Virus record (IMG/VR): IMGVR_UViG_3300020465_001177
Span: 1-34,575 of that record
Source: a virus
Reading direction: 5' to 3' (one strand)
Length of the DNA: 34,575 nucleotides
Shown here: one piece after another, positions 1 to 34,575 of the stretch
How positions within the stretch are numbered: the stretch's first letter is position 1
How the letters are laid out: every line of letters starts with the position of its first letter
Made by a program: the position numbers and the translations under genes
Notes under the pieces: generated by a model
What the model was told of the DNA's origin: nothing
Database searches by the model: none
Seen by the model: the letters and a program-made list of their open reading frames with translations, nothing else

Positions 1-60
1 AATCGCCTCATATACCTGCGTGATATTTTTGTCGGCAGGGTCAAATCGAGAAACTGCTCT

Positions 61-84
61 GTAGTAGTAGTAGTAGTAGTAGTA
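61..84. repeat. (GTA)8 trinucleotide tract
   Basis: Eight perfect GTA units in non-coding DNA near the left edge, 18 bases before a long GA tract. Perfect microsatellites are unusual in compact viral DNA. It could be a length-variable site or part of a replication or end region. No function can be read from the sequence. Confidence 0.95.
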
Positions 85-98
85 TGTATGATATGTTG

Positions 99-134
<36 letters not shown>

Positions 135-157
135 TCAGATGAATGACCTTATCGTGA

Positions 158-231
158 AGTTATTTCGAACTTTTACATCTTTTTGCGAAGAGTTTTGGAA
201 ACATCGAGAAACCGTTGGAAATAACTCAACG
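158..231. repeat. Inverted repeats upstream of first operon
   Basis: Two nested elements are visible. AGTTATTTC (158-166) is repeated inverted as GAAATAACT (218-226), nine perfect base pairs about 51 bases apart. CGTTG (213-217) pairs with CAACG (227-231) across nine bases. They sit just before the TATA-like box at 243-249, so they could be operators or part of an origin-like structure. Inference only. Confidence 0.5.
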
Positions 232-242
232 ATAGGATAATG

Positions 243-249
243 ATTATAT
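243..249 (+). promoter_or_regulatory. TATA-like box of first forward operon
   Basis: The sequence ATTATAT lies about 40 bases before the chosen ATG at 286. An archaeal start site about 25 bases downstream would leave a leader of roughly 15 bases that just includes the GGTGA ribosome binding site at 280-284. The same TTATATC string occurs in the promoter at 17001-17010. Confidence 0.45.
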
Positions 250-285
250 CGCACTTGTTTGTGGCACGAAGTCGGAGAAGGTGAA

Positions 286-1731
286 ATGGCGAAAAAAGGA
301 GCGAAGGATTTGAGAATTAAGGTGACTTCAGGTGGTGCGGTGTCGTTGTATTTGCCTGGTCATGTGAAGCATTTGCATGACCTCGCAATGCAAGACCCGA
401 ACATCAAATGTTCAGAATTGTATTCAACTGCATTACAGGCGGCACTTGGGGATTCAGAATCGAAGCACCCACTTGAATTGATGATTACTGCACAAACATC
501 TGAAGTTGAACAACTACAGGAAATGCTCGAAGCGGCTCAAGGACGACTCGAAAGCACAAAATCCAGGTTGCCGATGGAGTTGGCAAAAATGGAATGGATC
601 ACTAACGTTCTCGGTGAACAACAACTGGTCGAAATGAAATTGCTTAGATTGGCACTTTTCTTTGAGGCTAACATAACCTTCACATTCGGTAAATACACAA
701 TTAGCAAACCCAAAACTGCAACGGAGGGATTGAGCCGATACAGGGAGTTATTATCAAGGTATGAAGCGACAAAAAATGGCCCATTACCAGAACCATCAGC
801 AATACCTCAAATTGAAAACCTTCACCCTGAAGGTGGCTACAATTCTTGTGGGAAACCCGTTTGTTGTGAATCAATTGGGTTATCAGAATCAGAATCAACG
901 TGCGGCCATACCTATTATGGGAAAACAGGTCAAGTCAAGGAATTGCCAGATGGCAGAGTAATTGAAGTTCAAGGAAACGTATTCGAAAAGTCAAACGTTG
1001 GAACAGAACTTTGTGACGATCTAAAGTTCCGATGCCCTGATTGCTGGAATGCCAGGATGAAGCAACACCATGAAAGAAGGGATGGAAAAGACCCATTGAG
1101 ATTGAAACCGCATTGGGAAATTGAAGAATTAACCCAAGAGCAGATTCAAGTTGTTCAAGAACTAAGGGAACAGGATAGATGGGGGCAGAAAGGAAAAGGA
1201 ATGTTGGAAATAACCAACGAATCCATTCTAAGGTTAAGGCAGAAAGCAATAGTCAAGTTTGGAATTACTGAATGGGAAAATGAGAACCCTGAAGGTGCAT
1301 CCATTCTCGAACAATTATCAATCACAAGAATTGGCGTGAACTCGCGTGACGATAAAGGAAACCCATCACCGAATTGGGAGGGTCTGCCAGAAAAGGGAGA
1401 TCTTCGAAGGCGGCTTATTGCTAACATGACCATTGAACAAAGAAAAGCATTCAAGGAAAAGAACGATGAATACTATCGCCTTTCAAAAGAGCGAGCTGAA
1501 TACATCAAATCAGTTCGATTGGAATACGACAATGATACATTGAAAGACGATTTGGCTTGGAAAAATAGTGGATACCAGGAGAAGTTCGACATTTCAATTT
1601 ACAATAAGGGTTGGGATGAACATATTTCATCAAGTCCAGATGTTATTCACCCAGACCATATTCAACAGGTTCACTTGGAATTGGAACGCGATAGAATAAA
1701 AATACAATCTGTTGAAATGAACGGTGCGTAA
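286..1731 (+). CDS. Ribbon-helix-helix / coiled-coil / zinc-binding protein
   Basis: A 481-residue protein of unknown role. Residues 18-55 read as a ribbon-helix-helix unit: a strand (AVSLYLP), a helix, a turn and a second helix. That fold usually binds DNA as a dimer. Residues 65-105 look like a coiled coil. A Cys-rich part (C188, C193, C194, C206, C243, C250, C253) could hold one or two zinc ions; the remainder is charged and helical. The ATG at 286 is preferred over a TTG at 259 because GGTGA lies directly before it. As first gene of the forward operon it may be an autoregulator or a DNA-binding replication or packaging factor; the sequence does not decide. Confidence 0.85.
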   Translation: MAKKGAKDLRIKVTSGGAVSLYLPGHVKHLHDLAMQDPNIKCSELYSTALQAALGDSESKHPLELMITAQTSEVEQLQEMLEAAQGRLESTKSRLPMELAKMEWITNVLGEQQLVEMKLLRLALFFEANITFTFGKYTISKPKTATEGLSRYRELLSRYEATKNGPLPEPSAIPQIENLHPEGGYNSCGKPVCCESIGLSESESTCGHTYYGKTGQVKELPDGRVIEVQGNVFEKSNVGTELCDDLKFRCPDCWNARMKQHHERRDGKDPLRLKPHWEIEELTQEQIQVVQELREQDRWGQKGKGMLEITNESILRLRQKAIVKFGITEWENENPEGASILEQLSITRIGVNSRDDKGNPSPNWEGLPEKGDLRRRLIANMTIEQRKAFKEKNDEYYRLSKERAEYIKSVRLEYDNDTLKDDLAWKNSGYQEKFDISIYNKGWDEHISSSPDVIHPDHIQQVHLELERDRIKIQSVEMNGA

Positions 1732-1746
1732 AATCGTGCAGATCCA

Positions 1747-1821
1747 TCAATGATTTGAGCAACAGTTATTTGCATTATTCAATTCGCCAACATTGCAGGG
1801 GCAACGGCCCATATTTCTCAT
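1747..1821 (-). CDS. Possible 24-residue Cys-rich microprotein
   Basis: On the reverse strand a full GGAGGTGAT ribosome binding site (1826-1834) stands four bases before an ATG that opens a 24-codon frame with a CPC and a CC pair. The site matches the 16S 3' end better than any other I noticed here. The frame faces opposite to the neighbouring operon and is very short, so it may be a leader peptide, a microprotein or chance. Confidence 0.25.
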   Translation of the reverse strand: MRNMGRCPCNVGELNNANNCCSNH

Positions 1822-1914
1822 GCAAATCACCTCCTTCCCGTTGTGGAAACCCTGCATCTTCATTTTTCACTAAGGCGAAGCGTTCATAATCGAGAAGTCA
1901 AATCGAACAACTTA

Positions 1915-2415
1915 ATGGATAAACTGCCGCCCCTGCATATTGTAGTTGAAGATGCAGTTGCTATGGGATACGAAACAATTGTGTTGATAGTGGATCATGG
2001 GAACAAGAATATGATTTGGTGTGCAAACACTGGAGAATGGAATGAAGATATTGACTTGGCTTCTATTAGAAATAAAGCCTGGCGAGAAGCAATGGAGAAG
2101 ATTCATGGCGGAGAAATTAGTTCAATGGAACAAATAGAAATCGAAGAAGCATTTTATTCTGGAGAATTAACTGAAGGAATATCTGATTGTTTGGAACGTT
2201 CACATGATACCTGGCACGATCCAAAGAATCCAGAAGCAGTTGTGGATGAAGACAGTGCATGTTATTGTGGTTGGCTTGGGATTGACCCACCAGAACCAGA
2301 GTTCGCACCTCCTGGTTGCAGTTGTGTTGAAAACATAGACCCGAATCATGGTCACGATATTGGTTGGATTACATTTCAGGAAAAGAAAATGGCTGATGAA
2401 GAAGGTGATATTTGA
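1915..2415 (+). CDS. Acidic protein of unknown function
   Basis: A 166-residue acidic protein that I do not recognise. It has a hydrophobic strand-like segment near residue 20 (ETIVLIVDHG), a helical middle, and in the last third several Cys (CYCGW, GCSC) that might bind metal. The in-frame GTG at 1843 is less likely: that stretch carries an opposite-strand ribosome binding site and no forward one. The stop overlaps the next start as TGATG, so the two are probably translated together. The start at 1915 has no clear ribosome binding site and is the weakest part of this call. Confidence 0.7.
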   Translation: MDKLPPLHIVVEDAVAMGYETIVLIVDHGNKNMIWCANTGEWNEDIDLASIRNKAWREAMEKIHGGEISSMEQIEIEEAFYSGELTEGISDCLERSHDTWHDPKNPEAVVDEDSACYCGWLGIDPPEPEFAPPGCSCVENIDPNHGHDIGWITFQEKKMADEEGDI

Positions 2416-2843
2416 TGGGTTTGTTTGATAATTTAGGTTCTTCAACACCAACGCTCGCAGTAATTGTGGTAATGATTGGTGTGGTTCTTGTTGGTGCTTC
2501 AACCTGGAGAAATGCGAAAGGCGAAGGTTGGGATTTGGTTGTTTACATGGTATGTTTGCTTCTCGGATTCAACCTATCAATCGAGTTTGTTGTTCTATTT
2601 GTTCAGGGCTTAGGCTCAACATTTACTGGTCTTGGAGATCTAATCGAATCGGCTTCTTTGACTTCTGAAGGATTTGGGCTAACTGCGATTATTGTTGTAT
2701 TGATTTTCACTGTATGGGTTATGAAAACATACGATGGAAAAATGGTTCGAATTGCCGCACAAGGAACTCTCTATGGTGTCCTGGTTAGATTATTCCTTGA
2801 TTTCATGTTTTTCTTACTCGAAACTGGAGCATTGGGGAATTGA
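2415..2843 (+). CDS. Four-helix membrane protein
   Basis: A 142-residue integral membrane protein with about four hydrophobic helices (near 14-32, 45-68, 91-109 and 122-138). GGTGA at 2404-2408 serves the ATG at 2415, which overlaps the upstream stop. No family was recognised. In a virus, small multi-spanning proteins beside a secreted Ig-like protein and a morphogenesis ATPase could be envelope or capsid proteins or could alter the host membrane. Capsid protein is only one possibility. Confidence 0.8.
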   Translation: MGLFDNLGSSTPTLAVIVVMIGVVLVGASTWRNAKGEGWDLVVYMVCLLLGFNLSIEFVVLFVQGLGSTFTGLGDLIESASLTSEGFGLTAIIVVLIFTVWVMKTYDGKMVRIAAQGTLYGVLVRLFLDFMFFLLETGALGN

Positions 2844-2859
2844 TATGGAGGATTTAACA

Positions 2860-3021
2860 ATGGAAGAACTGAAGGATTTGTTGAATTATACAATACACTT
2901 AGCTCAAACAGAAAAAGACCCTGATTGGAAAAAATTGTATGAAATTGAAACCGTTGATATTGAACATGAGATCCAAAGAAGAAAGAAACTACGGGTCTTG
3001 GTAACTGGGGTGAAGGTTTGA
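2860..3021 (+). CDS. Small charged helical protein
   Basis: A 53-residue protein, largely helical and charged, with no known family. The start is chosen at 2860 because GGAGG (2848-2852) is correctly placed before it. An ATG at 2845 would add five residues but would include the ribosome binding site in its own codons. A frame open from 2734 is an extension through the previous gene. The stop overlaps the TTG start of the next gene. Confidence 0.6.
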   Translation: MEELKDLLNYTIHLAQTEKDPDWKKLYEIETVDIEHEIQRRKKLRVLVTGVKV

Positions 3022-3944
3022 AGAAAATGGCGATATTATTTCTGATACCTATTTTGTTAGCCCCAACAATACAGGCACAAAGCATACAAGATGTTGAACT
3101 AAGATTGGATACTGCGATACAATATCCAAATGACCGTTCAGTTCACGTTGTTGTCGAAGCAATGGCGTTTCAAGATAACAAGCCAGCAAGAACGTCTGTT
3201 GATGTGACCGTTGAAGTTCGTTATCCGAATGGAACTGTTGTTCAATCATCAGAAAGTTCTGTTGAACCAGGAATACGTTCAACAATTACATTCGATAAAA
3301 TAGACCAGGTTGGGAAATACTACGTCTTCGCATGGGCTAAAGTGGGGGTTGTTCAATCCCAAACTGAATCACAAACAATGAGGATTACATACGCTCCGCA
3401 AGAATATACTGCTGGATTCTTAGAGGGGGGCAGATTCCTATTGACTCCATTACAAACCGATCTAAACCTAACAATTCAAGAATACCTCGATAACGGCAAC
3501 AGTGTTGTTCCTGGTGATACATACTTTACTGATGGTGAAATACTCGACATTGAAGTTCCATCTGGATACCTTGCAGTCCGATACAACGTGGTTGATGAAA
3601 ATGGTTGGATGAATTATGAAAGGTCGGACACTTCTGGATTAACAGTTCATGGAACACCGTATGTTTGGATTTACGGTGACTTATCGAGAGTTGAACCAAT
3701 GGCGACATTGGTTTCACCATTGAACATAACGGTTGGAATAATTGGTTCGATACTGGTTCTTGTCGGCAGTTTGAACTTCTTCAATAAGTTCAGAGAAGAA
3801 ACACTCAAGCGAAGAAAAGACGCAGGTATTGATAATATGCCATCGTGGAGAGAAAAAAGGCGTGATAGAAGAATGAGAGAAGAAGCAGAACGTGATTATT
3901 GGAGAAGAAGGTCTGACCCATACGGACGGAGGGGATTGTATTGA
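3018..3944 (+). CDS. Secreted Ig-like protein with C-terminal membrane anchor
   Basis: A 308-residue surface-type protein. Residues 1-20 form a signal peptide (MKK start, hydrophobic core, likely cleavage after TIQA). The next ~100 residues are beta-rich with alternating hydrophobics, like an Ig/MG2-type domain (for example VDVTVEVRYPNGTVV). A single membrane helix at about 236-257 is followed by a very basic ~50-residue cytoplasmic or virion-interior tail rich in Arg. The start is a TTG after GGGGTGA; an ATG nine bases on is possible. The layout suits a virion spike or receptor-binding glycoprotein whose tail meets the nucleocapsid. That role is inferred; no catalytic motif is seen. Confidence 0.8.
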   Translation: MKKMAILFLIPILLAPTIQAQSIQDVELRLDTAIQYPNDRSVHVVVEAMAFQDNKPARTSVDVTVEVRYPNGTVVQSSESSVEPGIRSTITFDKIDQVGKYYVFAWAKVGVVQSQTESQTMRITYAPQEYTAGFLEGGRFLLTPLQTDLNLTIQEYLDNGNSVVPGDTYFTDGEILDIEVPSGYLAVRYNVVDENGWMNYERSDTSGLTVHGTPYVWIYGDLSRVEPMATLVSPLNITVGIIGSILVLVGSLNFFNKFREETLKRRKDAGIDNMPSWREKRRDRRMREEAERDYWRRRSDPYGRRGLY

Positions 3945-4657
3945 TTGGTCCTGGAGCTGAAATGGATGATTTACTATTTGACGATCCAATGCTAATGCAA
4001 CAATTGGGAATGATGCAACCACAACAACCTATGATGGGCGACCAATCAACACCAGGAGAGAGAGAAGCCCCAAAGTCCGAAGGATGGTCTTTGGCTCTAA
4101 TCGTTGCTGGAATCATATTGATGATTTCATGGATAGCAGTTCCAGTTGGAGGATTGGGTGCATGGATATATGGGCCAATTGAAGGTTTCTTTGCTGAATC
4201 AGTTTATTCAAGGTTCGAAGCCATGATGTGCGGTGGCTTGTTTGTAACAATTGGTGTTATGGTTTCATTCATTATTCAAAATGCTCAACCGAAGGTAAAC
4301 TGGGTTGAAAATGACCCAGGAATACCTCGAACAACGTATCTAAAGAGCATCGAAGATACTGGAGGCAGTTTGCTGATGAAAAGAAGGGATGGTAAAATCC
4401 TAAAGGTTCGAAAGGACATTGCATCCAGATACAAAAGGCACGTTCACATCACCGCTAACGTTCTTGAAATTGATTCAAACGATCCAAGTGCCGACATAGA
4501 GTTTAGAACAACTTCTGGTTCTATGTCGAGAGGACAAATTGCGGCAGAAGAAGACCTTGCACATCGTCAAGGATACAGAGAACAACAACTCGAAGAAATA
4601 TCACAACGATATGTTGCAGGTCAAATGGATCAGATAGATGGAGTTGATTTCCAATGA
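3941..4657 (+). CDS. Two-helix membrane protein with long soluble C terminus
   Basis: A 238-residue protein. The N-terminal ~45 residues are rich in Met, Gln and Pro. Two membrane helices lie at about 50-75 and 95-114, followed by a ~120-residue soluble domain that includes a basic strand (RDGKILKVRKD) and a helical end. The TTG at 3941 follows GGAGGGG at good spacing and overlaps the previous stop; an ATG at 3962 is the alternative. Its place between the Ig-like protein and TspO suggests a membrane or envelope role. No family was recognised. Confidence 0.75.
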   Translation: MIGPGAEMDDLLFDDPMLMQQLGMMQPQQPMMGDQSTPGEREAPKSEGWSLALIVAGIILMISWIAVPVGGLGAWIYGPIEGFFAESVYSRFEAMMCGGLFVTIGVMVSFIIQNAQPKVNWVENDPGIPRTTYLKSIEDTGGSLLMKRRDGKILKVRKDIASRYKRHVHITANVLEIDSNDPSADIEFRTTSGSMSRGQIAAEEDLAHRQGYREQQLEEISQRYVAGQMDQIDGVDFQ

Positions 4658-5019
4658 GTTTCAACTCTGATTACAAACCACCATTTCAACCACCAGATTG
4701 GGTATTTGGACCCGTTTGGGCGGCACTATACACTTCAATGGCGATAAGTGTTTATCTGGCATGGTCTTCTGATTCTCCAAGATATGCTCTTGTAGTATTT
4801 GGTATTGGTTTGGTGTTAAATCTTCTATGGACTGGAGTTTTCAATTCAAGCCAATATGAGTTATCTTTACTGATGCTTATGGGAATGATTGTATGCACCG
4901 TATTCTATGCAGTTGTGGTTTATCCATACAATAGCACTTCAGCTCTAATTGTAATACCATACATTTTGTGGCTAACATTCGCATCGGTGCTGAATGTTTT
5001 CTATCTATGGGAGGCATGA
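4654..5019 (+). CDS. tspO: TspO/MBR-family membrane protein lacking first helix
   Basis: TspO (tryptophan-rich sensory protein) homologues bind porphyrins and sterol-like ligands in membranes and influence stress and tetrapyrrole handling. This 121-residue copy has the family signatures in order: KPPFQPPDWVFGPVW leading into the second helix, LNLLWTGVF in the third, and IPYILWLTFASVLN in the last. Usual members have five helices and about 150-160 residues. This one starts at the loop before helix 2, so helix 1 is missing and four remain. The ATG overlaps the upstream stop (ATGA), so the short start looks genuine rather than misread. TspO genes are known in marine phages; why a virus would carry one is uncertain. 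Confidence 0.85.
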   Translation: MSFNSDYKPPFQPPDWVFGPVWAALYTSMAISVYLAWSSDSPRYALVVFGIGLVLNLLWTGVFNSSQYELSLLMLMGMIVCTVFYAVVVYPYNSTSALIVIPYILWLTFASVLNVFYLWEA

Positions 5020-5020
5020 A

Positions 5021-5584
5021 ATGAGAAGAATTAGAAGAAAAGCACCACGTTTCATTTACAACCCCGTTACTGATAGAGTAATTGCTAACAACAAAAGAAA
5101 TAGGGAATCTGTTGCCAGACAAATTAACAGAAAGTTTCCCCCAAGTTCAATAGTATTGATTTCATGTTCTAAGCAAAAGTCATTTGAAAACGAGTCGCAA
5201 CAATTGTCTGCAAATGAAGCATACTGCTCAACACTATTCAACAAATCAAAGAATTGGGCAGAAACCAGAGGTATGGATTATGGGATATTGTCTGCAAAGT
5301 ATGGCCTATTGGGTAAAACAGATCCAATACAAGATTATGATTTAACCTTGACCGAATTAAGCAGAAACCAGAGAAATAAATGGGCAAAGAAAGTGCGTGA
5401 TGATTTGATGTATCGAGTTAATCCAAAAAAGGTCTATCTAATGGCTGGCTCAAAGTATTCAGATGATTTAGGGGAACTCCTTGAAGAAGAAGGAATAGAA
5501 GTTATTGAACCACTCGAAGGAATGCAAATTGGAGAACGGTTGCGATATTTCGCATCATTAGAAAAGAAGCAGGTTGTGGAATAG
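5021..5584 (+). CDS. DUF6884-family protein
   Basis: A 187-residue protein with a short basic N terminus, then a domain with the DUF6884 pattern: IVLISCSKQK, later YGILSAKYGLL, YDLTLTEL, VYLMAGSKYSDDL, and a closing PLEGMQIGERL. Members occur in phages, plasmids and genomic islands; the biochemical activity is not established as far as I know. The CSKQK stretch resembles a short motif seen in proteins linked to modified guanine in tRNA, but I would not infer function from that. The start at 5021 follows GGGAGG; a frame open from 4994 overlaps TspO. Confidence 0.75.
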   Translation: MRRIRRKAPRFIYNPVTDRVIANNKRNRESVARQINRKFPPSSIVLISCSKQKSFENESQQLSANEAYCSTLFNKSKNWAETRGMDYGILSAKYGLLGKTDPIQDYDLTLTELSRNQRNKWAKKVRDDLMYRVNPKKVYLMAGSKYSDDLGELLEEEGIEVIEPLEGMQIGERLRYFASLEKKQVVE

Positions 5585-5709
5585 TGATTACAGGTTCACA
5601 ATTGATTTTAGGAATGATTCTTTTGTATGTTGGATACCTATATTTTTGTGCAGTTTTAGTTTCTGTTCGAACTCTAATTGAAATCAGGGATGGTGAAATA
5701 AATGTCTGA
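5584..5709 (+). CDS. 41-residue single-helix membrane peptide
   Basis: A GTG start shares its first G with the upstream TAG stop (TAGTG). The frame codes for a 41-residue peptide with one long hydrophobic helix (LILGMILLYVGYLYF, then CAVLVSV) and a charged tail. It overlaps the next gene's ATG by eight bases and fills an otherwise empty gap exactly, which supports coupled translation. The size fits small viral membrane peptides; no family was recognised. Confidence 0.6.
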   Translation: MITGSQLILGMILLYVGYLYFCAVLVSVRTLIEIRDGEINV

Positions 5710-6613
5710 AGGCAGAACTGGCCCACAACCCAGGTCTGGTCGGGATTTATTCATGGTTCCAATGGCCGACAGATTGAACGATCAGTTTCGTTTGCTCGAT
5801 ACACTGATACTATCAATGACTGACTCATGGACTTATTTGCCTCCAAGAGCCAGACATATCCTTTGGCTAAAATTAGCAAGTGCAGAACAATCATTTCTCG
5901 AACAATGCGGAATGCCTTTAGAAAACGGCATTCTGATTCATTGGTCAATGTGGCCTGATGATTTAGGTGACTACGCTCAAGCAGTAGCGATTAGAATGTC
6001 GCGGCAACAGTTAGAGTATTTAGAACCAAAGAACGTAGCAATGGCTTCAGCAATGCGCCAAGCTGAAGTAGCAGAAAATACCGCACGTCTGCAAATACAA
6101 TTGGCACAATCACTTTTACAATTGGCTAATGCAGGTGCAGACGTTAAGGATCTATCCAGGTTATTTTCAAAGAACAAGTTCGACCACGATTCAATCAATA
6201 CGGTGTTATCAAATGCCCAAGAAGAAATGAGAGCAAGGATGGAACAACAAAGAAGTTCTCCCCCTGGCCCTCCCCCTCAAACTCCCCCTCCCAACCCAGA
6301 TGATGAACCAGAATTATCAGGCATTTGTAATGAATGCGGTGAAAACAGAGAGTTCGTTATTGGTGAAGATGAACAAGGAAAATATCTAATCGAAATGTGC
6401 GAAGAATGTTATCTTCGAATAACAGAAACTCAAGATCCATCTTTTGACGAGTTTGAAGAATTGATGCAGAATCATGACCCAACACTTTCTGAACAGGACA
6501 TTATGCAACTTGCAGAAATAGAATGGAATGAAGAAGATGCTATTGAACAAATCTTTGATGAAGTAGTTGATGCAGATATTGATGAAGCGTTGGGCGATTC
6601 AGAAGAAGAATGA
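5702..6613 (+). CDS. Helical protein with central zinc ribbon and acidic tail
   Basis: A 303-residue protein of unknown function. Residues 20-180 are mostly helical. A Pro-rich linker (186-200) leads into a zinc ribbon with CNEC at 209-212 and CEEC at 233-236. The last ~60 residues are very acidic. It lies just upstream of the P-loop ATPase, overlapping it by ATGA, so it may be that ATPase's partner, for instance a DNA or substrate adaptor. GGTGA precedes the ATG at 5702. Confidence 0.8.
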   Translation: MSEGRTGPQPRSGRDLFMVPMADRLNDQFRLLDTLILSMTDSWTYLPPRARHILWLKLASAEQSFLEQCGMPLENGILIHWSMWPDDLGDYAQAVAIRMSRQQLEYLEPKNVAMASAMRQAEVAENTARLQIQLAQSLLQLANAGADVKDLSRLFSKNKFDHDSINTVLSNAQEEMRARMEQQRSSPPGPPPQTPPPNPDDEPELSGICNECGENREFVIGEDEQGKYLIEMCEECYLRITETQDPSFDEFEELMQNHDPTLSEQDIMQLAEIEWNEEDAIEQIFDEVVDADIDEALGDSEEE

Positions 6614-8004
6614 AATGGGATTTGATTAAAATGGCTTCTGGTGGAGAAAAATACCTTAATTGGTCTGATTTCAACAAAGTTTGCATTGAGAGGGGAATGC
6701 CGCCAGCCATATTTGCACACCTTAGAAGGGTATATCGAACATATTGTGAAGGCGGTGCGGATCTAACAGTTCTCAAATGGTTCTTCTCCAGGTGGTGTCC
6801 TTATTCAAAAGTAATTACAGTGGGCAATGACGATTCACTTGATGAGGTAAATGATGGCCGAAGAAAAACACCACCACTAATTCTGTATCCTTCAAACCTT
6901 CTAATGACGGGATTCTGTTGCGAATGGAAACCAGATATTATGTGGGTATATGGCGATAGAGGAATGGGAAAAAGTGTATTCAGTTATGGTGCTGGAGAAC
7001 AATGGCTAAAATCTGCGGTTAATTGGAAACTATCACAAGAGTTTGGTTCACCAAGAATATATGTTTACGGTGATGTAAATGGATACGTGCCTTCAGAACC
7101 AGGTTGGTTCAGGTGTCCTGATTGGTATGTGATAGATCGTGAAACGGCATCATTCCCATTGTTGGAAATATACGATGAAGTTCCTTTAGCACTTAGAAGC
7201 GGTGCGGTTTCAAAAGCACAAAAGAAATGGGCAGAAAAACTGACCCGTTCCAGACACATGAACGTCTGGACTATCATGAACATGGTCCAAGCAAAAATGG
7301 CGGCAAAACGTGGGCGAGAAATGGACGCTCTTACGTTAGACCGATTTTCTGGTTTGAGGCAACTTAGAGAAAGATTAGATGATATGCCTGTAAAAACATT
7401 CAGAGAAATATACAGAAAACTGATTCCTGAATTAAGGCGTGACGACCCAGGAATAGCCATGACGCAATTGAATGAGGATCAAGGAAGTCCAGGAACATGG
7501 CTAACCCTCTTCGAAACTACACCAGCATCATGGATGGATTGGAGAGAAACAGAGAAGCGAAAAAGAAGCCTAATGAAATCAGCCGCAGGTTGGCCTCCTG
7601 AATGTGTATTATTCAGAGCAAGGCACTATGCACAACCGATATGCGATAAGATATTCGAAGACATAGAAGACCAAGAAAAGGTCGAGCATTGGAGAGAGGC
7701 ATTGGGAACAAGACCAGAAGAAGGTAATGAGAATACCATACTTGACCGTATATGCAGACATATCATGCGCGGTGCTGGAATGGAATGGGCCGCAATAGGA
7801 GAAGCATTGAATGGTGCTGAAGGTGCTAAGAGGGAAAAAATGGGCGGTGGTGGAACTCTCCAACGTTGGGGTCATAGAAACAAGTTCGAAAGAACAAATG
7901 ATACCATCAAAGAAGCGGCAAAGTTGTTGAAATCAGAACTACCACCACGCAATAAGTCGCCCGTAATTTATGGATTAGGCGCAGGGGTGATTGATATTGA
8001 ATAA
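6610..8004 (+). CDS. P-loop ATPase, packaging/morphogenesis type
   Basis: A 464-residue ATPase. Walker A is GDRGMGKS (115-122) after a hydrophobic strand (DIMWVYG), Walker B is PLLEIYDE (183-190), and a third strand with an Arg-rich lead and a polar end (TRSRHMNVWTIMNMVQ, 212-227) fits an arginine-finger plus sensor arrangement. This strand order is typical of the HerA/FtsK-like and Zot-like ATPases that pump DNA or drive assembly in tailless and filamentous viruses. The C-terminal ~100 residues contain an HTH-like stretch (MEWAAIGEALNG). No nuclease domain follows, which argues against a tailed-phage large terminase. A helicase or plasmid partition ATPase is less likely. Confidence 0.75.
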   Translation: MKWDLIKMASGGEKYLNWSDFNKVCIERGMPPAIFAHLRRVYRTYCEGGADLTVLKWFFSRWCPYSKVITVGNDDSLDEVNDGRRKTPPLILYPSNLLMTGFCCEWKPDIMWVYGDRGMGKSVFSYGAGEQWLKSAVNWKLSQEFGSPRIYVYGDVNGYVPSEPGWFRCPDWYVIDRETASFPLLEIYDEVPLALRSGAVSKAQKKWAEKLTRSRHMNVWTIMNMVQAKMAAKRGREMDALTLDRFSGLRQLRERLDDMPVKTFREIYRKLIPELRRDDPGIAMTQLNEDQGSPGTWLTLFETTPASWMDWRETEKRKRSLMKSAAGWPPECVLFRARHYAQPICDKIFEDIEDQEKVEHWREALGTRPEEGNENTILDRICRHIMRGAGMEWAAIGEALNGAEGAKREKMGGGGTLQRWGHRNKFERTNDTIKEAAKLLKSELPPRNKSPVIYGLGAGVIDIE

Positions 8005-8287
8005 GAAAATCTCGGTTTTGTATCCTAATCCTGTAATTTCGGGTGCTAATGTATTTGCTTTATCACACGCGCGAGTTACTTGGTTCGACAAGACAATTAG
8101 AATAATAGAGGGATCAGTTAAAGGACAAAATCGAAGAAGATCAGACAAAATAATCCAGAATATCTTGACTTTGACCCAGTATCCTGGTGCTGATAAACAG
8201 AAATACAAATTGAAAAACAATCAGCTTCAAAAGAAAAATCAATTAGAACAAGACAAAATTAGTTTCAGTCAAGCGGTGCTGATCTAA
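7991..8287 (+). CDS. Small basic protein
   Basis: A frame of 98 codons opening at a TTG that overlaps the end of the ATPase gene; a second TTG at 7997 is equally possible. GGGGTGA lies just before. The product is basic and has a Gln/Lys-rich second half; no domain was recognised. It fills the gap between two good genes, which supports it, but the lack of an ATG lowers confidence. Confidence 0.5.
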   Translation: MILNKKISVLYPNPVISGANVFALSHARVTWFDKTIRIIEGSVKGQNRRRSDKIIQNILTLTQYPGADKQKYKLKNNQLQKKNQLEQDKISFSQAVLI

Positions 8288-8314
8288 TTTTACAAGAAAG
8301 GAGGGAATATCAGC

Positions 8315-8710
8315 TTGAGTAGCATACAAGAAAAAAAAGAAGCGAAGAATTACAGGATAATGAAATCAAAAATGAAGAAGACCTGGTGGGCGGTGTCTTT
8401 GATGATTATTCTGATGGGTGCACTCTATTGTTCCCTGGTATTCACGATATGGTCTGCAACAGATGGAATGAAGAATGCTATTGATGAAAACCCTGGATTG
8501 CCTCTCGCATACGACATAATACTGGGTATGAGTATGATTCTGATTATTGCGGCCTGTATATCATGCATCAAAATTATTCGTGGCTGGATTCCTCCAGAAG
8601 TCAAAGAAGAAAAGAAGAAATCCAGGTGGGATTCTAAAGTTCCAGATGTTAGCAAAAAACCAAGTGAATTACCCAAAGGAGCATTCAGAAGTGTGCGATC
8701 AGATTCATAA
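8315..8710 (+). CDS. Two-helix membrane protein
   Basis: A 131-residue protein with two hydrophobic helices (about 24-46 and 66-88), a short loop between them and a ~40-residue basic tail. A strong AGGAGGGAA ribosome binding site stands before the TTG at 8315. Two hydrophobic segments in a protein this small recall the coat proteins of spindle-shaped archaeal viruses, but similarity of layout alone is weak evidence. Confidence 0.7.
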   Translation: MSSIQEKKEAKNYRIMKSKMKKTWWAVSLMIILMGALYCSLVFTIWSATDGMKNAIDENPGLPLAYDIILGMSMILIIAACISCIKIIRGWIPPEVKEEKKKSRWDSKVPDVSKKPSELPKGAFRSVRSDS

Positions 8711-8750
8711 CCAAGCTGAATGTGAAATACTAAGATAGATCCACAGTGTA

Positions 8751-9848
8751 ATGATGGCGATTGAGCGAAAGGGTTTATCCAATAAGGAATTGGATGAAAA
8801 GTGGAATGTGAAAAGCCTTCTTGGAACAAGTAATTTCAAAACGCAGAAAGGGGAAAAATATGGCTATCGAACCTGGATTCTCCACCTTGCACCAGCAAAC
8901 ATATCTGGAAACAATGTATGCCCATCAGCATCAATTGGTTGTGCGGCCGCTTGTCTAAACACTTCAGGTCTTGGTTGCCAGCCAAGTGTAATCAATGCAA
9001 GAGCCAAAAGAACAGAGTTTTATTTTGGTGATCGTGAAGCATTCATGCTTAGGCTCGAAGATGAAATAAGAAAGGCAATCGCCAATGCTGAAAGGGCAGG
9101 TTTAACTCCGACATTCAGGCTAAATGGAACTTCAGATATTAAGTGGGAGAAAATCATGTATGGCCCAGACAAGAAGAACATATTTCAGCGATTCCCAAAT
9201 ATCCAATTTTACGATTACACCAAAATCCCCAACAGAGGTAAAAAACCAGAACCAAATTATCAAATTGTATTTTCACGTTCTGAAGACAATGAAAGGTTCG
9301 TAAAGAAGGCTATGGAACAGGGCCAAAACGTAGCAGTTGTATTCGATAAGAAATCTGAACTACCAAACAAATGGGGTCCACAAGGAGGCATGATTTGGAA
9401 CGTTATTGATGGCGACAGGAATGACCTAAGATTTCTTGACCCACCAAAATCTGTTGTTGGTCTTTCAGCGAAGGGGAGAGCCACCAGGGATACAACTGGT
9501 TTCGTATTGTATGGAACAGGGGTAATTGATGTGGATAATCTCAAAGAATACAGGAAAAGAGCGCAGAAAGACCCAAGCATCCTGGGCCAAAGAAAAATTG
9601 ACGGAGAGAAGTTCGTTCCAATTCAATCTAAGGTATCAAGGGCATCGGCAGAAAGAACCGCAGAACTCCTTCGAACATCTGGCAGAAAAGCAAGAATTGT
9701 CGAGCACAAGCCAACAGTCGGAGGCAAGAGCAGAAAAGCATGGGCAGTTTACACACCAGGAGTTTATGCACGAACAAAATCTGGAGCAACTGTTGGATTA
9801 CTTTCAAGACCATCGAGAAAAAGAATACCTACAGTTAGATCCTATTGA
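8751..9848 (+). CDS. Gp88-like protein with C-terminal recurring module
   Basis: A 365-residue protein that fits the phage gene-product-88 family. It has a Cys cluster near the N terminus (C57, C64, C68, C76 in VCPSASIGCAAACLN), then FRLNGTSDIKWE and an alpha/beta body. The Cys spacing with a later barrel-like body recalls iron-sulfur/radical-SAM proteins, but activity is unproven. Residues 298-337 (RTAELLRTSGRKARIVE, then KAWAVYTPG) match the module found in eight late-operon proteins and are followed by a basic tail. Promoter-like AATACTAA lies about 25 bases upstream. The 3' end overlaps the convergent gene by 14 bases. Confidence 0.75.
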   Translation: MMAIERKGLSNKELDEKWNVKSLLGTSNFKTQKGEKYGYRTWILHLAPANISGNNVCPSASIGCAAACLNTSGLGCQPSVINARAKRTEFYFGDREAFMLRLEDEIRKAIANAERAGLTPTFRLNGTSDIKWEKIMYGPDKKNIFQRFPNIQFYDYTKIPNRGKKPEPNYQIVFSRSEDNERFVKKAMEQGQNVAVVFDKKSELPNKWGPQGGMIWNVIDGDRNDLRFLDPPKSVVGLSAKGRATRDTTGFVLYGTGVIDVDNLKEYRKRAQKDPSILGQRKIDGEKFVPIQSKVSRASAERTAELLRTSGRKARIVEHKPTVGGKSRKAWAVYTPGVYARTKSGATVGLLSRPSRKRIPTVRSY

Positions 9849-10266
9849 AGTAACGATATACACTATCATTTGATGGTTCGCCACCATAATCAGAATAGGG
9901 TTGAGCATCAATAATTACAGAGTTCTCTGGCGGTATGTTACCAATGAAATCAACTTCAACTTCTTCAGGAATAGAATTATCTCTGGCTACAAGCAAGAAT
10001 ATCAGTATGTTTTCTTCTTCAATCCATACCTGGACTGTATCAAAATCATTCACGTTATTTGTAATCAATTCCAAAGCATGATTGATTAGAGAATGCCTAT
10101 TTTCTTCAGACATTTCATCCATTCTCGAAGGAATTGGCTGGCCGAGTTTTCTGGATACAAATTGAGTTCCTGTATGGAACTTTAGGCTGACTTCGAATAG
10201 CAATTCATCGAAACAAACTTCGTTCATCATGTGCATTGACTCATTGAAATCTTCATCATCCATCAT
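9835..10266 (-). CDS. Acidic protein of unknown function
   Basis: A 143-residue acidic protein at the far end of the reverse operon. It has a helical N-terminal half and a strand-rich C-terminal half (VQVWIEEENILIFLLVA). GGTGGAT precedes the start. No family or motif was recognised. Its last 14 bases overlap the convergent Gp88-like gene. Confidence 0.7.
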   Translation of the reverse strand: MMDDEDFNESMHMMNEVCFDELLFEVSLKFHTGTQFVSRKLGQPIPSRMDEMSEENRHSLINHALELITNNVNDFDTVQVWIEEENILIFLLVARDNSIPEEVEVDFIGNIPPENSVIIDAQPYSDYGGEPSNDSVYRYFNRI

Positions 10267-10320
10267 TTAGATCCACCACGATTTTCATATTTCACATATT
10301 CCTAATCAATCAGATTACAT

Positions 10321-10608
10321 TCACAGTTTGAGTTTGTTGTAAAGCCATGCAAACGGCAAAAATATGATTATTATTGGAACTAAGAACCAAGCGGCAACCA
10401 ACATCAACCAATCCCTCTTTTCGTATTTCTTAATTTTCTGGGCAACAGAATCACCAACTAATTCGCAACGTTCAATATCATCTGCGAGTTCTTCAATATC
10501 ATCTATGCTGAAGAAACCACCTTCTCTGGCTTCTTCAACAATTCCTTTCAACTCATCCACAACGTAATCTTTCAATTCTTCTTTTCTAAATCTATGTCTT
10601 GGAATCAT
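10321..10608 (-). CDS. Single-helix, tail-anchored membrane protein
   Basis: A 95-residue protein whose first ~65 residues are charged and helical and whose C terminus holds one membrane helix (about 70-90, LMLVAAWFLVPIIIIF). It is therefore likely inserted tail-first with its bulk in the cytoplasm. The ATG at 10608 is chosen over a TTG at 10620 because GGTGA lies inside that extension at the right distance. Confidence 0.75.
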   Translation of the reverse strand: MIPRHRFRKEELKDYVVDELKGIVEEAREGGFFSIDDIEELADDIERCELVGDSVAQKIKKYEKRDWLMLVAAWFLVPIIIIFLPFAWLYNKLKL

Positions 10609-10609
10609 A

Positions 10610-11011
10610 TTATTCACCAATTTTGTTATTGTCTTTCTTCAATTTACCAGATTTCAACAAACGCTTTGCTTCATCCATTTTCATACCCTTTACGGTTCTC
10701 CTGGTCGAACGCTTCTCATCCTTCGCAGATTGTATAGTGTGCCTCAATCTCATATCAGGCTCATCTTTCCAATTATCCCTTCTTTTCTGCATATCTCTCG
10801 ATATTCTCTGTTTATCACCAGGAGAATAAGTTCTTTTTGCATTCTTAGCTCGTTGCTTTGCTCTTTGGGAATCATCTATCCAATACAGGGCAGTTGCACC
10901 AGATACGCCATGAGCCTCGCCAATGGCTCTGTATGAAGCCCCTGTTGCCCTCATTCTTCTCATACTCATAATCATTTGACGATCCACTTTGTATCTTCTA
11001 TCTTTAGCCAT
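10610..11011 (-). CDS. Helix-turn-helix DNA-binding protein
   Basis: A 133-residue, very basic protein. Residues about 12-46 form a helix-turn-helix of the homeodomain-like/resolvase type (MRRMRATGASYRAIGEAHGV, then SGATALYWI). The rest is Arg/Lys-rich helix. It may be a regulator of the operon or a DNA-binding accessory protein. There is no recombinase catalytic domain. GGTGA precedes the ATG, which overlaps the upstream stop as TAATG. Confidence 0.8.
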   Translation of the reverse strand: MAKDRRYKVDRQMIMSMRRMRATGASYRAIGEAHGVSGATALYWIDDSQRAKQRAKNAKRTYSPGDKQRISRDMQKRRDNWKDEPDMRLRHTIQSAKDEKRSTRRTVKGMKMDEAKRLLKSGKLKKDNNKIGE

Positions 11012-11172
11012 TATTTCACCTTCGATGTTAATATGTATGTTCCTTTTGGATATGGTGCATCCTTGATTGTGAAATCTCGAATGATGAAATATCTCGGATT
11101 TTTCTTTTTGATTCTTTTTAATTTAGATCTAACTGCATCAAGGCTACCTCGGTGTTCGAACTTTTCTCTCAT
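11011..11172 (-). CDS. Small basic protein
   Basis: A 53-residue basic protein with one helix and a strand-rich second half (RYFIIRDFTIKD, GTYILTSKVK); no family recognised. The ATG at 11172 overlaps the stop of the upstream 51-residue gene as ATGA, and GGGAGG precedes it, so a longer frame from 11241 is unlikely. Confidence 0.65.
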   Translation of the reverse strand: MREKFEHRGSLDAVRSKLKRIKKKNPRYFIIRDFTIKDAPYPKGTYILTSKVK

Positions 11173-11324
11173 GCTGAAGCCTCCCAAAGAAGAAGTGCAT
11201 TGGCTAAACCAATGAATATCATAGCAACTGCAACTCTCCAATTTTTGCTCTCAAAGAAAGTAACAATTCCACCAATTACGAAAAGCAAACAAGCCAAAGC
11301 CATGAACCATTGTGATGGCGACAT
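11169..11324 (-). CDS. 51-residue two-helix membrane protein
   Basis: This frame starts at the ATG at 11324 (sharing a base with the upstream stop, TAATG) and ends in an ATGA overlap with the next gene. Both junctions fit translational coupling. The product has two hydrophobic helices (MALACLLFVIGGIVTFF and VAVAMIFIGLANALLL) joined by a short charged turn (ESKNWR). The small hairpin layout resembles holin-like or membrane-remodelling peptides; no family was recognised. Confidence 0.65.
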   Translation of the reverse strand: MSPSQWFMALACLLFVIGGIVTFFESKNWRVAVAMIFIGLANALLLWEASA

Positions 11325-11686
11325 TATTCCTCAACCCCCAATCCCTCATGTGATGGGAAATCAACGCCTCTAAGGGGTGCTACAGGCACAAAATCATGCA
11401 AAGTCGGCCTTGATGTATGGCAAGGCCAACAAATCCACGTTTTGCACGTTTCTTTGCCTCCATCTCTGGCGATCTCCCTGAATACCCCATAGTGTGCGAG
11501 AGAATCACAAAGAAAACACAATCCACCCATTTGTGAAAAGGGGTCTGGCATATTTTTTTCCCGTTCTGCTTTTTCAGCAAAGAACCTCCTTCGAGAATAT
11601 CCAGCATCACATGGCTGGCATCTCGCTTTACCATTGGTGATGAATGAATGTTTCATTGATGTTCCACAATCGCAACAAATAGCCAT
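11324..11686 (-). CDS. Double zinc-ribbon protein
   Basis: A 120-residue protein with two metal-binding Cys sets: CCDCG with CQPC in the first third, and CFLC with CWPCH in the last half. The spacing fits zinc ribbons. Such proteins often bind nucleic acid or partner proteins; the target is unknown. An HNH nuclease was considered, but the required Asn/His pattern is not evident. Confidence 0.75.
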   Translation of the reverse strand: MAICCDCGTSMKHSFITNGKARCQPCDAGYSRRRFFAEKAEREKNMPDPFSQMGGLCFLCDSLAHYGVFREIARDGGKETCKTWICWPCHTSRPTLHDFVPVAPLRGVDFPSHEGLGVEE

Positions 11687-12210
11687 TATTCCACCAACCC
11701 CAAAACGCCTCTGAATATCGCAATTGGTTTCCCACTGTTAGCCAATTGAGTTACTTCAATAGTAATATCATCTCCAGCACCATCAATCATCTCAACAAAA
11801 CATTTGCCCAAAGGCATAATCTCGATTACCTGGATGCCAACATATTCAGGAAAATGGTATTTCATGAACTCATACTCATCCCAATCATGGGCTAAACCAA
11901 TTGGATCATCTGTATCCATCATGTATTGTCGGATGATGTAAAGGGTTGCTAATGCTCTTTCTTCTGTATTCAGCTTGGCGTGATTTTCTTCTCCAATCCA
12001 TTCAGCCAATTTACTCATAGGCAAACCGACCTCAAAACCAGTTCCAAGTGTTCCATCTTCTTTTGTGAAAACAAAATCAACGTATTGTGGTGTTTTTGGG
12101 TCTGTTGTTGTTGAACCAAAAATAGCATGAATATCTCCAACTTTTTCAATTACCCAATCCACACCATAGGTTGCTTTTTCTGCAATTAACTTCGCTACAT
12201 CAAATCTCAT
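11686..12210 (-). CDS. Protein of unknown function
   Basis: A 174-residue, mildly acidic mixed alpha/beta protein (strands such as YVDFVFTKEDG, GIQVIEIMPLG, DITIEVTQL). No family was recognised. The start at 12210 is chosen because GGAGG precedes it and it forms an ATGA overlap with the upstream gene; the frame is open to 12240. Its stop adjoins the zinc-ribbon gene's ATG. Confidence 0.75.
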   Translation of the reverse strand: MRFDVAKLIAEKATYGVDWVIEKVGDIHAIFGSTTTDPKTPQYVDFVFTKEDGTLGTGFEVGLPMSKLAEWIGEENHAKLNTEERALATLYIIRQYMMDTDDPIGLAHDWDEYEFMKYHFPEYVGIQVIEIMPLGKCFVEMIDGAGDDITIEVTQLANSGKPIAIFRGVLGLVE

Positions 12211-12398
12211 TCTAATTTCCTCCATGCGTAAATATCCCAAACAATTTCACCATTTTCCATCCTCTGCAATTGCTCGAAATGAGTCCAGCCATCTTCTCTC
12301 AATTTGGCCTCCCAATGTTCGAACATATCATGTTTAACTGATTCAGCATAGGTTCTTGTGAATACTTTGCCGCCAATAACGATGTATGTTCTTCTCAT
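12207..12398 (-). CDS. Small protein of unknown function
   Basis: A 63-residue protein beginning with a strand (RRTYIVIGGKVF), then a helical middle rich in Trp, Glu and His. Both ends overlap neighbours by ATGA. No family was recognised. Confidence 0.65.
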   Translation of the reverse strand: MRRTYIVIGGKVFTRTYAESVKHDMFEHWEAKLREDGWTHFEQLQRMENGEIVWDIYAWRKLE

Positions 12399-13057
12399 TC
12401 TTCATCAACCCCATGAACAATTTTTGTTAGTGAATCAACTATTGATTTTGCTTCAGGTAAACGGTCAAGTATTTCGATTACTGGAGTTTCTGCATCAATC
12501 CAGTCCTCCCATTCAGTCCACCAGCAATGACCATTTTTGTAATCAATATCGAACTGCTCTTTTGTATATCCATCAGTAAACAGGCATCTATTGTTGCATG
12601 CGAGAAAACCTTGACCGTCCGTATAACCACTATACATTCCTTTTTTGCATTTGTCGCAGATGGCTGGAAATAGATGTGAAAACTTAACTCGGTTTTCATT
12701 TACAATTTGTTCCTTAACGATGGTCATGTATCCATTTACAATTATTTTAACCATAACAGGACTATCTGAAATGTTTCCAGCGATCCATTCATCCATCAAT
12801 TGAAGAATATCATTTGGACTAAGAACAATACCAGGTATTACTGCATCACGCATCCATGCTTCAGATTTATGTCCGTCCATGTATCCATCCTTGATTGTTT
12901 CATTTACCAATGGATAATTTTCTCCACGCTCTTTTGGTGTCGAGTAAATATCATCATGTGCCTCTCTCCATTCCTTCAGCATTTCTTCTTTAGAAACGAA
13001 AACCAAAGGTTCTGGTATTCCACCATAGGACCAAATCATTACTTCGAGAGAAGCCAT
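12395..13057 (-). CDS. Protein with central zinc-binding loop
   Basis: A 220-residue protein, mostly helical and acidic. In the middle, ICDKCKKGM followed by CNNRC can bind one zinc. The ATG at 13057 follows GGAGGGG and shares a base with the exonuclease stop (TGATG), so the longer TTG frame from 13111 is rejected. No family was recognised. Confidence 0.75.
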   Translation of the reverse strand: MASLEVMIWSYGGIPEPLVFVSKEEMLKEWREAHDDIYSTPKERGENYPLVNETIKDGYMDGHKSEAWMRDAVIPGIVLSPNDILQLMDEWIAGNISDSPVMVKIIVNGYMTIVKEQIVNENRVKFSHLFPAICDKCKKGMYSGYTDGQGFLACNNRCLFTDGYTKEQFDIDYKNGHCWWTEWEDWIDAETPVIEILDRLPEAKSIVDSLTKIVHGVDEE

Positions 13058-13926
13058 CAATATCCCCTCCAAACCTTCAGGTGATAATTCACGATCTCCG
13101 CCATCAAACAATCAATTTCAGCATCGTGGGCATTAACCTGCAATTCTGCACTTGTAATTTTATCCAGGAGTATCTTCTTGGGTTCATCCCTGTAATATCC
13201 CTCGTAATTATCCCAATTTATCCAATAGAATTGAAGTGCATTTTTGTCGGATGGCTTATCTGATATAGAGCCAAAATGAGTATTGAAAGCATCAACTAAT
13301 TTTGACCACCTTGTTCCCCAACCCTGTTCCATTTTCCATTCAGAATGATTCAGCATTATGCATCCAGGTCGAGAATCGCATAAGCATGAAGATGCAGGTT
13401 CACCACACCTTTGGTATGTATCACAATCCGTATCCTCAAAGATAGTCCTGGGCATCGAATTGCACAATTCAATTGTATCAGGTAATCTCCCAAGCTGAAC
13501 ATAATCAAATCCACGATTATATGCGATAAATCGCAACTTCATTCTCGATGTTGGGTGAAGTCCAGCCATTCGCATCATTTGTTTGATTCTATTTTCAAGG
13601 TTATACCAAACGTTTTGATATTCAATTTCATGGTTCTCAAGTTCTTCGAGTTTGATTCCATTTATTCGAAGTGCAGTAATTAGATCGTCTTGTTCTTGTT
13701 TAGCAATGCGCTCCATATCTGGCCTAACTGTAAAACTACCAGAATAAACCTCAACAGTTCCATCCTTCATGTATGCATAATCACGCTTTACAGAAAATGC
13801 CCAACCAATACTGACTATTTGTGAATCTCTCCCAAGACCCGTAGTTTCTGTATCAATAACCACATCAAATGGCTCATCCATGTATCTATCGAACCACATT
13901 TCCTTTTCATTAACTGGATAACTCAT
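13057..13926 (-). CDS. DEDDh 3'-5' exonuclease with Cys-rich insert
   Basis: A 289-residue DnaQ-like exonuclease with all three motifs: ExoI DTETTGL (D25, E27), ExoII NRGFD (D141) and ExoIII HDAEID (H267, D272). The His makes it the DEDDh subtype. It would remove nucleotides from 3' ends of DNA or RNA using two metal ions. Between ExoII and ExoIII lies a Cys-rich stretch (C168, C174, C181, C183, C189) not usual in the family, probably a zinc site. No polymerase is encoded nearby, so it may act in trimming, host nucleic-acid breakdown or proofreading for another polymerase. The ATG at 13926 follows GGGGTGAT. Confidence 0.85.
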   Translation of the reverse strand: MSYPVNEKEMWFDRYMDEPFDVVIDTETTGLGRDSQIVSIGWAFSVKRDYAYMKDGTVEVYSGSFTVRPDMERIAKQEQDDLITALRINGIKLEELENHEIEYQNVWYNLENRIKQMMRMAGLHPTSRMKLRFIAYNRGFDYVQLGRLPDTIELCNSMPRTIFEDTDCDTYQRCGEPASSCLCDSRPGCIMLNHSEWKMEQGWGTRWSKLVDAFNTHFGSISDKPSDKNALQFYWINWDNYEGYYRDEPKKILLDKITSAELQVNAHDAEIDCLMAEIVNYHLKVWRGY

Positions 13927-14297
13927 TCCCAATCACCCCTGAACTTTTCATCTCTCAATTCACTGGCGCAACCTGCAACCATCATTCCCATGTGACCTTC
14001 ACTATGGCATCGGTTCAGGTATTCCTCTATGTGATCTTCGCATAGACCTCCACCATGAATGTAAAACATAGCATGAAACAATCTGCCCACCGCTTCTATT
14101 GCCGCTTCTGCATCAACGTCTTGATGTGCTTCAACGCTAATTTGTGCATTCAAATCAGTTCTTTTTGAGCAACCAGGGTGTGCACATATTCTGCTTCGAA
14201 CATTTGGCTTTGGTGGATTAGAACAACACAAGCATGACCCGTCTTCTTCAATTGTAACTCCCCATTTTAGGCATTCTAAACACTTGATTACTTTCAT
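13923..14297 (-). CDS. Zinc-ribbon protein
   Basis: A 124-residue protein. CLEC with CLCC near the N terminus makes a zinc ribbon, and a second set (CAHPGC, later CEDH) could bind another ion. The ATG at 14297 is chosen because GGAGGG precedes it and it overlaps the upstream stop by ATGA. It lies directly upstream of the exonuclease with another ATGA overlap. Function unknown. Confidence 0.7.
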   Translation of the reverse strand: MKVIKCLECLKWGVTIEEDGSCLCCSNPPKPNVRSRICAHPGCSKRTDLNAQISVEAHQDVDAEAAIEAVGRLFHAMFYIHGGGLCEDHIEEYLNRCHSEGHMGMMVAGCASELRDEKFRGDWE

Positions 14298-14497
14298 TTT
14301 CTGGCCCTCCTGGTTTTCTTGGTTTTCTTGGACTTCAACATATTTGCTCGACATTTAGGGCACGTTGTTGTAATAATTGAACTGCCCTGAAGTAACGGGT
14401 TTGAGAACTTTGTCGAACAGATCCTACAAGTTGTCTTCTTTGGAACGTTTAATCGTTTTAGCATTTTAGCTCGCAATGATTTTTTTACACTATCCAT
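14294..14497 (-). CDS. Small basic zinc-ribbon protein
   Basis: A 67-residue, strongly basic protein with CRIC and CPKC spaced like a zinc ribbon and Lys/Arg-rich ends. This suits nucleic-acid binding. AGGTGAT precedes the ATG at 14497, which shares a base with the upstream stop (TGATG). Confidence 0.7.
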   Translation of the reverse strand: MDSVKKSLRAKMLKRLNVPKKTTCRICSTKFSNPLLQGSSIITTTCPKCRANMLKSKKTKKTRRARK

Positions 14498-14742
14498 CAA
14501 AAATCACCTTCAGGGCATACACAATGAACTTCACAAGACGCATCACCGTCAATGCAACCTTCGCATTCAGAAATGCTCAAACGCCCACAAGCACATGAAA
14601 CACAATCACATACCTGGAAATCGTTGTTCTCGTAACCGCAATGTGGGCAGATGTATGATATGTTTTCATCTCTGAAACTTTTATTTCGCTTTACGAACTT
14701 CAAAGCGATCAAAGAAAAGAGCATTCTGAAAAACTTACTCAT
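14497..14742 (-). CDS. Cys-rich zinc-binding protein
   Basis: An 81-residue protein with a hydrophobic, basic N terminus (FFRMLFSLIALKFVK) that may sit at a membrane, then at least eleven Cys in a row of short pairs (CPHC, CDC, CACG, CEGC, HCVC). It probably binds two or more zinc ions. No family was recognised. Coupled to both neighbours by overlaps. Confidence 0.65.
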   Translation of the reverse strand: MSKFFRMLFSLIALKFVKRNKSFRDENISYICPHCGYENNDFQVCDCVSCACGRLSISECEGCIDGDASCEVHCVCPEGDF

Positions 14743-15050
14743 CTCAATAGCCTCGAATCGCAGACAATAACATCTCCAACTGCAAAATCATCAAACCCAT
14801 TGGCTCTCATAATGACTGTTCCAGCCATATTTGGTTGAAGACCCCTAATTTTTCCTTCTTCATTTAGAATCATAATCAGGTTTTTGTGATCTATGTGAAT
14901 ATCACGATATGAAAAGTTCAAACTCTTTAATCCAATTACCTGGATATATCCACCAACTAATTCCTGTAATTCACTTAGAGAAAATGGTTCATCTCTGGAT
15001 ATGTCCTTTACAGGAACTTCTTGATTTGTTGGAAAAACGTATGCAATCAT
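14739..15050 (-). CDS. DUF3846-family protein
   Basis: A 103-residue protein matching DUF3846: GGYIQVIGL, then MILNEEGKIRGLQPNMAGT, and a final DFAVGDVIVCD. Members are small proteins common in phages, plasmids and conjugative elements; their function is not established. Overlaps the neighbours by ATGA. Confidence 0.75.
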   Translation of the reverse strand: MIAYVFPTNQEVPVKDISRDEPFSLSELQELVGGYIQVIGLKSLNFSYRDIHIDHKNLIMILNEEGKIRGLQPNMAGTVIMRANGFDDFAVGDVIVCDSRLLR

Positions 15051-15250
15051 TCTAACTCCCCCTGAAGTTCAGCCATCATTATCCGCATTTCTTCTTCATG
15101 TGCGTCAATACCTGAATAGAATGCACCTTCATCATCACCCATGATGTATCCAGCATGATAAGCATATTCAGAAGTGATATTTGCCCACAATTCACCATTT
15201 GCCTTTCGGCCATATTTGCCGCATTCACTAATTCTTGTGTATTCACTCAT
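15047..15250 (-). CDS. Small acidic protein
   Basis: A 67-residue acidic protein with no recognised family. The start at 15250 is chosen for the GAGGTGG site and ATGA overlap with the upstream gene. Confidence 0.6.
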   Translation of the reverse strand: MSEYTRISECGKYGRKANGELWANITSEYAYHAGYIMGDDEGAFYSGIDAHEEEMRIMMAELQGELE

Positions 15251-15678
15251 AGAAGCCACCTCAACACCATAGAAGCCAGGATAGAACGTTCTGAAATGTT
15301 CATGCCCTGACTCATAACCTGTAAATCATTGATGGTCATGTTTAACAAATCGCCTTCGTTTTCTTTCTTGAGTTTGTTCACCGTTCTTTTTCTCATTGTG
15401 AAACCTCTGGCAACTTGATCCTCAAGAGTCCACCTTCGAACTTCATCTTCATCCCTATCTGGATTCGCTATCCATTTCTTATTTCCAAAGTTTGCAGATT
15501 CAACAGTTCCATCTTCGGCACGTTTTACATTTGAAATCTCATACTTTGAACCAACTGCAACCGCCTTTGTTGCCTTCGTTGCACCAAATGAGCAAAACTC
15601 TCCGTTAGGACATACCCAGTGAACAGATTTGCCTTGAGCACGTAATCCAGCATAAGTCCATGTTTCAACAAGAGTCAT
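15247..15678 (-). CDS. Protein of unknown function
   Basis: A 143-residue protein. The N terminus is compact (TWTYAGLRAQGKSVHWVCP), the middle strand-rich, and the last 60 residues basic then helical. I do not recognise a family. AGGAGGA precedes the ATG at 15678, which overlaps the upstream stop by ATGA. Confidence 0.65.
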   Translation of the reverse strand: MTLVETWTYAGLRAQGKSVHWVCPNGEFCSFGATKATKAVAVGSKYEISNVKRAEDGTVESANFGNKKWIANPDRDEDEVRRWTLEDQVARGFTMRKRTVNKLKKENEGDLLNMTINDLQVMSQGMNISERSILASMVLRWLL

Positions 15679-15884
15679 AGAGAATCCTCCTTTGAACATT
15701 CAGGATCGCAACAATATGTTTCTTTAGCTCGGAGAGTTGTAAATCCATCAGAATGAACTTCAATGCTTGGAGGCAATGTAATGATTGAATCTTTACCACA
15801 TTCTGCACACTCGGATAAGTTCTCATAAGCCTCATCAACGATTTTCTCCCATTCAGGAGAGTCCTGTAGTGGGAACTTACTCAT
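15675..15884 (-). CDS. Small zinc-binding protein
   Basis: A 69-residue acidic protein with CAECG and CCDPEC, consistent with one zinc site. Overlaps both neighbours by ATGA. No family was recognised. Confidence 0.65.
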   Translation of the reverse strand: MSKFPLQDSPEWEKIVDEAYENLSECAECGKDSIITLPPSIEVHSDGFTTLRAKETYCCDPECSKEDSL

Positions 15885-16192
15885 ACAACCACCTCGAAGT
15901 CCTTCAATACAAATCCATATTCTGCCCAGGGATCTGGACCGTAAAGCCCATCCACTCTTTCACAAGCAATTCCAACATTCAAGCAACCCCATGTTGCTTC
16001 ATCACCAGTTTCATCATCCCATCCATCAACAATACCTTTCTGGACTAAAGAAGCCATTGCGCCTCTCGCCTTCTTCATATCATTCTCTCTATGGCAAATG
16101 TATCCACCCAGACCATGACCTTCTGCGCTGAACTCATTGTGAACAAGTTGCATAATGATGTTCATTTCAAGTGGTGTAACTTTGATACTCAT
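15881..16192 (-). CDS. Winged-helix-like small protein
   Basis: A 103-residue protein. TPLEMNIIMQLVHNEF followed by ARGAMASLVQKGIV fits the helix pattern of small phage winged-helix proteins, in which the second stretch is the recognition helix. The start at 16192 follows GGGTGGG and lies two bases past the upstream stop. The frame is open further upstream, but that part shadows the neighbouring gene. DNA binding is likely but unproven. Confidence 0.6.
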   Translation of the reverse strand: MSIKVTPLEMNIIMQLVHNEFSAEGHGLGGYICHRENDMKKARGAMASLVQKGIVDGWDDETGDEATWGCLNVGIACERVDGLYGPDPWAEYGFVLKDFEVVV

Positions 16193-16193
16193 T

Positions 16194-16859
16194 TCAGACC
16201 CACCCTTTACAATCCACGCAGTAACTTCTGCCCTGGTCAATTGGAACAATAACGATGCCAGAAGAATTAGATCCACACTCGCAGAAATGATTCCCTTCTT
16301 CATCAACGTGACGTGCAATTTTGAAACAGTAATCATCTCCATTGTCTTCACCTTCATCAGCACAACGAATGCAGTTGCACAACCATTCACCTTCATGGAA
16401 TACTCCAGAGGCAACCTTGAGCCGTTTCCAGCCAAAAGGTGCACAAACATACCAGGTATTATTTGTTACATCACAAATCAAATCTCCAACAGAAGTGCTT
16501 CGATGTTTTTCACCTACAACATTTGCATTATCAATAATCCGATTCATTTCAGGATAATCATTTTGAAATCTCTCGACCCAATACTCATCAACAGAATTAG
16601 TCCACCTGAAAAGCGCATGCGAAATTGAAGTGAAGGAAAACGCATTAAGAAAATTGACTCTGAATACAACTTCAAAATCTTCTGCAACATCAAACACCTT
16701 TTCTTTCATCTGCTCTTTATGGAAGAAGTAATTGTGATCCATGCTCTTTGCATGGAACACTTCAAACTGCCCTTCGAAAAAGGCAAAATTGTATTCATCC
16801 AATTCCTCATCATATTCACTTTCAATCATCATCTGCATATTCGACCCTACCTGCGCCAT
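16194..16859 (-). CDS. Zinc-binding protein, first gene of the reverse operon
   Basis: A 221-residue protein that opens the reverse cluster. The N-terminal half is helical and aromatic-rich. The second half has two Cys sets, CNCIRC with a later C, and CECG with CVDC, that look like zinc ribbons. Transcription probably begins at its ATG (leaderless), from the TATA-like box at 16884-16889. Function unknown; as the first gene it could be a regulator. Confidence 0.75.
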   Translation of the reverse strand: MAQVGSNMQMMIESEYDEELDEYNFAFFEGQFEVFHAKSMDHNYFFHKEQMKEKVFDVAEDFEVVFRVNFLNAFSFTSISHALFRWTNSVDEYWVERFQNDYPEMNRIIDNANVVGEKHRSTSVGDLICDVTNNTWYVCAPFGWKRLKVASGVFHEGEWLCNCIRCADEGEDNGDDYCFKIARHVDEEGNHFCECGSNSSGIVIVPIDQGRSYCVDCKGWV

Positions 16860-16871
16860 AATTTGAACGGT

Positions 16872-16892
16872 AAGCCTGAAGGTTATAGGCTT
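16872..16892. promoter_or_regulatory. Inverted repeat overlapping reverse TATA box
   Basis: AAGCCT and AGGCTT form a perfect six-base inverted repeat separated by nine bases. The reverse-strand TATA-like box (CTATAA, 16884-16889) lies inside it, about 27 bases before the ATG at 16859. A protein bound here would block the reverse operon. Operator function is inferred. Confidence 0.45.
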
Positions 16893-16953
16893 TGGGATAA
16901 TTTACTATGCTTTGACCAGGGTTTCAACAGAAAGCAATACTGCGAGTAAAGGG

Positions 16954-17009
16954 ATAGATTATTTCAATTATTGCTCGGCTAACGTATAGATTATCAAAAC
17001 GGTTATATC
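16954..17009 (+). promoter_or_regulatory. Leaderless promoter and paired direct repeats before the DUF932 gene
   Basis: TTATATC at 17003-17009 is about 25 bases before the ATG at 17031, with no ribosome binding site at the usual distance, which fits archaeal leaderless transcription. Just upstream, ATAGATTAT occurs twice (16954-16962 and 16986-16994), start to start 32 bases apart, close to three turns of the helix. The copies could be a pair of regulator sites. Confidence 0.5.
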
Positions 17010-17030
17010 CTGAACTGCGGTGGGCAGACC

Positions 17031-17816
17031 ATGAACGCAAAAGACCAGATGTGCTTGCATACAGGTGGGGTAGCCGCCACAATCGAACAACTTTCAAACG
17101 TTAAGATCCCCGAATCAACCAAGACATATCAACCAGTTTCGCATCTTGAGCTAATCAACGTGGTTAAACAACAAGCAGAAAGAAACCTACCTGGATATGA
17201 TTTCTATGACGAAGCATGGGGAGTATCACCAAAAAGCGGTGAAACATTTGGGCAAAAATTGTTCGGTGTAATATCATACAAGCACAAGGACTTCGATGAA
17301 ATGGCTCTTTCAATTGGTGTTCGAAACTCATACGATCAGTCATTAGCGGCAGGTGTATGTATTGGCAACAAAGTATTCGTATGCGACAACCTATGTTTCT
17401 CTGGCGACATTCGAGTTAGCAGAAAGCATACAGGGGATGCTATGAATGATATTCAAAATCTTGTAAAGAATGCAATGTTGATTGCTCCAGCAAAGCACCG
17501 TTCAATAACAGAAGATGCAGAATTGATGAAGGAATATACGATTTCTGATGAACAAGCCTATGCAATTCTCGGTGTAGCCTATGGTAAAGAAATACTGAAG
17601 CCAAGACAATTGCTTAGATCCAAAGAAGCATGGCAAACACCTCCACAAGAGGATTTTGAAGAAAGAAATCTTTGGTCACTATACAATGCTATGACTGAAG
17701 CACTCAAGACAAGCACTGCGAGAGAAGTTCTTGAAATGCATACTGCCGCACATAATATGGTGATGAATGATGGCATTGACGTTGCAGAAGGTTTCACACC
17801 CAGGTTGGTGGCTTGA
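17031..17816 (+). CDS. DUF932-family protein
   Basis: A 261-residue protein of the DUF932 (phage/plasmid-like) family. Signatures are the FGVISYKHKDFDEMALSIGV strand pair, VRNSYDQSLAAGVCIG, VFVCDNLCFSGD, and RKHT. The family is widespread in phages and plasmids and often sits among replication or early genes; its activity is unknown. The gene heads a short forward operon from a leaderless promoter and overlaps the next frame at its stop. Confidence 0.85.
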   Translation: MNAKDQMCLHTGGVAATIEQLSNVKIPESTKTYQPVSHLELINVVKQQAERNLPGYDFYDEAWGVSPKSGETFGQKLFGVISYKHKDFDEMALSIGVRNSYDQSLAAGVCIGNKVFVCDNLCFSGDIRVSRKHTGDAMNDIQNLVKNAMLIAPAKHRSITEDAELMKEYTISDEQAYAILGVAYGKEILKPRQLLRSKEAWQTPPQEDFEERNLWSLYNAMTEALKTSTAREVLEMHTAAHNMVMNDGIDVAEGFTPRLVA

Positions 17817-17818
17817 AT

Positions 17819-18256
17819 ATGTGGACTCCAAAAGATTTGAAGGAAATTGAAGAAGAAATATCAAATCTTCACGAACAAATAATTGAACACACCAAGTCAT
17901 TACCGAATACAGAAGATATGCAGTTTGTTTACAATCTATCCGATATGGGAACTGCATTGTCTGTTCTCGAAGCAACCAGAGAGAGAATGCTTGAACAGTC
18001 AAGTTCAGCAAATCTTGAACTAATTGAACACAACAAAAATCTAACTCAACCGAATCAAAGTGAATATGATCGCTTCTATGGTTTGGGCAATCTCAAGGAT
18101 GCATTTGTTAATGCGAATGACCTTCATGTTGAAGAAGACGATGAAGGAAAATTGATTCTTGAATATCCGTCCAGGGAAAAATGGTTTCATATTCTAATGA
18201 CTTTGAAAGTGAACTCTGGCAACGGCTCAAAATTGAATTGGATTCCAGGTGAATGA
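17819..18256 (+). CDS. Helical/coiled-coil protein
   Basis: A 145-residue acidic protein. The first ~75 residues form a coiled-coil-like helix (KEIEEEISNLHEQI) with a break, followed by a compact end. The ATG at 17819 is chosen; a TTG at 17813 overlaps the previous stop. No family was recognised. Confidence 0.7.
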   Translation: MWTPKDLKEIEEEISNLHEQIIEHTKSLPNTEDMQFVYNLSDMGTALSVLEATRERMLEQSSSANLELIEHNKNLTQPNQSEYDRFYGLGNLKDAFVNANDLHVEEDDEGKLILEYPSREKWFHILMTLKVNSGNGSKLNWIPGE

Positions 18257-18491
18257 ATTGGCTTTCATGATGGTTTTTGGCTCATGTGTTAATTGCGGTG
18301 TATTCATGGGATTTAACCCAGAAAAAGTTCCATCAATAAGGGTCAATGGTATTCGAGAACCATTGTGTAAAAAATGCTTCATCAAGTGGAATGAAATACA
18401 TCGAATATCAAAGGGATTAGAGCCAATGAAAATATCTCCTGAAGCATATTTCCCTTCACGTATTTCTCCTAACGTTGCCGACATAGATTGA
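18249..18491 (+). CDS. Small phage-type zinc-ribbon protein
   Basis: An 80-residue protein with CVNCG and CKKC around FNPEKVPSIRVNGIREPLC. I recognise this arrangement from many phage small proteins of unknown function, which share the FNP...VPSIRVNG...REP.C core and a late pair of prolines before AY. The start may be the GTG at 18249 or the ATG at 18267. Its last 36 bases overlap the convergent ligase gene. Confidence 0.7.
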   Translation: MNELAFMMVFGSCVNCGVFMGFNPEKVPSIRVNGIREPLCKKCFIKWNEIHRISKGLEPMKISPEAYFPSRISPNVADID

Positions 18492-20402
18492 GTATCCTCT
18501 CGCTTTTGGAATTACTCGAACATTTCTTCCAGTTCTGGATCTAATTGCTTGTGCAACAAATCTGCCGTATTCTCTGCCCTTTGCTACGCCAATTTCTGCA
18601 AATTGATTCCCATTGATATTTCTGATTCTATTGTATCTAATTGGGTTATTCCAGCTTGAGGGTTTTCTAACCCTGCTAAACCTGGCTTCTTTTGGTATTC
18701 CCCTCTTGGTTTTACCAGTGAACAAGTATTCAACTTCAGAGCCTATTGGTGGTGGATTCTCTCGTATCTCATCATTCAGACCAGAACCTAATTTCCACTT
18801 AATTTCTGGATTGTCTTTCAATTCTAAAACCAAAGAACCGACTCTGCCTTTGTTTCTCCCAAGTCCTTCTTCATAACCAGATACAATACCTTCTTCTGTA
18901 TCAACGGGCTTCACTTTGAAGATATTGTTAGATCGCTTACTCCCTCCATCACCATATTCGTATGGTTCTTTCATATCTCGCAACATAATTCCTTCTCCCC
19001 CTGCTGGAACTATGTTTTGACTTAGGAAATCATCAAGCCAATCGTTAAACTCATTGAAACCATCTTCAGTTCCCTCTAAATCATTCCAATATCTAATTTG
19101 TGGAACAACTCGATAACGATGGGGCAATGTGTTTTCATTAAGCCAAAGATTTTCTTCAATCCCTGCACCAATTACAGGGACATCTGCAAACTGATTTACC
19201 AGGTCTGCATCAATTGTTAGGCCATGTTGTGTCGTCTTGTATGGTGTTGTTTTCACCAACGTTCCCAGAACCGATTGTTGAACTGTTTCTCGAACATCTG
19301 TTTCGTAAACACCAACAGTTTTGATACTCGGTTTGACTTTTTTCTGGCGATCCAATTCATCTTCAATTTGGCTTTTTGAATCATAGAAGAAAGTTCCGTA
19401 TGTGTTAGGCATTGTATTTGGTTGAAGAACATCACCATTAGAACTCAACCTATTGTATGGTGGGTTGTCGTATTTTGCTTGGAACATTTCAATTAGGCTA
19501 TTCATCGGCTTTCTAACTTCTTCAGAGTTTGGAAATGCATTATCGGTCATTTCTCTCATGTGGGAAACCAAGTCCTTCTTCGTCCACATATATTTGCCCT
19601 TAGATTTCAGATTTCTTGCTCTGGCCGCATGGTCGAATGACCTGTAAGGCCATGCAAGAACCATTTCTTCTCCAATGTATCTGGGTTCACTCATCGAAAG
19701 CAATGCATCATAAGCACTTTCAAAATCAACAATCATTTTACCCATGCCGTCTTCGAGTTCATATAGAGTTGGAGAATCGAAAATCATGTATTGAACGTTA
19801 GCCCACCTGGATTCGTCATATTTTGGGCTATCCTTGCTTGTTCTGGCGATAGAAGCAACACTCTCCCATGAATCCCTGCCAGTCCACAATTCACCGTCTA
19901 ATTTGATGTTTTTTGGTAAACCATCTGTAAACCAGCTCGGAGCATCAAATGTGTTGCCGTCTTTTGATAGAAACTTCTCTCCATCCCAAACCGCCCTAAA
20001 ACCATCCAACTTTTCGCTTATACCATAATTTTGGTATCCTTGTTTCATTACTTTCTTCTTGTGATCCTTGAATCGTTTTGCTTTCATTACCTTTGGATTC
20101 ATGAAAGAAGCCCTGCTTGCATCTCCAGGTCCAGAACGCTTCGATAATTTCCTGGTTGAAATAAATGGACTATCTGTATCTGTATATCCCTTTGAACGCT
20201 TATCCTTTTCCTTTTCTTTGGCGAACTTAACCGCATCAGAATTATTATCAAATGATTTCTCTTGAACCCTCAATTTAGAACCAGTTCTCCCATACTCAAT
20301 TTTTACCATATTATCAACAACGTCTATTTTGTAAACCTTGTCTGAACGGTTGTCTTTGTAAGACAAATCAACAGGTTTCCAACTCAAAGTTATCTCCCCC
20401 AT
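18456..20402 (-). CDS. ATP-dependent DNA ligase with WGR domain and C-terminal module
   Basis: A 648-residue ligase that seals nicks by an enzyme-AMP intermediate. The N terminus (about 1-75) reads as a WGR domain (VKIEYGRTGSKLRVQEKSF), a nucleic-acid binder. The catalytic core has motif I KLDG (K131 takes AMP), motif III LDGELW (168-173), IIIa MIFDSP, motif IV GGEGIMLRD (E470) and motif V IFKVKP, followed by an OB fold (about 505-578). About 200 residues are inserted between IIIa and IV. The last 40 residues carry the module shared by nine proteins here (NVRVIPKARGYSIYVG) and a basic end. The ATG at 20402 is preferred over longer frames because homology starts there and AGGA precedes it. Confidence 0.9.
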   Translation of the reverse strand: MGEITLSWKPVDLSYKDNRSDKVYKIDVVDNMVKIEYGRTGSKLRVQEKSFDNNSDAVKFAKEKEKDKRSKGYTDTDSPFISTRKLSKRSGPGDASRASFMNPKVMKAKRFKDHKKKVMKQGYQNYGISEKLDGFRAVWDGEKFLSKDGNTFDAPSWFTDGLPKNIKLDGELWTGRDSWESVASIARTSKDSPKYDESRWANVQYMIFDSPTLYELEDGMGKMIVDFESAYDALLSMSEPRYIGEEMVLAWPYRSFDHAARARNLKSKGKYMWTKKDLVSHMREMTDNAFPNSEEVRKPMNSLIEMFQAKYDNPPYNRLSSNGDVLQPNTMPNTYGTFFYDSKSQIEDELDRQKKVKPSIKTVGVYETDVRETVQQSVLGTLVKTTPYKTTQHGLTIDADLVNQFADVPVIGAGIEENLWLNENTLPHRYRVVPQIRYWNDLEGTEDGFNEFNDWLDDFLSQNIVPAGGEGIMLRDMKEPYEYGDGGSKRSNNIFKVKPVDTEEGIVSGYEEGLGRNKGRVGSLVLELKDNPEIKWKLGSGLNDEIRENPPPIGSEVEYLFTGKTKRGIPKEARFSRVRKPSSWNNPIRYNRIRNINGNQFAEIGVAKGREYGRFVAQAIRSRTGRNVRVIPKARGYSIYVGNVRRNT

Positions 20403-20737
20403 CTTCCTGTTTTTGAATTGAACTTCAGAACCTCTCCAGTATTTTGGGATCTCCGCCACCATGTAACTCCACCTGGAGCAATTCTTTGAACCATTACTCT
20501 TTTTCCATTGGGCATTATCTCCCAAACAGTTCCAGACCAAATGTTGTAATTAGCTGGCATCGTTGTATTGAATGGAGAGAACCTTTTACCGTTCCTCAAA
20601 GTGCCCGTAATCTGATATTGTCTTGGTGCTTTTGATTTAGCCATTGCTCTCCATTCATTGTATGATTTTTGAGTCATAGTTCTGGTTGGAGGCTTAACTC
20701 GGCTACCCCTGGTATTACGCCTCCTTTTGGTGCTCAT
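20390..20737 (-). CDS. Small basic protein upstream of the ligase
   Basis: A 115-residue, very basic protein rich in Arg, Lys, Thr and Trp, with strand-rich central and C-terminal parts (YQITGTLRNGKRF, GGVTWWRRSQNTGEV). It overlaps the ligase start by 13 bases. No family was recognised. A basic protein in a late operon may condense or bind the genome. CCGAT/ATCGG (20757-20761 and 20771-20775, nine bases apart) form an inverted repeat just upstream. Confidence 0.7.
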   Translation of the reverse strand: MSTKRRRNTRGSRVKPPTRTMTQKSYNEWRAMAKSKAPRQYQITGTLRNGKRFSPFNTTMPANYNIWSGTVWEIMPNGKRVMVQRIAPGGVTWWRRSQNTGEVLKFNSKTGRWGR

Positions 20738-20785
20738 GCATTTTAGTTTACAACAACCGATTATGACGGTATCGGGATCTTAAAG

Positions 20786-21556
20786 TCAAGAAGCACGTTT
20801 CCAGAACCTTAATTTTGATTTTCGTGGCTTTGGTTTTGGCTTGTAATTGTATGGATATTCAGGCAATATGTGATTCCTACCGCCTGTTCTTCGAACCTTT
20901 ATTCCCAACTTCGGTATATTCCTCTTGGTTGTTAGCAAAGGAACACCTCTCGGTTTACCTCCACTTCTCATCACTTCTGCATTATCAAGCCGCCTTTGAA
21001 GACCAGGTGAATGACTCATGGAATTGTAAACGTGGTTTTGGTTCGCAATATCAACTGGTGTTTCTGAATAAACACTGTAATGGGTTTTATTTCCTACACT
21101 GTATGGAACTAATCTAACTCTGCCGACATTATTTCTTCGAAGAAAATCCGATAGAACCTCTGCCTGTTTTCTATTCCTGGCATCTCCAATTATGTGACCA
21201 GTCCATGAACCGTCAAAACGCCTTCTGCCTTTTCCCTTTGATTTGTTGAAATCCCAATTTCTTGTAGCAAACCTTTCTCTGGCCGCACCAAAAGCCCTTG
21301 CTAAAGGAACTCTGGATTTATCATCAACGGCTTGTTTGCTAATCATTACTGCAACATTTTCACGTTGCTTTGAATTGCTGATGATAGGATTTTTTCTGTT
21401 GTTGTTGGCCCAAACATCAACCGCTACTCGGGCATCTTGTCTTGATACTCCCTTAACAGAAGCCAATTTGCTAATTGTTGAAGTTCTTTCAAGTGGATCA
21501 CTCAAATCAATAGGACCGCTTCTTTCAAGAATGCGAAGTATTTTCTTGTTGCTCAT
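20786..21556 (-). CDS. Basic protein with internal recurring module
   Basis: A 256-residue basic protein. Residues 20-50 are helical and may form a small DNA-binding bundle. Residues 125-165 hold the recurring module (RKQAEVLSDFLRRNNVGRVR, then LVPYSVGNKTHYSVYS), and the C terminus is Pro/Lys-rich and ends in basic residues. The ATG overlaps the upstream stop by ATGA and follows AGGAGG. Probably a virion or nucleoprotein component; that role is inferred from the operon. Confidence 0.75.
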   Translation of the reverse strand: MSNKKILRILERSGPIDLSDPLERTSTISKLASVKGVSRQDARVAVDVWANNNRKNPIISNSKQRENVAVMISKQAVDDKSRVPLARAFGAARERFATRNWDFNKSKGKGRRRFDGSWTGHIIGDARNRKQAEVLSDFLRRNNVGRVRLVPYSVGNKTHYSVYSETPVDIANQNHVYNSMSHSPGLQRRLDNAEVMRSGGKPRGVPLLTTKRNIPKLGIKVRRTGGRNHILPEYPYNYKPKPKPRKSKLRFWKRAS

Positions 21557-24500
21557 TTATTCCGCCTCCTGTAGTATGTATGTCTGTATTCTGGGTTTTT
21601 TCCATTGACTCTTTTTGGTATCTTTTTGTTGATATTACCCTTTTTGTAAACCATTCTATCATGTGGTGTAGCCAGGATTCCGTATTTTTTTGTCTTAGCG
21701 GCAGTCAAATCTCCCCAAGCAGAGTTCTTAGATTGTTCGGAATCGAAAAGTGAAGAAGCAGGTCTTACAAGGTTCACATATCGAGTCACCCGTTTTTCTT
21801 TCGGCCATATTTTTGGCTTTACCTCAATAGTTCGAACAAGGAAACCATTCTCTCTGTTTTTCTTCGCCATTATCCTGGCGGCTTCTTTTGTTTTCCAGAA
21901 AATCAAGTTATCCCATTCGTTAGATTGATACAATTTACCTTGATATTTTCGAACATACCTATCCTCTGCCTTTTTGCCGAAGTTTTCAGTATCACTCCAA
22001 CCTTTTCCCATGTGATCTATGAGTTTATCTCTATCACCACCAAAAGCCATTCTCAATGTCGGCCCTCCAAGTCGCCTGAAACTATTGCCTTCACGTTTAG
22101 CAAATCCCATAATTCCGACTCTGCCTTTTCCATCCCATGTTTTATCTGGAGTCCTACCAGCAACATTACCCCAAGTTCCCCCTGAAATTAGAACTTCATC
22201 ACTATTGAACTCTGAAGTATCGTATTTTGTATCATCCCCAAGCAATCGTTTCTTAGTCCAGCCGCCATTTATGTCCTCATCGAAATCGAGAGGATTACTT
22301 TGTGCAACCATTTTCCACTCTTTGTATTTATCATCAAATTGTTTCAGAGTCAATTTATTTCCTGTTTTCTTTGAATCGAGAACCCAATCCTTCAGCCAAT
22401 TCTTGACTTCTTCAGTTGATATTCCCTCATAGAAAATGTTGCGAACTTCTGCTTCAAGGCGTTTGGTTTCAGAATCATCATCATCCTTTCTATCGAACAA
22501 GCCTTCCATCAAGAGGTCAAGCCCTCTGTCCGAAGGTAAATCATCACCCAACCATTCTCTCCCTTTTTTGTATTCTGTTTCCCAACCGTTAAGATCGGTA
22601 AATTGGTTGCCAATTCCTTTCGATTCTATGAAATCAAGAACATCTTGTGGTATATCTTCTCCGTTAGCAGAATACAAACCTCTCTCACTTAACCTTGCTA
22701 AATCATCACCATTCAATGTTAGTTTAGATGTGAAGTTTTCGAATCCCAAGATTTGTTCTTCAACCGCATTAAGAGTTCTTTCAATCCAATACCTGTTACT
22801 ATTTTCGTAATCAGGTTCAGAATAATCAGCCATAGGTTTCGTTACTTGGTCAAGTTGATTTCGAAGCCAATTGAAAAGTCCAGAAGTGTTAGATTCTATT
22901 TGGTATGATTCCTTCTCAAATCCACCAGGTAATTCAAAGGGCCATTCAGAGAATTGACCATCTTCGAATATGTCTTGATTATCAACAACAATTCCAGAAC
23001 CAATCACTCCAACCCAATTTTCTGGGTGATTGTATTGTTTCCCCAAGTTTGGAGAACCATACATGCGGATCACTTCTCCTGTATCGAGAATACTTTCTCC
23101 TTTCTGATATATTGACTCCAGGTTAAGTTGATTTTCTGATAGTGATGCTTCGAGCATATCCTTTGTATCCTCTCCCCTAATTTCGAATATCCTGGAAGCA
23201 TTTGGCGAAAGGTCTGGGCTAAGTTTTACTCCACCGACATTGTATTCTTCTCTATCTGGCAAAGATTCCACATCATCAGCTACAATTGATGAATATGAAT
23301 CACCATTTTTCTGAATAACCAAAAATGAACGTTCATCTATGTCTTCACGATCTATCCAATTTATCTCAACTGCTTCAGGCGGTGGTTCATCTAAAGAGCC
23401 AGTTAGCAATTTTTCTGAATATGATTTGGCGGCTTTTTCAGAACCAAAAAACAACTTCTTATCGTTTCCATTTTGGTCACTGTAAAAAACAGACCATTCT
23501 AAATCAACGGAATTACGCCATGAATCCACACCATTTTTGGTATAACCGCCTCCATCTCCCATGTTAGCAATTGCACGAACCCTTGTTGGAACATATTCAA
23601 GTTCTTTATCCAAACGATTTGCAGTTAATTCGTTTAATTCATCACTCCAGGGTGAAACACCATTTAGATCCACAATCGAGTTTATCTTGCTGATGAATCT
23701 GTTTTTATCGGGGCTTTTATCGTTACGAAGCCACCTGTATCCTCTCAATTCATACCACTCATCACCATCATGCTCAATGGTATAATTCCAACCCGAATTG
23801 TTTTTTCCCTTATCCAAAGCATCTATTCCTGGTCTAATGTAGCCCCAATCTCCTGTAATTGGAAGTAATGGACTGTTTGAAGGCCACGTCCATAAGGCTT
23901 CATCAGAATCCCATTCACCGCCCTTCTTCGATTCCCTTCCTCTAAGCAAACCGATTTCTGGAACTAATTTCACATCTTCTTCTGATGCTTCAAACCGATC
24001 AATCCATTTTCCATTCTTGTAATATCCACTATTCCATTTTTGTGTATTGATATTTAGCAAATGTGTTGGTTGGTTTACTATTGGCGAATATGCGACCAAT
24101 TGTATGTTTTCTAAAGTTGAATGTTCTTTTTCTTCTGCGAATGCTTCAACGTGGTCTTTTTCCTTATTGTAAAAGTCGTTGTAATCAAGTGCAACGAACT
24201 CAAATATATCAGAATCAGGATTAGTCACGTCTATGTTTCTGTATCTGTAATTTTGGTGGCTTTGAGAACCCTTGTATGCTTTTCCAGCTAATCTGTTTTC
24301 TTCTGAATAAGTCCAAAGACGATTTAACCAGGTGTCTGTTACATCATGTTCTTCACCGTATTCATTTTTAATTTTTATTTTATTAGAAGAATCAGACCAA
24401 ACATCATCATCATTTTGAAACGTCCTAACACTGTTCAACAAACCCTCGAAATGTATGTTCGCAATTCTCCCTTCAAATGTATCAAGAAACCTCGCATCCT

Positions 24501-24972
24501 TAACAACCATATCCTCGTCTTTCTTACTCAAAACCAATTTGCCTTTAGATGGTCCATCCTCAACGAATAGTGGACTCATCACATTCTTAGTCATTCTTTT
24601 CATCAGCGATTTCCTTGAATTGTTGCTATTCATGGTTAATATCTCTCTCACAACCCAAACATCTGGATCTAATTCATTCCTCGTTATATTCTGATCCCAT
24701 AGTTTGATTGGTTTCTCTCCAGACCATGATTCAGTTACCTTATCAATCCAATTATTTGGTTTGATAGAATCGTAATTCAAATCTGAAGGAAAATCGGGCG
24801 AAGACAATTGCGCTAATCTCCAATCCTTTCTTTTGCTTTTTCCTTTGCCCTTTCTCTCCTGTTGAAGAAGGGCCTGTGCAGTAATGAAGAATGTTCCATC
24901 TGATTTGTGGGTTGTATGGAATAGTATTGGAACGTCCGTCTTGTTGAAAGTGCTCGGATTTACTGCTCCCAT
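21553..24972 (-). CDS. Very large protein of unknown function with C-terminal module
   Basis: At 1139 residues this is the longest protein here. It is rich in Trp, Asp, Asn and Gly, with many short strands and helices and no family I recognise. There is no signal peptide or membrane helix. One segment (LEWSVFYSDQNGNDKKLFFG followed by SEKAAKSYSEKL) resembles the N terminus of the 693-residue protein. Residues about 1027-1055 (KEAARIMAKKNRENGFLVR, then TIEVKP) resemble the helix-strand part of the recurring module, and the end is basic (HTYYRRRNK). The ATG at 24972 lies about 33 bases after a TATA-like box; an ATG at 25005 would overlap that box. A structural or injected multidomain protein is the leading guess. 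Confidence 0.85.
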   Translation of the reverse strand: MGAVNPSTFNKTDVPILFHTTHKSDGTFFITAQALLQQERKGKGKSKRKDWRLAQLSSPDFPSDLNYDSIKPNNWIDKVTESWSGEKPIKLWDQNITRNELDPDVWVVREILTMNSNNSRKSLMKRMTKNVMSPLFVEDGPSKGKLVLSKKDEDMVVKDARFLDTFEGRIANIHFEGLLNSVRTFQNDDDVWSDSSNKIKIKNEYGEEHDVTDTWLNRLWTYSEENRLAGKAYKGSQSHQNYRYRNIDVTNPDSDIFEFVALDYNDFYNKEKDHVEAFAEEKEHSTLENIQLVAYSPIVNQPTHLLNINTQKWNSGYYKNGKWIDRFEASEEDVKLVPEIGLLRGRESKKGGEWDSDEALWTWPSNSPLLPITGDWGYIRPGIDALDKGKNNSGWNYTIEHDGDEWYELRGYRWLRNDKSPDKNRFISKINSIVDLNGVSPWSDELNELTANRLDKELEYVPTRVRAIANMGDGGGYTKNGVDSWRNSVDLEWSVFYSDQNGNDKKLFFGSEKAAKSYSEKLLTGSLDEPPPEAVEINWIDREDIDERSFLVIQKNGDSYSSIVADDVESLPDREEYNVGGVKLSPDLSPNASRIFEIRGEDTKDMLEASLSENQLNLESIYQKGESILDTGEVIRMYGSPNLGKQYNHPENWVGVIGSGIVVDNQDIFEDGQFSEWPFELPGGFEKESYQIESNTSGLFNWLRNQLDQVTKPMADYSEPDYENSNRYWIERTLNAVEEQILGFENFTSKLTLNGDDLARLSERGLYSANGEDIPQDVLDFIESKGIGNQFTDLNGWETEYKKGREWLGDDLPSDRGLDLLMEGLFDRKDDDDSETKRLEAEVRNIFYEGISTEEVKNWLKDWVLDSKKTGNKLTLKQFDDKYKEWKMVAQSNPLDFDEDINGGWTKKRLLGDDTKYDTSEFNSDEVLISGGTWGNVAGRTPDKTWDGKGRVGIMGFAKREGNSFRRLGGPTLRMAFGGDRDKLIDHMGKGWSDTENFGKKAEDRYVRKYQGKLYQSNEWDNLIFWKTKEAARIMAKKNRENGFLVRTIEVKPKIWPKEKRVTRYVNLVRPASSLFDSEQSKNSAWGDLTAAKTKKYGILATPHDRMVYKKGNINKKIPKRVNGKNPEYRHTYYRRRNK

Positions 24973-25002
24973 TGGCGTAATCTCAAGCGAACGCCAACTC
25001 TG

Positions 25003-25010
25003 CATATATC
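25003..25010 (-). promoter_or_regulatory. TATA-like box before the 1139-residue protein
   Basis: Reverse-strand GATATATG lies about 33 bases before the ATG at 24972, so an archaeal start would leave a leader of only a few bases. It may give this gene its own promoter within the late operon. Confidence 0.35.
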
Positions 25011-25067
25011 ACTCGAAGTTTTTTACACTTTCAAGTATTCCCGCAACGCATCCATTAAAAGCACACT

Positions 25068-25241
25068 TCATGCCTTGAATGGTCCGACAAGGACGTGATG
25101 ATTTCCACCTACAGAAACTATGCGAACACTTCTCCTGGAACGCCTGATTTTACTGGCTACTGACTTTGCTTCTTCTGAATCAGATGTGTTGAATCTGCTG
25201 ATGTAATCAACACCTCCAAACCGCCTAATTACCTTCGCCAT
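25068..25241 (-). CDS. 57-residue protein made of the recurring module
   Basis: I translated this frame by hand: 57 codons from the ATG at 25241 to the TGA at 25068. After a short basic start (MAKVIRRFGG), residues 21-57 are a complete copy of the module found in eight other proteins: helix SEEAKSVASKIRR, strand SVRIVSVGGN, strand HHVLVGPF, then stop. LVGPF is exactly how the corresponding strand of SPOR domains ends. It lies in a stretch otherwise without a gene. The ribosome binding site is weak. A free module could act as a competitor, adaptor or scaffold for tagged proteins. Confidence 0.65.
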   Translation of the reverse strand: MAKVIRRFGGVDYISRFNTSDSEEAKSVASKIRRSRRSVRIVSVGGNHHVLVGPFKA

Positions 25242-25288
25242 ACTTTGCGATTCTTTGAACAGGCCATAAAGGGATCTGTTTCAAAACA

Positions 25289-25576
25289 TCAAGGGTCGTT
25301 ATTGATTCCAGAATGTTCAGCAATGCTATCCATGACTTCACGTTCAGCATTATTCCACCTTTTCAAAGCAGAATCAGTTGGTGTTTTGAACTTGAATGCC
25401 AAATCCCTTGCAGTATCTAAGTGCCATTGAAGACCCTTCGAGAACTTAGGCTCTCTGTAAACCACGCTCTTATCCCATTTGTTGCCATTCCTTCTAATTG
25501 TTAATCCAGCATTGGCTTCGCTCATAGCACACCATACTGCACTCCATATCCTCTTTCTCATTTCTCTCCTGTTCAT
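25289..25576 (-). CDS. Small basic helical protein
   Basis: A 95-residue basic protein, mostly helical, with Trp residues spaced along it (RIWSAVWCAMSEA). No family was recognised. GGAGAG precedes the ATG. The ~40-base leader between a TATA-like box (25641-25646) and the ATG contains an inverted repeat. Confidence 0.65.
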   Translation of the reverse strand: MNRREMRKRIWSAVWCAMSEANAGLTIRRNGNKWDKSVVYREPKFSKGLQWHLDTARDLAFKFKTPTDSALKRWNNAEREVMDSIAEHSGINNDP

Positions 25577-25602
25577 ACGTTTCTCTCCTATGCGCCCCCT
25601 TT

Positions 25603-25646
25603 GGAACGCTCCGTAGTTCCTACTACCAATCTATCTATCGTATAAG
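25603..25646 (-). promoter_or_regulatory. Promoter and leader hairpin
   Basis: The reverse strand has CTTATA (25641-25646) and, 20-40 bases further, the perfect inverted repeat GGAAC/GTTCC (25603-25607 and 25616-25620) with an eight-base loop. This would fold at or just after the transcription start. A second one, CGACA/TGTCG, lies at 25655-25670. The 25577-25714 gap holds nothing else I can identify. Confidence 0.3.
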
Positions 25647-25714
25647 ATTTATTTCGACACATATCTGTCGTTTTTTCGCCAAAAATCAGCCCAAAAGCAA
25701 TACTGCAAGCCAAT

Positions 25715-25915
25715 TTACAAATCCTGGCTTCGACACATGGTAAATCGGCTACTTTTGGTCATAATTTTGAACCGATCATGCACGATTTTGTTGCATTTCA
25801 AAGACAATCCACAAACCATGCATGAATCAATTTCATTTTTTGTTGGCTTAATGCCTTCAGGATAGGAGTTGAAGGTGTGAATTACACCAGAACCTAAAGT
25901 TAGAAAATGAATCAT
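25715..25915 (-). CDS. Small Cys-containing protein
   Basis: A 66-residue protein with CMVCGLSLKC and a later Cys, which may bind zinc. The ATG shares a base with the upstream stop (TGATG), the main support for the call. No family was recognised. Confidence 0.5.
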   Translation of the reverse strand: MIHFLTLGSGVIHTFNSYPEGIKPTKNEIDSCMVCGLSLKCNKIVHDRFKIMTKSSRFTMCRSQDL

Positions 25916-26307
25916 CAGAACATCTCGATTTTCATTTTATCATCGGTCCAACCATTCTTGAAAAGAAGTTGGAAAAGATGTATAGTCCATATTGTAGCAC
26001 CCAAGAATACGAAAACTCCTTCTTCGAGCTGACTACCTCTAACAATTACCCACGAACTACCCACAAAAGCCAGAACATCTGTTATTGGATTAGCCAGGTA
26101 ACTTCTGTTGTTGTCTGCACTTTGCATTTCACTCAATAAGAAATACAGTATTCCTGTGATCGTTCCAAAAAATATGAATCCATTTATTGATAATGCCGTA
26201 TTTGCATCTTGAATTACGGATTCTTCAATCATTGTTAATCCAGCCCATACAAACAATACGGGAACGATAATCACAAGCACAAGCGTTATTGGGGTCATTT
26301 TAGTCAT
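25915..26307 (-). CDS. Four-helix membrane protein
   Basis: A 130-residue protein with about four hydrophobic helices (near 7-27, 41-58, 75-90 and 97-115). The ATG at 26307 follows GGAGG; a TTG at 26313 is possible. It is paired with the next multi-spanning protein upstream, only two bases away, so the two may act together in the viral membrane. Confidence 0.75.
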   Translation of the reverse strand: MTKMTPITLVLVIIVPVLFVWAGLTMIEESVIQDANTALSINGFIFFGTITGILYFLLSEMQSADNNRSYLANPITDVLAFVGSSWVIVRGSQLEEGVFVFLGATIWTIHLFQLLFKNGWTDDKMKIEMF

Positions 26308-26309
26308 TT

Positions 26310-26690
26310 TCAAGCCTCCACGTCTTTTCTAATTTCATCGAATATGCCCAACAAAAAACCGCCTATTGATCCAATCGCAATCATTGACCAGACGGTGCTA
26401 CCGTCACTTATTCCATTGAATATCGAGAGAACAACTGCAAATACCCAGATGGTATAGATTTGAAGGCTTGAATCAAAACCATCACCATCCACTAAAATCA
26501 CACCAAAAAAATCCAAAAACCCCTCATTAACAAACATTACAGTAAAAAATCCGCTAACAATAACACATGCAAGCAATTCCCACAATTCAAACTCTGAATC
26601 ACCAGTCAAAAACCAATATGTGATTGAAAATAATGCTGAAGAAAAAAAAGCAACGGTGGTGAAATCTATTACTCTGTTCCAACGAATCAT
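26310..26690 (-). CDS. Four-helix membrane protein
   Basis: A 126-residue protein with four hydrophobic helices (about 9-28, 36-56, 76-94 and 100-117) and an acidic C terminus. It overlaps the upstream gene by ATGA. No family was recognised. Confidence 0.75.
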   Translation of the reverse strand: MIRWNRVIDFTTVAFFSSALFSITYWFLTGDSEFELWELLACVIVSGFFTVMFVNEGFLDFFGVILVDGDGFDSSLQIYTIWVFAVVLSIFNGISDGSTVWSMIAIGSIGGFLLGIFDEIRKDVEA

Positions 26691-27892
26691 AATCTAAAAC
26701 CCTCCAAATCATCATGTAATCCATCATTGTCTGCATCATTTACATCTGATGGTGGTGTTGGAGTAACGAACCATCTTGGGTGACTGTATTCCCTGGTCTT
26801 GTCTGGATCAAGTGCATTGAAGAAATCCTGTCCAGCACCAGTATTATCTGTTCGAATCATTGATTGTTCATCCCAATCTTGAGAAGTTGCCCCAAGAGCA
26901 TCTATTACTGCAACCCTATCATCTTCACGCATTGTTCCTAATGATTGAAGTGAACCATCACTCATAGCCATCTGCAAAGCCAAGAACGATGTTCCAAGCA
27001 TACTGTTCGAAGGTGGTGCGGCAATAATCTGCCCCGTTCTCATATTCATCAAACCAATTCTGCGTTCTGATTGAATCATGAAAATATATGGCGGCAAACT
27101 ATCGTTGGAGTTCTTTGGATATACAATGAACTCTTTTCCTTTACGCATTCTGCCTCCCTTCAAAGTTAGGCTCAAAGTTCCCATTACGTTTCTTCTCAAA
27201 CCACTCACTTCAGTTGGCTTTTTTGAATTGAATTGGCGAATCGAACCAGGGAACATTTTCAAGATCTCATCAACATCGGATTTTTCCTGTTTGGTCATTT
27301 CCCTTCCTTCTCTCGAACATTTACCGCACGATTTCAGGCGAGTATCGGTCCAATAGGGGGGTGTTCTCCCACATTTACCACACTTTACACCTCGCGTCAT
27401 AGATTTCTCTGCATTGAATAATCTCGGCTCAAGACGCTGTGTTGGAACGCTTTCAGTTAATCTTCTCCACTCAACGTTGCCCGTATTTTGATTGTCTGCA
27501 TACCTCTCTCTCATATCCATTCTAATGTTATCGAGTTCTTGTTTTGAGTATCTGACTTTATCAGATACCCATAATGAATATCCATTTGCTAATTTGATAA
27601 CTCTGGCGTTATATCCAGCATCTCTGTAAACTTGTGCTCTTTCTCTCATCGTTTCTTTTGATTGAAAAGTTCCTTGTTGGTTTAATGGTCTGCCCAAACT
27701 CGTTCTCGCCATATCACCGCCAAGCGGCAACAAAGTGTATCTTTGATTACCAAACTTTCGAGTCCTATTGTTTGTATCTGGATAGAAACCACTAATTCTT
27801 CTGCGAGCTGAATATCCTCTTTTTCTTTGGCAGTTAGCGCAATTGCACCTTTTACCGTCTTTCATCCCACCAGAACAACCGCAACTACCCAT
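26687..27892 (-). CDS. Metal-rich protein with recurring module and calcium loop
   Basis: A 401-residue protein with several small modules. The N terminus is Cys-rich (GSCGCSGG, then RCNCANC). Residues 77-111 hold the recurring module (NARVIKLANGYSLWVS). A zinc ribbon follows in the middle (CGKCG with CGKC). The last 20 residues contain DADNDGLHDDLE, a perfect DxDxDG calcium-binding loop of the EF-hand/TSP3 kind. The ATG at 27892 follows AAGGTGATC. Calcium loops usually mean the outside of the cell or virion, so this may be a surface structural protein; zinc and calcium sites together are unusual. Confidence 0.75.
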   Translation of the reverse strand: MGSCGCSGGMKDGKRCNCANCQRKRGYSARRRISGFYPDTNNRTRKFGNQRYTLLPLGGDMARTSLGRPLNQQGTFQSKETMRERAQVYRDAGYNARVIKLANGYSLWVSDKVRYSKQELDNIRMDMRERYADNQNTGNVEWRRLTESVPTQRLEPRLFNAEKSMTRGVKCGKCGRTPPYWTDTRLKSCGKCSREGREMTKQEKSDVDEILKMFPGSIRQFNSKKPTEVSGLRRNVMGTLSLTLKGGRMRKGKEFIVYPKNSNDSLPPYIFMIQSERRIGLMNMRTGQIIAAPPSNSMLGTSFLALQMAMSDGSLQSLGTMREDDRVAVIDALGATSQDWDEQSMIRTDNTGAGQDFFNALDPDKTREYSHPRWFVTPTPPSDVNDADNDGLHDDLEGFRL

Positions 27893-27897
27893 AGCGA

Positions 27898-28275
27898 TCA
27901 CCTTCTGCGGTAGTCAAATCGTGCGGTGTCTGGATATGTTGGGGTGAATCTCCTTCTCCCACCAGTTGAGCGATTTAATGCGATTTTTGTTTGCCTTTTT
28001 GTTCCATACTTGTCTATGTAGTCGTATATTTCTTTTGATATTCGCCTATGAACGTTGGAATCGTTCATCCAAAGGCCCGTTCTGCCTATTTGTGAACGAT
28101 AAGCATGCACTGTCGGCAGGTTTCCATTTGTTTGAATTGAAAAACCTCTTTGATTGCCCCAGGTCGGTTTTAATCGGATTATTGAGTTACCATTAACATC
28201 AACGCCAACGCCAACTATTTTTATGTCTGCATCCAATACAGGTATTTCAGATCTAAATGTTCGGTTTCTCGCCAT
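27898..28275 (-). CDS. Small basic protein with Arg-rich tail
   Basis: A 125-residue basic protein. The first 60 residues are strand-rich (IKIVGVGVDVNGNSIIRLKP), then a helix and an Arg-rich end (FDYRRR). No family was recognised. It is coupled to the upstream GNAT-kinase gene by TGATG. Like other products of this operon it has a basic tail, but lacks the recurring module. Confidence 0.7.
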   Translation of the reverse strand: MARNRTFRSEIPVLDADIKIVGVGVDVNGNSIIRLKPTWGNQRGFSIQTNGNLPTVHAYRSQIGRTGLWMNDSNVHRRISKEIYDYIDKYGTKRQTKIALNRSTGGRRRFTPTYPDTARFDYRRR

Positions 28276-30086
28276 CAGCGTTTCCTCCGAAGATACAGGT
28301 TTCCTCCAGGCGCGCCTCTCCTTGTTCGAGTTCTTTTAATCATAGTTGAACGCCATTTCCTGTCCTTCGGCCTCTCGTAAACAACATATCCGCCCTTTAC
28401 TGGAACTACTCGCGCCAAGTGAACGCCACCACCTGCCTTTCTCTTTCGAATGTTTTCAGCAACTCTCCTTGCTTTGGCTTTAGTCATTGGAACTGCAACA
28501 TTTCGTCCAGGTTCATCCCAGCGATCCCATTGCACTTTCTCAATGCTTCTTTTAGCGGCAGGTGTCCTCCATGTAACATTCGCCATGTTTGGTTTGTATG
28601 TTGATTGCCTTTTGAAGAAAACCCTTTCGAAAGGCCCATCTGCACTCTTTGAATAGGTATTATCACATGAACAACCGTCATACGTTTGGCCGCATCTTAA
28701 ACATATTAGGCGTTCTCCAGAATCTATTCCTTCAGAGTAATCTGTTTCATCAACAGCCCAGCCTCTTATTTCACTATCATCAAAATCCCAATCAATTTTA
28801 CGAACTTCTTCTTCTTGTTGTTCTCTGATTAAATCAGATCCATCAACTTCATCCTTTTCCATATTCCATGACTCAAAGAATCCAGTGGGCATCTCGAAGT
28901 ATTCATGTGGGATAGCATAGTAATCAAGCAATACGGGTTTACCATCAATAATAGTGAAGTTCCCCATGCCTAAATCCTGTTCCCAAACCCACTCTTCTAA
29001 ACTGCCCTTTACATCTTCTGTAATGTTTCCAAGCTGATATTGATTATTGATTTCATTTAGGACGTTAGTTCTCCATTCTTTTTCAGCATCCCTGTATTTC
29101 AGCCACTTCTGATATATTTCGTTTGAATCTTCATAATTCTGCTCACGTCCTTCTCTTTTACCTGTAGCAACTTGAATGTGGTAATTTAATCTCCCAGAAT
29201 CAAACATCATCCAATCATCAATGGTATCCACCCTTCTTTGAATAACTGATTGTTGCCCCATGTATTCGTCTGTTAATGCAACCCTGGCTGGAACAATAAA
29301 ATCAAGCATGAATGGTGTCTTCTCTGCAAAATGAAGTGTAACATGATCCTCCCAGAAACCGCTTGTTCCATGTTCTGTATCTAAATCTCCTTTACGTTCT
29401 TTCGCAGGTAACGGTAAATCATCCAGGTAATAGCGGTTAATCTTCAGAACATTATCATCTCCTGGTTGTGCAAAAACCCACCTTTGTTCTCCACGCCCGA
29501 TGTATTCTAAATCTAAATCTAACTTTTCAGACAATTTATCAATATCAGTAATGATTCCGTCTGGATCTCCAAAAGCCTTCAAATCATCTCCTGTTCCACC
29601 AGATACTCTCAAATCATTAGGATTGAGTAATTTGTTGTAAACTGCAACACCATCATTCCATTTCCGTTCTTGTCTTTTCCAAAGCCCTTCTGCTTTATCT
29701 GATTGCATAGGTGATGGAACAATGTAATTACCACGCTTTGCTAATTGTGATGATGCAATATCATACATGTATGTGCCCAATCCTTGATTTTGTGCCCATG
29801 TTTCAATTTTAGCATCAAATGGATAATACGCCTCCGCAGAACTATCCACATTTTCCCTTGAAAAAAAACCACTTTCTGTTGGCTGGGGTGTTTTTATGAT
29901 CTCCAAAGAACCAATCTTAATGCCTTCAGAATCAGTGGCAACCATTTCGAGTTTGCCTTTTCTATGATTGTATTTTGACTTTATTTTTATTTTTTCTCTC
30001 ACTCCAAAAATAGACGTGCCGTTCAATCTGTAATTACCTTCAGCACGTTTTCCATCTTTGGAAATTGTAGTTTTGCCCCTGCTCAA
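28275..30086 (-). CDS. GNAT acetyltransferase-protein kinase-like fusion with recurring module
   Basis: A 603-residue protein with four parts. Residues about 47-143 resemble a GNAT N-acetyltransferase: the CoA-binding motif is QNQGLGTYMYD, and SPMQSDKAEGLWKR is typical of phage members. Residues about 190-395 look like a protein kinase/phosphotransferase fold: Gly loop GRGEQRWVFA, Lys in VLKINR (K215), catalytic loop DLGMGN (D371, N376) and metal Asp in VLLDYY (D388). A Cys cluster follows (C462, C465, C472, C474), then the recurring module (about 534-572, ARVVPVKGGYVVYE) and a basic tail. The start is a TTG after AGGTGAT. Fusions of this order recall AAC-APH enzymes, but substrates are unknown. 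A virion-delivered host modifier is possible. Confidence 0.75.
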   Translation of the reverse strand: MSRGKTTISKDGKRAEGNYRLNGTSIFGVREKIKIKSKYNHRKGKLEMVATDSEGIKIGSLEIIKTPQPTESGFFSRENVDSSAEAYYPFDAKIETWAQNQGLGTYMYDIASSQLAKRGNYIVPSPMQSDKAEGLWKRQERKWNDGVAVYNKLLNPNDLRVSGGTGDDLKAFGDPDGIITDIDKLSEKLDLDLEYIGRGEQRWVFAQPGDDNVLKINRYYLDDLPLPAKERKGDLDTEHGTSGFWEDHVTLHFAEKTPFMLDFIVPARVALTDEYMGQQSVIQRRVDTIDDWMMFDSGRLNYHIQVATGKREGREQNYEDSNEIYQKWLKYRDAEKEWRTNVLNEINNQYQLGNITEDVKGSLEEWVWEQDLGMGNFTIIDGKPVLLDYYAIPHEYFEMPTGFFESWNMEKDEVDGSDLIREQQEEEVRKIDWDFDDSEIRGWAVDETDYSEGIDSGERLICLRCGQTYDGCSCDNTYSKSADGPFERVFFKRQSTYKPNMANVTWRTPAAKRSIEKVQWDRWDEPGRNVAVPMTKAKARRVAENIRKRKAGGGVHLARVVPVKGGYVVYERPKDRKWRSTMIKRTRTRRGAPGGNLYLRRKR

Positions 30087-30092
30087 TCGAAA

Positions 30093-32174
30093 TCACCTTC
30101 TGCGATTTCCACCAACATATACTCTCCATCCACCAGCACCAGGAATTACCCTTGCATTTCTGCCCATCCTTCTGATGTTAATTGCGCTTGATACCGCCTT
30201 TGACTTTGATACTGCATTACTCGAACCTAAGAACTTTTGACCCCTGATTTTACGGTGATATTTACGTTGAGCAGATGATTTTCTTCTGGCGAACTTAGCA
30301 GTTGGTATTTTGCCTCTCGAAGCCCAATTAGGAGTTTGTGAACTCGCCCTGCCTGTGGTAGTAAACCATAGCGGTGTAAATCCAGGGCCATATTGTTGTG
30401 GGATAGCATTCAAACTAATCAAACGCTTTCTGCTCCACTTCTCTGTTTGGAATCCAGCAGGGTATCCTCTTGACTCTGCGAAATCATCTGTATAATTTAT
30501 TACCAATACAGATCCACCAGCATTGAACTTGTATTCCCAACTCTTAATCGCATCACTTGGTATTTGACCACCAAGACCCGAATTAACAAATCGAGTAACC
30601 CATTGCTTATCGAGTTCGTAACGTTCCTTTGAAACTTGGTTGTCTGCAACAAGATCACCAGAAGATTGAACCAGATTCTCTAATTTCAATCGTTCCTCTG
30701 CCTCTTTTTTCAATCGGTCCTCTTGTTGCTTTTCTTCTCTTTTGCGTCTGGCTTCTTTCTGCGCTTCATCAGCCTTCCTTTGTCTTTCTGCACGTTCATT
30801 TTCTCTCTCAATGATTTCAAGTGGTGATAATCCACTATCAGCAGAAGTTCTCGTAATGCTTCTGTTAAGTTCTTTCAGTTGCCTCTCCAATCTCTCCCTT
30901 TCAGCTCTCGCTTTAACAACGGCACTTTCAGGGTCTTTTTCTTCTTCGGTTTCAAAATCAACATTATCATAAGCACCCTTAGCGGTGTTGCCGAGAACAT
31001 CAACGTATTGGTCTGGCTTGGCTATATTGTAAGTCACCTTTTCTCCCTTTGCATTGATTACTGTGAACCCTCGCATCCGACCTCTTTTGAATGATTCTGG
31101 ATTAACAAATGTATTGTTAGCAATCAAACGTTGGAACTCAACCTTGCTCAAAACCTCTCCGTCCTTATTGTAAAGATATGCTTCAATTTCCTTGTCTAAT
31201 CGGGCAAAACCCTTCCATTTCTTAGGGGGAAAGTTTCTTTCTGTATATGGGCGATTAAATGCCGACCAATTTTTACGATCCAATGTTAGATTCAGTTCAT
31301 CCCTCTGATATGCATTCCACAATGGCCCTTGCCTTGCGAAATCACGCTTCAATAATTCAAGCATATCATCTCTAACTTCAGCCTCGAACATATTTTCGTA
31401 TTCAGGAAAAACACTTGCGGCCTTTGTTCTCGATGAATTGAAAACTCTCCTAACAAGGCTCTCATCCTCATCTCGAATAAGACCATCCCAAACAAGAGCA
31501 CCACCAGCCAGAGCACCAACACCAATCCATGCGGCATTATCCTCAAGGAATTGTTGTAAATCTGATGTGTTATCATCAATAGTATCTCTCAATTCACCAG
31601 CAGTATCTATCTCTGATGCTTCAGTATTGTTTTCAGGCCCAAACTGTTCTGAAGGCAAACCTGGTTGATTCGGCCCTGTTCCTGTAACTGGTCCTGTAAC
31701 TGTGCCTCCTGGCATTGTTCCCGAACCTGGTGTTCCTGAAGGTGGCGGTTGTGGAGGGTTGATTGGGCCAATAGTTCCTCCTGAGCCATCATCTTCTGGT
31801 ATCAGTCCACCACCACCAGGTCCAATTGGATCTCCTGGCGTTATTGGTGGTGTGTATCCACCAGACGCACCTCCACCACCAGTTACTCCACCACCAATTG
31901 TTCCAATTGTTCCAATTTTATTGCCTGTATTTGGTGCACTTGATTGAAAATTAGGAATCAAATAGGGGTCTTTCTGTATTGAATCTCCCGTTCCTGGAAT
32001 AATGCTCCATTGCCCTAAATCTGAATTGTATCTTGGTAATCTGACTGTTTGGTGAATCTTAGGTTTACGCAACGTCTTTCTGTATGCTTCAGCCTCTTTT
32101 TTTGTCTTGAAACGCCTCATGGGTCTGCCTGTATCTCGGTTCATAACAACCCATTTGTTTGATTCTTCAGACAT
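30093..32174 (-). CDS. Large structural-type protein: Pro/Gly linker, hydrophobic helix, coiled coil, C-terminal module
   Basis: A 693-residue protein. The first ~40 residues (KWVVMNRDTG, then RFKTKKEAEAYRKTLRK) form a strand-helix unit. About 85-185 is a low-complexity Gly/Pro/Thr stretch, likely extended. A hydrophobic Gly/Ala segment near 212-226 (WIGVGALAGGALVWD) may enter a membrane. A mixed domain follows, then a long charged coiled coil rich in Glu, Arg and Lys, and a final domain. The last 37 residues are the recurring module (NARVIPGAGGWRVYVG) plus NRRR. GGTGA precedes the ATG. It looks like a minor capsid or internal virion protein; no enzyme motif is seen. Confidence 0.8.
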   Translation of the reverse strand: MSEESNKWVVMNRDTGRPMRRFKTKKEAEAYRKTLRKPKIHQTVRLPRYNSDLGQWSIIPGTGDSIQKDPYLIPNFQSSAPNTGNKIGTIGTIGGGVTGGGGASGGYTPPITPGDPIGPGGGGLIPEDDGSGGTIGPINPPQPPPSGTPGSGTMPGGTVTGPVTGTGPNQPGLPSEQFGPENNTEASEIDTAGELRDTIDDNTSDLQQFLEDNAAWIGVGALAGGALVWDGLIRDEDESLVRRVFNSSRTKAASVFPEYENMFEAEVRDDMLELLKRDFARQGPLWNAYQRDELNLTLDRKNWSAFNRPYTERNFPPKKWKGFARLDKEIEAYLYNKDGEVLSKVEFQRLIANNTFVNPESFKRGRMRGFTVINAKGEKVTYNIAKPDQYVDVLGNTAKGAYDNVDFETEEEKDPESAVVKARAERERLERQLKELNRSITRTSADSGLSPLEIIERENERAERQRKADEAQKEARRKREEKQQEDRLKKEAEERLKLENLVQSSGDLVADNQVSKERYELDKQWVTRFVNSGLGGQIPSDAIKSWEYKFNAGGSVLVINYTDDFAESRGYPAGFQTEKWSRKRLISLNAIPQQYGPGFTPLWFTTTGRASSQTPNWASRGKIPTAKFARRKSSAQRKYHRKIRGQKFLGSSNAVSKSKAVSSAINIRRMGRNARVIPGAGGWRVYVGGNRRR

Positions 32175-32182
32175 TTAGAAAA

Positions 32183-32851
32183 TCACCATCCTGTAGTTGG
32201 ATCTCCGTCAAAGTCGGCTTCAGAAGCAGAATATCCTATTGCACCACCAATGAGGCAACCGCCAGCAAGTGCGACTCCATCAGCAAATGGTAAAGGCCCA
32301 TCTATCCAACTTATCGCAAGCCATGTTCCGCCAGCCGTAGTTGCACAACCAGCCAAAGCACCTTGACCTCCCGTTAGCAAACCATCATCTTCAGGACCAT
32401 AATTGCCGAATCCGTATGGTTGTGGAGTTCCATAATCAACATAACCGTCTGGAACTTGGTCACTCCAAATATCTCCGTTACCATCTCCATCAATATCAAG
32501 CAATACTGGATCTGCTGGTATCAAACCGAAGAACTGTGTTTGTATCGCTAAGATGCCAACAACAATAGCAATTACCGTCAATGCGAAACCATAACCCTGG
32601 AAAACGCCACCATCTTCATCAACATCAGAATCAGTTGAGAAATATACGCCAGCTAAAATTAGAATTGGAACACTAATTACCAAAACTGCACTCGACCATT
32701 CGGTAAAACCCCATGAATCGAAGTCAATTCCAAAAGAAAAATCAAATGTTACAGTTGCTATTGCGATCCCAACAACCAGAATCAGTAATCCGATTCCAAT
32801 TATGGATGCAACAGTTACTACTTCATCATCTGTAAAATCCGAATCGGCCAT
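32183..32851 (-). CDS. Membrane protein with calcium-type loops and glycine-rich C terminus
   Basis: A 222-residue protein with three clear membrane helices (about 13-35, 54-72 and 88-108) and a glycine-rich hydrophobic stretch near 192-208 (DGVALAGGCLIGGAIGY). Between them lie Asp loops: DSDVDEDG (74-81) and DIDGDGNGD (119-127), the latter a DxDGDG calcium-binding pattern. The layout fits an envelope protein exposed to calcium-rich surroundings such as sea water. A major coat protein is possible but cannot be shown. Start and upstream stop overlap (TAATG). Confidence 0.75.
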   Translation of the reverse strand: MADSDFTDDEVVTVASIIGIGLLILVVGIAIATVTFDFSFGIDFDSWGFTEWSSAVLVISVPILILAGVYFSTDSDVDEDGGVFQGYGFALTVIAIVVGILAIQTQFFGLIPADPVLLDIDGDGNGDIWSDQVPDGYVDYGTPQPYGFGNYGPEDDGLLTGGQGALAGCATTAGGTWLAISWIDGPLPFADGVALAGGCLIGGAIGYSASEADFDGDPTTGW

Positions 32852-33222
32852 TAGTCAAAAGCCCCCCACCAATCGAGAATGTAATAGAATGTTGAGCCTG
32901 TTCCTGTGACTATCAGAAAGAACCAGATTCCTTGTTCTCTCTGGAAACTCATTTGTGCTGAACTCAAGGTCATAATCAAACCCCCAAGAGCAACGAAAGC
33001 CAAACCTACAACAACCAAGAACAATCTTAATCCATCATCGGTTATTTCATCCATCTCATCATCAATCACTGGTTCATCCCAGATTACTTCGAAAGCATCA
33101 ATTCCAGCAAGCAACAATAGCAAGCCTCCAACTGTTGAAAATAAAACAATTCTTCGTTCACGTTGCTTGTCTGGCAACAGACCTACGGTATCGTCCATGA
33201 GCATGGGTTCGACTTGCACCAT
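32851..33222 (-). CDS. Three-helix membrane protein
   Basis: A 123-residue protein with three hydrophobic helices (RIVLFSTVGGLLLLLAGI, FLVVVGLAFVALGGLIMTL, WFFLIVTGTGSTFYYIL) and an acidic loop. The reverse-strand TATA-like box at 33241-33248 lies about 22-26 bases before its ATG, so transcription of much of the late operon may begin here, leaderless. No family was recognised. Confidence 0.75.
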   Translation of the reverse strand: MVQVEPMLMDDTVGLLPDKQRERRIVLFSTVGGLLLLLAGIDAFEVIWDEPVIDDEMDEITDDGLRLFLVVVGLAFVALGGLIMTLSSAQMSFQREQGIWFFLIVTGTGSTFYYILDWWGAFD

Positions 33223-33240
33223 TTATGAGCAGTTCGCACC

Positions 33241-33248
33241 TATTATGT
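33241..33248 (-). promoter_or_regulatory. TATA-like box, leaderless start at 33222
   Basis: Reverse-strand ACATAATA lies 22-26 bases before the ATG at 33222, with no ribosome binding site at the usual distance. This matches the leaderless pattern at 17031 and 16859. Confidence 0.4.
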
Positions 33249-33263
33249 TTGAATGCACACTTT

Positions 33264-34575
33264 TCAACGCTTCTTTCTGTTTCCAATGTAAACTCTAAAG
33301 CCGTTTGAAGAAGGAATTACTCTTGCGTTCAACCCCTTATTTCTGATGATATTAGCGACATTTCTTGCATCATTTTTAGTCATTTGACGGTTCGAACCAA
33401 GAAACACATTTCGATTTATTGTTCTTGAATATCTTCTTCTATCAAATTGTCTTGAATCTGGTCTTTTGAATAGATCTGTTTGACTTTGACCTGAACCAAT
33501 CATTGATACTGGTTTCCCACTAATCTTGATTTCATCCTTTCTTTTTTTCATCCCCTTTCTTGTTTGCTGGAATGAAGCCATTCCTCCAGCCAACATATCA
33601 TTCACTTGATACAAGATGCTAATTAGTGCCGTTCCATCTGCTCTTGATGTGCTATTAGCAAAATCACTTTGAACAAACTCCATCGTATCCACACCGTATA
33701 ATTCTCCACCAACAAGAACAGGCATTGCGTTCCCACTCCAGCCTCCCTGCATTATCCCCCAATCGTTGAGAAGTTCTTCGACTTCTTCTGGTGTATCGGC
33801 CAATTCATTTGCTTTGTTAATCGCATCAGTTATATGACCTTCAGAAATCAGAATTGCCGCAACTTCACCATCATTTCCTTGACCCTCAAGCGACTCTTTC
33901 ATTTCTTGAATATCGGATATGTATGATTTCTCCAGGTATTCCCTGACTACATCTGAAGATTCTGGGTTTGATTTGAGCCTTGAACTTAGTTCCATCATTA
34001 TTGAGCGATCCTTTTCACTAAAAGAAGTCCAAATGGTGTCGTTAGGCCAACCGTCTTCATCATCTGGTAATAGTTGTTCAAACATCTCAAATACATCGTT
34101 TGGTAGTTCCATATCACTACCATCTGGAAATGTTTTACTTTCAAAAAAATCCTTGAATGCTTCACCCATCGGTTCATCTTCATTGAACATTATTACTGGC
34201 CTTATTGCTTGGAACTCTTCATTGTAGTTTTCTTTGAATGGATCTCTTTCAGAATATCCCATATCCACTTCCTGAAGGTATCTATCCATTGGACTGAAGG
34301 CATCAGCAGTTTCGATAAAAAAAGTTGCACTGTTAATTGCATCCATTACCTCTTGTAAATACAAACCTTGTTGGCCCAATGAATTATCTCCAATTCGCCT
34401 CCATGTTTCTGGATCTGCGGCATTACCTCTCCCATAATTCCCTTGAGTCCATGCAAGACCACCAAGTATTCCATTTTCGTCTTCCATAGCAAATTGATAA
34501 CTTGCTCTTTCATCCCAGGTATTTCCATTGTCGCTGGTGACGAATACTCTGGCAATCATCCAGGGCAGTATTCTA
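33264..34575 (-). CDS. Protein with C-terminal recurring module (5' partial at window edge)
   Basis: At least 431 residues from the ATG at 34559, but the frame stays open to the window edge, so the true start is probably outside. The body is acidic and helical with Asn/Asp-rich stretches (FVTSDNGNTWDERASY at the start). The last 100 residues are basic, and the final 39 are the clearest copy of the recurring module: TKNDARNVANIIRNKG, NARVIPSSNGFRVYIG, then NRKKR. No catalytic motif was seen. Likely an internal virion protein by context. Confidence 0.8.
   Translation of the reverse strand, partial: RILPWMIARVFVTSDNGNTWDERASYQFAMEDENGILGGLAWTQGNYGRGNAADPETWRRIGDNSLGQQGLYLQEVMDAINSATFFIETADAFSPMDRYLQEVDMGYSERDPFKENYNEEFQAIRPVIMFNEDEPMGEAFKDFFESKTFPDGSDMELPNDVFEMFEQLLPDDEDGWPNDTIWTSFSEKDRSIMMELSSRLKSNPESSDVVREYLEKSYISDIQEMKESLEGQGNDGEVAAILISEGHITDAINKANELADTPEEVEELLNDWGIMQGGWSGNAMPVLVGGELYGVDTMEFVQSDFANSTSRADGTALISILYQVNDMLAGGMASFQQTRKGMKKRKDEIKISGKPVSMIGSGQSQTDLFKRPDSRQFDRRRYSRTINRNVFLGSNRQMTKNDARNVANIIRNKGLNARVIPSSNGFRVYIGNRKKR

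Follow-up and report, generated by a model that had tools for sequence, protein, structure and literature searches.

Why do nine otherwise unrelated proteins encoded in one virus record carry the same short module? The window, that is, the whole stretch of DNA analysed, is a virus record of 34,575 bases, and an earlier note on it had described such a module, interpreting it as a common address tag. Profiles from which the tested copy, its genome or its homologues had been left out refound all nine copies (E 2.7e-4 to 3.5e-15 with own homologues excluded), and each of the four clearest was recovered by leave-one-out profile HMM at 7e-7 to 8e-10 or better. A profile made from relatives only detected the nine window copies at 3e-17 to 4e-8, with the next window gene at 0.33. 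Random proteins gave nothing comparable, the best E value in twenty residue-shuffled proteomes being no better than 0.04, and a search outside called genes yielded no orphan copies. The nine window proteins thus share one module.

Eight copies lie on the minus strand within the range originally assigned to them (18456-34575). Two form the extreme C terminus of their proteins: residues 370-431 of a 431-residue protein (gene 33264-34559; domain 33267-33452; E 3.5e-15, own homologues excluded) and residues 630-693 of a 693-residue protein (30093-32174; domain 30096-30287; E 6.7e-15), whose homologues likewise have a C-terminal tag in each of the three large relatives. The 694-residue WGR/ATP-dependent DNA ligase (18456-20540; Pfam matches WGR and DNA_ligase_OB_2) carries the domain at residues 631-693, after its OB domain at 558-625 (18462-18650; E 5.5e-12), and a 57-residue protein (25068-25241) consists of the stand-alone domain (25074-25241; E 1.9e-9). 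The remaining copies in this range lie inside their proteins or towards the opposite end: residues 507-577 of a 603-residue kinase-like protein (28275-30086; domain 28356-28568; E 2.8e-9), which has a weak phrog_4301 match outside the domain; residues 42-115, on the N-terminal side, of a 404-residue protein (26687-27901; domain 27557-27778; E 4.4e-13); residues 1011-1083 of the protein at 21553-25005 (domain 21757-21975; E 6.6e-8), first given as 1139 residues long and spanning 1150 when counted from its first start codon; and residues 104-164 of a 256-residue protein (20786-21556; domain 21065-21247; E 2.7e-4 with own homologues excluded, 2.4e-8 with the relatives' profile). The ninth copy falls outside the range, on the plus strand, in a 365-residue GP88 protein (8751-9848; PF17338, E 5.5e-42), where it occupies residues 270-341 (9558-9773; E 2.9e-11) after the GP88 family domain (30-252). 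Placement at the extreme C terminus, which the earlier note had considered frequent, applies at or adjoining the end of only the 33264 and 30093 proteins, the ligase and the 57-residue protein, and the statement that most of the proteins end in Arg or Lys is incorrect, being true of four of the nine only.

The description of a beta-alpha-beta module captured a genuine homologous unit but overlooked its first hairpin, RRIDGKxYxxxG. The full domain measures about 55-60 residues and runs from this hairpin through a short loop and SKxxAxxxAxxIRxxGxNARVIP to GxxVYVG. AlphaFold2, supplied with the 57-residue stand-alone protein and 42 aligned copies, predicted a strand-strand-helix-strand-strand fold (pLDDT 90.7) comprising one helix and two hairpins. 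Across the window and the sequences of its relatives, 76 copies occur in 74 proteins. All are basic, most of them strongly, with a net charge per 100 residues of +18, compared with +0.4 in the remainder of these proteins and -2 in untagged ones. Arginines are 95% conserved at three profile positions (12, 39 and 46), and none of the aligned profile positions holds a conserved acidic residue. This is a new basic domain, and its charge, together with three conserved arginines and no conserved acid, makes a common anionic ligand likely on sequence grounds.

Relatives were collected with an untagged P-loop ATPase-like protein (6610-8004, plus strand), the best-conserved gene product of the window, as lineage marker; the 33264 protein, used as query, retrieved none. 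In IMG/VR the marker retrieved two short contigs as well as three of 63-66 kb (G002, G004 and G005), at 64-75% identity. Two of the three large relatives have exact repeats at their termini, 77 and 123 bases long, and are therefore probably complete; the window corresponds to about half of one such genome. The sole cellular match of the ATPase was on a contig assigned by binning to a Candidatus Poseidoniaceae MAG, two further contigs of which carry pieces of the element. The protein was absent from 292 other genomes of the host class, matched no phage record and had no Pfam or PDB relative; a structural classification of it, or of a packaging system, was dropped because the predicted model was too poor. 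The element is probably a virus of Poseidoniales archaea, a host call that rests on MAG binning. The MAG contig also bears a copy, at 51% identity, of a small membrane protein encoded at 4654-5019 of the window and TspO-like by eye.

The distribution of the domain over genes is strongly skewed, nearly all copies lying within one long block of large genes. With the block defined by gene layout and solubility by a simple hydropathy count, 60 of 68 block soluble proteins (at least 120 residues) are tagged. Of 34 membrane proteins 5 are, and of 64 soluble proteins outside the block another 5, four of them GP88. The Fisher values for these two comparisons (2e-13 and 2e-22) are inflated by the kinship of the genomes, but each large genome on its own shows the pattern, with 18/19, 20/21 and 15/19 block soluble proteins tagged. 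The large relatives encode 22, 23 and 18 tagged proteins, which account for 48-51% of their encoded residues. In proteins of at least 150 residues, no more than 20 residues separate 40 of 68 domains from a terminus, whereas 2000 random trials gave 7.8 on average and 18 at most; N-side and C-side placements in the relatives number 35 and 33. One copy per protein is usual; two proteins (G004 41583-43586 and G005 38011-40350) have two copies each.

Tagged proteins fall into 17 groups common to several genomes and 22 confined to a single genome, and their payloads diverge faster than untagged proteins do. Gene conversion between copies was rejected as a general process, since the nearest copy on an unrelated protein came from the same genome in 15 of 74 cases versus 19.5 for shuffled labels. 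Only two copy pairs look recently related, both in G002; in one, the C-terminal copy of a ligase (63314-65437) and the N-terminal copy of another protein (29995-31158) share 69% identity over 52 residues, which suggests one recent copying event.

Payloads could be recognised as WGR/ATP-dependent DNA ligase, GP88, heliorhodopsin (E 2.5e-70), TusA, DUF3860, SNF2/type III restriction-like helicase and DUF5754, and the domain never overlaps the known family domain of these proteins. The ligase, GP88, helicase, TusA, heliorhodopsin and DUF5754 families are functionally unrelated, as had been claimed for the carriers. The domain has been added to families that occur elsewhere untagged, namely GP88 and DUF5754: among GP88 homologues in 267 phage records, none extends across the domain and none covers 80% of the window's GP88 protein, and DUF5754 lies behind the domain in G004 and is free of it in G005 and G002. 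DUF5754 itself was considered as the domain and rejected, being a payload that follows it (L021:1050-1535); elsewhere it stands alone and N-terminal (L028:15021-15596) or ends a 793-residue protein (L020:14511-16892), and papers mentioning the family concern an algal virus and polinton-like viruses.

Heliorhodopsin is encoded by all three large relatives (L018:4977-6074 in G002, L028:17090-18175 in G005 and L021:2-985 in G004). Two of the three proteins are tagged; a tag on the G004 protein, suspected by eye, received no profile support. In the host class the family is seldom met, 2 of 244 genomes exceeding the cut-off, and the viral carriers named in the literature consulted are giant viruses, not archaeal viruses. 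The domain sits on the N terminus of the protein, which is cytoplasmic in this family (PMC7807009), indicating that it works on the inner side.

No stretch of the domain proved sufficiently conserved to serve as a query against viral contigs. NCBIfam and PHROGs gave no convincing domain match, and single copies or a consensus found none among known phages and plasmids, a search in which the low-complexity filter may mask basic sequence. Two of 195 Poseidoniia genomes matched, convincingly in one MAG only and there on fragments of this element; in the second, an enzyme-like protein of the chromosome matched partially, and a host-wide domain was rejected for the host class. Two other Thermoplasmatota genomes encode small stand-alone proteins (open frames of 45 and 94 codons; L056:712-846 and L057:123-404; profile E 7.6e-9 and 2.2e-10), and the short contigs concerned are possibly mobile elements. 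The proteins share the sequence pattern of the domain as single copies not fused to payloads, and may resemble its ancestral form.

The resemblance to half of a SPOR domain, raised in the earlier note, holds for part of the fold. No Pfam family other than SPOR (PF05036) is matched by more than two copies. With E values up to 1 admitted, SPOR matches 8 of 42, the best at 20.7 bits, all individually scored copies staying below the curated cut-off of 21 bits. The CwlC SPOR structure 1x60 is the second Foldseek match, with probability 1.00 and TM 0.69 but E 0.07 and rmsd 4.7. The likeness comprises a similar strand-helix-strand-strand half and sub-threshold sequence matches. These matches end, however, at position 52 of the 76-position profile, covering its first two thirds and never its last third, and hhalign against four E. 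coli SPOR domains returned a probability of 13%. A complete SPOR fold has two strand-helix-strand halves and two helices, whereas the predicted structure lacks the second helix and strand and has an extra first hairpin, conserved arginines and a cytoplasmic-side location. A true SPOR domain binding cell-wall glycan strands is further contradicted by the heliorhodopsin copy, which should face the cytoplasm, and by the predicted hosts, as Poseidoniales have no peptidoglycan; we regard it as hardly conceivable. Judging by profile scores and the predicted model, we take the domain to have a half-SPOR-like fold and to be no SPOR domain.

What, then, does the domain do? We lean slightly towards a terminus-independent docking domain that brings soluble proteins together on a single anionic partner, virion loading being the simplest purpose. 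The lineage would fuse a folded basic domain to soluble proteins with no other relationship, at their N or C terminus, and the three near-invariant arginines would bind one common anionic partner, be it an acidic scaffold, the genome or the inner membrane face. With a single shared partner, all carriers would collect at one place in the cell, most economically the interior of the assembling virion, where enzymes and other proteins would be taken up as cargo and travel jointly into the next host. Membrane proteins, we propose, are mostly untagged because the membrane already positions them. The gene distribution is best explained by an address. The proposed common address tag draws support from the tagging of 60 of 68 block soluble proteins and few membrane or outside genes, from the addition to an enzyme family whose known relatives are without the domain, and from the basic, arginine-conserved sequence. 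The virion is a plausible destination, and binding to the genome or to the inner face of the membrane would fit nearly as well.

Several features of the domain would also suit a role on DNA, in which tagged proteins coat or ride the element genome in cell or particle and loading is a by-product: the strong positive charge, the conserved arginines without conserved acids, and a weak Foldseek likeness to the DNA-binding LAGLIDADG enzyme I-DmoI, albeit with every fold match above E 0.04. The ligase and helicase payloads act on DNA and would likewise gain from a DNA-binding domain, which we count against virion loading. Yet tags are missing from most genes elsewhere, although it is outside the block that one would expect replication and regulation functions, and the heliorhodopsin and TusA carriers have no obvious reason to contact DNA; this explanation seems to us unlikely, if worth keeping in view. 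The basic surface and the rarity of tags on membrane proteins could also point to a binder of the inner membrane face or of an envelope matrix, collecting tagged soluble proteins under a virus-modified membrane or envelope. Membrane proteins are numerous in the block, including two large and highly acidic ones, and the heliorhodopsin copy lies on the cytoplasmic side; but heliorhodopsin, already in the membrane, would need no membrane-binding tag, and the conserved arginines suggest a site more specific than mere charge, making this option rather improbable. Self-assembly, by which tagged proteins join through the domain into a large complex or tegument-like layer without a separate receptor, would agree with the usual single copy on many proteins of one gene block and with the existence of two-copy proteins (n = 2). 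Direct association among copies that are all basic, and mostly strongly so, is disfavoured, and we give this possibility little credence.

For a docking domain with an anionic partner, the candidates are a very acidic protein, the giant acidic membrane proteins, DNA and lipids. The first of these (5702-6613, plus strand; 303 residues, soluble, net charge -38) is conserved, with homologues in all relatives, and untagged; we infer that it is a candidate docking partner. It has a strongly acidic tail and a scaffold-like composition, and its gene adjoins the ATPase gene in all relatives. Large membrane proteins are present in the tagged block, and two giant acidic ones are encoded there in the relatives; no capsid protein was recognised, a point against virion loading, and the block yielded no scaffold protein either. 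A small basic untagged protein (window 27898-28275) is kept in 4/4 genomes, reaching 402 residues in G005, and is a possible structural protein.

If the domain sets location, it shows which of dozens of unrecognisable virus proteins act together, and the bare 57-residue domain offers a handle for localisation testing. That a new Poseidoniales virus lineage loads nearly all large soluble proteins of one block, about half of its encoded protein and including heliorhodopsin, into particles via one address domain seems quite possible, short of probable. If true, a single virus would possess a general code for loading its particles with cargo, and the domain might find use as a cargo-loading tag. 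Its profile also helps to detect further members of a virus group barely recognised by family libraries.

Among Poseidoniales mobile elements with virus-like traits, Charybdis measures about 4.6 kb (PMC12324425), against 63-66 kb for the tagged elements. MIX is reported to be required for secretion of a type VI effector (PMC9602870), and MIX and similar effector marker domains resemble ours in that a shared domain is joined to unrelated activities; the system, domain and placement differ, and no secretion machine is seen in this element. Also comparable are the internal proteins of T4 (IPI and others), where one conserved capsid targeting sequence loads highly diverse proteins into the head (PMC3012670). 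Both cases place the same element on several unrelated proteins of one virus (here nine in the window and 18-23 per large relative), and our payload families GP88 and DUF5754 are known elsewhere without it. Ours differs in being a folded domain, some 55 residues long, that is placed near one end or the other of 18-23 proteins in a genome and whose part in loading is a proposal. As a functional analogy rather than homology, it would extend the T4 capsid targeting idea to a modular domain on half an encoded proteome.

Follow-up and report, generated by a model that had tools for sequence, protein, structure and literature searches.

The window analysed here, a 34.6-kb viral record of 34,575 nucleotides (IMGVR_UViG_3300020465_001177), encodes a single protein in which a GNAT-type acetyltransferase domain is followed by a likely kinase domain that lacks a C-lobe, by a cluster of cysteines, and by a SPOR-like module shared with other proteins of the same virus lineage. 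We read this protein as the 'polyvalent protein' theme in a new, split form. Its organization suggests a virus-encoded effector for dual modification—payload plus label—that is addressed to the virion or to the site of assembly, an interpretation that we regard as evenly balanced between right and wrong. We infer that the N-terminal GNAT domain would move an acyl group from CoA and the mini-kinase a phosphate from ATP, in both cases most likely to host proteins, and that tying the two activities together would deliver them to one place. The SPOR-like module at the C-terminus would be the address label, leading to the virion or the assembly site, and the same label is found on the lineage's DNA ligase, SNF2-type helicase and heliorhodopsin. 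If packaged, the protein would arrive in the cell together with the genome and change host functions immediately, as has been proposed for the polyvalent proteins of phages.

The earlier note on this DNA had placed an open reading frame at 28275-30086. The coordinates hold, but the frame is on the minus strand, where it runs without an internal stop from 30086 to 28275 and encodes 603 aa; the plus strand across the same interval is full of stops (Table 1). The motifs that the note had quoted are all there: QNQGLGT, SDKAEGLWKR, GRGEQRWVF, VLKINR, DLGMGN and VLLDYY, the last within PVLLDYY. A sequence resembling a ribosome-binding site, GGTGAT, precedes the TTG start by 5 bases and overlaps the end of the preceding gene. 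Searched as a whole, the protein matches phrog_4301 of PHROGs over residues 191-389; Pfam, NCBIfam and PDB sequences yielded nothing useful, tblastn against phages gave no match or chance matches, and patterns taken from the protein were not found in the viral contigs over which they were scanned. The full-length AlphaFold model, built from a two-sequence alignment, has a pLDDT of 33 and is unusable, a point against the effector.

Table 1. Features of the GNAT-kinase gene and its neighbours (coordinates of the window)
Feature	Position	Strand	Basis
603-aa ORF: GNAT, mini-kinase, Cys cluster and SPOR-like tag	28275..30086	-	TTG start, no internal stop
GGTGAT, putative ribosome-binding-like site before the TTG start	30092..30097	-	sequence
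GNAT domain, residues 31-142, motif A QNQGLGT	29661..29996	-	profile, model, fold matches
Kinase-like domain (residues 191-400); insert of ~60 residues ahead of the catalytic loop	28887..29516	-	phrog_4301, L014 relative, nine-phage alignment
K215, invariant beta-3 lysine	29442..29444	-	alignments
Catalytic loop D371-N376 and metal-binding D388 (DLGMGN...LLDY)	28923..28976	-	alignments
Cys cluster C462, C465, C472, C474 (CxxC-x6-CxC), possible zinc knuckle	28665..28703	-	sequence; zinc binding putative
Recurring SPOR-like module, residues 534-577, followed by a basic tail	28356..28487	-	iterated profile
Conserved upstream neighbour, tagged, one flank of the slot	30093..32174	-	homologs in relatives
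Conserved tagged neighbour flanking the slot downstream	26687..27901	-	homologs in relatives
Conserved small protein adjoining the slot	27898..28275	-	in L020, homolog joined to another payload

Comparison sequences for the GNAT domain came from two degenerate GLGTxMYDxA-like patterns scanned over viral contigs. The first found 6 loci, each a GNAT-like domain at one end of a phage protein; the second found 27 stretches, and these supplied 13 distinct GNAT-like phage domains, several of them within proteins of 870-1500 aa. Most of 10 scanned phage proteins of this kind were assigned to GNATs by Pfam. A profile of the 13 domains, with the window left out, matches the window protein over residues 31-142 at 31.8 bits (E=2.6e-9). 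Because the motif itself had chosen the profile set, the shuffle control kept the motif and shuffled the flanks. None of 400 such shuffles reached 31.8 bits (best 27.3, mean 13.5), so the flanking sequence gives moderate backing to the homology. When the retrieval motif is masked the score is weak, 6.6 bits (E=0.17), which again counts against the effector. The CoA loop is canonical: motif A, Q/R-x-x-G-x-G/A on beta4-alpha3, reads QNQGLG in the window, and G, G, T, Y and A are invariant across 14 GNAT sequences, partly through the choice of search motif.

The AlphaFold model of this domain has a mean pLDDT of 76, with a core above 90. Its top matches in the PDB are GNATs (Foldseek probability 1.00; Z up to 10.9, 2.9 A, 100 residues), and its viral matches are for the most part NAT/acetyltransferase entries; since the alignment behind the model consisted of GNATs, the fold is not evidence independent of that alignment. 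The C-terminal GNAT strands are not evident in it. Pfam gave no match above cut-off for the window domain, the cut-off being a curation threshold and not a biological feature, and tblastn of the GNAT part against phages gave no match or chance matches. The GNAT assignment of the earlier note stands, upheld by homology above chance in the shuffle controls and by the predicted N-terminal fold.

Residues 191-400 are likely a kinase when the evidence is taken together. They match the phrog_4301 profile at E=1.4e-5 (2.9e-6 in a genome search), and at E=5.4e-6 after removal of the insert of about 60 residues. A relative of the virus, L014 (IMGVR 3300038299_000386), encodes a stand-alone kinase with the tag at 12455-13651; the two are 29% identical over residues 150-388 (E 6e-12), and K215, Q283, D371, N376 and D388 are all kept. 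The spacings in the window, 5 from D to N and 12 from N to D, are near those of canonical kinases. A pattern composed post hoc picks out 2 of 296 ORFs, those of the window and of the L014 relative, and 0 of 20,000 shuffles. With the insert-free core, tblastn recovered co-linear proteins of one family from Pseudomonas, Xanthomonas and Variovorax phages, at weak E-values (2-9); the recovered proteins match phrog_4301 at 1e-19 to 1e-64, several carry kinase annotations, and the family extends to jumbo Vibrio and Escherichia phages. Over 11 sequences—the window, the L014 relative and nine phages—G199, R202, K215, P266, D371, N376 and D388 are invariant. The residues of the nucleotide site are intact, and K215, D371 and D388, whose loss from close relatives would have spoken against a kinase, are retained in one relative of the lineage and in nine phage mini-kinases.

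Other comparisons are weaker, and three of their features tell against the effector: a strict nine-phage profile ranks the window first of 296 ORFs at 8.8 bits (E 0.017; best shuffle 2.1), hhalign aligns the window kinase with the phage mini-kinases in the catalytic segment only, at 17% probability, and the HRD histidine is missing. Searched against the PDB, the phage mini-kinase profile has the N-lobes of the Ser/Thr kinases TBK1 and ULK3 at the top, none of the matches being individually significant (E 0.29 and weaker). There is no C-lobe: the L014 relative runs into the tag soon after the DFG-like Asp, the phage members total 142-194 aa, and residues 389-460 of the window protein read as an acidic linker instead. 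Searches for further relatives yielded little. The kinase part gave no match or chance matches by tblastn against phages and plasmids; kinase searches in viral contigs returned the known L014 relative and two chance matches; and the kinase alignment found nothing in GTDB contigs or in 318 genomes of the order to which the Poseidoniaceae bin belongs. A match to Pelagibacter HTVC031P has an E-value of 9 and was taken as chance. A comparison of the kinase pair with an alignment that already included it was circular and, like an alignment with inexact rows, was left out of the evidence.

The earlier note proposed a kinase or phosphotransferase and likened the domain order to that of bifunctional aminoglycoside enzymes. 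The kinase rises above chance, by shuffles and by phrog_4301; the likeness to an aminoglycoside phosphotransferase (APH) finds no support. The domain order is indeed identical to that of AAC(6')-APH(2''), with an acetyltransferase and then a phosphotransferase-type domain in one chain, and the PDB folds nearest to the GNAT model include aminoglycoside acetyltransferases, though other GNATs score about equal. But the comparison of profiles with 19 archaeal APH proteins by hhalign produced a spurious match of 12 residues, Pfam gave no match to PF01636, and no drug-resistance context surrounds the gene. We place the kinase with the phage mini-kinases, which have no C-lobe, and a small-molecule enzyme of the AAC-APH kind seems to us most improbable.

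Behind the kinase, the Cys cluster and the recurring C-terminal module that had been reported are both real. The core of the module, residues 534-570, matches the iterated profile at E=3.4e-10, and the whole is about 55 residues long. The profile finds this tag in 7 proteins of the window and in about 60 of related loci. Its carriers are a DNA ligase/WGR protein, a GP88-like protein, an SNF2-type helicase, heliorhodopsin, and large proteins without recognised enzyme homology; among the other viral loci examined, none beyond this lineage's own locus and the contig of a Poseidoniales bin has it. Of 13 members, 3 weakly resemble SPOR (PF05036), at E 4.7e-4 in the best case; the one displayed in full falls below the Pfam cut-off, and a PDB profile search gives 1x60 at E 0.0087, with only part of the SPOR profile covered. 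SPOR domains bind bacterial peptidoglycan, and peptidoglycan is not known from Poseidoniales-type archaea.

The position of the gene also bears on the role of the tag. The gene lies between the upstream and downstream neighbours of Table 1, both of which have homologs in relatives. The same slot in relative L010 is occupied by a protein of 506 aa that is not significantly similar apart from its last ~60 residues, which are 53% identical (E 2e-12). In L020 a different payload is joined to the homolog of the small neighbour, and in L014 the kinase occurs alone, at another place than the slot, again tagged. Because the L010 payload is unrelated while its C-terminal tag is alike and its neighbours are homologous, the slot reads as a swappable payload on a fixed label. 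One SPOR-like module might then be a general label that loads many unrelated proteins into the virion, with payload genes swapped in front of it; we propose this tentatively, as a possibility short of an even chance. If true, the arrangement would set beside polyvalent proteins and effector-plus-adaptor systems an archaeal equivalent built from modules. The shared tag also suggests a testable rule, many payloads under a single tag, by which the cargo of an uncultured virus could be read from its genome.

A slot that tolerates total replacement of its payload would also suit a structural or assembly protein in which the SPOR-like module is functional and the GNAT and kinase folds are binding modules or inactive. 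The lost HRD histidine, the absent C-lobe and the GNAT strands not evident in the model accord with such a protein, but the nucleotide-site G, K, D, N and D are invariant as far as the jumbo Vibrio phages, and the CoA loop is canonical; we judge it unlikely.

A rather doubtful explanation, which nonetheless deserves weight, is that the protein is an ordinary intracellular accessory enzyme, never packaged, which the tag holds at the viral factory, at viral DNA or at protein complexes, and which, during infection, modifies the host's proteins or metabolites. The tag's presence on DNA-handling enzymes (ligase, SNF2-type helicase) argues for it, as does the GP88-like protein, which carries the tag in a separate block, outside the minus-strand block, and on that account counts against the effector. 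Phage mini-kinases, moreover, can be small stand-alone genes amid DNA-metabolism genes and genes of unknown function. Yet tagged genes fill much of a long co-directional block, and the tag on heliorhodopsin and on large proteins without enzyme homology is a better fit to structural or packaged proteins. The gene is within a long minus-strand block, 18456-34559, but the late operon that the earlier note envisaged stays conjectural; the proteins scanned contain no recognised capsid, portal, terminase or tail family nor other tailed-phage hallmark, and the lack of a recognised virion gene nearby is a further point against the effector.

Mini-kinases, phage GNATs and polyvalent proteins are already known; new here are the joining of the two domains, the common label and a likely archaeal host. 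With the mini-kinases of phrog_4301 (Pseudomonas phage JG012_00061, the Lydia 'protein kinase' and the Pan1 'kinase-like protein', for example), the window shares the G-loop (GxGxxRxVF), VxK, DxxxxNF...DGxxVxLDY, an end soon after the DFG-like Asp with no C-lobe to follow, and a Gln in the last N-lobe strand that many members have. The phage members compared are stand-alone, whereas the window kinase has its insert, is fused behind a GNAT, is tagged, and likely has an archaeal host. GNAT domains within large phage proteins (loci L034-L058) have, like the window, GxGTxMYDxA in motif A, and the nearest of them have an IPSxxQTPxGxxF-like segment after it, of which the window equivalent is VPSPMQSDKAEGLW; neither mini-kinase nor tag was found in these loci. 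Polyvalent proteins of phages and conjugative elements are multi-enzyme proteins, with GNATs and C-lobe-less kinases among their domains, that are encoded near virion genes and are proposed to be injected (PMC5512222). Like the window kinase, those of polyvalent proteins are described as lacking the C-lobe, having an insert and conserving a Gln in the last strand of the N-lobe (PMC5512222). PF18762 (Kinase-PolyVal), in contrast, has no match in the window at E<=10 or in Pfam scans, and none in the relatives or in GNAT-bearing viruses; and in this archaeal virus most of the enzymes are polypeptides of their own, united by a common label. The GNAT-mini-kinase fusion occurs in no other locus examined, and neither the literature nor the loci searched offered this fusion, an archaeal host or the shared label.

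The host is likely a member of the Poseidoniales (MGII) archaea, and here we rely on inference from bins, which can be contaminated. A conserved ATPase-like gene at 6610-8004 led to three relatives of 63-66 kb, to short fragments, and to a contig of 74% identity in a Candidatus Poseidoniaceae MAG. The assignment follows from this contig, from tagged proteins in the same bin, and from DxDGDG-repeat proteins in the relatives, among them secreted-looking ones with DTDGDGVGDN repeats, a feature known from Poseidoniales (L014:13721-15046, L021:2277-3413). Phage mini-kinases and polyvalent-type GNATs are thereby extended to a virus whose probable hosts are Poseidoniales, which are among the commonest archaea of the surface ocean. 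With its tag, the GNAT-mini-kinase protein probably serves to alter the host through two activities, one of them from a C-lobe-less type of kinase so far known from bacterial viruses.

Several other proteins in these genomes merit mention. The product of 6610-8004 (+) is a highly conserved P-loop-like protein (64-75% identity) for which Pfam, PHROGs and PDB show no clear relatives; it is possibly a packaging ATPase. The tagged protein at 18456-20540 (-) of the window combines a WGR domain with an ATP-dependent DNA ligase (KLDG motif, OB domain), and the tagged SNF2-type helicase is that of a relative, L020:2811-5021 (+). Another tagged protein, L017:2087-3796 (-), contains HEMMH and is metallopeptidase-like, without Pfam support. 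Besides the tag, another small module recurs (VxNxxTGKxMRRFxSKxxAExY-like, with a distant resemblance to DUF2188, E 0.55), at the N-terminus of the upstream neighbour of the slot, and in L010:5994-8189 and L020:12814-13371. Heliorhodopsin, a membrane protein of light-sensing type here carrying the same tag in an archaeal virus, occurs in three relatives: L011:3977-5074 (-), which matches PF18761 at E=2.5e-70, and, by sequence resemblance, L021:1090-2175 (+) and L014:1-985 (-). In L011 and L021 the SPOR-like module precedes it.
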